Part shown: positions 1 to 41,345 of the stretch, piece by piece | How positions within the stretch are numbered: position 1 is the first letter of the stretch | Layout of the letters: each line of letters starts with the position of its first letter | Source of the DNA: a virus | Virus record (IMG/VR): IMGVR_UViG_3300046167_000291 | Span: 1-41,345 of that record | DNA length: 41,345 nt | Direction: 5' to 3' (one strand) | Translations under genes and position numbers: made by a program | The notes under the pieces: model-generated | Seen by the model: only the letters and a program-made list of their open reading frames with translations | Told to the model about the DNA's origin: nothing | Database searches by the model: none

Positions 1-127
1 TTATAGACGCTTCTATTTCTCTCAGTTCTTCCTGTAAGTAGTTGGGAAGAAAATCTGGAGTAAGTGTTGGTGCTTGGCGTCTAACATAAGTAGACACCAG
101 CATATTAATTTTATCTGAAATAGCCAT
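1..127 (-). CDS. Small virion-module protein, 5' part (gene crosses the window ends)
   Basis: The ATG is at 127 on the minus strand, 3 nt after the stop of the upstream tail gene, with a strong GGAGGT ribosome binding site inside that gene's end. The 42 full codons seen here begin MAISDKINMLVSTYVRRQAP and stay open to base 1. Joining base 1 to base 41345 keeps the frame open through one junction codon (AAA) and a further 50 sense codons to a TAA at 41191-41193, giving 93 residues. The C-terminal half has the look of short marine-phage virion proteins with an NPRKGMVRYA segment and an NGTAW ending. It sits between a tail protein and the ejection proteins. The function is unknown. Confidence 0.85.
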   Translation of the reverse strand, partial: MAISDKINMLVSTYVRRQAPTLTPDFLPNYLQEELREIEASI

Positions 128-130
128 GAG

Positions 131-1738
131 TTACCTCCGACCAGTCACAGTGATCTCAACATCCATACCAGTGAAGTTGAAGTCCTTGTCTGTTGTAACC
201 CTAGTCAACTTGTAAGATAGGTATCTGCCAGATATTCTAGTGTCTAATTTATAACTACTTAGACAATCAAAGCCCTGTGCTAAACCATAGTTCGGGGTCT
301 GTGTAGGAAGGTCTGCGGCTCCAAATGTAAATCCAAAAGTACCATCAGAACTTTCTGTAGAGATTTGAGGTACAATATGGGATATTACTTTGTATCCTGT
401 CAGTGGTATTCCTTGTTCATCAAGATCAAGTCCAACACGTTCTACAAAGAATGGCTTAGATACTGCCGTGTCTATAGCTTGCGATAGACTGCCTTTCTCT
501 ATCAAGTCGATACCATAGACCTTGCTGTTAGCTACCCCACCCCCAGCTTTAGATAAAACAAGTGGGTGTCTTTGGTATGGGCTTTCTTGTGAATGATATG
601 AGCCACCTACAGTTTCATAGGTAGTCGTAGCGTCTGCGTAGGTTGACGCTGTGCTTACGTTAGCTTCTGCACCAGCAACTACGTTAGGCAAATCATAGAA
701 TGACCAGATGTCTTCTTTATAGTTATAGACAGCGGCTCGGTTACAGCTGTCTCCATCTGCGTACTCAGCCATGTCATCGCCACTGTGGTAGCAGAAGTAT
801 ACCTCTTCAAGCATTGAGTTATGTAAGACAAAACACTGTTCAGTCTTAGAGTTATCTAGGCCGTTAAAGATGTAGTCTCGGACTCGACCATCACATATAG
901 ACTGTCGTGTGTTGCCATCGGTGACATAGATGTCATCCCTGTCAAAGACATAGTGTTTGCCTTCAATTTCTTGGATGCAATTCTGATTGATTACACCAGA
1001 GTCGTCAAAAAGTTTTCTAAAGTTAAATATGAATGCACCACCAACAAACTCCATCATCCACACTTGGTCTTGTGAATAGACAAGGAAGTTAGAGCCAAGG
1101 GTTGCCCCATCGACTATGGGGGTCTTCATTTGCACAAGGTCATTAAAGCCAGCACTGTTAGTTAAGTCTGAGGCATCCCATGTATCTGGGACTTGGTTAG
1201 CTAGAACTGGGTCACTAAAGCGAACCCTGTTAGGGAACTCTGTGCCACTTTCTATAGTGCCTAGTGCTAACAAGAAATCACCATAGGAACGTATAGCTGT
1301 CGCGGTTGTACCAGAAGGCCAGTTAGGCAATGTAGTAAAATTAGTTGCGCTGGGAACTCTATGTACTGGTGCTGTGGTCGATCTATTAATATACTGTACG
1401 TCTGCAAGTATTGTAGCTGTCACGGGTGTAATAGCAGATGCAGATAGTGAACTGTTGAACTTCTGTGATAGGACACCATTAGCCATCTCAAAGATGTCGA
1501 AGGTATCATCCACCACTAATACTGTATCAAAACCAGAGAGAGCACTGACACCATAGATGAACTTAGGGCTAACTGTAAGGTTTCCAGAGATACTTCTGTA
1601 AATGGGTGCTCTGGTTACCTTTGCTTCGTTGAACCTTACGTTTTTGGCTCTAGTGTAGGCATTGATTGGTAGGCTGTATGGGTCGATGTCTGTAATGACA
1701 CCAACAGACCCAAGCCCACGAATAGGGAGGTTAGTCAT
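131..1738 (-). CDS. Tail nozzle/stabilization-like structural protein
   Basis: A 535-residue protein opening MTNLPIRGLGSVGVITDIDP followed by YTRAKNVRFNEAKVTRAP. That opening resembles large podovirus tail or head-closure proteins, often annotated only as structural protein, in which the chain forms a beta-propeller-like tube at the tail tip (a role comparable to T7 gp12 or P22 gp10). The body is rich in beta-type sequence and aromatic residues, with no signal peptide or membrane segment. It lies between a collar-domain fibre gene (22 nt gap) and the 93-residue junction gene (3 nt gap), in the same leftward operon as the ejection proteins. The structural role is well supported by context. The exact tail part is inferred. 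Confidence 0.65.
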   Translation of the reverse strand: MTNLPIRGLGSVGVITDIDPYSLPINAYTRAKNVRFNEAKVTRAPIYRSISGNLTVSPKFIYGVSALSGFDTVLVVDDTFDIFEMANGVLSQKFNSSLSASAITPVTATILADVQYINRSTTAPVHRVPSATNFTTLPNWPSGTTATAIRSYGDFLLALGTIESGTEFPNRVRFSDPVLANQVPDTWDASDLTNSAGFNDLVQMKTPIVDGATLGSNFLVYSQDQVWMMEFVGGAFIFNFRKLFDDSGVINQNCIQEIEGKHYVFDRDDIYVTDGNTRQSICDGRVRDYIFNGLDNSKTEQCFVLHNSMLEEVYFCYHSGDDMAEYADGDSCNRAAVYNYKEDIWSFYDLPNVVAGAEANVSTASTYADATTTYETVGGSYHSQESPYQRHPLVLSKAGGGVANSKVYGIDLIEKGSLSQAIDTAVSKPFFVERVGLDLDEQGIPLTGYKVISHIVPQISTESSDGTFGFTFGAADLPTQTPNYGLAQGFDCLSSYKLDTRISGRYLSYKLTRVTTDKDFNFTGMDVEITVTGRR

Positions 1739-1759
1739 GGGCTATAGCTTCCTTAGTTG

Positions 1760-2638
1760 TTACGTTTTAATACAAGGGAGTAGGGCTACGTTTCGAGAAC
1801 GGGTTTCTGACGCATAGCGGACAGTACCATAGCCAGATAAACTTACAGGCTCCTGAACTCTGTCGGTAAGGTTCTCAGAACCCATAGCGTAAGTACCATT
1901 ACCGCCACCTGAACCATTACTTTGACCACCCAATTTGTGCCCGTGTCCTTGTAGGGCATCAGCCTGTGAGGAACCAAATGTACGTCCGTTGTCTACGCCT
2001 TTGCTGTTGTCCCAGCCACGTATGAACTCACCACGTAAGTCAGGGACATTGAATGTAGACGTTCCGTTACCTGATCCGTGTGTCACACCTATAGCCGCAA
2101 ACAAAGCCGAGTAGGTACTACGGCTAACTGCCGCCCCATTACACTCTATGTAGCCTGTAGGTGCACTTGTGTTTGCAAAATAAGACACAAGACCAGTAGG
2201 TGCACCACTGTTTGCTAGTGCCGCTGTAAGGGCATCTAATTGTGCCTGTATGCCGCTAGTGACTCCATCCACATGATTTAACTCTGCGGTTGTCGCTGTC
2301 AGTCCATCAGTTATGTTCAGTTCGGCTGTGGTGGCTGTAAGGCCATCGGTTATATTCAGCTCTGCCGCAGTTGCGGTGACACCATCAAGTATATTAAGTT
2401 CTGCTACTGTAGACGTAATTCCGTCAAGGGTGTTTAGTTCGGCTGTAGTAGCCGTAACGCCATCTAGAAGATTCAACTCGGCTTGAGTAGCTGTGATTGC
2501 TCCAGTGACGTTTGGTAACGTAGCTTTGATGGTAGACTTTAGAAGTCTGATGTGGTCATCAGCTTGCGCCAAGCCGTCCGTTGAGGCTGGGTTTGAGGCG
2601 TTGAGGCTGTTGACGTAAGTTCCTGTTTCGAGTGCCAT
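1760..2638 (-). CDS. Tail fibre with repeat stalk and collar domain
   Basis: A 292-residue fibre. Residues 1-45 are an N-terminal attachment segment. Residues about 50-125 are six tandem 12-residue units of the form TATTAELNxxDGV, a repeat typical of phage fibre stalks. Residues about 155-292 form a phage tail-collar domain ([18 protein letters not shown], then STFNVPDLRGEFIRGWD, ending in RNVALLPCIKT). Its C-terminal domain is clearly related to that of the 893-residue fibre at 24920-27601. It is the promoter-proximal gene of the leftward late arm, starting at the edge of the 918-nt control region. The start ATG follows AGGAACCCTAGAT, so it has a ribosome binding site next to a copy of a repeated 9-mer. 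Confidence 0.85.
   Translation of the reverse strand: MALETGTYVNSLNASNPASTDGLAQADDHIRLLKSTIKATLPNVTGAITATQAELNLLDGVTATTAELNTLDGITSTVAELNILDGVTATAAELNITDGLTATTAELNITDGLTATTAELNHVDGVTSGIQAQLDALTAALANSGAPTGLVSYFANTSAPTGYIECNGAAVSRSTYSALFAAIGVTHGSGNGTSTFNVPDLRGEFIRGWDNSKGVDNGRTFGSSQADALQGHGHKLGGQSNGSGGGNGTYAMGSENLTDRVQEPVSLSGYGTVRYASETRSRNVALLPCIKT
2261..2476 (-). repeat. Tandem 36-bp repeats encoding fibre stalk units
   Basis: About six imperfect 36-bp units in tandem, each encoding a 12-residue unit with a conserved AELN and DG(V/L/I)T core. Copies differ at synonymous and nonsynonymous sites, so they are diverged rather than recently expanded. The unit length keeps the reading frame, so gain or loss of a copy would change stalk length only. 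Confidence 0.8.
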
Positions 2639-2647
2639 ATCTAGGGT
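2639..2647. repeat. 9-mer ATCTAGGGT, copy 1
   Basis: First of three exact copies within 460 bp of noncoding DNA. Read on the minus strand it is ACCCTAGAT placed directly before the ATG of the collar fibre gene. Confidence 0.55.
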
Positions 2648-2786
2648 TCCTGACTTGTGTTTCTGGGGATGGCTCTTGTTTCAAAGGCCGAACAACAACA
2701 ACAACAAGAACAACCTTTAGCCTTCTTTTTGAAATTGATGTTAAAATTAAGGTACGGGGGGTCTAAAATCCTGTGAACCTATAAAA

Positions 2787-2795
2787 ATCTAGGGT
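2787..2795. repeat. 9-mer ATCTAGGGT, copy 2
   Basis: Second exact copy. On the minus strand it reads ACCCTAGAT followed by TTTTATAGG, an AT-rich stretch 150 bp upstream of the leftward late arm. Confidence 0.55.
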
Positions 2796-3029
2796 CGATC
2801 AATGCTAACCTGTTGTAATCACTGCATAATCATGGGTGAAGGATCAAGTATCCCTGAGTATACACGGGTAAACGTAGTAGACTATCTGATGACATTAGAC
2901 ATTGATTTGCAATATTTATCTGGCTGACATTTTCGACTATTCAACAGACATTGGGACGTTCTAAAGAAACCGACAGCCAACCGCAGACATCACAAGAAAC
3001 CAACCGAGACACCGAAGAAACCATCCTTC

Positions 3030-3069
3030 CCTGGTCAACATCAGGATAAGTACCTGGTCAACATCAGGA
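3030..3069. promoter_or_regulatory. Two tandem operator-like dyads
   Basis: CCTGGTCAACATCAGGA occurs exactly twice, at 3030-3046 and 3053-3069, a period of 23 bp (about two helical turns). Each copy is an imperfect dyad: the left half CCTGGT and the complement of the right half, CCTGAT, match at 5 of 6 positions around a CAAC centre. Tandem dyads with helical phasing between divergent transcription units are typical of phage repressor operators. The helix-turn-helix protein at 5580-6017 is a candidate ligand. That link is inference. Confidence 0.5.
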
Positions 3070-3089
3070 CATCACAAGAAAGACAATCA

Positions 3090-3098
3090 ATCTAGGGT
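3090..3098. repeat. 9-mer ATCTAGGGT, copy 3
   Basis: Third exact copy, followed on the plus strand by TACTATAG, which ends like a T7-family promoter. It lies 21 bp from the operator-like dyads. Confidence 0.55.
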
Positions 3099-3349
3099 TA
3101 CTATAGCTGTCTTCAGTGCTCTAGTTCTTTGCATTGTTTGTCATGGAGAGGATGTTCAAAGGAAGTCTTTAGTAGTCTTGGCCTTGGGAGCATCACGCCT
3201 CCAAGGGAAGTCTGGAGGATGTAGCTCTACCAAGGCCATCACAAGCCTAGATAGTCTGGCTTTGTGGTCTCTTTTGTCGGCTTTGGTTATGTTGTGGGTT
3301 CTAAAGGGTGACACAAGTAATTAAAGGGTACATTAGTTACTATATGTAG

Positions 3350-3378
3350 TTGACGAGGGATACATCTTTTGATATTCC
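3350..3378 (+). promoter_or_regulatory. Possible host sigma70 promoter for the early arm
   Basis: TTGACG at 3350-3355 matches the -35 consensus at 5 of 6 positions. A 17-nt spacer follows, then TATTCC at 3373-3378, a weak -10. It points rightward, about 180 nt ahead of the first early gene. It is only a sequence match, and the early genes need at least one host-type promoter because they precede the phage RNA polymerase. Confidence 0.3.
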
Positions 3379-3432
3379 TTAGGCATACCGAAGGCATTTG
3401 CCCGAAGACTATAGTGGGCGACAGGCCGCAAG

Positions 3433-3496
3433 GTGTGGCAGGGGACTGTAACTCCCTAAGCACACAAGGCGGAAACAGTCGCTTCCCTCGCCACAC
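3433..3496 (+). other. Cloverleaf-like / tRNA-like fold
   Basis: A perfect 7-bp outer stem (GTGTGGC 3433-3439 with GCCACAC 3490-3496) encloses a 5-bp stem with a 7-nt loop (GGGGA, loop CTGTAAC, TCCCT at 3441-3457) and a second hairpin (GGAA 3471-3474 with TTCC 3483-3486). The first inner hairpin is a perfect anticodon-arm match, with T33 and a GTA (Tyr) triplet. There is no canonical TTCRANY T-loop, so it is not a normal tRNA. It may be a decayed tRNA, a tRNA-derived attP or a structured leader RNA. Confidence 0.4.
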
Positions 3497-3527
3497 AAGG
3501 GTCAGGGATACAGTCAGACAGCAAGTA

Positions 3528-3546
3528 CCTTCTTAACCAAAGAAGG
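3528..3546 (+). promoter_or_regulatory. Hairpin covering the first early ribosome binding site
   Basis: CCTTCTT (3528-3534) pairs perfectly with AAGAAGG (3540-3546) over a 5-nt loop. The right arm is the ribosome binding site for the gene starting at 3557, 10 nt downstream. Folding would hide it. Confidence 0.5.
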
Positions 3547-3556
3547 AAACACTAGA

Positions 3557-3961
3557 ATGACAAATGAAACAAACACAGCAATTATCACTAAAGTTATTGA
3601 CTTAGTAACATCAGATAAACCTGACCCTATCACCCAGTATTTGACCGAGACCTTTTGTGAGTTAGGCAACTACGAAACAGCAGAGCAAATGATTGAAGGC
3701 TTATACTCGGCGTCTTGGGAGAGTGGTAGCTTCGGTTTGTGCTACAACTACGAACTATTCGACAAACTTGCAGTCCATGATTGGCAGTTGGCAATCAATG
3801 GTTGCCTTGAAGAGTATGAGGACGCAACTGGCGAGAGTTTATCTATAAGCAATATCACAGGTGCAGTGACATTCGCCATTGATTGGACAGCCAACCAAAT
3901 AGCCAGCTCAATGGAATACCACCTTGAAGCAGTAGCTGAAGAGTTGGGAGAAGTAGCATGA
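3557..3961 (+). CDS. Highly acidic early protein, first gene of the rightward arm
   Basis: A 134-residue protein with 24 Asp/Glu, only 3 Lys and no Arg, so it is strongly negative. There is no signal peptide or membrane segment. The sequence looks alpha-helical, with a central stretch rich in aromatics (SFGLCYNYELFDKL). I do not recognise the family with certainty. Its position as the first early gene and its acidity recall T7 gp0.3 (Ocr), a DNA mimic that blocks host restriction enzymes, but I see no sequence match to Ocr, so that is only an analogy. The ribosome binding site AAGAAGG lies in a hairpin. The stop overlaps the next ATG (ATGA). Confidence 0.75.
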   Translation: MTNETNTAIITKVIDLVTSDKPDPITQYLTETFCELGNYETAEQMIEGLYSASWESGSFGLCYNYELFDKLAVHDWQLAINGCLEEYEDATGESLSISNITGAVTFAIDWTANQIASSMEYHLEAVAEELGEVA

Positions 3962-4065
3962 GACACCTAGTCAACCGCTTATCAACTCCTGAGTTCTGGG
4001 CAGACTTTGCCTTGGCTTGTGCAATCATGGTTACGCCCTTCGTTGCCTTCTACGCATACAACTGA
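3958..4065 (+). CDS. Small membrane protein (35 aa)
   Basis: ATGA overlap with the preceding stop suggests translational coupling. The peptide runs MRHLVNRLSTPEFWADFALA, then a hydrophobic stretch to FVAFYAYN, so it has one probable membrane helix at about residues 14-33 with a basic N-terminus inside. No family is recognised. Early phage membrane peptides often act on the host envelope or on superinfecting phage, but nothing here shows which. Confidence 0.55.
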   Translation: MRHLVNRLSTPEFWADFALACAIMVTPFVAFYAYN

Positions 4066-4069
4066 GCCT

Positions 4070-4105
4070 ACTGGTGCACCCATGCTACGGCGTGGGTCAT
4101 CCAGT
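4070..4105 (+). ncRNA. Intergenic hairpin A in the early operon
   Basis: ACCCATG (4078-4084) pairs with CGTGGGT (4091-4097) over the loop CTACGG. Outside a 3x3 internal loop, ACTGG (4070-4074) pairs with CCAGT (4101-4105). There is no U-tract, so it is not an intrinsic terminator. A similar hairpin occurs at 4706-4725 in the same relation to the next gene. Confidence 0.5.
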
Positions 4106-4142
4106 GGACTTAGCCACTACAACAACTGAAGGAACTAAAGCA

Positions 4143-4316
4143 ATGACACCAAGAGAAACTTACACGAAGAAAACACTTTTCCTATCACAAGCACCGAATT
4201 TCAACTTTGAGCTGAACGCGGAGCAAATACTTGAGAAGGCACTGGAAGCAGGGTTCGTCACTAAGATCGGCGACGACCTGTTTGAAATCAACAATTCATA
4301 TGGGGAAGCAAACTAA
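4143..4316 (+). CDS. Early hypothetical protein (57 aa)
   Basis: The start is placed at the ATG at 4143, which follows GAAGGAACTAAAGCA. The frame is open further upstream, but that part encodes sequence overlapping hairpin A and has no ribosome binding site. The protein opens MTPRETYTKKTLFLSQAPNF. It is helical in its second half (NAEQILEKALEAGFVTKIGD) and soluble. No family is recognised. The stop overlaps the next ATG (TAATG). Confidence 0.6.
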   Translation: MTPRETYTKKTLFLSQAPNFNFELNAEQILEKALEAGFVTKIGDDLFEINNSYGEAN

Positions 4317-4486
4317 TGGAAATCACAGCAAATAACTTTTTCGCTACTCCAGAGACAATGGAACAGTTGAACAACTGGATCAAGGCTACGAATGATCCAG
4401 CAGTCGCTACAGCCGCAATGATGATGCAGAACTTTATTGCCGCCAATTACACTTTGACACCCAAGAAAAGTGGAGAAAGCGAATGA
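4316..4486 (+). CDS. Early hypothetical protein (56 aa)
   Basis: The start overlaps the previous stop (TAATG) and is preceded by GGGGAAG. The sequence opens MEITANNFFATPETMEQLNN and contains a Met/Ala-rich helix (AVATAAMMMQNFIAANY). It is soluble and no family is recognised. Tight coupling on both sides (ATGA at its end) supports it as a real member of the early operon. Confidence 0.6.
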   Translation: MEITANNFFATPETMEQLNNWIKATNDPAVATAAMMMQNFIAANYTLTPKKSGESE

Positions 4487-4692
4487 GCACTTCAATTCAT
4501 ACAGCGACAAGGGTTGAAATAGTTAATGGAGCACTGGCAGACTGTCAGGCTTCATTGCAAGCCTCTTATGATTACATCAAGGACAGCAAACTTAGCTTCC
4601 ACCAAAGCGGAAAGAAGAAAGATGAGCTACTAGAGCAAATCAATATTTCTCTGACCATACTTGGGTTGATGAAGATGGGAAGCACCAGTTGA
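4483..4692 (+). CDS. Early hypothetical protein (69 aa)
   Basis: Coupled to the previous gene by an ATGA overlap, with GTGGAGAAAG as ribosome binding site. The sequence is helical and polar, with a Lys-rich patch (SGKKKDELLEQINISL) and a short hydrophobic C-terminus. No family is recognised. It precedes hairpin B. Confidence 0.6.
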   Translation: MSTSIHTATRVEIVNGALADCQASLQASYDYIKDSKLSFHQSGKKKDELLEQINISLTILGLMKMGSTS

Positions 4693-4703
4693 TTGCATCA
4701 GTT

Positions 4704-4727
4704 AGCCCAGCGTCTAGGCGTTGGGTT
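4704..4727 (+). ncRNA. Intergenic hairpin B in the early operon
   Basis: CCCAGCG (4706-4712) pairs with CGTTGGG (4719-4725) over the loop TCTAGG, extendable by two pairs (AG with TT). It has the same 7-bp stem and 6-nt loop form as hairpin A. It is likewise followed within about 50 nt by a GAAGGA ribosome binding site and a start codon. Confidence 0.5.
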
Positions 4728-4770
4728 TGCTCATGCAATCACGCATGGAACTAAAGAAGGAACAAAAGAA

Positions 4771-5019
4771 ATGGCTAAGAAAACTAAATTGACTGAGTAC
4801 CAGATTGAACTTTTGGCAGAATACAAAGCCAACAAAAAGGCAATGGATGGACTTACCCCAAAGCAATTAAAAGCAATAGCTGACACACGGGAGACACTTC
4901 AGTCAGTCACTAACATGATCAATGAGGTGCAAGACTTATACCTGACTGACATTGCGAAACTTAATCAAGCATTCTGGGACATGGAGAACGCATTTAAAAC
5001 GGAGGCGAGCTGGTCATGA
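4771..5019 (+). CDS. Early hypothetical protein (82 aa)
   Basis: The start is the ATG at 4771 after GAAGGAACAAAAGAA. An upstream TTG in frame would run through hairpin B and is unlikely. The protein opens MAKKTKLTEYQIELLAEYKA and is almost entirely helical and charged, probably a small helical bundle or coiled coil. No family is recognised. Its stop overlaps the next ATG (ATGA). Confidence 0.65.
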   Translation: MAKKTKLTEYQIELLAEYKANKKAMDGLTPKQLKAIADTRETLQSVTNMINEVQDLYLTDIAKLNQAFWDMENAFKTEASWS

Positions 5020-5186
5020 CTGAAGAACTCACCAGATACCGCATCTTGCTTGAGGACGAGAAGTACAGCGTTGACCTTCGCACCTACAACGACAGGGAAA
5101 CAGCTGAACATCACGCAAAACTTTATGAACAAATCACAGGCGGTAAAACGTCAGTATTTCAGGAGGTCTATTACAATGATTATTGA
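5016..5186 (+). CDS. Early hypothetical protein (56 aa)
   Basis: Starts by ATGA overlap with the previous gene. Reads MTEELTRYRILLEDEKYSVD and ends VFQEVYYNDY. It is soluble, charged and probably alpha/beta. It overlaps the next gene by 11 nt and contains that gene's AGGAGGT ribosome binding site. No family is recognised. Confidence 0.6.
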   Translation: MTEELTRYRILLEDEKYSVDLRTYNDRETAEHHAKLYEQITGGKTSVFQEVYYNDY

Positions 5187-5391
5187 TTACACAGCAGAAA
5201 CAGCAGTTGAAGCACTACAAGTAGCTTTGTTCAGAAGTCTAACAGCAAGCACTGTAGAAAAAAGTTCAGCGGCATCTAGCCTAGCGCAAGCAATGGCTGA
5301 CAAATTAACAGCAAAGGAACTAGAGCAAGCCAAAGCTGGAGCAATAGAAATGGCAGTTCGTGAGCATTATGGAAGGAAAGCAAATGGGTGA
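5176..5391 (+). CDS. Early hypothetical protein (71 aa)
   Basis: The ATG at 5176 follows a strong AGGAGGT at a 9-nt spacing. The frame is open upstream, but that part runs through the preceding gene. The protein is Ala-rich and helical, opening MIIDYTAETAVEALQVALFR, with a basic C-terminus (REHYGRKANG). No family is recognised. Confidence 0.65.
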   Translation: MIIDYTAETAVEALQVALFRSLTASTVEKSSAASSLAQAMADKLTAKELEQAKAGAIEMAVREHYGRKANG

Positions 5392-5587
5392 AGTAATTCA
5401 ATTGAATGCTGATTATGCGTTAGGAATGCAGTCAGCAAGGGAAGCAGTAGCGTCAGGCGACATCTACTGTATTGAAAGTGCGCTAATGCTTTACGAGCAA
5501 GACCCAGCGGACAGTGAGTTCCAAAGGGGACACCACAGAGCACTTATAAACTTACACCAGCAACAGAAGGGAAAAGCAAATGTTTAA
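5384..5587 (+). CDS. Early hypothetical protein (67 aa)
   Basis: The start is placed at the ATG at 5384 behind GGAAGGAAAG. A GTG 24 nt upstream is in frame but lacks a ribosome binding site. Reads MGEVIQLNADYALGMQSARE, then a likely helical repeat (ALMLYEQDPADSEFQRGHHR) that resembles one TPR-like helix pair, though this is too short to assign. It overlaps both neighbours by a few nt. Confidence 0.6.
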   Translation: MGEVIQLNADYALGMQSAREAVASGDIYCIESALMLYEQDPADSEFQRGHHRALINLHQQQKGKANV

Positions 5588-6017
5588 GGGAGCAAACTAT
5601 ATACAAAACAAGTCAGGGCGTATCCATAATATCTTTGGATATGATGCCGCTAAAGTTCTTGAAGTTAAGAGTGATGATGAAATCACAGTCTACTTTTATA
5701 ACTTCAAGGCGTTAGGGGAAACCTCTCCAATTAAAGACATTATGAACCTAAAGAATGAAGACTTGTGGCATTTCTTAGAAGTTTACGGGGTACACAGTAT
5801 TGAAGGTGTTGTTGAAATTGAGAGACCTACAGAAATCATAACTGACCAGCACGCATTTCTGCTTGGGCTTCTTTTAGGTAAATATAAAAAAGAGCAGAGC
5901 CTTGCAACTGTCTTAGGTGTGTCACCAAAGCTGATCACTCGCTGGAAGAGGGGTGAGAAAATGTCATCTAAAAGACTACAGCAGTGCACAGACTTGGCGA
6001 AAGGAATTTCACAATGA
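5580..6017 (+). CDS. Helix-turn-helix regulator, candidate lysogeny repressor or Cro-like protein
   Basis: A 145-residue protein. Residues about 1-85 form an alpha/beta N-terminal part of unknown fold. Residues about 92-143 form a helix-turn-helix: a helix (FLLGLLLGKYKKEQSLATVLG), the turn VSP, then the recognition helix KLITRWKRGEKM and a supporting helix. The QSLATVLGVSPKLITRWKRG pattern is that of Cro/CI-like (XRE-type) DNA binding. It overlaps the integrase start by 4 nt, so the two are co-translated. A role in the lysogeny decision or in control of integrase is the natural inference. The tandem dyads at 3030-3069 are candidate binding sites. The DNA-binding part is at the C-terminus, unlike lambda CI, where it is N-terminal. 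Confidence 0.7.
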   Translation: MFKGANYIQNKSGRIHNIFGYDAAKVLEVKSDDEITVYFYNFKALGETSPIKDIMNLKNEDLWHFLEVYGVHSIEGVVEIERPTEIITDQHAFLLGLLLGKYKKEQSLATVLGVSPKLITRWKRGEKMSSKRLQQCTDLAKGISQ

Positions 6018-6907
6018 CCTTTCTTGAGTTAGTCCAAATGGACGCAAAGCTAATTTGGGACGGGGAAGCCCACCGAGCCCGAAGCATCACAAAAGCCGAG
6101 CGATTTGCCTCTTTCTCTGATTATGAGACAAGGGGCATCGGCGAATTTAAGCCTAGCCACATCCACCGCTTCTTTGACAGCCTACAGGAGCAAGGGCTGT
6201 CTAATAATACCATTAATCACTATGGGGCAATGATAGTTAAGGTTTTCTCTCATGCAGTATCTGAAGAGCATATTTCTCATGTACCCAAGTTTAAGTACCG
6301 AAAGGTCAAAGGCAACCAAAGACCTTTGTACTTTACAAAGTCTCAAATAGACTTAATGTCGTCTTACTTTCGGAATAGTTCGGAATTTGGTGGTTTAGAA
6401 CATTATTTGACCATTGGCATACAAACTGGAATGCGTATTGGTGAGATAAGGAGTATAAACGAACGCACATTAATACTTGATGAAACAGGCGGCTATTCAG
6501 TTTACCTAGCTGAGACAAAGAATGGCGACAGCCGCACAGTACCAATTAATGACAAAGCCCTAAGAGCAGTTCGTGCTCTAGGAACTGATGTCTCTAAGAA
6601 CTGGAACAGTAAGCTGTTTTATCGTGGGTGGAAGCACATGAGGAGAGCCGTTTTAAATGGAGACACTCGCTACACCTTCCATACAACAAGACACACCTGT
6701 GCGACAACACTGGCGAACAGCGGAGCATACAACACAGACTTAATTGGTCGTTTCTTGGGACACCGAGACCTAAACACGACCCGTAAATACATCAAGACAG
6801 CACCAGAGACCTTGAGGTCTATGGCTGAGCTAATGAGAGGAGAGAGAAACAAAACATTTGCAGAACCACAAGCCAAGCAGGCTGATCTGTTTGGACTGGA
6901 AATATAA
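6014..6907 (+). CDS. int: Tyrosine recombinase (phage integrase)
   Basis: A 297-residue tyrosine recombinase that would insert the phage DNA into a host attachment site. The N-terminal half (about 1-110) is the core-binding SAM-like domain. The catalytic residues are all present: R141 (TGMRIGE), K169 (ETKNGDSRTVP), H223 and R226 (HTTRHT), H250 (GHRD) and nucleophile Y259 (TTRKY), nine residues after H250 as usual. The start at 6014 has AAGGA upstream and overlaps the regulator stop. An earlier GTG is in frame but unsupported. An integrase beside a T7-type RNA polymerase is known in some temperate T7-like phages, including marine ones. No excisionase was recognised. Confidence 0.95.
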   Translation: MTFLELVQMDAKLIWDGEAHRARSITKAERFASFSDYETRGIGEFKPSHIHRFFDSLQEQGLSNNTINHYGAMIVKVFSHAVSEEHISHVPKFKYRKVKGNQRPLYFTKSQIDLMSSYFRNSSEFGGLEHYLTIGIQTGMRIGEIRSINERTLILDETGGYSVYLAETKNGDSRTVPINDKALRAVRALGTDVSKNWNSKLFYRGWKHMRRAVLNGDTRYTFHTTRHTCATTLANSGAYNTDLIGRFLGHRDLNTTRKYIKTAPETLRSMAELMRGERNKTFAEPQAKQADLFGLEI

Positions 6908-6925
6908 AAAGGGAAGTAAAGTAAG

Positions 6926-7051
6926 ATGAGAAATACAGTTATAAAAGCAAGCCTAACCAATGGTGGACATGGGCGACCAGTGACAAACTGGTGTAACCCA
7001 TACACAGCCCCACCTGTAGCACTTATTAAATCAGGGGGAGCCAACACATGA
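6926..7051 (+). CDS. Small hypothetical protein (41 aa) before the RNA polymerase
   Basis: The ATG at 6926 follows GGGAAGTAAAG. The frame reads MRNTVIKASLTNGGHGRPVT and stops at TGA overlapping the RNA polymerase start (ATGA). It contains the GGGGGAG ribosome binding site of the polymerase gene. It may serve as a coupled leader peptide. The same stretch contains a hairpin (ACCAGT with ACTGGT), so it could instead be a noncoding leader. Confidence 0.45.
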   Translation: MRNTVIKASLTNGGHGRPVTNWCNPYTAPPVALIKSGGANT

Positions 7052-9627
7052 GCAACGAGAGCACACAGGCCAACCCAATCTCTCAGGCATACAACGAGAC
7101 CATGAAGGAAGATGGCAGAACAAAGTGGCAAGAGAAATACGAACAGGCAGACAACGTTACAGAGCAAGCACCAGAATACAACCAGTTAAAGCAAGTCTTA
7201 GACAAGGTTGCAGAAGGATTATCAAAAGACATAGAGGAAGCCAGAAGAGGCAAAGGACGCCGCCCAACGTGGCTTAATGACCTTATGCACTTAGACCCAC
7301 GACAGCTGGCACTCATTGGCCTTCAAAGCTGTTACAATGCAGTCCTTAAAGACAGCACCATGAACGCAGTTACTCAGGAAATAGGTGGCCTGATCGACAG
7401 GGAATGCCTCGCCCTTGAGTTGTTGCATAGTGAGGATGATGAAGCCAACAAGAACAACGCTAGGATTGTTAAGATGGTTTCAGAGACGCATACATCTGCA
7501 CACGTCAGGCTGAAGGCACTCAGGAACATAGCAACCAAAAATGGCACCAAGTCTAAGTATTTCGGTATTTCAGAAACTAAAGCCGACAGAAAGATGCACA
7601 AGAAAAGACGCACAGCAAACTCAGCACCAGTTCTTTCAGCTATCTTTCAGTATTGTAATGTCTTCCAAAAGGACACCCAATATACAACGCCAAAAAACAG
7701 CATTACTCGCCTTGCGTTCACTGATGAAGCCCAGCGCGAACTTGAGAGAAGCAAAGAGTATCTACAGTGGTCACAGCCGCTACTAAAACCTATTCCTATG
7801 GACACTCCGAACCCGTGGACAGGATACCACACGGGGGCTTATAAGGACTGGCGTTTAGCAGAGTTAGTAAAGCTGGTTCGAGGGGCTTCAGTGAAGCAAA
7901 TTGAGGCCATAGAGCACAGTTTCAAAGGTGAAATTCCAGAGCACTATAGAGCACTCAATGCACTCCAAGAAACGAGACTTTGTATCAACGAGGAAATGCT
8001 TGAAGTTGTAGAATGGTGCTGGGAGACACGGCAGTCATTCGGTAAGTTTCCAAAGAGAGATAAACCTGAGTTTCCGAGGCTACCCAAAGATCACATGACA
8101 ATGGATCAGGAGCTAAAGAAAGCAATCAAAGAAGACCAACGTGAATGGAGAAATACGGAGAGGCGTGTCAAAGGTGCTGAAGCAGTCATGAAGCAAGATT
8201 TGCAGATTGCTAATGAACTGGCAGTGCACGACTGGTTTACAATCCCTTGGGCTTGTGACTTCCGTGGTCGCTTCAACATGGTTCCGTCTTTTAACTACCA
8301 TCGTGATGACCACATAAAGTCTCTCTTTCAGTTTCAAAGAGGACGTGTAGTCGATGGTCAGAACATTCGTTGGCTCAAGATACATATTGCCAACTGTAGT
8401 GGTTTTGAGAAGATCGACAAAGCACCTCTTGAAGATCGTGTGGCTTGGTTTGATAAAAATGAGGGTGTGCTGTTGGACATGGCTAAAGACTATAAGAACA
8501 GTCTGGGTCAATGGTCTGGCGCGGACAAGCCTTTTCAAATGTTAGCGGCTATCTTCGAATATTCCAGATACCTTGAGGAACGTGAAGACTTTGTTGGATT
8601 TATACCAATTTCACTTGATGGGACTAATAGTGGCGTTCAGCATTATTCGATGCTTACTCGTGGAGAGGATGAGGGTAAACTTGTAAACCTAGTCCCACAG
8701 GCTGAAATGGCTGACCTTTATCAAACTGTTGCTGACAAGGTACAAACGAGGCTCAAGACTGATCTAAGTGACAGTAGTGACTTTAGGAAGAACCCCATCA
8801 GTAAGGCCGAACTTGCGCGTATTTGGTTGGACTATGGTGTGGACAGGAAGCTATGTAAGAGACCATCAATGGTTTTCGCCTATAGTTCTGTTGCGGCTGG
8901 TATGACTGGTCAGTTCATGGAAGACGTAATGAAACCGCTACAGCGTGACGTGAGCTATGGAGACATCGAGTTTCATCCGATTGCTAGGACTAATAAAGAG
9001 CGAAAAGTTGCGGCTCGTTACCTTGCTGAACATTGCTATGACAGTATCGTGGAAACTTTGCCCAAGGCGGCTGAAGCAATGAAGTGGATACAGTCGTGTA
9101 CCAATGTTCTCAGCAAGCAGAACAAGCTGGTCAACTGGACTTCGCCCAGCGGCTTTAGAATATTCCATAACTATTTAAAGCGAGACCGAGTAGAGACCAA
9201 GATATTCTTGTTTGATACAGCGGTGGGCATGAGAACTAGGTCTAAAGTTTCTTTGTCTATGGATACAGGGAAGGTCGATGTTAGGAAAAACACAGCATCA
9301 GTAGCGGCTAATTTTATACACTCTTTAGATGCGGCTGGCATGGCTAAAACCATAATCCTACTGTTAGACGCTGGAGCTACTGAAGACTTCTTTATGATCC
9401 ATGACAGCTTCGCAATCTCAGGGGATGTAGACGAGTTATATCATGGTGTCCGTGAAGCCCACATTCAGATGTATTCTGAAGAAAACCTACTGCTGAAGTG
9501 GCAAGAGGAACTCAGGCAACAGCTGGAGCATCCTTTCGATTTTGAGAAGTCTGACGTTCCTCCAATACCACAGATGGGAAACCTTAATTTACAGCTGATA
9601 AGGGACAGCCAATTTTGCTTCAGTTAA
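7048..9627 (+). CDS. T7-type single-subunit DNA-directed RNA polymerase
   Basis: An 859-residue enzyme (T7 gp1 has 883) that transcribes phage genes from phage-specific promoters. Catalytic motif A is ISLDGTNSGVQHYS with D524. The fingers motif B is CKRPSMVFAYSS with K604 and Y612, equivalent to T7 K631 and Y639. Motif C is MIHDSFA with D786, equivalent to T7 D812. AANFIHSLDAAGMAKT precedes motif C as in the family. The N-terminal 300 residues correspond to the promoter-binding and RNA-exit domain and are poorly conserved, so promoter specificity cannot be predicted. A GGGGGAG ribosome binding site precedes the start. Two hairpins follow the gene, the second a clear intrinsic terminator, matching a host-transcribed early unit that ends here. 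Confidence 0.97.
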   Translation: MSNESTQANPISQAYNETMKEDGRTKWQEKYEQADNVTEQAPEYNQLKQVLDKVAEGLSKDIEEARRGKGRRPTWLNDLMHLDPRQLALIGLQSCYNAVLKDSTMNAVTQEIGGLIDRECLALELLHSEDDEANKNNARIVKMVSETHTSAHVRLKALRNIATKNGTKSKYFGISETKADRKMHKKRRTANSAPVLSAIFQYCNVFQKDTQYTTPKNSITRLAFTDEAQRELERSKEYLQWSQPLLKPIPMDTPNPWTGYHTGAYKDWRLAELVKLVRGASVKQIEAIEHSFKGEIPEHYRALNALQETRLCINEEMLEVVEWCWETRQSFGKFPKRDKPEFPRLPKDHMTMDQELKKAIKEDQREWRNTERRVKGAEAVMKQDLQIANELAVHDWFTIPWACDFRGRFNMVPSFNYHRDDHIKSLFQFQRGRVVDGQNIRWLKIHIANCSGFEKIDKAPLEDRVAWFDKNEGVLLDMAKDYKNSLGQWSGADKPFQMLAAIFEYSRYLEEREDFVGFIPISLDGTNSGVQHYSMLTRGEDEGKLVNLVPQAEMADLYQTVADKVQTRLKTDLSDSSDFRKNPISKAELARIWLDYGVDRKLCKRPSMVFAYSSVAAGMTGQFMEDVMKPLQRDVSYGDIEFHPIARTNKERKVAARYLAEHCYDSIVETLPKAAEAMKWIQSCTNVLSKQNKLVNWTSPSGFRIFHNYLKRDRVETKIFLFDTAVGMRTRSKVSLSMDTGKVDVRKNTASVAANFIHSLDAAGMAKTIILLLDAGATEDFFMIHDSFAISGDVDELYHGVREAHIQMYSEENLLLKWQEELRQQLEHPFDFEKSDVPPIPQMGNLNLQLIRDSQFCFS

Positions 9628-9646
9628 TACTTATGTCACCCTTCAG

Positions 9647-9693
9647 AAGCCCCTAGTGTCTCCTCCCTCCTCCTCCTAAGACACTAGGGACTT
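9647..9693 (+). terminator. Hairpin after the RNA polymerase gene
   Basis: CCCTAGTGTCT (9651-9661) pairs perfectly with AGACACTAGGG (9679-9689) over a pyrimidine-rich 17-nt loop. AAG and CTT outside extend the stem past one mismatch. There is no U-run, so it may protect mRNA or be a processing site rather than a classic terminator. Confidence 0.6.
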
Positions 9694-9707
9694 CTTCTCC
9701 CAAACAT

Positions 9708-9742
9708 AAAGGCCATCTCTAGTAACTAGGGGTGGCCTTTTT
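9708..9742 (+). terminator. Intrinsic terminator of the early unit
   Basis: AAAGGCCATCTCTAG (9708-9722) pairs with CTAGGGGTGGCCTTT (9726-9740) along 15 positions with two G-T pairs, followed by a T-run. It is strong and close to the SSB start (9761). This matches the early terminator of T7, where host RNA polymerase stops after gene 1 and its followers. Confidence 0.85.
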
Positions 9743-9760
9743 CATTAGAAAGACAAAAGT

Positions 9761-10303
9761 ATGCCTAAGAAACAAAAGATCAACTTCCAGACACCAACTG
9801 GCGTGGCTAAGTATCCACACCTACTGAAACCTGACACAGCCTTCGATACTGAAGGTAAATATAAGTCAGAAATATTGCTGTCTCCAGAAGACGCAAAGCC
9901 TTTGATTAAGATCATTGAGGATGCGGCTAAAGCAGAACATGGGAAGGCTAATTACAGAGTTCCTTATCAAACGGATGAAGACACTGGTGAAGTGGCATTC
10001 AAACTTCAGTCAAAGTACATGCCAGAGTTTTATGACACAGCTGGTCAAAAAGTGCCAGTAAATGCCTTACCACAGATCGGTGGTGGCAGTCGTTTGAGAC
10101 TTAAAGGGTTCTTAAATGTCTACAAAGTAAGCGGACAGGCTGGGGTGTCTATCACGCTACAAGCTGTCCAAATTGTCGAAGCCGTCCAAGGAATGAATGG
10201 AACAGGCTTTGGCGCAATCGAGGAAGGTGGGTTCACTATAGACACATCAGCAATCGATGCACCTTTTGCACCCACTGGAAATGAAGACAACTTTGACTTC
10301 TAA
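9761..10303 (+). CDS. Single-stranded DNA-binding protein, T7 gp2.5-like
   Basis: A 180-residue SSB that would coat single-stranded DNA at the replication fork and contact polymerase and primase-helicase. The OB-fold region is about residues 5-145 (NFQTPTGVAKYPHLLKPDTA through LRLKGFLNVYKVSG). The tail is acidic and ends in phenylalanine (GNEDNFDF), the hallmark of gp2.5-type proteins, which use this tail for protein contacts. It begins 19 nt after the early terminator, so its expression should depend on the phage polymerase or readthrough. Endonuclease I overlaps its end. Confidence 0.85.
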   Translation: MPKKQKINFQTPTGVAKYPHLLKPDTAFDTEGKYKSEILLSPEDAKPLIKIIEDAAKAEHGKANYRVPYQTDEDTGEVAFKLQSKYMPEFYDTAGQKVPVNALPQIGGGSRLRLKGFLNVYKVSGQAGVSITLQAVQIVEAVQGMNGTGFGAIEEGGFTIDTSAIDAPFAPTGNEDNFDF

Positions 10304-10724
10304 TCACAGATACCGAGGTATCAAAGAAGGCTATAGGTCAGGTCTTGAAGTTGGTGTTGCTGAAGAACTCAGGAGACTAGGTATTCCGTTTACCTACGAG
10401 ACCGAGAGGTTTTCATACTTAATCCCATCGCGGACTGCCAAGTACACCCCAGACTTTATTCTCCCAAAGGCTGGTGGTGTGTGGTTTTTAGAAACCAAAG
10501 GACGATGGGTGACAGCTGATCGACAGAAACATGTGTTGATTAAGAAGCAACTGCCAGACCTTGACCTACGTTTTCTTTTCCAGAATGCAAACGCAAAGTT
10601 GTATAAGGGGTCAAAGACTTCTTATGCAGACTTTTGCATCAAGAATGGTTTCGAATGGGCACATAAGCGAATACCATCAGAGTGGATTGAGGAATGCCAT
10701 ATAGGCATGAAGCAAGCCAGATAA
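10281..10724 (+). CDS. Endonuclease I, Holliday-junction resolvase (T7 gp3-like)
   Basis: A 147-residue enzyme (T7 gp3 has 149) that cuts branched DNA and helps degrade host DNA. Active-site residues match T7: E23 (RSGLE), E40 (FTYETE), D58 (YTPDF), E71 and K73 (LETKGRW). The KLYKGSKTSYADFC segment and EWI near the C-terminus are also conserved. The start at 10281 is chosen because it gives the T7-like distance to RSGLE. An upstream ATG at 10257 is in frame. The gene overlaps the SSB gene by 23 nt, which implies coupled translation. Confidence 0.93.
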   Translation: MKTTLTSNHRYRGIKEGYRSGLEVGVAEELRRLGIPFTYETERFSYLIPSRTAKYTPDFILPKAGGVWFLETKGRWVTADRQKHVLIKKQLPDLDLRFLFQNANAKLYKGSKTSYADFCIKNGFEWAHKRIPSEWIEECHIGMKQAR

Positions 10725-10733
10725 AGAGAGCAT

Positions 10734-10759
10734 AGGGCGGTCTTCGGGTCGCCCTTTTT
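10734..10759 (+). terminator. Intrinsic terminator after endonuclease I
   Basis: AGGGCG (10734-10739) pairs with CGCCCT (10750-10755), with a further G-T pair and a TCTTCGGG loop, followed by TTTTTC. It is a compact terminator between endonuclease I and primase-helicase. Confidence 0.85.
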
Positions 10760-10780
10760 CTATTATAAGGGAAGCAACAA

Positions 10781-12367
10781 ATGAATGAACAAGAAGAGAG
10801 CACTTTTGTGTCTCACGAACAATGCGATGCCTGTGGGTCATCGGATGCAAACAGCCTTTACAGCGATGGACATATGTTCTGCTTTAGTTGTCTAAAACAC
10901 ACCCCAGCTGAAGGTGAAATATCACCTGTCGAAAAGACAAATGCAGCCAACTCTTTTTTGAACGGCGATTACATGGAATTAAGGTCACGAAAGTTGACTG
11001 AAGCTACATGCCGTAAGTTTGGTTACTTTGTGACTAAAGACAGCAAAGGTGAGCCAGTACAGGTAGCAACCTTCAAGGATGCCAAGGGTAAGACAACAGG
11101 CCAGAAGATACGCACCAGAGACAAGCAGTTTCCTACAATTGGAAAGATCACTGGTCTCTTTGGTATGCACCTTTGGTCAGCTGGTAAGAAGCTGGTGATT
11201 ACAGAAGGTGAGATAGACGCCATGAGCGTCAGTCAAGTGCAACAGCATAAATTCGCTACAATATCTGTGAGGAATGGCAGTGCTGGAGCTAAGAAAAATT
11301 TGTTGGAAAACATAGATTACCTTAACAACTTTAAAGAGATAATCTTAATGTTTGATCAGGATGAAGCTGGACGTAAGGCCGCCATTGAGTGTGCTGAAGT
11401 CTTGCCCATTGGTAAAGTTAAGATTGCTGTCTTGCCACACAAGGATGCTAATGAGTGTCTTGTAAAAGGTGAGGCTGGAGCGATCATCAATGCCATACAT
11501 CAGGCGGCTGACTACAGACCTGATGGCATAGTTCAGATGTCTGACATGAGAGAGACTGTAGCAACTCCAGACGCTGAGAGCCCAATGAAGTACCCATATC
11601 CAAGAGTGAACAATATGCTCAAAGGTATACGTCAGGGAATTGTGACCATAGTGGCTGGTAGTGGCACAGGTAAGTCTACATTAATTCGTGAGATTGCTTA
11701 CAACTTACACATGACAGGAACACGGGTTGGCATGTTGATGCTAGAAGAAAGCACCAAGCGTACAGCCCAAGGTCTCGTAGGTCTCCACATCAATAGAAAT
11801 ATTGTGATTGATGAGGATGCGGCAACACAAGAGGAGATAAAGACTGGCTTTGACGACTTGCTGTCTCATGGTCAAATCTACCTCTTTGATCACTTTGGGT
11901 CATTTGACATAGACACCATTTGTAATCGTATCAGGTACATGAAGCATGGGCTTGGGTGTGATGTCGTCTTCTTAGATCATATTAGTATTCTCGTTAGTTC
12001 GTATGCTGGTGCAAGTGACAACGAGAGAGTGCTCATAGATCACATCATGCACACTCTGACAGTCTTATGTACTGAGTTGGACTTAGCCTTAATCCTTGTG
12101 TCACACTTAAAGAGACCAAACTCCGAAAGAGGTCATGAAGGTGGCGATAGAGCACAGCTGTCACAGCTGAGAGGAAGCCACAGTTTAGCACAGCTGGCGA
12201 CTGCCTGTATTGCTATGAACGTGGACAGCGAAGACCCAACATCAGGCAAGCGAGAACTTGTCGTACTCAAGAATAGGCATACGGGTTTCGTAGGCCAAGC
12301 GGATGAACTTCAGTACAACCGCGAAACAGGCAGACTTACTGCCACAGATAGTAACTTCGGTTTCTAA
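10781..12367 (+). CDS. Primase-helicase, T7 gp4-like
   Basis: A 528-residue bifunctional enzyme (T7 gp4A has 566) that makes RNA primers and unwinds the fork. The N-terminal zinc ribbon has C15, C18, C34 and C37, the same spacing as T7. The TOPRIM primase core carries VITEGEIDAM (E142) and LMFDQDEAGR (D192, D194). The RecA-like helicase has Walker A AGSGTGKST (K298), and VVFLDHISILVS acts as Walker B. LVSHLKRP and SQLRGSHSLAQLA are later helicase motifs. The start is the ATG at 10781 after AAGGGAAG. It is preceded by a terminator and followed by a small winged-helix gene. Confidence 0.95.
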   Translation: MNEQEESTFVSHEQCDACGSSDANSLYSDGHMFCFSCLKHTPAEGEISPVEKTNAANSFLNGDYMELRSRKLTEATCRKFGYFVTKDSKGEPVQVATFKDAKGKTTGQKIRTRDKQFPTIGKITGLFGMHLWSAGKKLVITEGEIDAMSVSQVQQHKFATISVRNGSAGAKKNLLENIDYLNNFKEIILMFDQDEAGRKAAIECAEVLPIGKVKIAVLPHKDANECLVKGEAGAIINAIHQAADYRPDGIVQMSDMRETVATPDAESPMKYPYPRVNNMLKGIRQGIVTIVAGSGTGKSTLIREIAYNLHMTGTRVGMLMLEESTKRTAQGLVGLHINRNIVIDEDAATQEEIKTGFDDLLSHGQIYLFDHFGSFDIDTICNRIRYMKHGLGCDVVFLDHISILVSSYAGASDNERVLIDHIMHTLTVLCTELDLALILVSHLKRPNSERGHEGGDRAQLSQLRGSHSLAQLATACIAMNVDSEDPTSGKRELVVLKNRHTGFVGQADELQYNRETGRLTATDSNFGF

Positions 12368-12410
12368 AAACTCCCCAAAACAAAAACATTAGTAAAGCAA
12401 AGGAACACGT

Positions 12411-12704
12411 ATGCGTGGTTTATCAAGCACGTCTCGCGAGGCGTATGCAAACACAGATTTAACAAAGAACACAAGAATGGTTTTCGATGTCATTCAAGCC
12501 GCTGGCGACAAAGGTTGCATCAGTGCACAGGTACAGCTGGCACTCAAGCACATGCCGTATGGCTCAATCACCAACCACTTTAAATGGCTGAAAGACGCTG
12601 GGCTGATCACAGTCATAGGGAAGCGCAAAAGTCCGTATGGACGCAACCAACAGATATTTAAAGCAACAAGACAACTCGATGCACAAGGGGAGCTATTTAG
12701 ATGA
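12411..12704 (+). CDS. Winged helix-turn-helix protein (97 aa)
   Basis: Residues about 20-78 look like a winged helix: NTRMVFDVIQAAGDKGCISA, then a helix-turn-helix around AQVQLALKHMPYGSITNHFK, and a wing with VIGKRKSPYGRNQ. It may bind DNA as a transcription or replication factor. Exact family and target are unknown. AAAGGAACAC precedes the start, and the MazG gene starts inside its last codons (4-nt overlap), placing it in the replication operon. Confidence 0.7.
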   Translation: MRGLSSTSREAYANTDLTKNTRMVFDVIQAAGDKGCISAQVQLALKHMPYGSITNHFKWLKDAGLITVIGKRKSPYGRNQQIFKATRQLDAQGELFR

Positions 12705-13063
12705 AAACTACAGGAACACACCAATACACAATGAACCAGTACCAAGCTGACGCGGCTAAGACTATGATCTACAAGTGGAAGGTTATCTATCCAGCTTTAG
12801 GTCTAGCCAATGAGGCTGGCGAAGTCCTTGGTAAGATCAAAAAGCTAATCAGAGATAATGATGTAACTTTTGATGGCATTGATACAATCCCAGCGCAAAA
12901 GAGAGCAGAGATAGCTGACGAGTTGGGCGATGTACTCTGGTACATAGCGGCACTATCAAAAGACCTTGGGATAACTCTGAATGAGGTCGCCGCAATTAAT
13001 CATGAGAAGCTACAGTCACGACAGAAACGTGGTGTTCTCAAAGGTTCTGGTGACAAGCGATGA
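12701..13063 (+). CDS. mazG: MazG-like nucleotide pyrophosphohydrolase
   Basis: A 120-residue single-domain all-alpha NTP pyrophosphohydrolase. The metal-binding pairs are visible: E38 and E41 in LANEAGEVLGKIKK, and E74 and D77 in DELGDVLWYIAALS, followed by LNEVAAINHEKLQSRQKRG, the usual MazG C-terminal helix. It hydrolyses nucleoside triphosphates to monophosphates. In phages it has been proposed to clean the nucleotide pool or alter the host stringent signal. It sits between the winged-helix gene and DNA polymerase with 4-nt overlaps on both sides. Confidence 0.92.
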   Translation: MKTTGTHQYTMNQYQADAAKTMIYKWKVIYPALGLANEAGEVLGKIKKLIRDNDVTFDGIDTIPAQKRAEIADELGDVLWYIAALSKDLGITLNEVAAINHEKLQSRQKRGVLKGSGDKR

Positions 13064-14829
13064 GTCGTTGGGTATGGGACTTAGAGAGCAACGGGCTGTT
13101 AGACACCATCCACACTATCTGGTGCATTGTCTGTCGTGAGGTGGACACTGGTGAAGTCCGTAAGTTTAACCCAGACCAGATCGAGGACGCACTTGAACTA
13201 CTAGCCAGTGCTGATGAGATCATAGGTCACAACATTATCGACTACGACATCCCAGCGATACAGATTGTATTCCCTGAGTGGACAACTAAAGCCAAGGTTA
13301 CTGACACTTTAGTTCTGTCGCGCCTGATACATGGCGACATGTTTAATGAGGATGCTGAACGCAACTTCAGTGTCTCTAAGTTTCCTAAGAAACTTTGGGG
13401 AAGCCACAGCCTAAAGGCTTGGGGTCTTCGCCTTGGTGACTTCAAGGATGACTATGATGGTGGGTGGGAAGCCTACAGTGAAACTATGATGTCTTATTGC
13501 GTTCAAGATACTCAAGTGACGGACACCCTTTATAAGAAGTTGATGAAGACTGAGCCTACTCAGAAGTCTATCGACCTTGAGCATCGCATGGCATCCATCT
13601 GCCGTGAGATCGGTAGTAATGGCTGGACATTCGATGAGAAGAAAGCTGGTGAACTGTATGCTGAACTTGCACAGAAACGCCATGTCATTGAGGAAGACTT
13701 AAAGGAGCTGTTTCCACCTTGGGAAGTTACTGAAGACTTCTATCCTAAAGTCAATAACAAGGCTCGTGGTTATGTCAAAGGTGAGCTGTTTGTTAAGTCT
13801 AAGACAGTCTACTTTAACCCAGCGTCTAGGGTGCACATACAAAGATGTCTTGTGGACAAGTACAAGTGGAAGCCAAAAGAGTTTACTCCAAATGGTCAGG
13901 CTAAGATTGACGAAACCATCTTGGCTAGTCTTCCGTACCCAGAGGCTAAGAGGCTTGCTGAGTTCTTTTTAATACAAAAGAGGATTGGTATGTTAGCTGA
14001 AGGTGCTGGGGCATGGCTAAAGAAGGTCAGTGCTGATGGTAAACTTAGACATAGGCTGAATAGCAATAATTGTGTTTCTTCGAGAGCCACAGCGACATCT
14101 CCAAACCTACAGCAAGTCCCAAGTTCTGGCTCACCTTATGGCAAAGAGTGTCGTGAGTTGTTCACAGCACCAGATGGATGGGTCATTTGCGGAGCTGATC
14201 TTTCGGGGATCGAGTTGCGCCTACTTGCTTCTTACCTTCACCCTTATGATGGCGGCGAGTATTCAAAGCAAATTCTTGAGGGTGACATCCACACCTACAA
14301 CCAACATGCGGCTGGTTTAGCTACAAGGTCTCAGGCAAAAACATGGGTATACGCCGTGTTATATGGCGGTGGTGATAGGCTCATAGGTGCTATTGCTGGT
14401 GGCGGTGCAAAGAAGGGTAAACAACTAAAGGACAACTACGATCATGCTGTCCCAGCGTTTTCTACCTTAAAGAGAAACCTAAAGACAGCGGCTAAAAGAG
14501 GCCACATCAAGGCACTCGATGGGCGCAAACTCAGGATCAGATCGGAGCATAGATGCCTGTCACAGTTACTTCAATCAGCTGGGGCAATCGTAGCAAAACA
14601 GTGGGTCATGATGACTTACGACAAAATCAAAGAAAAGTATGGCGACGATGCGTACATCATGGGCTGGATTCATGATGAAATTCAAGTCGCCTGTAAAACA
14701 GAAGGGATTGCCGAAAATGTCGGAAATATCGCTGGAACAATGGCATCAGAAGCTGGCATTGCTCTCGGACTTAACATTGCCATTGCCTCAGAATATTCCG
14801 TGGGAAAGTCTTGGGCTGACACTCACTGA
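13060..14829 (+). CDS. DNA polymerase, family A with 3'-5' exonuclease
   Basis: A 589-residue replicative polymerase. The exonuclease domain has motif I WDLESNG (D7, E9), motif II GHNIIDYDIPA and motif III YCVQDTQVTD. The polymerase domain has motif A GADLSGIELR (D380), motif B RSQAKTWVYAVLYGGG (K427) and motif C IHDEIQ (D539). T7 gp5 is 704 residues. The shortfall lies in the thumb region between exonuclease and motif A (about residues 190-375), where T7 carries its thioredoxin-binding loop, so this enzyme probably uses another processivity solution. That is inference from length. The start overlaps mazG by 4 nt. Confidence 0.96.
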   Translation: MSRWVWDLESNGLLDTIHTIWCIVCREVDTGEVRKFNPDQIEDALELLASADEIIGHNIIDYDIPAIQIVFPEWTTKAKVTDTLVLSRLIHGDMFNEDAERNFSVSKFPKKLWGSHSLKAWGLRLGDFKDDYDGGWEAYSETMMSYCVQDTQVTDTLYKKLMKTEPTQKSIDLEHRMASICREIGSNGWTFDEKKAGELYAELAQKRHVIEEDLKELFPPWEVTEDFYPKVNNKARGYVKGELFVKSKTVYFNPASRVHIQRCLVDKYKWKPKEFTPNGQAKIDETILASLPYPEAKRLAEFFLIQKRIGMLAEGAGAWLKKVSADGKLRHRLNSNNCVSSRATATSPNLQQVPSSGSPYGKECRELFTAPDGWVICGADLSGIELRLLASYLHPYDGGEYSKQILEGDIHTYNQHAAGLATRSQAKTWVYAVLYGGGDRLIGAIAGGGAKKGKQLKDNYDHAVPAFSTLKRNLKTAAKRGHIKALDGRKLRIRSEHRCLSQLLQSAGAIVAKQWVMMTYDKIKEKYGDDAYIMGWIHDEIQVACKTEGIAENVGNIAGTMASEAGIALGLNIAIASEYSVGKSWADTH

Positions 14830-15094
14830 GAAGAACGATTACTTAGAGAACTTATTGCTTCTCTTTATAATCATTGATCGTGCGTGGCGTAAGCCATTCA
14901 CAGTCAAATCAGACTTCGCAAGAGTAGGAGCACTTCACGTTGCCATCGCGGCAAGTGAAGGCTTTATAACAAATCAAATAGATGAAGATAGCTGGGGCAA
15001 TCGTTGGTTCGTAACCCTAGATGGACAGGATATACACGATGAAATCAGCAGAACTCTTAAAGAAGTCATTTACAAAACCCACATTACTCATTGA
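14717..15094 (+). CDS. Hypothetical protein overlapping the polymerase end (125 aa)
   Basis: The likely start is the ATG at 14717 (MSEISLEQWHQKLALLSDLT), 113 nt inside the polymerase gene, with AAGGGA about 12 nt upstream. The protein has a hydrophobic patch (LENLLLLFIIIDRAW), then KSDFARVGALHVAIAASEGF and WGNRWFVTLDGQD. The second half resembles a small helical regulator, but I cannot name a family. It overlaps the exonuclease gene as well, so translation is tightly coupled. The exact start is uncertain. Confidence 0.6.
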   Translation: MSEISLEQWHQKLALLSDLTLPLPQNIPWESLGLTLTEKNDYLENLLLLFIIIDRAWRKPFTVKSDFARVGALHVAIAASEGFITNQIDEDSWGNRWFVTLDGQDIHDEISRTLKEVIYKTHITH

Positions 15095-15803
15095 TGGAGA
15101 CCTATATCTCTTTCGAGCCGCTATTGCTGTTGAGCATGAAATAGACTGGGGTGATGATGTATGGTCGCTTGCCACTGACCTTAAAGCGGCAAAGAAACTA
15201 TTCACGTCTATGGTCGATGGGTTCAAGAAAGAACTGGTTGTTGAAGACGTGATAGTCACTATATCAGGCCAGAACAACTTCCGTAAAAAGGTGCTTGATA
15301 CTTACAAGGGTGGACGCAAGAAAGTCCGAAAGCCTGTAGGATACAAAGCACTCGTTGCTTGGGCTATGGAAGAATACGAAAGCATCATGGTGGACTGCTT
15401 AGAAGCAGATGATGTCATGGGTATCATGGCTTCCATACCAAATACTGAAGCCATCATTGTGTCTGATGACAAGGACATGAAGACTATCCCATGTCGTCTA
15501 TACAGACCCAACGACAATGATCGATTGGTCATAAGTGATATGGAAGCTAATAAAAACTTCCTGATCCAAGCCCTCATGGGTGACATGACTGATGGCTATG
15601 GTGGATGTCCAAAGGTGGGCATCAAGACAGCTGAGAAGATACTCGGAAACCATCCGACTTGGGATGCTGTCGTCAAACAATATCAAAAAGAAAAACTATC
15701 AGCGGACTATGCGCTGACACAAGCACGTATGGCTAGGATTTTACGCTGTACTGATTGGGACAACGAGAAAGGTGAGGTCATACTATGGACACCGACAAGA
15801 TAG
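15039..15803 (+). CDS. 5'-3' exonuclease, FEN/T7 gp6-like
   Basis: A 254-residue nuclease of the flap endonuclease fold that removes primers and helps degrade host DNA and recombine phage DNA. Acidic metal ligands are visible in LLIDGDLYLFRA, CLEADDVMG and IVSDDKDMKTIP, and the helix-hairpin-helix DNA-binding loop is GGCPKVGIKTAEKIL after MGDMTDGYG. The ATG at 15039 has an AGGA 10 nt upstream. A second ATG at 15021 has none. It overlaps DUF3310 by 19 nt. Length is slightly below T7 gp6 (300). Confidence 0.9.
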   Translation: MKSAELLKKSFTKPTLLIDGDLYLFRAAIAVEHEIDWGDDVWSLATDLKAAKKLFTSMVDGFKKELVVEDVIVTISGQNNFRKKVLDTYKGGRKKVRKPVGYKALVAWAMEEYESIMVDCLEADDVMGIMASIPNTEAIIVSDDKDMKTIPCRLYRPNDNDRLVISDMEANKNFLIQALMGDMTDGYGGCPKVGIKTAEKILGNHPTWDAVVKQYQKEKLSADYALTQARMARILRCTDWDNEKGEVILWTPTR

Positions 15804-16042
15804 ATGAAGCTGTAAACAAACCGCCTCATTACAACACAGGATCAATCGAGTGCATCGATGCAATGCAAGCGATGGCTGATGGCTCTCTAGTCTGGGGTCA
15901 CAATGCGTACCTCTGGCAGAATGCTTTCAAGTATCTGTGGCGTTGGCCTTACAAGAAAAAACCCGTCGAAGACCTAAAGAAGTGCCGCTGGTACTTGGAT
16001 CGACTCATTTCACTCATTGAAGAAAAAGAAGAAACACTATGA
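15785..16042 (+). CDS. DUF3310 family protein
   Basis: An 85-residue protein with the family signature: VNKPPHYNTGSIECIDAMQA near the N-terminus, then WQNAFKYLWRWPYKKK and PVEDLKKCRWYLDRLI. DUF3310 proteins are frequent in phages beside nucleotide-metabolism genes and are sometimes labelled nucleotide kinases without direct evidence. It lies between the exonuclease and the ribonucleotide reductase with overlaps on both sides, which fits a role in nucleotide supply. Function is unproven. Confidence 0.9.
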   Translation: MDTDKIDEAVNKPPHYNTGSIECIDAMQAMADGSLVWGHNAYLWQNAFKYLWRWPYKKKPVEDLKKCRWYLDRLISLIEEKEETL

Positions 16043-17637
16043 ACAACCTATTGCCTACTGACTACCAAGCATTCATCCACACCAGCCGTTATGCTCGATG
16101 GCTAGAAGATGAAGGGAGACGAGAAAGCTGGACTGAGACTGTTGGGCGTTACATGGACAACGTGGTTAAGTCCCGTGTAAGCCGTGAGGTTGCCAATGAA
16201 ATTGAGCAAGCAATATTAAACTTACAAGTGATGCCTTCTATGAGGTCATTGATGACAGCTGGCAAGGCATTAACGAGAGACAATACAGCTGGATACAATT
16301 GCTCCTATACACCTATAGATCACATACGATGCTTCGATGAAGTCTTATTCATTCTACTCTGTGGGACAGGTGTAGGATTTTCTGTTGAAAAGAAGTATGT
16401 GAACAGCCTACCTACGATACCTACACTTACATCAGGTGTTTGTAGAATTATTGTTGAAGACAGCAAAGAGGGCTGGGCTACTGCATATAGAGAATTAATG
16501 TCTGAACTATACGCTGGCAGAATACCGACATGGGATGTTTCTAATGTTAGACCAGCTGGTGCACGTTTAGAGACATTTGGTGGTAGGGCATCTGGTGCTG
16601 AACCATTAGTTGAACTGTTTGAACATACCATAGAAATCTTTAAGAAAAAACAGGGTGGCAAGCTGTCTTCTTTGGATGTCCACAGCATCATGTGCATGAT
16701 TGGATCGATAGTGGTGGTCGGTGGAGTGAGACGTTCAGCGATGATCAGTCTAAGTGATCTATCGGATGACGAGATGCGTACAGCTAAGTCAGGCGAGTGG
16801 TACATCGACAACCCACACCATGCTCTAGCTAACAACTCAGTGGCCTTCGAAAGTAAGCCCAGCGGTGTAGACTTCATGAACGAATGGGCGTCATTAGCGG
16901 CCTCTGGTTCTGGTGAACGTGGTATCTTCAATAGACAGGCGGCTAGTACCAAAGCACACTACGATGGATATAGAGATAGCAACTGGGAATTTGGGACTAA
17001 TCCATGTTCGGAAATAGTGCTTCGAGGCCAGCGTCTTGAGGAAATTACTGACCCTGAGACTGGTGAAAAGGTTATTGATCCCAAGACTGGAAAGCCTAAA
17101 ACTAGAGGCATCGTTGGAACTGGTGGTCAGTTCTGTAATCTTACAGAGGCTGTCATTAGGGCTACAGATACTGAAGCTGACATCTCCAATAAGATAAGAC
17201 TTGCGACTATCTTAGGTACAATCCAAGCAACCTTAACTCACTTCCCGTATCTACGTGATTGCTGGACAACCAACACTGAGGAAGAGGCACTCTTAGGTGT
17301 ATCTATGACTGGCATCATGGACTGTACTTTGACTAATGGTAGAGAAGAGGGACTTGAGGATAGACTAGATACATGGCGCAGGGTTGCTAGGGAAACTAAC
17401 AACTACTTTGCAGATGAACTAGGTATCAATAGTTCAGCTTCTATAACTTGCTGTAAACCAAGTGGCACGGTTTCACAGCTGACATCATCCAGTAGCGGAA
17501 TCCATGCGAGGCACTCTGACTACTACATCAGAACAGTCCGTGGCGATAACAAAGACCCACTGACACACTTCTTAGCAGACCAAGGAATACCATCAGAACC
17601 TTGTGTCATGAAGCCAGACTACTACGACTGTCTTTAG
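16039..17637 (+). CDS. nrdJ: Class II (B12-dependent) ribonucleotide reductase, N-terminal catalytic part
   Basis: 532 residues carrying the catalytic barrel of a monomeric adenosylcobalamin-dependent reductase, which makes deoxynucleotides for phage replication. Residues recognised: C88 in GYNCSY (redox cysteine), C323 and E325 in NPCSEI (thiyl radical cysteine and glutamate), C366 in GQFCNL (partner cysteine). About 30 extra residues lie between C323 and C366. The frame stops at TAG 17635-17637 after KPDYYD, where relatives continue with VFSFP and MKSPEG. Those residues are present downstream but in other frames, and the C-terminal part lies at 17683-18033. As sequenced, this product lacks the C-terminal shuttle cysteines. 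Confidence 0.93.
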   Translation: MNNLLPTDYQAFIHTSRYARWLEDEGRRESWTETVGRYMDNVVKSRVSREVANEIEQAILNLQVMPSMRSLMTAGKALTRDNTAGYNCSYTPIDHIRCFDEVLFILLCGTGVGFSVEKKYVNSLPTIPTLTSGVCRIIVEDSKEGWATAYRELMSELYAGRIPTWDVSNVRPAGARLETFGGRASGAEPLVELFEHTIEIFKKKQGGKLSSLDVHSIMCMIGSIVVVGGVRRSAMISLSDLSDDEMRTAKSGEWYIDNPHHALANNSVAFESKPSGVDFMNEWASLAASGSGERGIFNRQAASTKAHYDGYRDSNWEFGTNPCSEIVLRGQRLEEITDPETGEKVIDPKTGKPKTRGIVGTGGQFCNLTEAVIRATDTEADISNKIRLATILGTIQATLTHFPYLRDCWTTNTEEEALLGVSMTGIMDCTLTNGREEGLEDRLDTWRRVARETNNYFADELGINSSASITCCKPSGTVSQLTSSSSGIHARHSDYYIRTVRGDNKDPLTHFLADQGIPSEPCVMKPDYYDCL

Positions 17638-17682
17638 CTTTCCCTATGAAGTCACCAGAAGGCTCAGTTCACCCGTCACGAC
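17638..17682 (+). pseudogene. nrdJ: Frame-disrupted linker of the ribonucleotide reductase
   Basis: The expected family residues appear in successive frames: VFSFP at 17630-17644, MKSPEGSV at 17646-17669, then TRHD at 17671-17682 leading into MTAIEQLEMW. Each switch needs the skipping of one extra base, at 17629 (t), 17645 (t) and 17670 (c). Three single-base additions sum to a full codon, so the last part returns to the original frame, but two stops remain between. Confidence 0.8.
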
Positions 17683-18033
17683 ATGACAGCGATTGAACAA
17701 CTGGAGATGTGGCTAACGTACCAGCGTCACTACACAGATCATAAGCCATCAGTGACTGTATCAGTCGGGGATGACGAATGGGCAGAAGTAGGTGCGTTTG
17801 TCTACCAGTATTTCGATGAAATGTCTGGTGTTAGTTTCTTACCGAGGTTTGATCACACGTATGCACAAGCACCTTATCAAGACATCAGCGAAGAGCAGTA
17901 TGAAGCCGCACTATTCGCAATGCCTAGCAAAATTGATTGGTCTGAATTGTCTAAATATGAGACTGAGGACACAACTAAAGGCTCACAAACTTTGGCTTGT
18001 ACTGGTGGAACTTGTGAACTTGTAGATATCTAA
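17683..18033 (+). CDS. nrdJ: Class II ribonucleotide reductase, C-terminal part
   Basis: 116 residues that match the end of class II reductases: MTAIEQLEMWLTYQRHYTDH, KPSVTVSVGDDEW, SFLPRFDHTYAQAPYQ and the terminal redox pair C106 and C111 in LACTGGTCELVDI, which re-reduces the active site. It has an ATG but no good ribosome binding site, so independent translation is doubtful. Together with the N-terminal part it would give a protein of roughly 665 residues, close to the known monomeric enzymes (about 740 in Lactobacillus). Confidence 0.9.
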   Translation: MTAIEQLEMWLTYQRHYTDHKPSVTVSVGDDEWAEVGAFVYQYFDEMSGVSFLPRFDHTYAQAPYQDISEEQYEAALFAMPSKIDWSELSKYETEDTTKGSQTLACTGGTCELVDI

Positions 18034-18053
18034 AAATAACCAAGGAGAGGCTA

Positions 18054-18260
18054 ATGAACCGAGAGGATTTGTTAAGAATACAGCATGAGTCTGTAGCTAA
18101 ATATGAAAACAAACGGATGCGCGAAAGGTTTAACATAAGAACTTATAAAGAGGGTGATCAGTGGGAAGCCCAACAAAATCGAAAAGCAACAGGAGCTAAA
18201 GGTGGCAAGACTAACTTACAGAGACCTTGGGCAAAGAAAGGCAGTAATGATGAAAGATAG
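18054..18260 (+). CDS. Small basic hypothetical protein (68 aa)
   Basis: A strong AAGGAGAGG ribosome binding site precedes the ATG. The protein opens MNREDLLRIQHESVAKYENK and is rich in Lys, Arg and Asn, ending LQRPWAKKGSNDER. It is probably nucleic-acid binding by charge only. It overlaps the zinc-ribbon gene by 14 nt. No family is recognised. Confidence 0.6.
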   Translation: MNREDLLRIQHESVAKYENKRMRERFNIRTYKEGDQWEAQQNRKATGAKGGKTNLQRPWAKKGSNDER

Positions 18261-18444
18261 TGTAACCCATTGTCCTAAGTGCATGGTGAAAACTCAAGTA
18301 ATCGACACCAGACCACATTTTAAATATGGATACCCATCGAAACGCAGAGCTAGGCAGTGTCCCCAGTGTGGACTGCGTAGAATGACTATAGAAATACCGA
18401 TAGAGCAGGGGGATAAGTATTTCCTATGTTCACAGTCGAAATAG
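18247..18444 (+). CDS. NrdR-like zinc-ribbon protein (65 aa)
   Basis: Two CxxC pairs (HCPKC and QCPQC) flank a stretch with TQVIDTR and a basic run SKRRARQ, followed by LRRMTIEIP. This order matches the N-terminal zinc ribbon of NrdR, the bacterial repressor of ribonucleotide reductase genes (CPxC, then KVIDSR, RRRREC, FTTxE). The ATP-cone domain of NrdR (about 100 residues) is absent. It also resembles the phage Ogr/Delta activators in cysteine layout, so a late activator is an alternative. It lies just after the class II reductase. The start could be 18247 or 18250. Confidence 0.65.
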   Translation: MMKDSVTHCPKCMVKTQVIDTRPHFKYGYPSKRRARQCPQCGLRRMTIEIPIEQGDKYFLCSQSK

Positions 18445-18686
18445 AGTCTGATTATGTCAAAGTGGTATCAGTTGATGCAGATGGTAAGTTTGAAGATGTA
18501 GAGATGTACCTAGAAGACAACGGCACAGTCTTTGTACGTCAGTTCGCCGATGAATTAGGAGAATTCCAACTACTTGCCATAAACTATAAACAACTATTAG
18601 ACTTATTAGCCTCTTTAGATGCCCACGATGGAGTTTACTTAACTAAGGTGGGTGGAGAGCAGGGAAGTCATCTCAAGGATGTCTAG
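18426..18686 (+). CDS. Acidic hypothetical protein (86 aa), last gene of the rightward arm
   Basis: Opens MFTVEIESDYVKVVSVDADG and contains alternating hydrophobic residues suggesting a small beta-sheet, then a helix (INYKQLLDLLASLDAHDG). It is net acidic and soluble. It overlaps the zinc-ribbon gene by 19 nt and has AGGGGG about 12 nt upstream of the ATG. No family is recognised. Confidence 0.6.
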   Translation: MFTVEIESDYVKVVSVDADGKFEDVEMYLEDNGTVFVRQFADELGEFQLLAINYKQLLDLLASLDAHDGVYLTKVGGEQGSHLKDV

Positions 18687-18810
18687 CTACTGCTCTCCGA
18701 TGTTACCGAAGTAACGCAAGCACCTTGCACTATACTAAAGATAATGTAAACAGCCTTAGTTAAATTAGTAAATCAGAATATGTATCCATCTGATACTAGT
18801 ATACAAATTC

Positions 18811-18855
18811 AAAAAACACAGATCGCCCAACATAAGACAGCGATCTGTGTTTTTT
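18811..18855. terminator. Bidirectional terminator where the two arms meet
   Basis: AAAAAACACAGATCGC (18811-18826) is a perfect 16-bp inverted repeat of GCGATCTGTGTTTTTT (18840-18855) with a 13-nt loop. A-run on one side and T-run on the other give an intrinsic terminator for both strands. It lies between the last rightward gene (ends 18686) and the muramidase stop (18860). Confidence 0.93.
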
Positions 18856-18859
18856 GTTA

Positions 18860-19372
18860 TTATTCTGCCATTTCCATAGCCTGATGGAGTGTCTCAGTGT
18901 TCCTTCTACTCCATCCTCTACCGAAATGCTTATAGTCATCTAAGCCCTCATAAAATGCCTGTCTGACTGTGTAGACGTAGTCGATGATAAACTTAGGGTC
19001 TTTCTCAGCAACTAAGCCAAGGGTCTGATTACCTATAGCTCCGTCTTGGGTAGCACCTACTGCACGTTGGACTGCTTTAGATGGTCTACTTTTTCCAGAA
19101 TTCACAGTCCAGTCCAGAACCGCCCAGTCCACGCCCGATGGAAGTGAATCGAAGCGGATCAGATCGGCGTAATTCTTGCGGTAGATTGGAGCAACATCAT
19201 CAGGCGTAAGATCACGCATCTCTTGCTCAGTAGACTCACGGCCTATCCATTCGTCATAGACACGTTTGGTTACACCGAGATTTGTCATACCACCCTTATC
19301 AAATTTTGAGTTTACATAGCCTCCCTCGTGTTCCAAAAGCATCGCTAGGCACTTATCGAAGTTCTCTTTCAT
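18860..19372 (-). CDS. GH108-type N-acetylmuramidase endolysin
   Basis: A 170-residue endolysin that cuts the glycan strands of peptidoglycan at the end of infection. The signature EGGYVNSKFDKGGMTNLGVT holds the catalytic glutamate E16 of the ZliS/GH108 family. SGVDWAVLDWTVNSGKSRPS and a C-terminal peptidoglycan-binding-like region (VGATQDGAIGNQTLG) complete the usual two-part layout. There is no signal peptide, so export depends on a holin, probably the 19369-19716 product, which overlaps its start by 4 nt. It is the last gene of the leftward arm. Confidence 0.93.
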   Translation of the reverse strand: MKENFDKCLAMLLEHEGGYVNSKFDKGGMTNLGVTKRVYDEWIGRESTEQEMRDLTPDDVAPIYRKNYADLIRFDSLPSGVDWAVLDWTVNSGKSRPSKAVQRAVGATQDGAIGNQTLGLVAEKDPKFIIDYVYTVRQAFYEGLDDYKHFGRGWSRRNTETLHQAMEMAE

Positions 19373-19716
19373 TTCTTAAAGCCTTTCATAGTTCTTACGC
19401 CAAAGCTGGCGGCTATAGATGCGTATAGTGACCATTGAAACCATTGTGGTGCGGCTTCTAGGTTAGCAAAGCCTTCCTTCATGTATGGCTGTAGGGGTGG
19501 TACAAACGAGCAAGCGACAATAGCTATGAAGCATACAGTCCACGCCTCGTCTTTCCAGCTGTTGTCACTGGCTTTGATAGCCGCTTGTTCCCAGCTAATC
19601 TCACCAGTTGCAATCTTCATCTTGGTTTCAGCTTCAGCCTTCTTAACGACAGTCTTTGAGTCTATGACTGCCCCAGCAAGGTCAGCGACCTTACCTAATA
19701 ATCCGAGTCCCATCAT
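19369..19716 (-). CDS. Holin-like membrane protein (GTA holin 3-TM type)
   Basis: 115 residues. An N-terminal amphipathic stretch (MMGLGLLGKVADLAGAVIDS) and a helical segment GEISWEQAAIKASDNSWKDE are followed by two clear membrane helices (WTVCFIAIVACSFVPPL and WSLYASIAASFGVRT). The layout resembles the 3-TM holin family of gene transfer agents. Placement directly before the endolysin supports a role in membrane permeabilisation. It overlaps its neighbours by 4 nt on each side. Confidence 0.75.
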   Translation of the reverse strand: MMGLGLLGKVADLAGAVIDSKTVVKKAEAETKMKIATGEISWEQAAIKASDNSWKDEAWTVCFIAIVACSFVPPLQPYMKEGFANLEAAPQWFQWSLYASIAASFGVRTMKGFKK

Positions 19717-20042
19717 CCGTTGTTCCCCTTCACTTCTTTCTTGCTCATGTTAGTGACCCCAAAGAAGACACCCACGATACCAGCGACTGATAGAAAATAT
19801 ATAGATGCCATTGACCCTATGATTGAGGATGCTTGCTCTAAGCCCAACGCACTAGAAAAGATGACACAGAAAGGATACGCAAGCATACCTATCAGGCAAA
19901 ACCACGCCATTCGTCTTTGGGCATCCCTTTGACTGTCTTCATCGTCAAGTCGTCTTCGCCTGTCTTCAAGTTCTAGTGCCGCCCATTCGTCTTTATCTAT
20001 TGAGCCACTGCCATCAGCATCTGCTTTTTCAAACTCTGTCAT
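19713..20042 (-). CDS. EF-hand membrane protein
   Basis: 109 residues. A canonical 12-residue EF-hand loop lies at residues 8-19 (DADGSGSIDKDE) with ligands D8, D10, S12, S14, D16 and E19, so it should bind calcium. A charged helix follows (DDEDSQRDAQRRM), then two membrane helices (MAWFCLIGMLAYPFCVIFSS and IYFLSVAGIVGVFFGV). Position between coiled-coil and holin genes suggests a part in lysis or membrane sensing. That role is inferred. Single EF-hand motifs joined to membrane helices do occur in marine phages, but I know of no proven function. Confidence 0.75.
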   Translation of the reverse strand: MTEFEKADADGSGSIDKDEWAALELEDRRRRLDDEDSQRDAQRRMAWFCLIGMLAYPFCVIFSSALGLEQASSIIGSMASIYFLSVAGIVGVFFGVTNMSKKEVKGNNG

Positions 20043-20053
20043 ATGTCTAATCC

Positions 20054-20506
20054 TTAGTTTAGTGGATTGTTGGCGAGGCTATCATACGCCTCCCAGATGT
20101 CGTCTATTTCCGTTTGATATACATCCAGCTTATCGCCGATTTGATCCGTGATTGTACTCGACTTTTCAACTTTAGAACGTAAGTCCAACAAGTCTTTCTG
20201 TTGTTCCAGAATTGTTTGCATTTGCGTACTAATCGTTGATAGCCGTGTGTTAAGACCTCTAACATCATTATCCTGTACCGCCTGTTCCAGTGCTTGTATG
20301 CGTGAGTTGAAATCTGTGGCTCTGACGTTGAACATGTCAGCTTCAGTTGTCACAAGATCAATCCCAGACTCTACGTCATAGAAGCGATTGAGGGTGTCAT
20401 ACCCATAATAAATACCGCCGCTGATTGCAGACAGTATTGGCAAGGCCGCCGCTATGTACCACCCTTTGAAGGTGAAGCCGCCGACCTTTAGTTCTGTGTC
20501 TTCCAT
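20054..20506 (-). CDS. Membrane-anchored coiled-coil protein (150 aa)
   Basis: One membrane helix near the N-terminus (GWYIAAALPILSAISGGIYY) followed by a long helical region (about residues 45-145) with heptad character (NSRIQALEQAVQDN, TRLSTISTQMQTILEQQKD). The body is expected in the periplasm or cytoplasm depending on orientation. The form resembles an inner spanin or a membrane-tethered lysis regulator. There is a 3-nt gap to the secreted protein upstream. Family unknown. Confidence 0.65.
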   Translation of the reverse strand: MEDTELKVGGFTFKGWYIAAALPILSAISGGIYYGYDTLNRFYDVESGIDLVTTEADMFNVRATDFNSRIQALEQAVQDNDVRGLNTRLSTISTQMQTILEQQKDLLDLRSKVEKSSTITDQIGDKLDVYQTEIDDIWEAYDSLANNPLN

Positions 20507-20509
20507 TGG

Positions 20510-21355
20510 TTACATGTCCTTAATTGGTGTTCCATGTTGTTGCATGTAGGTGTTCGCACCATAGATGTCTGAAGCATCCTTCATGTCATCTGCTAGATAA
20601 CCAGACCAACCAGTACCCTGTCCGTCCCAGTTGATTATGAAGTGATCAATGTCTTGGGTGTACGTGATTGTCGTATAGTTACCAGCTACTAGGTTGTTGG
20701 TGGCTGTGTAAGCATCAATTGACGATGTCAGATCACTGTTGTTTGCCGCCGCTAAGAACGCACCAGCTTGCTGTGCATACTGCTCGACGTTATCAACCGC
20801 ATCGTTGTAAGTGGCCACTTCAGATGCTTGTATGGAATACTCATCTGTCTGTATCATTTCCTGTAGAGCAACTTGTTCTGGCTTCGTGTCAGCTTCAGCC
20901 GCAACTGAGGAGACTGATGTAGCTGTAGCTAATACAGATGTTGCAGATGTCAATAAATCAACAGCTAATGTCAGCTGGTTCATTGCCGCCGTGTGCTCTT
21001 GTGTAAATAATTCAGCTGCATTTGATGCCGTGGAATAGTCGTGTGCAACTACCTTATCTAAGGCCGCTTCGTATGCTAAGAACTGGGCATTTGTTATCTT
21101 ACCATCATCTAGTGCATCGTCGATCACGACACGTCCAACTGTTGCATATCCAACAGCACCATTGACCAGCTGTCCACTTGCAAGCAGTTTGTTATTAATG
21201 ATGTCAATCGTCCCCTTGAGTTCCGTTATCTTCTGTGCCCCTGTCTGGCTGTACTCCGCTGGTGGCTGATATGACTCTGCGTGTACTGCGGAACCGCTGA
21301 CTAATAGTGCGGTTGTCGCTAACAGTAGCAACCTTTGCTTTTGTTTCTTCATCAC
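20510..21355 (-). CDS. Secreted or periplasmic hypothetical protein (281 aa)
   Basis: A clear Sec signal peptide: MMKKQKQRLLLLATTALLVS with likely cleavage after AVHA. The mature part is Ala/Thr/Ser-rich and helical (residues 40-215), then aromatic-rich (HFIINWDGQGTGWSGY) at the C-terminus. No family is recognised. It overlaps the upstream gene by 152 nt in another frame, and both frames look genuine, because the overlap encodes this signal peptide and the tail of the other protein. Confidence 0.7.
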   Translation of the reverse strand: MMKKQKQRLLLLATTALLVSGSAVHAESYQPPAEYSQTGAQKITELKGTIDIINNKLLASGQLVNGAVGYATVGRVVIDDALDDGKITNAQFLAYEAALDKVVAHDYSTASNAAELFTQEHTAAMNQLTLAVDLLTSATSVLATATSVSSVAAEADTKPEQVALQEMIQTDEYSIQASEVATYNDAVDNVEQYAQQAGAFLAAANNSDLTSSIDAYTATNNLVAGNYTTITYTQDIDHFIINWDGQGTGWSGYLADDMKDASDIYGANTYMQQHGTPIKDM

Positions 21356-21944
21356 TTAAATCTTCTCCAATTCTGAGCAAGGTGTCCCAGAAGACTTTGC
21401 TGGGCTCGTAGCCAACAATGTATATCTCTGGGTGTTCTCTATATTTATCTATTGCCGCTTTACCCATTAGAATTTTACCAGTGACCACATCCATAATTGG
21501 ACAGGGTGTACTGGCTAACATCATACTTCGGAATACGTTGCCATCTGGCGAACTACACAGGACACTGATGGCTGAGACCTGTAATCCCAGACCTCCAATT
21601 TGCTGTGGTGTTCCAAGTAGTCGGGCGTTCTTGCGGCGGTTACAGTGCTCATCCTGTTGCATTGTCCCACTGGACATCCCAAACATAGTTACTTGGATGC
21701 CAGAGGTAGTAGGTAATAGACAACTATCGTTACCACCACCACCTGTCATCGTAGGTGAAATGGCTGACATTACAGGTGCGGCCTGAGAAGCCCCAGCCGC
21801 ATTGTAATTGTTAGTTTCGTTAGTTGTTGCGTTGTTGGATTCTACAGTGCTGTCGTCGTAGTTGTTACTGAAGTCTCCATTAACATCGTTTGCATACTTT
21901 GGGCTTGCCAATAGTATTAATATAAGGGTGAATATTTTCCACAT
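21204..21944 (-). CDS. Secreted cysteine-containing hypothetical protein (246 aa)
   Basis: The signal peptide is MWKIFTLILILLASPKYAND. An Asn/Thr-rich low-complexity segment follows (residues 25-60), then a conserved-looking core with several cysteines (GGGGNDSCLLPTTSG, DEHCNRRKNARLL, SVLCSSPDG, TPCPIMD), which suggests disulfides in the periplasm or on the virion. The C-terminal 100 residues are charged. Similar Cys-containing proteins occur in other marine phages as conserved hypotheticals. It overlaps the lipoprotein gene upstream by 28 nt and the next gene by 152 nt. Confidence 0.7.
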   Translation of the reverse strand: MWKIFTLILILLASPKYANDVNGDFSNNYDDSTVESNNATTNETNNYNAAGASQAAPVMSAISPTMTGGGGNDSCLLPTTSGIQVTMFGMSSGTMQQDEHCNRRKNARLLGTPQQIGGLGLQVSAISVLCSSPDGNVFRSMMLASTPCPIMDVVTGKILMGKAAIDKYREHPEIYIVGYEPSKVFWDTLLRIGEDLSDEETKAKVATVSDNRTISQRFRSTRRVISATSGVQPDRGTEDNGTQGDD

Positions 21945-22168
21945 TCTTCAACCATAACTTTCTCTACTTTATAATCTTGGCACATCAGTTTAGTTGCCGC
22001 ATCTTTGTGGCCTATGTAAGCCAGCGTCTGCGCGTTGAGATTACGTTCACAGGCTGTATCTCCCATAGGACATGAAGACGGAAAGGCTATCGGAGTGTCT
22101 ACATATATTTCGGGGATACAGGCTGTTGTAAGTAATAGGGTTGCTAGTGCTAGGACAAGCCTATTCAT
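21917..22168 (-). CDS. Small lipoprotein, candidate outer spanin (83 aa)
   Basis: The start is placed at 22168, giving MNRLVLALATLLLTTACIPE with a lipobox (LTTA then Cys at 17). An upstream in-frame ATG at 22189 would put 7 residues before this normal signal. The mature part has four more cysteines (SSCPMGDTACERN, KLMCQDYK, EECGKYS). It overlaps the preceding TM plus coiled-coil gene by 8 nt. A small outer-membrane lipoprotein beside such a gene is the arrangement of two-component spanins. That role is inferred. Confidence 0.65.
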   Translation of the reverse strand: MNRLVLALATLLLTTACIPEIYVDTPIAFPSSCPMGDTACERNLNAQTLAYIGHKDAATKLMCQDYKVEKVMVEECGKYSPLY

Positions 22169-22430
22169 TGCGGTTTGCCATCTTTTCAACTGATGTACGG
22201 ATGTGTTCTATGTTCACATCTATTCGTGCCATAGACACAGCTTGGGATTGAACCATCTGTTCTACTTTAGATATACGCTGTCCGAACTCAACAATATCTG
22301 TTTGGTTATCTTGGATGTCTGCCATCATCATACTCACAGTCCAGACTATTGCTCCAGCCTGTGTAATTAATCCAAGTAGCAGGGTTGCAGGGACACTCTT
22401 GGCTATGTGCCAGCCAGTATCATCAGACAC
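22161..22430 (-). CDS. Membrane protein with coiled coil, candidate inner spanin (89 aa)
   Basis: The N-terminal membrane helix (VPATLLLGLITQAGAIVWTV) is followed by a helical coiled-coil body (QDNQTDIVEFGQRISKVEQM to IEHIRTSVEKMANRNE). It has the size and layout of inner spanins, or of short membrane proteins often found before endolysins. It is followed at once by a lipoprotein gene. It overlaps the upstream gene by 8 nt. Confidence 0.65.
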   Translation of the reverse strand: MSDDTGWHIAKSVPATLLLGLITQAGAIVWTVSMMMADIQDNQTDIVEFGQRISKVEQMVQSQAVSMARIDVNIEHIRTSVEKMANRNE

Positions 22431-22773
22431 TTACAACGTCCCAACTTGTTGTTTCTTCGTTCCACTTATAATCATTTCCATCAGTAGGGTAATCAACAGG
22501 TGCTTTCCATAAACATGTGTCTTCGACCAGTACCCATGAAGGATATGGTTTTGGGTTTATAAAGGCATCTTTGTCTCTATCATATGTACCACCTACAGAT
22601 GCATAATTCATTCTCAAGGGAGTACCTTCTAATGTGTGAACGCCTCCACGAGTGTTGTATGAAGTCTTTATCCACTCACCAATACTATTATCAACGAAAG
22701 TATCAAAAAAACTCTCTTCAGCAACAATGATATCAATAACTTTACCATCTAATACTTTTGCGTAATGTGCCAT
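22423..22773 (-). CDS. Conserved marine-phage tail-region protein (116 aa)
   Basis: Opens MAHYAKVLDGKVIDIIVAEE and contains a recognisable core TPLRMNYASVGGTYDRDKDA, FINPKPYPSWVL and KWNEETTSWDVV. Proteins with this core are widespread in marine phages, usually near tail fibre genes, with no proven role. It is soluble, rich in Trp and Tyr, probably beta. It lies between the glycine-rich fibre and the membrane protein genes. Confidence 0.75.
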   Translation of the reverse strand: MAHYAKVLDGKVIDIIVAEESFFDTFVDNSIGEWIKTSYNTRGGVHTLEGTPLRMNYASVGGTYDRDKDAFINPKPYPSWVLVEDTCLWKAPVDYPTDGNDYKWNEETTSWDVVSV

Positions 22774-22783
22774 TGTAATTTCC

Positions 22784-23725
22784 TTATGGGGTTAAATATC
22801 TAACGATAACAATACCAGAGCCACCAGACCCGCCATTTCTAGCATCAGAGCCTCCTCCACCACCAGAACCTGTGTTTACCGAACCATTAGTGCCGTTGAT
22901 TGAGCTATAAGAGCCTCTACCACCGCCTCCAGAACCTCCATAGCCACCAGAATAAGCACCAGACCATACACCACCGCCTCCGCCGCCAGCCCGTGTAGTG
23001 CTTGTACCATTAATATTGCTTGAAAGCCCAGAACCTCCATTAGCGCCGTTTCCAGCACCGCTTGTATTGCTTGATCCTACTCCTGATGCGCCACCACCGC
23101 CACCAGTAGGGTCACTTGGGCCAGCTGAACCTCTACCGCCGTTTCTACCTTGTCCAGATGTTCCTGATCCTACACTGCCTGTATCAGCACAGCCTCCGCC
23201 AGAACCACCAGCACTACCAGCATCGTACCGCCACGCACCACCAGCACCACCGCCAATAGATGCAATGGTGCTAATTGATGAGTTTCCTCCATTACCATCC
23301 TGACCACCGCCACCACCAATAGTAACTGTATACGAACCTGATGATAAAAAGGTAGTTCCTTCTGCTGTGGTATTTGCGCCACTTGTCTGACCTGTCACGC
23401 TAGTTCTATAACCACCTGCACCACCGCCGCCGCCACGTCCATTGCCGCCGCCGCCGCCTCCAGCAATTACTAAATACTCTAATGTAACCCCTGCACCTAC
23501 AACATTTAATGTCCCTGATGAAGTAAATGTGTGGACAGTATATAATCCCGAAGTTGTTGTTGTACCGCCAGATGCAGTCCCTGGGACATTTGACATATCA
23601 TTCCAACTAGACCCGTTAAAGTTTCTTACTACATTATCTGTAGTATTGTAGTAAACATGCCCTGACGAAGCACCACTTGGATTAGAACTTGCCCTTGGAA
23701 GCCTCATCTTAGCGTTAAACGTCAC
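22784..23725 (-). CDS. Glycine-rich fibre tip, C-terminal part of a frame-disrupted fibre gene
   Basis: About 313 residues. A short domain ([20 protein letters not shown]) is followed by a Gly-rich region with many runs of 4-6 glycines ([12 protein letters not shown] through [10 protein letters not shown]). This recalls polyglycine adhesins at tail-fibre tips such as those of T-even gp38, which bind the host receptor. The apparent GTG start is not real: the frame is open upstream to about 23880 and continues the collagen-like GATGAQ repeats and [17 protein letters not shown]. It therefore belongs to the same gene as 23722-24495, separated by one missing base. Confidence 0.75.
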
Positions 23726-24495
23726 ATCACCTGTAAATGTACCACCACCAAATGGGTTACCACTAGCTCCTGTAGCACCTTGTGCTCCTGTAGCACCTTG
23801 TGCTCCTGTAGCACCTTGTGCTCCTGTTGCGCCTTGGGCTCCTGTAGCACCATCAGCACCATCAGCACCATCAGTCCATCAGTTCCATTAGTTCCATTAG
23901 TTCCATTAGTCCCAGCGGCTCCAGTAGCACCTTGGGCTCCAGTAGCACCCTGTGCTCCAGTAGCACCTGTAGCTCCATCGGCACCATCAGCACCTTGGAT
24001 GCCTTGGATACCTTGGATACCTTGTGCTCCTGTTGCACCAGTAGCCCCATCGGCACCATCGGCACCATCGTTTCCGTCAGCACCAGCGGCTCCTGTAGCA
24101 CCAGTTGCACCAGTAGCACCTGTAGCTCCATCGGCACCATCGTTTCCGTCAGCACCAGCGGCTCCTGTAGCACCTTGGATACCTTGAATACCCTGTGCAC
24201 CTTGAGCACCTGTAGCTCCATCAGCACCTTGTGCACCAGTCTGTCCCTGTAAAGCCGCTACAGTTATTGTCTGCTTTGTCCAGACACCATTTACTGCATC
24301 ATACACTGGTATAAAGTCGGAGCCAGTTGCGTCTGTTGCTGTAGTCATTGATGCTGGCATAAAATCAGTAGCTGACGAAGTTGCCGCTGTGCCTAAGTTT
24401 GTAATCTCAGTTGCGTCTATTAGACCATCTGCCAATATGTTACCCATGTTACCAGACAGGATGTCTGCAAACTTTCTACTTTTCGATCTACTCAT
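23722..24495 (-). CDS. Collagen-like fibre stalk, N-terminal part of a frame-disrupted fibre gene
   Basis: The ATG at 24495 ([15 protein letters not shown], with GGA upstream) starts a fibre with an N-terminal attachment segment (about residues 1-75) and Gly-X-Y collagen-like repeats from about residue 85 ([16 protein letters not shown], repeated GAQGIQG and GNDGADG). After [10 protein letters not shown] the frame leaves the collagen pattern and reads a Leu/Val/Gln-rich tail. In the other frame the collagen continues and joins the glycine-rich part. The break is one missing A in a GGAACT unit near 23875. Restored, the protein would be about 570 residues. Confidence 0.75.
23767..24250 (-). repeat. 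Collagen-like coding repeats, fibre 2
   Basis: Imperfect 9-bp units encoding Gly-X-Y triplets, mostly [12 protein letters not shown] and GIQGIQ. Near-identical blocks recur several times, for example CACCATCGTTTCCGTCAGCA twice. Such DNA is prone to recombination and to misassembly. Confidence 0.85.
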
Positions 24496-24514
24496 TATAT
24501 TTTCCAATCCAATT

Positions 24515-24907
24515 TTATGGTGCTGTAGGCCATGTTATATTATCAGGAAACCCCGACTGTTCTGGTACATCTCTAAGTAAGGTGCGGTAGGTCGCCCATT
24601 CAGATTTATTTACAGGAGAATCATCTATTTGTGTCCAATCTGAAGATTCTAACAGGTAATCTCGTTCCCTACGGGAAACTACCGCAGGGTCTTCTGATTC
24701 CTCTTCTGATGTTGGATCAGGTGTTGGAGCATCCTCTACAGCCCATGCAGAACCATCCCAACGTGCAATTTGGTTTTCTGATGTTGAAGGCGGCGCAGTC
24801 TCTACACAACCAGAAGGGATAAGCATATTGTTTGCATCCATAGGGTCTTGATCTGCTGTTGTGGTACCTACGAATACACCGCTAATATCGGTTTGATATA
24901 CATTCAT
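24515..24907 (-). CDS. Phage tail assembly chaperone-like protein (130 aa)
   Basis: The C-terminal half has the pattern [15 protein letters not shown], then [18 protein letters not shown] and [12 protein letters not shown], typical of phage tail-fibre assembly chaperones. The N-terminal half ([20 protein letters not shown]) is variable, and an acidic linker ([12 protein letters not shown]) joins them. It sits between two fibre genes, where a chaperone for fibre folding or attachment is expected. Confidence 0.8.
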
Positions 24908-24919
24908 GTCTGTGTCTCC

Positions 24920-27601
24920 TTAGTATTTGATACATGCTAGAAGTGCAATGTTGCGAGGTCTAGTTTCTGCGCCACCTGTAGGTGCAGTACCATTGTTCAA
25001 CAGTGCCATCATATCTGAAGTTGTACTGTTAGCGAAACCGCCAGCACCAGTTTGAAAGCCATTTGTGTTTGTGTATCCACTTGCATCTGTTTGTGCATTG
25101 GCATTGTAGCCGTTACCATTACGCCCGTCATTACCCATAGCGTGTCTGTGACTTTGAGTTGCGTGTACCTGTGCAGTACCAATACCCCTGCCGCTATCTA
25201 CACCACGTCCATCATCCCAACCTCTAACAAACTCACCTCTAAGGTCTGGTAGGTTAAAAGTTGAAGAACCATTGCCAGAACCATAAGTAGTGCCAATAGT
25301 AGAAAACAATGTAGAGTAAGTGCTTCGTGATACTGCTGAACCATTTGCTTTCAAATATCCTGATGGTGCTGAGTTTGCGGCAATCCATATAACAGCACCA
25401 GCTGGTGAAGTTGCATCAGCACCAGCGGCTCCTGTAGCACCAGTAGCACCTTGAGCACCTGTAGCACCTTGAATACCTTGAGCACCTTGAGCACCTGTAG
25501 CACCAGTAGCACCTTGAGCACCTGTAGCTCCATCGTTTCCATCTGACCCTGCGGCTCCTGTAGCACCTTGAGCACCCGTAGCACCTTGGATGCCTTGGAT
25601 ACCTTGGGCTCCTGTAGCTCCAGTTGCTCCGTCAGCTCCGTCAGCTCCGTCAGCACCAGCGGCTCCTGTCGCACCTTGGATGCCTTGGGCTCCAGTTGCT
25701 CCGTCTGATCCATCAGCACCAGCGGCTCCTGTCGCACCTTGGATGCCTTGGATGCCTTGAATACCTTGGATGCCTTGTAAAGCCGCGTTGGTAATAGTCT
25801 GCTTTTCCCATGTACCAGCTGATGCATCATAGACGGGGATAAAGTCACCACCTACAGCGTCTGTACCTGTAGACAATGCAGTAAGAGCCGCTTTCACGTT
25901 TGTTACATCTGTGATGTCTGCGTTTGCTTCAATGCCATCTAGTTTTGTACCATCAGCCGCTAAGTCACGACCATCTACTGTGCCGCCAGCTGTTATGTTA
26001 GCGTTAAATGTAACAGCACCAATAAACGTACCACCAGCTGTTGCTGAAACTGTGTCCGCAACTTGGAATGATTTGAATGCATAGATGTTTACTATGTCAC
26101 CAGCCGCCGCGCCTACGTCTAGCGTTACTGTCAGTCCTGCTGATGTTGTGAAGTCAGATGGATCAAGTAGGATACCATTCATTGTCACTAACAAATTAGC
26201 CGCAATAAATGACATGGAGTTACCATTATCATCGTTTCCTGTGAATGCAGTTTGACTGGCTGTAGCTGTGTATTCGTATAAATTTAATGATGCTACCCCA
26301 GATGAAGATGCCGCAATCCAGTTAGAACCATCGTATACTTGCATAGTGCCATTTGTACTTGAAAAATACAAAGCACCTTGAACTAAAGCATCGCCATCAT
26401 TGTCTACAGTTGGGTCAGACGATTTAACACCTAAATACTTATCATCAAAGTTATCTAAAGCTGTTGCGGCGGCGGCGGCACTATTAGCGGCGGCGGCGGC
26501 ATTTGCTGAAGTTGTTGATGCGGCATTTCCAATGCTTGTTGCACTTGCGGCGGCTTCAGCGGCTTTAGTTGATGCTGTAGATGCAGAGTTTGCACTTGCT
26601 GTCGCTGAGTTAGCACTTGCTGTAGCTGAATTTGCACTATTTGTTTCCGCAGTTTCAGCCGCTGTCTGTGCAGTTTCACTTGCAGTCTGGGCTGTCTCTG
26701 ATGCAGTCTTAGCAGTTTCACTGGCATTCTTAGCGATTACTGACGCATCCCTTGCCGCTTCAGACGCCGCTTGAGCAGTCTGAGAATTAGTTTCGGCAGT
26801 CTCAGCGTTTGTTTCAGCTGTTTCTGCATTTGTCTGTGCAGTCTGAGCCGCTACTTTAGATGCGTCTGATGCAGTAGCTGAAGTTGCTGAAGATGTAGCA
26901 CTGTTAGCACTTTGGACAGCACTTGCGGCACTTTCAGATGCTTTTGTAGTCGCATTAGATTCTGAGGTTGAAGCCTCAGATGCTTTTGTAGTCGCTGTAG
27001 CGGCTGAAGTTGAGGCTGAAGTTTCTGAAGATGCCGCATTTGTTTCGGCAGTTTCAGCCGCATCTTTAGCAACTACTGAGGCATTTTTAGCAACGATAGA
27101 TGCATCACGGGCGGCTTCAGCCGCTGTCTGTGCAGTCTCTGCATTTGTCTCAGCTGTTTCTGCATTTGTTTCAGCTGTTTGGGCGGCAACTTTTGATGCA
27201 TCGGATGCAGTCGCTGAATTAGATGCGGCTGTTGCGCTGGTTGCAGATGCTGTTGCACTAGTTGCTGAAGATGTAGCTGAAGTCGCAGATGCAGCTGAAG
27301 AATTTCCGCTTGCAACTTTACTTGCTTCAGATGCTACGGCTGATGTGGCACTTTCAGATGCTTTCGTTGTTGCTGTAGCGGCTGATGTGGACGCAGAGTT
27401 TGATGAAGTCTGGCTTGCATTTTTATTTGCTTCTGTAACGGCAAGTGCATTACTTGCACTAGTAGCATCAATAGCGGCTAATGCCGCTGAAGCGGCGGCC
27501 TGTGCCGCGCTGGCCGCGGCATTTGAAACCGACCCTTCGATTGCATTAGACTGCTCGTTAGTTACTCCAGAGTTATTGTAGAAGCTGGTTTTTGATGCCA
27601 T
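24920..27601 (-). CDS. Large tail fibre: coiled-coil stalk, collagen-like segment, collar domain
   Basis: 893 residues. After an N-terminal segment ([20 protein letters not shown]), residues about 25-385 are Ala/Ser/Thr/Glu-rich repeats ([20 protein letters not shown] type) expected to form a long trimeric coiled coil. Residues about 390-600 are beta-rich domains ([38 protein letters not shown]). Residues about 606-725 are Gly-X-Y collagen-like repeats. The C-terminal part from about 730 is a tail-collar domain ([47 protein letters not shown]). It probably forms a host-binding fibre. The collar is paralogous to the one in the gene at 1760-2638. Confidence 0.9.
25426..25785 (-). repeat. Collagen-like coding repeats, fibre 1
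   Basis: Imperfect 9-bp units encoding Gly-X-Y ([18 protein letters not shown]), strongly similar in DNA to the repeats of the second fibre gene at 23767-24250. The two blocks could recombine. Confidence 0.85.
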
Positions 27602-27606
27602 TTGGA

Positions 27607-28221
27607 TTAATCCTCATAATAGTGAGTAGGTCGTATAACTTGGTTTACACCTGACTGCTCAGAGCTATTTGCATGTTCTTGTATCTCAGCTAAGAAAGAC
27701 CCAGACTTCTGATCAAAGACTGCTCCGCGTTCATCTAAGAAGTAATCAGCCGCATAAGAAAGGGCTGTGTATGTAAGAAGGTCAGAAGCAATGTTAGTTA
27801 GCATATTTGTGTCACTGTCGGCTGTCAGTGGGTCTTGTTCTGCATAGTAGTTTAAGTAGAGACTACCAGAGATAGGCTTTGGGTGTATCTTTAGATTTCC
27901 TTGCTCTCTACAGAAGAACCTTGGGGAACCTAGTTCTCCTGTCTTCTGGTACTGTACCATCTCATGTAGAGGTATACGTGTTAATGAATTACCATCGTAA
28001 TACAATTCGATTACCTCAAGTAAATCTGAAGGCATAACCAAAGTTGCTACGCCCGTTGCGGAGGTCACATCATATGTATTTTGTTTCTCCATAGCTGGGA
28101 CACGTAGCTGTCTTTGTATTCTAGTAATAGACTGATCAATGAAGGTGTCAGCCAAAGCATTTGAACAGTCACTACGATTTAGAAGAGCAATAAAGTGTGC
28201 TCGGATTTCACCTTTGTTCAT
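27607..28221 (-). CDS. Head-tail adaptor / tail tubular protein A-like
   Basis: 204 residues opening [20 protein letters not shown]. The sequence has an early helical segment with [20 protein letters not shown], then [20 protein letters not shown] and [12 protein letters not shown], a pattern typical of adaptor or gatekeeper proteins of the SU10-type podovirus head-tail connector (comparable in role to T7 gp11). It binds below the portal in such phages. It is placed after the capsid gene and before the fibre genes, as expected. Confidence 0.75.
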
Positions 28222-28224
28222 GAT

Positions 28225-28380
28225 TTATGTTGCCTTCTTTTTCTTAGGTTTCTTCTTGGGTGTTTTGGCAGTAAGTGCCGCCCTAGCAAAATCTGCGTCT
28301 GTAGGCGCACCAGCTGAACCAGCCCTGCGCGGCTTTTTGCCAGACTCTTTTCTTTTACGCATGTTATCGTATAAACTCAT
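28225..28380 (-). CDS. Small very basic protein (51 aa)
   Basis: MSLYDNMRKRKESGKKPRRA, then GSAGAPTDADFARAALTAKT and a Lys-rich tail (PKKKPKKKKAT). About a third of the residues are Lys or Arg. Similar short proteins with an SLYDN-like start and GAPT core occur next to capsid and adaptor genes of marine podoviruses. It may bind DNA or plug a connector, but the role is unknown. It starts 3 nt after the stop of the upstream gene and ends 3 nt before the adaptor start. Confidence 0.75.
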   Translation of the reverse strand: MSLYDNMRKRKESGKKPRRAGSAGAPTDADFARAALTAKTPKKKPKKKKAT

Positions 28381-28383
28381 TAG

Positions 28384-28692
28384 CTAGACCCTCTTGTTGG
28401 TTGTGAGGAACATATCTAAGTCCTCGTTCTTTAGTTTACGGACAATCTCTGATCCCTTGGCTTCCCAGATATTGAATCCTTCTCGCATCCACTTCTCGAC
28501 AACAGCTGTCGGTATGGAGGCTACTCGCATCATCTCCCCTGTAGGCTTCGAACCGCTGTCGTTTCGAGCGTCTTTCAGATCATCAAGAAATGATTGTGAG
28601 ATGTGCTGTGTATGCTTTTGAAAAAGTTCTCCATGATCACTCACAAAGTCTGTTTCGGTTTGTAATAATGTTGGCTGTGTTTTGTCAGTCAT
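28384..28692 (-). CDS. Hypothetical virion-module protein (102 aa)
   Basis: Helical and charged, opening MTDKTQPTLLQTETDFVSDH. The middle (EMMRVASIPTAVVEKWMREG) and the end (EIVRKLKNEDLDMFLTTNKRV) look like a small helical domain. It lies between the major capsid gene, beyond a terminator, and the adaptor block. Conserved position in related phages suggests a minor structural or assembly role. Function unknown. Confidence 0.7.
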   Translation of the reverse strand: MTDKTQPTLLQTETDFVSDHGELFQKHTQHISQSFLDDLKDARNDSGSKPTGEMMRVASIPTAVVEKWMREGFNIWEAKGSEIVRKLKNEDLDMFLTTNKRV

Positions 28693-28714
28693 TTTGCTAC
28701 CTTAGAATATGAAA

Positions 28715-28770
28715 AGGCCACCCATAGACAACAGTAAGGAGAGCAAAACCTGTGTGTCTTTGGGTGGCCT
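28715..28770 (-). terminator. Terminator after the major capsid gene
   Basis: AGGCCACCCA (28715-28724) pairs perfectly with TGGGTGGCCT (28761-28770). Read leftward, the stem ends in GGCCTTTTC. Additional pairing (TAGACA with TGTCTT) extends it inside. It lies directly downstream of the capsid gene, as the T-phi terminator does in T7. Confidence 0.75.
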
Positions 28771-28775
28771 AATAA

Positions 28776-28789
28776 AGACCTAGTGGTCT
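28776..28789 (-). terminator. Second small hairpin after the major capsid gene
   Basis: AGACC (28776-28780) and GGTCT (28785-28789) pair over a 4-nt loop. Read leftward the hairpin is followed by TTATT. It is weaker than its neighbour, but the two stand in tandem 10 nt from the capsid stop codon. Confidence 0.5.
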
Positions 28790-28798
28790 ATTTCGAAC

Positions 28799-29683
28799 TT
28801 ATGATAAGCCAGTGATTTTCACTGAGTCACCAAAGTTTGTGTGTTTACAAGAAACCTCACCCACGATGTGATGACGATCTGAGTCACCATTCTTCGCTAG
28901 AAGTGTTCTTGTGAATGGACGTAACGTACATGTTTTGAACATTGTTGGGTCTATTAGTAGTGCGTGAGTTGTCTTTAACTCGCGGTTTAATACTACACGA
29001 TATTCGCCGTAGGGGCTCACATATAGGTCAATAGCATTGACCAATGTTTTGCCTTGTGAGATTTCACGATTACGACCTGATGCCGCTGAGAAACCAGCTA
29101 CGATTTGTGCATCTGCTGGCTTGATCATGAATGTGTCAACATCAGAACCATTGTCGTATGCTGTTTGACCAGCTACTAATAGTTTTGCTTCTGTTAAAGC
29201 ATCTGTTGCGTTTGAACCAGCGTCTACAGCTGTAGAGATTTGGTTTAACAAAGAAGTCATCTTACGTGCTGTTGTAGCATTCCCTGCTACTGCGGCTTGC
29301 TCTACGCCAACCATTGCACGTTCATAGTCCTTCTTAATTTCCTTCAATTTTTTAGCTAATTGGTGTGCAGTTTCCTTTGCTCTACCATATGTAGCTACTG
29401 CATCAGCTGTTGCTGATACTTGGAAGGCTTTAGACATGATCTGAGTGTTGTTTGTACGCTCAGTTGCATCTGTCAATGTTGCCATTGATGCGTCTGCACC
29501 CTCGACTACAGCGTTTACAGCTGAGTCTGCTAATGAATCTTCAAGGAATGAGAAAGTTCTAGCTGATACTTTTTCGTTCTTGATCATCGCTTGCATGGGC
29601 GTAGAAAATGGTGAAATGTTGGAAATGATGTCTGAAACATCTTCCTTTTTTCCAACTTGGTTATAGGTTGTGTATGTACTCAT
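28799..29683 (-). CDS. Major capsid protein, SU10/DUF5309-type
   Basis: 294 residues forming the capsid shell (HK97 fold expected). The start is the family signature: STYTTYNQVGKKEDVSDII followed by SNISPFSTPMQAMIKNEKV. The end has THALLIDPTMFKTCTLRPFT and KHTNFGDSVKITGL. It is clearly not the T7 gp10 family. It follows the scaffold gene by 40 nt, with GTGAGGACAA as ribosome binding site, and is followed by tandem terminators, consistent with high, separately controlled expression. Confidence 0.9.
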   Translation of the reverse strand: MSTYTTYNQVGKKEDVSDIISNISPFSTPMQAMIKNEKVSARTFSFLEDSLADSAVNAVVEGADASMATLTDATERTNNTQIMSKAFQVSATADAVATYGRAKETAHQLAKKLKEIKKDYERAMVGVEQAAVAGNATTARKMTSLLNQISTAVDAGSNATDALTEAKLLVAGQTAYDNGSDVDTFMIKPADAQIVAGFSAASGRNREISQGKTLVNAIDLYVSPYGEYRVVLNRELKTTHALLIDPTMFKTCTLRPFTRTLLAKNGDSDRHHIVGEVSCKHTNFGDSVKITGLS

Positions 29684-29723
29684 TTAATTGTCCTCACAAT
29701 TTTAGGATTAAGTTTGAAAAGAT

Positions 29724-30773
29724 TTACTCTTCCCAGCGGCTCATGAGTGCGTCTGCAATATCATCTAAGTCTTTAGCACTACTCAGGCTGTCCATTTGCT
29801 TCTGTTGTTTAGCTTTCTGGATAGTCTTTTTAGATGGTGGTGCTTTCTTGGAACTAAGGACTTTCTTGCCACTTTTCGACTTCTTGAGTTTGGCCTTGGC
29901 TTTCTTGCTGTTGGCGGACTGTTTTGATTGGTCGTAAAGTCTGGCTTTGTTAATCAGCATGATGACCTGTGGGTCTGTGTACTGATCAACTTGATCCTTG
30001 GGTAATCCCGATTTGACAGCATAGTCACGAATATCTGCATAGAGTTCGTTGCCCCAGTCAGGCAATTGTTCTTGAAGAACCTTAACGCAATCTGCGGCGG
30101 CTTCTCTAGTTGCTTGCTGGTGCTGTTGCTGTGCTTGGGATACAAGCTGACCACTTTCTTCCTGTAGGAACTTTAAGTCGTCTTCTGCTTGCTTCGCGTC
30201 TTGGCGTAGTTGAGAGAATGTTTCTGCATCCATCTCGCGTGACGCTACTAACATATCAATGTCAGCATAAGGTTTGTACCTTGCTTCTGCGCGTTCCAAT
30301 AACTTCTGATATGACATCTGCGTTTGAGCCAGTTGTTCTTCTGACTGCTTTCGCTGGGTAGCCAAATCTTGAGACTTTTTAGTTAGAGATGCTTCCTGAC
30401 CATAAAGCCGTTTTAAGTCCTTTACAGATACCTGTTTAGATTCACCATTTACTGCAATGTCTACAATCTGATCGTCAGAAGCGGCTAGAGGCTCATCGTC
30501 CTCATCGTCGTCTTCATCTTCATCAGTTTCTTCACTGTCGTCTTCAGTTTCATCTTCATCAGGGTCTTCAAGTTCTAAATCGTCTTGATCGTCCTCTTCA
30601 TCGTCTAGTTCATCCTCATCTACCTCTGTCTCGGCAAGGTCTTCAGATGTTGCATCTTCTTCTTCGACTTCAGATAAGGTTTCCCCGTCATCCCATCGTC
30701 CTAAGATTGCGTCTGCCGCATCATCAACATCTAATGCTTGCGGCTCAGAGTTTACGTTTTGCTCGTTGTTCAT
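29724..30773 (-). CDS. Scaffolding protein
   Basis: 349 residues, almost wholly helical and charged. Residues about 28-95 are an extremely acidic tract (EEEDATSEDLAETEVDEDEL and more). Residues about 105-240 are coiled coil (KKSQDLATQRKQSEEQLAQT), and residues about 295-330 are Lys-rich (KKAKAKLKKSKSGKK). It would guide capsid assembly and leave before DNA packaging. A similar motif occurs at both ends: DDAADAILGRW (residues 17-27) and DDIADALMSRW (337-347). It lies between the 92-residue gene and the capsid gene, as expected. Confidence 0.85.
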   Translation of the reverse strand: MNNEQNVNSEPQALDVDDAADAILGRWDDGETLSEVEEEDATSEDLAETEVDEDELDDEEDDQDDLELEDPDEDETEDDSEETDEDEDDDEDDEPLAASDDQIVDIAVNGESKQVSVKDLKRLYGQEASLTKKSQDLATQRKQSEEQLAQTQMSYQKLLERAEARYKPYADIDMLVASREMDAETFSQLRQDAKQAEDDLKFLQEESGQLVSQAQQQHQQATREAAADCVKVLQEQLPDWGNELYADIRDYAVKSGLPKDQVDQYTDPQVIMLINKARLYDQSKQSANSKKAKAKLKKSKSGKKVLSSKKAPPSKKTIQKAKQQKQMDSLSSAKDLDDIADALMSRWEE

Positions 30774-31048
30774 GGAGCTGTCTCCTCTTGGCTGTTGTCG
30801 CCGTTCTGCTGTTCAATAATGCTGTCACGCACTTGAACTCGCTGTTTCAGAGTATCCACCACGTCTACTAATGCGCGATAGTGGTTATAGGCATACTCCC
30901 GTTTATCCTTGTCTGCTGGTTCAGTGTTTACAAACGTCTGAAATGATTTTTCGACAAGTTCATTGATAACTGAATTGAAGGCGGAACCGCTTAGTACGGC
31001 TCCAGCTTCATCTCCAGCCACCACAAGTTGCTCTTCTTGTGTAGGCAT
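30770..31048 (-). CDS. Hypothetical protein between portal and scaffold (92 aa)
   Basis: Opens MPTQEEQLVVAGDEAGAVLS and is helical, with KSFQTFVNTEPADKDKREYA, LVDVVDTLKQRVQVRDSI and an acidic C-terminus. It overlaps the scaffold start by 4 nt and lies 23 nt after the portal stop. Small helical proteins occupy this place in many podoviruses. Possibly a head-assembly cofactor, but function is unknown. Confidence 0.7.
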   Translation of the reverse strand: MPTQEEQLVVAGDEAGAVLSGSAFNSVINELVEKSFQTFVNTEPADKDKREYAYNHYRALVDVVDTLKQRVQVRDSIIEQQNGDNSQEETAP

Positions 31049-31071
31049 GTGCTTTCCTTATTGTGTTGTGC

Positions 31072-33102
31072 TTATCCGTTTGGACTTGCGATTGCCCTGA
31101 CATCGTCAGCCTTACGCGCTATCTCTAGCTCCTCTAAGTTCACATATTCTTTATGCTCGAACTCAGTCTCGTTAAGGTCTTGTTTGTCAGATTGTAGGGC
31201 GAATGCTTGTTGAGCCTTCATAGTGTCTAGCTCATGTTTCATTTGCCGCATTTGTGCATCCATCTGTACCTTCATTTCAGCGACAGCTGTTTGTCGTTCT
31301 TGAAGTTGCATCTGTTGCTGTGCCATCTGCATCTGCATCTCTGCATTTGGATCAGGTGGCGGTGGGGGTATCGTCGCTGGGTCTGTTAGATAATCAGCAA
31401 CATTTTTGATACCTGATTTCTCTAGGACTGCACCTAGCATCTTGAACTTGTTCTCAGGAGAGTACATTTGTCCAAGTGTTGGGTCAGCAGAGAAAAGCTG
31501 ATGGAACGACAAGTGCTTTTGCACCAGCTGCTCCTGATCGCCGTAGCCCAAGTGGAACTCAACTTGTACGTCACGTTTATCTGCCCATTGCGATGGGTCG
31601 ATAGGGACATAACGCCCAGCTAACTCAACAATCTTCTCTTCAGACTCGTTTTCTACAACTAATGAATAGACCATAGAGAATAGAGGCTTTAGGAAGTTGT
31701 TCGCAAAGTTACGCGCAATAATCTTCTGTCGCTGTTGACTCATTGTTGCCAACTGCTCGACCATTGCCGCTGAGTTTTGTTTGCTTATAGCGTCTTTATT
31801 AAGACCTTGGGACAGGCGAGAGACACCAGAGGTATCTTCTTTATCCTCGTCTAACATCTGAATAGTTTGGAATACAAACGGGTTCAATGATGCTTGAGGC
31901 ATTGCGTTAATAGCGTCAGGGCGTGATACATTCACGATACCACCGACACGATTGTCTATTAGTTCTCTTGGGTTCGTAAGACCACCTTTAACCACAGTAT
32001 AACGTGGGTTGTTAGTAACCATAGCGTGATCAAGGATGGAACGGGTTAAGACTGTACGTGCATTCTGTATGCCTAGTAGTTTTTCAGCAAAGTTGTTGCC
32101 GTGAAAAGCATGTGGAATAGGCAGGGGTACAAATGCTACGAATGGTCGTCGGTTTACTATCTCTTTCTCAAGTAAGATGTTTGATGCTTTAACTATTCTG
32201 TAAAGTTCAGCAATACCAGTTGCTTCAACATCCAGCTCAATGAAAGCCTCGACCACAGTTACTTGTCGAGTTTGACGTTGGTATCCTTTTGCATTGAAGC
32301 CTCGGTCTGCACCGATGTCGTCAAAGCGAGATAGTATCTCAGGGTCATTGTCAAAGTCTGTATCTTCATTATCAGAGATTTTAGCAACTAAGTCTTCATC
32401 GTATCCCATCTCTATGAGTTCAGAGATAGACTTCTTAGTTCGGTGGGCACAGAAGCTAACGTCATCTAGTGACTTTGCTTGTGGTTCAATCAAGAACTCT
32501 TCTGGTGCAATAGCTTCTACTTTTACCTGTGATGTGTCACGGGTTACACGTAGCTCACCAGAGAACATACCAGCCTCTTCAGTAAGTTCTTCAATCTCTA
32601 CATTATCTTCTGCTAGAAGTGCATCAAGTTCTTCTTCAGTTAGTCCTTCGACATACTCAAGTGTGCTTTCGTCTTGCATACACCAGTAAACTTTAGCTAC
32701 GCCAGCGCGAGCAATAAGACCATCGTGAATAACAGTCTGCATAGTTTCAAACAGGTTGTTCTGACGATGTAGGACGTAGTCGGTGTACTCTGTGCAGACT
32801 TCAGCTGTAGGAACATCATCAGCATTCTGCGGAGAGAACCTGAGTGTCTTGTTGCCTGTACTAAATGTCTCTAAGAGTGATGCCTTCATGCTTTCTACAG
32901 CGTCATACACATCCTGACTTACATACTTACTATTACCATCATGCGCTGGGCGCGGCAGTTTAGCACTGTAGTAGTCCATTACCTGTCGGCGTTCTTTTGA
33001 CAGCTCAGAGTCATAGTATCCAATGGAACGTCTTAGGTTAGTATCTACTATGGACACAACCTGATCGTCGTCGAGTTTTTTATAATCTTTATTTGATTTC
33101 AT
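31072..33102 (-). CDS. Portal protein
   Basis: 676 residues forming the dodecameric channel for DNA entry and exit. Conserved stretches: RRQVMDYYSAKLPRPAHDGN, SKYVSQDVYDAVESMKASLL, VCTEYTDYVLHRQNNLFETM and DGLIARAGVAKVYW near the N-terminus, and DTSGVSRLSQGLNKDAI in the middle. The C-terminal 100 residues are Gln/Met-rich coiled coil (MQMQMAQQQMQLQERQ) after a proline run, expected to project into the capsid as a barrel. It is not the T7 gp8 family. It lies 2 nt after the large terminase. Confidence 0.9.
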   Translation of the reverse strand: MKSNKDYKKLDDDQVVSIVDTNLRRSIGYYDSELSKERRQVMDYYSAKLPRPAHDGNSKYVSQDVYDAVESMKASLLETFSTGNKTLRFSPQNADDVPTAEVCTEYTDYVLHRQNNLFETMQTVIHDGLIARAGVAKVYWCMQDESTLEYVEGLTEEELDALLAEDNVEIEELTEEAGMFSGELRVTRDTSQVKVEAIAPEEFLIEPQAKSLDDVSFCAHRTKKSISELIEMGYDEDLVAKISDNEDTDFDNDPEILSRFDDIGADRGFNAKGYQRQTRQVTVVEAFIELDVEATGIAELYRIVKASNILLEKEIVNRRPFVAFVPLPIPHAFHGNNFAEKLLGIQNARTVLTRSILDHAMVTNNPRYTVVKGGLTNPRELIDNRVGGIVNVSRPDAINAMPQASLNPFVFQTIQMLDEDKEDTSGVSRLSQGLNKDAISKQNSAAMVEQLATMSQQRQKIIARNFANNFLKPLFSMVYSLVVENESEEKIVELAGRYVPIDPSQWADKRDVQVEFHLGYGDQEQLVQKHLSFHQLFSADPTLGQMYSPENKFKMLGAVLEKSGIKNVADYLTDPATIPPPPPDPNAEMQMQMAQQQMQLQERQTAVAEMKVQMDAQMRQMKHELDTMKAQQAFALQSDKQDLNETEFEHKEYVNLEELEIARKADDVRAIASPNG

Positions 33103-33104
33103 GT

Positions 33105-34676
33105 CTAAACCATCTCAATATAGTAATCGTCAACTGCATCTATGGGCTCCCAAGCACCTTCATGAATATGATTGGCTAGGGCTAAACTCATGACACAGTC
33201 ATCAAAGCATCCTGACTCTGCCTCCATCCCACCGCTTTGTGTTACGATGTATGTTAGCATTTCCCGAATAGTGACTTTATCGTTTAGTTCGATCTTACCC
33301 TCTCGAACTGAGGCTCTGAGTTCATCAATGATCAGAGGTTTTGTCTTGGATGTAGTAGTGAAGCCTAACTTAACTGTTTCTTTGTCAGTCAGTTTGTCTA
33401 CCTGTATTTCTGTGTAGAAGTTAGGGTAGGCCATGTCTTTTCCAAGACGGGTACATGTAAGAATACCATGACTGTTGTTTTCTACAATTATGTAGGCAAA
33501 GTTAAAGAACTCACCTAGCTTATAGAGGACAGTAGCAAAGTAATCAGGATGAACTTGTGCACGATAGGTTGCCACCTGTCGTTTCTTGCTGTCGAGAACT
33601 TGGGCAACTGACCAGTCACCACCACGGACACCCATAGCAACGTCTGCTCCTATGGTGTACTTCTCGCCATCATCTAGTTTGCGATAGAGTGTTAGTTCTC
33701 CACGCATGTTATCAAGCCAGTCTTCACCTTCTAGTGCCAGACGTGCTTCAACATCTCTCGATGTCTTTAGGTCATCTTGCAATGACTCTGGGTTAAACAC
33801 AGGACGCCCAGTGGTTAAGAAAGCCTCTTCGGGCTCCGCTGGATATTCCTGTTTAAACAAGTCGATGCCGTTCTGGGCAATCTTTCGCCGACGAAACATC
33901 AGCTGTTCGTTGTCTAGGTCGTATTTCTTAGATAAGTCCTCTTCCTCTGGAGTTATCTTAAAATTCTCAGGTACAGGCTCACGATACTCTGGGTCTACAT
34001 ACCAAGGAATAAACACAGGGATGTAGCCATTAGAGCCATCTACTGCACCTTTCCATAGATCATAGAATATACCAGAGACACCATTAGCTGTGCTCTCAAC
34101 GAATACAGCTGTGCCTTTCTTGTTAGGTACGGCTTGCGTCATACCATTCCAGTTCTCTAGGGCAGTTGATTTCTGCCAGAAGGCAAGTTCTGATGCGTGA
34201 ACATGTGTAAGTGTCTCACCACGTCCAATGCTCTCACCACCAGCTGTAGCAACCACGTAAGAACTATCAAGAACATCAAAGGTCAACTCTCGTCGAGATG
34301 AATACTTTGTATGTGGCTTGAGTAGCTCTGGGCAGTTCTCATGGTAGCGTTTAGTCATGTCAAACAGTGCTCTTGTACTGTCAGAATGGTGTGTGACCAC
34401 CATTGCTTTACATGCTTTGCGCTGGGAAACATTAAAGTAAAGATAGCCGCCTACATAAGTTGATAGACCTTGCTGTCTAGCCTTCAAGATTATGATGCGA
34501 ACCTTACCTTCAGTAGCCATCTGCTTATCTACAGCTTCTTGTAGTATAGTCTGTGCTGGCTTTAGCTTGAGGGGCTTGATGTCTCCATCTTTGGTTCTGA
34601 TCTTGAGTGCTGACTTAGAGTAAAAGTCAAATTCGTCATATAGTTTGCGGCGTACTTCTTTAAGTTTCTTTTCCAT
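33105..34676 (-). CDS. terL: Terminase large subunit
   Basis: 523 residues from the ATG at 34676, which has GAGGAAGAG about 11 nt upstream. A GTG 27 nt earlier is in frame but less likely. The ATPase domain has a Walker A-like IIILKARQQGLST and Walker B AVFVESTANG. The nuclease domain has IGADVAMGVRGGDWSVAQV (first metal aspartate), AYIIVENNSHG and GCFDDCVMSLALA (last aspartates). It packages DNA into proheads through the portal. It overlaps the small terminase end by 17 nt. Confidence 0.93.
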   Translation of the reverse strand: MEKKLKEVRRKLYDEFDFYSKSALKIRTKDGDIKPLKLKPAQTILQEAVDKQMATEGKVRIIILKARQQGLSTYVGGYLYFNVSQRKACKAMVVTHHSDSTRALFDMTKRYHENCPELLKPHTKYSSRRELTFDVLDSSYVVATAGGESIGRGETLTHVHASELAFWQKSTALENWNGMTQAVPNKKGTAVFVESTANGVSGIFYDLWKGAVDGSNGYIPVFIPWYVDPEYREPVPENFKITPEEEDLSKKYDLDNEQLMFRRRKIAQNGIDLFKQEYPAEPEEAFLTTGRPVFNPESLQDDLKTSRDVEARLALEGEDWLDNMRGELTLYRKLDDGEKYTIGADVAMGVRGGDWSVAQVLDSKKRQVATYRAQVHPDYFATVLYKLGEFFNFAYIIVENNSHGILTCTRLGKDMAYPNFYTEIQVDKLTDKETVKLGFTTTSKTKPLIIDELRASVREGKIELNDKVTIREMLTYIVTQSGGMEAESGCFDDCVMSLALANHIHEGAWEPIDAVDDYYIEMV

Positions 34677-35163
34677 CGTCAGTTTGCTCTTCCTCTGGTT
34701 CACTTACTAAAAGCGACTCCAAGAAGGCTTCTGCTTTACCAACAGTGACTTCGCTCTTTGAAACTGGTTTTGTCTTAGTAAAGTCTAAGACCATTCTTGC
34801 GGCTGTTAGTTTGTCTCGGTTCTGCGCTGGTTCGCGCATGATCTCGACAGCTGTTTTAAGAGCCTCTACCGCATATTCGTCATCAATATTATTTTCTTTA
34901 GCCATAATAGCCACAATCCTTTCAGCGTCTTTCTGTGCTTGTTTTCGGATGGGGGTGATGGCCTCTAACGTGTAGCCATCTGGAGTGCCTACTGGCCTTC
35001 CTCCGTTCTTACGTTTTTTGGTTGACCACTGCTTTCGTAGTGCTCTTCCTTCCTCAGTTTGCATTAGTTTTGAGAAATAATTATCTTTGCCCTTTCGAGC
35101 CTTCTTTGGGTGCGTTAGTTCCTTCTTTGGTGACTTCTTTCTTGGTTCCTTTGGTGCTCCCAT
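34660..35163 (-). CDS. terS: Terminase small subunit
   Basis: 167 residues. A very basic N-terminus (KEPRKKSPKKELTHPKKARK) is followed by a glycine-rich RPVGTPDGY segment, a helical middle (KQAQKDAERIVAIMAKENN) and an acidic end (EPEEEQTDDGKET). This charge layout and its position directly before terL fit the DNA-recognition subunit of terminase. Sequence family assignment is weaker than context. It starts 56 nt after the end of the previous gene, past a terminator, with AGGAGAG as ribosome binding site. Confidence 0.8.
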   Translation of the reverse strand: MGAPKEPRKKSPKKELTHPKKARKGKDNYFSKLMQTEEGRALRKQWSTKKRKNGGRPVGTPDGYTLEAITPIRKQAQKDAERIVAIMAKENNIDDEYAVEALKTAVEIMREPAQNRDKLTAARMVLDFTKTKPVSKSEVTVGKAEAFLESLLVSEPEEEQTDDGKET

Positions 35164-35193
35164 TGTGCTCTCCTAGTGTCCTTGAAATAATAA

Positions 35194-35211
35194 AGCCCCA
35201 TTGCTGGGGCT
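35194..35211 (-). terminator. Terminator between ejection-protein and packaging genes
   Basis: AGCCCC (35194-35199) pairs with GGGGCT (35206-35211) over a 6-nt loop. Read leftward it is followed by TTATTATTT. It lies just after the stop of the 1124-residue gene and before terS, splitting the late arm into separate transcripts. Confidence 0.8.
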
Positions 35212-35219
35212 GTATGTTG

Positions 35220-38200
35220 TTATGCTGATAGGATGCCATCTTGCGGACTGAGTATGCCTTCATTCGGCTCTTCGTCCTCGCCAGAGTTCATCGCAACCAT
35301 TGCTGTGACTATGGCTAATACTGTTGCAAGAGGATGTCCGTAGAACTTAATCTTACCATTGTTTGCTTTATCAAACTCTTTTTGTATTAACTTTGTGTTG
35401 ACAGGCATTAGTTCTTTGGCAAGTTTTGGGTTCATTAAGTACAGCCACATAGGATCAACAGATAACTCAGCTGTGATATTAGTATAGGCGCGAGTAGACT
35501 TTAGCTGTTGTTTTTTTTGCTCTGCTGTAAATATACTTTTGTTTGCTTCAGCAGTTGATATTTCTTCTAACAGCCTTCGTATTTCTCTAGGTTCAATTGT
35601 ACTATTTGGATCGCTTTGTGTATATGCTTTCCCAGCTTCTTGGAATGCATGTATCTCCTTGATTGCTGGGTGGTTCTTACCTTTACCCTCAAGGATTGGC
35701 TTCATAACAGATTTGTTATAACTATTGGCTCCAACATTATCCATATTACCACTGAACGGATTTTGGACTTGTGCTATGCCGTATTCACCTTTGCCATCCA
35801 TGTTGCCCTGTGTGAGAGCATGACCCATTTCATGTAACAACGACATCAATGAATCAATTTTAGTAGTTTTCTTACCTTGAAAAAGTCCACCTGATTTGAT
35901 TGCAAATACTGTACTATTGAAACCTTTTCTGCTTGGGTGCCACTGATGTAAAGCGGCAGTCCCAGCGTGATCCTCTGGGTCTAACCCTCCAGCTTTTATT
36001 AAGGCCGCACTGCTTGGCATCATCTGTGCTGTGATGCCTAGAAGATTAGCCACCTCTAAAGCAGTATCAACGTCCTGTATTCCGTTTTCGTACTTTGTAC
36101 CCTTTTTACCGATTTGTATTATTGCTTCAGCATCAGGTATTATATCCTTAACGGCTTTTACTGTGACCTTTTTTACTTTTGGTGTTTCTTGGGTGGTTGT
36201 TGCGAGTACACCAGATGAGGCCAATTGAGTGGGTTTAGCTTCTCCAGTTCCTTGTACGGCTGTTTGTCCACTAGCAGTTCCTTGTCCACTTGGTTGAGGA
36301 GTTTCTTGAGGTGTGGCGGTAGTTTTGGTTGGGGCATTCTTCTTACCTTTTACCTTTATCTCTGCTTGCTGTTGTAAAACCCTTTGATGATACGGCATTA
36401 AATACTTTTCTACAAGTTGCCGATTATCTAATGCTTTTCTAGCCCTAAAAGTAATTTCTAATGATGCCTGTTCTGGGTTACTACCTAAACTAAGCCCATA
36501 CTCATCTAATGAGTCATTTAGTACAGCCCTGTCTCCGTCGCTAACAGTAAGATCGGAAGCTAGTTTGTTTTTTAAATTTTGAACAAACTTTCTGTTGTCA
36601 TCAATACCCTGTTGTACCGCTGGACTATTTTGCAAAGGTGCAGGGGGTGTAGGTACTACTGGTGACGTAGGTGCAGCTGGATCAATTTTTGGAAACTTAA
36701 AGCCACCTTTAATTACACCGACAGTATAAGATAGTGTTTGGTCATTGTCTGGCATCTTACCAGTCTTTAAGTGTGACTTGTAAGCATTGAGAGCCTTACG
36801 AACACTAGCATCTGATTCTTTTGCAAGTCGCCTGTTTAAGACCCGTAAGATTTCAGCATCTATTTGTGCTGGTGTCATATCACCAAGGTTGCCAATTTCA
36901 CGTAGTCCTGTGTGTGCAATGCCTCTAGGTGACTCTGGATTAGGGTGTTGGCCTTCCTCATACATTTTGACAAACAATGCTTGCTTTTCTGCATCTGCTT
37001 TAGCTTTTGCCGCTTTCTTCATTGCCTTGTTAATAGCATCTTTGGCCTTTTTATTGGCCTGTGCTTGCTGGGCTTTGTTTAAAGGTAGGCTTGTTCCTGT
37101 AGGTGCATTAAGTCCACTTTTCTTAATATTCTTTTTGACAAAGCGGTTCACTTTAGACCTACGGCCTGTGACTGCATCTATTGCACGTCCACCAGCAACT
37201 AAAGGTATCTGTGTTGCTAGAGATGCACCACCTGTTCCAGCAATAGCACCAAAGTTTAACATACCAGCAACATCTCGCGCTGGGTTGTAACCTTTGCCAA
37301 CATTGTTGATAGGGTTGAATACATCAGTAAACTTAGAGAAGCCGCCTTTGAGACCAGATGCGTAAAGTTCTGTAAGTACATTAGACTTATAGAGCCCATT
37401 CACCATCTTTTGACCAACTTCTGTTGATCCAGCGATGTCTTTTACAAACTGTATGTCAGCTGGTGTTACGTTACCCCCGACTTTAAGGTTTGAAGTATTA
37501 ATTATTCTTTGGAATCTTTTCTGTTCAATACTGTCTAAGTCTTTTACAATCTGTAATTTAATCTTATCACCAGCACTCTTAACTTCATCGGCTATTTTAC
37601 CTCTAACACTTGTAAGTGTCTGGTTAGCTCCTTTTAGCGAAGAGGGGTCGATGTCTTTAAGGTTATAACCACTGTCTTCTGATATTTCTTTGATCATACG
37701 AGAAACATCGCCAGCCGCTTGGTCAACTTCTGGGTCTAGTTCTTGCCTTGGCTTGAATACAATTTCACCAGTCTTAGACACAGTCGATATAGCTGTGTTA
37801 GCGGCTCCACTTAGTGTAGAACCAATAAGCCCAGCGTCACCCATGCGATTAAAGACTTCATCAGCTACATACTCACCACCTTTTATAGCGGTGTTACCTA
37901 TAATTGTGGCTTCTTGACCAGCTTCCTGTATGCCTTCTTTGAGTATTTTCACAGTGTAGCCACCGCCTTTGACGGGCAGTAGCTCTATGAGGCCAGAAGT
38001 TATAGCCGCACCCAAGTCTTGCATGGTTGCAGTTGTATCTATGCCTTTTTCTTCATGCTCGTCGCGTGTTTCGCCTAGTGCACTTAAAGTACCATAGACT
38101 GTACCGCCGACAGCGATAGTTGTACCGACAATCGGTGCAGAAGTAAGCGCAACACCAGCACCTATAGATGCCGCTGTACCAGCTAGTACCTGTGGGGCGG

Positions 38201-38594
38201 CTTCCGCTGATCCGTAGAGTAAAGATTTACCAGCATTTGCAAAGTCGCCTTCGCGTAGGTTCTTAACAATGCCATCAGCACCTTCTGGACGCTGGTAGTT
38301 CGCTTCCGCAATTTCACGTTCATTGCGTTCAGCCATTTCTTGACCATAGTTCTCAATACCTTCTTTTCCTGTCAGTTCACCAACACTTTGGATACCCTGA
38401 CCTATAAGTTTTCCTGCATTATCGTATCCAAATTTAGCCGCGCCACTAACTGAGGTGTCAACTTCAGCTGTCTTTTTGGTTTCAGCTTCCAAGGCCTGAC
38501 CAGCCGCAATCAATTCGTTTGCTGAAGCAATGTCGCCGCCAGCAATAGCTTTTCTTGCCGCTACTTTGTAATCTTCTACAGTATAATCAGCCAT
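35220..38594 (-). CDS. Large internal (ejection) virion protein with metallopeptidase motif
   Basis: 1124 residues. Residues about 1-130 are charged and helical. Residues 130-180 contain hydrophobic Gly/Ala-rich stretches (VLAGTAASIGAGVALTS, PIVGTTIAVGGTVYG) suited to membrane insertion. A Lys/Ala-rich helical region follows (about 515-545), then a proline-rich and Gln/Thr-rich linker (about 660-840). The C-terminal third has SLLHEMGHALTQG with HExxH (H921, E922, H925) and a downstream ITAELSVDP with E1043 as possible third zinc ligand, so a zinc metallopeptidase is likely. A hydrophobic helix (PLATVLAIVTAMVAM) lies near the end. Position matches ejection proteins such as T7 gp16, which cross the cell wall during DNA entry. 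Confidence 0.8.
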   Translation of the reverse strand: MADYTVEDYKVAARKAIAGGDIASANELIAAGQALEAETKKTAEVDTSVSGAAKFGYDNAGKLIGQGIQSVGELTGKEGIENYGQEMAERNEREIAEANYQRPEGADGIVKNLREGDFANAGKSLLYGSAEAAPQVLAGTAASIGAGVALTSAPIVGTTIAVGGTVYGTLSALGETRDEHEEKGIDTTATMQDLGAAITSGLIELLPVKGGGYTVKILKEGIQEAGQEATIIGNTAIKGGEYVADEVFNRMGDAGLIGSTLSGAANTAISTVSKTGEIVFKPRQELDPEVDQAAGDVSRMIKEISEDSGYNLKDIDPSSLKGANQTLTSVRGKIADEVKSAGDKIKLQIVKDLDSIEQKRFQRIINTSNLKVGGNVTPADIQFVKDIAGSTEVGQKMVNGLYKSNVLTELYASGLKGGFSKFTDVFNPINNVGKGYNPARDVAGMLNFGAIAGTGGASLATQIPLVAGGRAIDAVTGRRSKVNRFVKKNIKKSGLNAPTGTSLPLNKAQQAQANKKAKDAINKAMKKAAKAKADAEKQALFVKMYEEGQHPNPESPRGIAHTGLREIGNLGDMTPAQIDAEILRVLNRRLAKESDASVRKALNAYKSHLKTGKMPDNDQTLSYTVGVIKGGFKFPKIDPAAPTSPVVPTPPAPLQNSPAVQQGIDDNRKFVQNLKNKLASDLTVSDGDRAVLNDSLDEYGLSLGSNPEQASLEITFRARKALDNRQLVEKYLMPYHQRVLQQQAEIKVKGKKNAPTKTTATPQETPQPSGQGTASGQTAVQGTGEAKPTQLASSGVLATTTQETPKVKKVTVKAVKDIIPDAEAIIQIGKKGTKYENGIQDVDTALEVANLLGITAQMMPSSAALIKAGGLDPEDHAGTAALHQWHPSRKGFNSTVFAIKSGGLFQGKKTTKIDSLMSLLHEMGHALTQGNMDGKGEYGIAQVQNPFSGNMDNVGANSYNKSVMKPILEGKGKNHPAIKEIHAFQEAGKAYTQSDPNSTIEPREIRRLLEEISTAEANKSIFTAEQKKQQLKSTRAYTNITAELSVDPMWLYLMNPKLAKELMPVNTKLIQKEFDKANNGKIKFYGHPLATVLAIVTAMVAMNSGEDEEPNEGILSPQDGILSA

Positions 38595-38606
38595 TAGTTA
38601 CCTCTA

Positions 38607-40106
38607 TTAGCTATCAAGCCAACTCTGGCTTTCTTTTGATATTGTTGTGTTTCTGGAAGTAGGTGCTCTATATCTATAGGACTGCTCAGACTCGTTAATG
38701 ACTACATTGCCATTTAGTCTGTTTTGTACGTTCCGTAACGCAACCATTCTTTCGTTAATCCAGTCCACCCAAATCTTCTCATCTTGGAAGTTCTTTGGTG
38801 CTGGCTGTAAGAATAAGTCCATCTCTTTGTTAGAAATGGCACCCTTTGTCTCTGCAACTCTGAGTAAGGCATCATCAACTTTAAGTCTGCTTAACAATAG
38901 TCGTCTAGCCGCGTCTGGACTACCAGTATAGTTGTCAATAAATGATTTAAAGATACCACCGACACCTGTTAGGTTTCCACCTTCAGCTTTACTTTGTGCT
39001 ATTGCATCTAAACCAGATTGGAAAGAGTTCAGCTGTGAACTTACGTTATTAAAAGTTTCTTTGTCTTTGTCGGTTGTTTTAGAACTACCTTTAGCCTTCA
39101 AAGCCGCTATGCGTTCTTCAGCAAGTCTTGTTGCTTCTGCTTTATTAAATGCGTTAGTCTCTGCAAGCCTGTTAGCATCTTGAATGTTACCATATTCAGC
39201 TGTCGCGGCTTTCATTGCACCAGTGTAACCTTGTGATGAACCACCGACCATAGCACCACCGATACGGATTAATGCCTCGTTTCTGTCAATCTTAGCAAAT
39301 GGCATCATAGAGCCACGGGCGTTTGCAGACACTGCGCTACCTTTGCGATCATTAGATGATGTAGTATCTAAGACACCTTTATCATTGGCTTTAGGATTAC
39401 CCTTGTCTGTAAGAACAGGGTCAGGGTCGTTATTATATGCGAATAGGTTTTCACCAGCTACCATGTCATCTACAGGGTCATACTGGTTATTTTTAAGTAT
39501 AGGTTTGTCTTCTGTCGGGGCATTAAATATAGACTCTACTTCAGAAAAAGTCTTGTTCTCAAGTTGTTCATATGGATTTTTAGCCTCAAGTGCTTCTAGT
39601 GCATGTGGTGCTTGTCTGAAGGTGTTGGTTTTATTAAGCACACCATCAATAACATTTGGTTTAACCTCTTGATCTAATATAGCTGTGGCTTCATCTTGAG
39701 CGTCTGTAAACTCTTCAAGATAACCACCAGCTGGTAGTTCTTTCTGTACTGCAAGGTTAAATTTATCATTAGCGACACGCATGTCTTTTTCAGCATCTTG
39801 ATATGGGTCAACAACTGTATTCTGTCTGTATTGCTGATTTGCGGCTTCTAGGGCTATTTTCTCTGCATCAACATTGTTTAACATCATGTTAGATACGTCA
39901 GAGCCATCTGAGTGTACGCTATTGTTTTCTGGGTCTAGCATGACTGTGTAGGCCATACTTGTTCCTTCATTAACGACTACAGGCACAAGGTTAGACTTCT
40001 TTTTAGTAGGCTCTTTAGTAGGCTCTGTATTTAAAGCTGGAGCCATAGGAGGCATGTAGTTAGGATAGTTCTGCGATAGAACGGGTCGTCTTACTGCGGC
40101 TGGCAT
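38607..40106 (-). CDS. Internal virion protein (499 aa)
   Basis: The N-terminus is proline-rich (YMPPMAPALNTEPTKEPTKK). The middle is polar and largely helical, with a Gly-rich segment (RIGGAMVGGSSQGYTGAM) followed by a coiled coil of Ala/Arg/Glu (AEATRLAEERIAALKAKG). The C-terminal region is helical (KVDDALLRVAETKGAISNKE, WVDWINERMVALRNVQNRL). No signal or clear membrane helix. Lying between two other ejection-type proteins, it is probably the second ejection protein (T7 gp15 position). The family is not recognised by motif. Confidence 0.7.
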   Translation of the reverse strand: MPAAVRRPVLSQNYPNYMPPMAPALNTEPTKEPTKKKSNLVPVVVNEGTSMAYTVMLDPENNSVHSDGSDVSNMMLNNVDAEKIALEAANQQYRQNTVVDPYQDAEKDMRVANDKFNLAVQKELPAGGYLEEFTDAQDEATAILDQEVKPNVIDGVLNKTNTFRQAPHALEALEAKNPYEQLENKTFSEVESIFNAPTEDKPILKNNQYDPVDDMVAGENLFAYNNDPDPVLTDKGNPKANDKGVLDTTSSNDRKGSAVSANARGSMMPFAKIDRNEALIRIGGAMVGGSSQGYTGAMKAATAEYGNIQDANRLAETNAFNKAEATRLAEERIAALKAKGSSKTTDKDKETFNNVSSQLNSFQSGLDAIAQSKAEGGNLTGVGGIFKSFIDNYTGSPDAARRLLLSRLKVDDALLRVAETKGAISNKEMDLFLQPAPKNFQDEKIWVDWINERMVALRNVQNRLNGNVVINESEQSYRYRAPTSRNTTISKESQSWLDS

Positions 40107-40118
40107 TAGAAACCTCCT

Positions 40119-41171
40119 TTATCTCGTATGTGGGTTGGGTGTACTGCCTCTATAGAAAGACCCTGTACCTTGTTGTTGGCCGCCTTGCGGCATGTACTTA
40201 CTTGCATATCCAAATCCTTGCATACCACCGCCTATTGCCGCGGCCATTGGGTCATACATATTAGCTTGATATGTGTTGTTTGTATCTGGAGCCTTGCCTA
40301 GCATACCAGACTGATACTGCATACGTTTCTCAAGTTCGAAGTCACGTTGGTCTTCAAATCTTTGCTTCTGGTCATTCAGCTGTGCTTGATTGAATCCTTG
40401 TAAGGAGTTACCAGCGTTCATACCAAAGTTAGCACCTGTTCCTAATGTATCCATGCCCATACCATAAGCACTCATGAGGTTTGTGTTTGCCTGTCCAGCA
40501 CCTTGCAATGCAGAACCTTGGTCACGGAACTGTTGTGCCTGTTGGTTTAGACTGCGATCTATAAGACTATTCTGGATGTTTGTAGCTACATCAGCACGTC
40601 TGTCGTCATATGCTCGGTTAGCTACTGCTTCCGCTATACCAGCGCGACTAGAGTTCATGTTGTTAGAACCTGATGCCGCCAAGTCTATGCCAGTCAAAGT
40701 GTTCTCTTGTAGGTTACGGCGATCATCACGCATTGCCGCGTCTACTAAAGAGCCAGAGTTTGCTGATGCGTAGTTCATAGCATTACTAAGTCTGTCTTGC
40801 TGTGCCGCATCTGCCATACCTTGATACTGTCCGTACAATGAGTTTGCATTGTTACCAAAGCCAGCTGTATTGCCCATCATGGCGTTACCACTGTTCATCA
40901 TATTAGTACCATAGTTGCCCATAGTATTAGCTGTGTTTAGTTGAAAGTCGTTAGCACCAGCGTAAGTGTTGCCTTGGTAGTTTCCAGCTTCTAAAACATT
41001 ATTAAGTGCACCTTCACCACCTTTTAGGTTGTTGTCCACGTATGGCTTGTACTGGTTAAAAGAAGCCATGTTAGCCGCATTAGCCGCATCCTGTGCTTCT
41101 TTCTGTTTCTTTGAACCTAGATAACTAGCCCCTGCGCCTATAACAGCTCCAGCAATTTGTCCCCACGGCAT
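40119..41171 (-). CDS. Internal virion protein (350 aa)
   Basis: The N-terminus is a Gly/Ala hydrophobic segment (IAGAVIGAGASYLGSKKQKE) followed by AQDAANAANMASFNQYKPYV, a start typical of small internal or DNA-transfer proteins (T7 gp14 and P22 gp7 position). The middle is very rich in Asn, Gly, Met and Gln, with NSSRAGIAEAVANRAYDDRR as a helical core. The tail is Gln/Gly-rich. It probably is the first ejection protein to insert in the outer membrane. It lies 12 nt before the 499-residue gene. Confidence 0.75.
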   Translation of the reverse strand: MPWGQIAGAVIGAGASYLGSKKQKEAQDAANAANMASFNQYKPYVDNNLKGGEGALNNVLEAGNYQGNTYAGANDFQLNTANTMGNYGTNMMNSGNAMMGNTAGFGNNANSLYGQYQGMADAAQQDRLSNAMNYASANSGSLVDAAMRDDRRNLQENTLTGIDLAASGSNNMNSSRAGIAEAVANRAYDDRRADVATNIQNSLIDRSLNQQAQQFRDQGSALQGAGQANTNLMSAYGMGMDTLGTGANFGMNAGNSLQGFNQAQLNDQKQRFEDQRDFELEKRMQYQSGMLGKAPDTNNTYQANMYDPMAAAIGGGMQGFGYASKYMPQGGQQQGTGSFYRGSTPNPHTR

Positions 41172-41190
41172 AATATATTCCTTTACATTT

Positions 41191-41345
41191 TTATACGGCT
41201 ACCCAAGCTGTGCCATTGTAGACAACAAGTTTAGATACGCCTGATCCTATTGGTTCCCAAGGTGATACAGCGTAACGCACCATGCCCTTTCTTGGGTTGG
41301 TAGGCTCTCTGTCGGTTACTTGGATACTTGCGTCTGCTATTGATT
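41191..41345 (-). CDS. Small virion-module protein, 3' part (continuation of the gene at 127..1)
   Basis: This is the rest of the 93-residue protein that starts at 127. Bases 41345 and 41344 complete the codon begun at base 1. The frame then reads SIADASIQVTDREPTNPRKG and on to KLVVYNGTAWVAV before TAA at 41191. It has no start of its own that matches its neighbours, so it only makes sense as the continuation of the other end. It lies 19 nt upstream of the 350-residue internal virion protein. The pattern of a short charged N-terminus and a W-rich end is seen in other marine podovirus proteins of unknown role. Confidence 0.85.
   Translation of the reverse strand, partial: SIADASIQVTDREPTNPRKGMVRYAVSPWEPIGSGVSKLVVYNGTAWVAV

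Follow-up and report, generated by a model that had tools for sequence, protein, structure and literature searches.

T7-like phages usually hold to one gene direction. In iteron origins, exemplified by lambda ori and plasmid iterons, tandem units of about 20 bp carry an internal dyad. LUZ100 is a T7-like phage with an RNA polymerase and an integrase, for which MarR-like lysogeny control is reported, with proposed regulator sites that flank a promoter upstream of the polymerase, in a conventional T7-like gene order (PMC10134795). In phi29 the regulator p4 and the nucleoid protein p6 jointly control the early promoters and the late promoter, and p6 dimers, each occupying 24 bp, recognize bendability and not an exact word (PMC10899789). 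The text consulted on a Sulfitobacter podovirus does not contain the word promoter (PMC10386132).

The stretch of DNA analyzed here (the window, 41,345 bases from an IMG/VR virus record) belongs to an uncultured marine phage whose genes include those for a tyrosine integrase and a T7-type RNA polymerase. In relatives, genes 131 and 40119 are adjacent, so the record was opened at an arbitrary point of a circular assembly. The rightward arm (3557-18686, + strand) holds early and replication genes, with products including the tyrosine integrase, the T7-type RNA polymerase, SSB, endonuclease I, helicase-primase, MazG, polymerase A, and ribonucleotide reductase, and the leftward arm, starting from 2638 on the − strand, holds tail and head genes. 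The two arms converge near 18700-18860, where an inverted repeat, CAAAAAACACAGATCGC, with T runs (18810-18856) looks terminator-like on both strands. The integrase is of the tyrosine type (Pfam PF00589, E 7.9e-19) and about 25-32% identical to those of pelagiphages, LUZ100, and others; named RNA polymerases, the best among the matches listed, are 27-30% identical to that of the window; and the portal belongs to PHROG 1216, its best named matches, in Pseudomonas, Vibrio, and other phages, being about 26-31% identical. T7-type polymerase and replication genes, a PHROG 1216 portal, and divergent arms occur together in this one genome. At 23440-24220 and 25360-25770, minus-strand genes of the tail region contain long runs of short repeats that by eye resemble collagen-like G-X-Y.

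Early and late arms here diverge from one 0.9-kb control region, and the repeat pair considered below is a testable site within it. Compared with 50,697 phage records, positions 2600-3600 gave no DNA match at E 1e-5, and in the literature searched we found no account of switching in such a divergent-arm control region, no occurrence of the 16-mer core of the repeat, and nothing describing 2639-3556. The features of the region are as follows.

2639..3556, no strand: non-coding divergence point (918 bp) between the tail-fiber arm (−) and the early arm (+)
2848..2855, − strand: outward motif AGGGATAC toward the late (tail) arm, in 14 of 14 core-family sequences
2951..2957, + strand: conserved TTGGGAC, 95-97 bp from the left outward motif in 9 of 9 dyad genomes measured
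2951..3180 (approximate; to 3230), no strand: 10-bp-periodic arrays, GACAACC-type on the + strand, inverted on the right
3030..3046, + strand: copy 1 of CCTGGTCAACATCAGGA (17 bp); 7 of 12 two-copy contigs keep its 16-bp core exactly
3046..3052, + strand: linker ATAAGTA (AYAAGTN in relatives), completing the 23-bp unit; its first base is base 17 of copy 1
3053..3069, + strand: copy 2 of CCTGGTCAACATCAGGA; 12 of 12 two-copy contigs keep its 16-bp core exactly
3350..3363, + strand: outward motif TTGACGAGGGATAC toward the early arm, present in some form in 11 of 14 core-family sequences

The initial annotation had described an exact 17-bp repeat, each copy an imperfect dyad, seen nowhere else and spaced about two helical turns in the divergent control region. 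The repeat itself is confirmed. The two copies match at 17 of 17 positions with a period of 23 bp, and they lie inside the non-coding 2639-3556, between both arms. With up to 3 mismatches allowed, CCTGGTCAACATCAGGA occurs in the window at these two places only, where 0.10 matches are expected and none of 100 shuffles gave two copies. Within 2639-3556 the longest exact direct repeat at distances of 8-60 is 17 nt, against a maximum of 13 in 1000 dinucleotide shuffles. Each copy does contain an imperfect dyad (6+4+6, with 5 of 6 Watson-Crick pairs), but 16-mers with an equally good dyad number 8 in 2639-3556 against a shuffled mean of 4.7; since dyads of this quality are so common, the symmetry alone is no evidence. 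The spacing needs correction too, as 23 bp corresponds to 2.2 turns at 10.5 bp and not exactly two. The pair is best described as a direct 23-bp repeat whose core is nearly palindromic.

Relatives were gathered by scans with the tail fiber, the first early gene, the integrase, and the word CCTGGTCAACATCAGGA. The search for the dyad in related genomes, which the initial annotation had proposed, gave a divided answer: the pair recurs at the same 23-bp period in 11 other contigs (12 with the window), but 10 of 18 control-block haplotypes are without it. These 18 distinct blocks come from loci with both anchors, identical blocks having been merged and L131, L019, L020, L007, and the distant relatives set aside; 7 have two copies, 1 has one copy, and 10 have none, 5 of these 10 having come through a search for a 20-bp element, CTTAYGCGTTCCAGTAKACC, which is treated below. 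Among haplotypes reached by gene searches, 8 have the repeat (the window included; 7 two-copy, 1 one-copy) and 5 do not. The one-copy haplotype, L113, reads in comparison with L062 as the loss of one 23-bp unit, and apparently reached its single-copy state in this way. At up to 2 mismatches, 8 of 10 relative records of 12-42 kb hold the word, once or as one 23-bp pair. Pair scans of IMG/VR match only contigs of the window's phage family (6 with the exact pair, 7 with a relaxed dyad pair), and the exact 16-mer alone is found there in 25 stretches, 11 in this family and 14 outside it with dissimilar flanks. A 20-row tree of gene 131 requires 3 changes in the two-copy state vs 6.9 for shuffled labels, 2 of the 3 being forced by well-supported branches. 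The state groups by lineage, though some close pairs (L027/L015, for example) are split.

The two copies are not equally conserved. In the 12 two-copy contigs, copy 1 is exact in 7, has ACAAGG for ATCAGG in 4, and CGGC for CAAC in 1, so that the right arm is altered in 4 contigs (2 haplotypes) and the loop in 1; the one-copy relative has its variant in the left arm. With each distinct haplotype counted once (the 18-block set and L019), 8 of 8 have an exact copy 2 and 5 of 8 an exact copy 1. The core variants, which are few, include no compensated change across the dyad. In an alignment of about 900 bp from dyad genomes, invariant columns were taken from 7 of 12 aligned rows, near copies and the short L019 being set aside; with a gap treated as a change, 42% of columns do not vary, and only four unvarying runs reach 12 columns or more, copy 2 among them. 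When L027 is compared with the window by BLAST, 2820-3029 and 3075-3164 remain unaligned, and the 45 bp with the pair align. These patterns favor constraint on the pair, though recent segment exchange between relatives could partly account for its conservation. What the relatives hold is a repeat conserved where it occurs, lodged in the control region, and optional.

One rival reading traces it to its surroundings. The 10-bp period is present in the left and right blocks (mean z 3.1 and 3.0 at lag 10, from 21 related sequences and single-base shuffles), and the units of the periodic arrays at 2951-3230 expand and contract among relatives. The 23-bp unit could have arisen by slippage in AC-rich repeats and have no function of its own, in which case the arrays matter or nothing does. 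Consistent with this, the unit contains GTCAACATC and GATAAGT/GACAAGT at 11-12 bp spacing, its copy number is 2, 1, or 0 across relatives, and other expansions occur there in relatives, such as the repeated GACAACCAAT units of L006. Copy 2, however, is unaltered in 12 of 12 two-copy contigs while much of its surroundings diverges, and we regard a slippage product without function as unlikely.

The reading we tentatively prefer, at somewhat less than an even chance, is that the pair is a putative tandem site for protein binding, specific to its lineage and lodged in a rapidly changing slot upstream of both arms, with a phage or host protein as its partner. Its relation to possible promoters constrains how such a site might act. 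The pair stands between the two outward-facing conserved motifs, which by position and conservation are putatively promoter-like; the right one was counted as (A/G)GGGA after TTGACG, and a form of the left one is found in 1 of 11 distant relatives (L029 only). The gap from the pair to the left motif is 119-177 bp in 9 genomes, a spread of 58 bp, and that to the right motif is 281-379 bp in 8 of those 9 (L019 ends too early), a spread of 98 bp. Because the gaps to both motifs vary, the promoter geometry is not fixed. Scanned for sigma-70 promoters, 2500-3700 gave 3 sites vs 2.1 expected, none of them beside the pair. A phage-polymerase promoter family is not supported: a search for similar 22-mers gave no convincing group (top 46 examined, outside 23400-27500), and the window shows no excess of ACGAGGGATACAT when up to 3 mismatches are allowed (12 vs 7.8, a count reached in 17 of 100 shuffles). 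For a repressor operator overlapping a promoter, a constant distance to the promoter was not found when the motifs are taken as the putative promoters, another promoter possibly having been missed, and no cognate regulator gene of the early region travels with the pair. Such free spacing is unlike that of an operator lying on a promoter and makes action from a distance or within a nucleoprotein array more likely.

Two further conserved stretches lie in the same region. At 3416-3482, a strongly conserved GGGCGACAGGCCGCAAGGTGTGGCAGGGGACTGTAACTCCC...GTCGC (10 aligned sequences), when folded by eye, gives a cloverleaf whose anticodon arm is tRNA-like; ARAGORN found nothing in it, and Rfam nothing above threshold. 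Upstream of the tail fiber, at 2684-2760, a conserved CAACAACAACAACAAG tract is followed by CTTTTTGAAATTGATG and a GGGGGG run, recognizable in distant relatives.

Repeats of this kind might also act as RNA, with a leader transcript forming two stem-loops or a single long nested hairpin. In + strand RNA, 6 of 6 arm positions pair, one of them as G-U, and an 18-nt stretch that includes copy 2 has a folding energy of -6.0 kcal/mol (z -2.3) vs -3.6 (z -1.1) on the − strand. The 52-nt stretch with both copies, however, reaches only z -1.8 on the + strand, stem compensation is not seen, and Rfam gives nothing above threshold and a single chance-level match below it. The larger 2940-3330 folds with z -2.2 on the + strand and -2.1 on the − strand, the A+C / G+T contrast of its left and right blocks having been measured at the split chosen for maximum contrast. 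In the test of block duplexes, a genome's own left/right partner was the best in 1 of 13 genomes, so there is no left-right specificity and a giant hairpin as a specific structure is rejected. A role as RNA hairpins seems improbable.

If a protein binds the pair, two products of the rightward arm could be considered.

5580..6017, + strand: product proposed by the initial annotation as the regulator, with a helix-turn-helix-like C-terminus; not co-conserved with the pair
12411..12704, + strand: 97-aa winged-helix-like protein between helicase-primase and MazG, an alternative DNA-binding candidate

The C-terminal helix-turn-helix of the first is weakly supported (HTH_3, E 0.08), and with a mean pLDDT of 45 only the order of helices can be read from its model. 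Its proposed partnership does not hold up across relatives: among 22 loci searched it was matched only in L087/L110 (one haplotype, 100% identical), and five dyad haplotypes, all readable in the early region (L002, L005/L107, L083/L112, L116/L118, and L113), lack it. More generally, none of the early ORFs of at least 40 aa within 6.5 kb of the fiber start is common to every dyad genome and lacking in the rest; this test of cognate genes covered the early region, in relatives as far as polymerase A. The 12411-12704 protein (mean pLDDT 55, again with only helix order readable) is 93-100% identical in the 10 loci with a match, whether the pair is present (L110, L118, L130) or absent (L131). Such a protein could act on the shared arrays, but not on the pair by itself.

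The initial annotation's broader reading, a repressor or activator site controlling both arms, survives in part. It agrees with the position of the pair between the divergent arms and the outward motifs and with the invariant run at copy 2; the lack of co-conservation with 5580-6017, the 10 of 18 haplotypes without the pair, the variable gaps, and the uncompensated dyad speak against it. In our preferred reading as a tandem protein-binding site, each 23-bp unit with its near-palindromic 16-bp core would bind a dimeric phage or host protein, the two copies being occupied next to each other on about the same helical face. The bound pair would then modulate early and/or late transcription from a distance and not by covering a promoter, either through looping or by organizing the 10-bp-periodic region into a nucleoprotein complex. 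Protein binding, the dimer, regulation, and the arm concerned are all what we infer here. The kind of feature is familiar and its role modest.

Several pair-less relatives carry, in the same part of the region, the non-coding 20-bp element CTTAYGCGTTCCAGTAKACC, which is absent from the window; relatives with it include L009, L030, L131, and L002, the last having both it and the pair. It is the most interesting loose end of this analysis. IMG/VR contains CTTAYGCGTTCCAGTAKACC in 34 stretches with one match each, and seven of the 31 loci examined have a polymerase only 36-47% identical to that of the window. In 5 of 5 loci with both matches it lies between fiber and integrase, oriented along the early arm in 1 and against it in 4, and L034 and L035 share flanks although only L034 carries it. 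A coding origin is rejected, the frames before the apparent VYWNA end having only 4-41 codons (17 loci). It gave 0 matches in bacterial DNA from 6 genomes of one phylum.

One possibility is that CTTAYGCGTTCCAGTAKACC is an attachment core, and the pair or this neighbor might be the attP core or an accessory site of the encoded tyrosine-type integrase. The inverted CCTGGT/ATCAGG arms flanking a 7-bp linker would suit such a role, and CTTAYGCGTTCCAGTAKACC is nearby in 7 of 10 pair-less vs 1 of 8 pair haplotypes, a near-exclusion biased by the fact that five of those seven were found by searching for CTTAYGCGTTCCAGTAKACC itself. On the integrase tree (12 rows), however, 4 changes are required to explain where the pair is present, and shuffled labels require no more (mean 3.6); the SAM-like domain starts near residue 42 of 307, which would leave little room for an arm-binding domain. 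One pattern-based GTDB scan with the integrase alignment returned a single 23% match, in Flavobacterium, and no integrated relative, which is why no attL or attR was seen. In L131, the integrase region reads as two shorter overlapping frames, perhaps frameshifted. An integrase site at the pair or its neighbor is, in our view, rather improbable. Distinctly unlikely as it may be, the place between the arms could be a cassette slot shared across a broad family of phages that encode an integrase and a T7-type polymerase, with related phages exchanging short cis-modules there (the 23-bp pair or CTTAYGCGTTCCAGTAKACC) that would determine attachment site, immunity type, host-factor dependence, or a similar trait. 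If this were true, an exchange of tens of bases could change how a phage's lifestyle is controlled, and the pair would gain importance if exchangeable slot elements prove to set integration or immunity.

A packaging site is rejected: L160 has CTTAYGCGTTCCAGTAKACC and not the pair, yet its terminase and portal are 99% and 97% identical to those of the window, and this near-identity makes a terminase-recognized site that differs between the two unlikely. Direct 23-bp repeats with an internal dyad may also be bound by a replication initiator. GC skew is positive across 3001-18000 and mostly negative from 18001 onward, which fits a start near the divergence point, but gene direction alone explains this skew. 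Replication here relies on a T7-like gene set (helicase-primase, polymerase A, SSB), with no initiator among the subset of gene products scanned, and L131 lacks the pair while its helicase-primase is 90% identical over the part held. We consider replication iterons very improbable.

Set against the described systems, the pair resembles iteron origins in its tandem units of about 20 bp with an internal dyad, and differs from them in having only two units, in being optional, and in the lack of an initiator gene among the proteins scanned. LUZ100 differs in that its proposed sites flank the polymerase promoter, whereas the pair is placed between diverging arms; a Pfam scan of 18 window proteins gave no MarR-like match. 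With phi29, no p4 or p6 match was found among the window proteins scanned; the likeness lies in a small tailed phage whose p6 dimer covers 24 bp, close to the 23-bp unit of the pair (PMC10899789).
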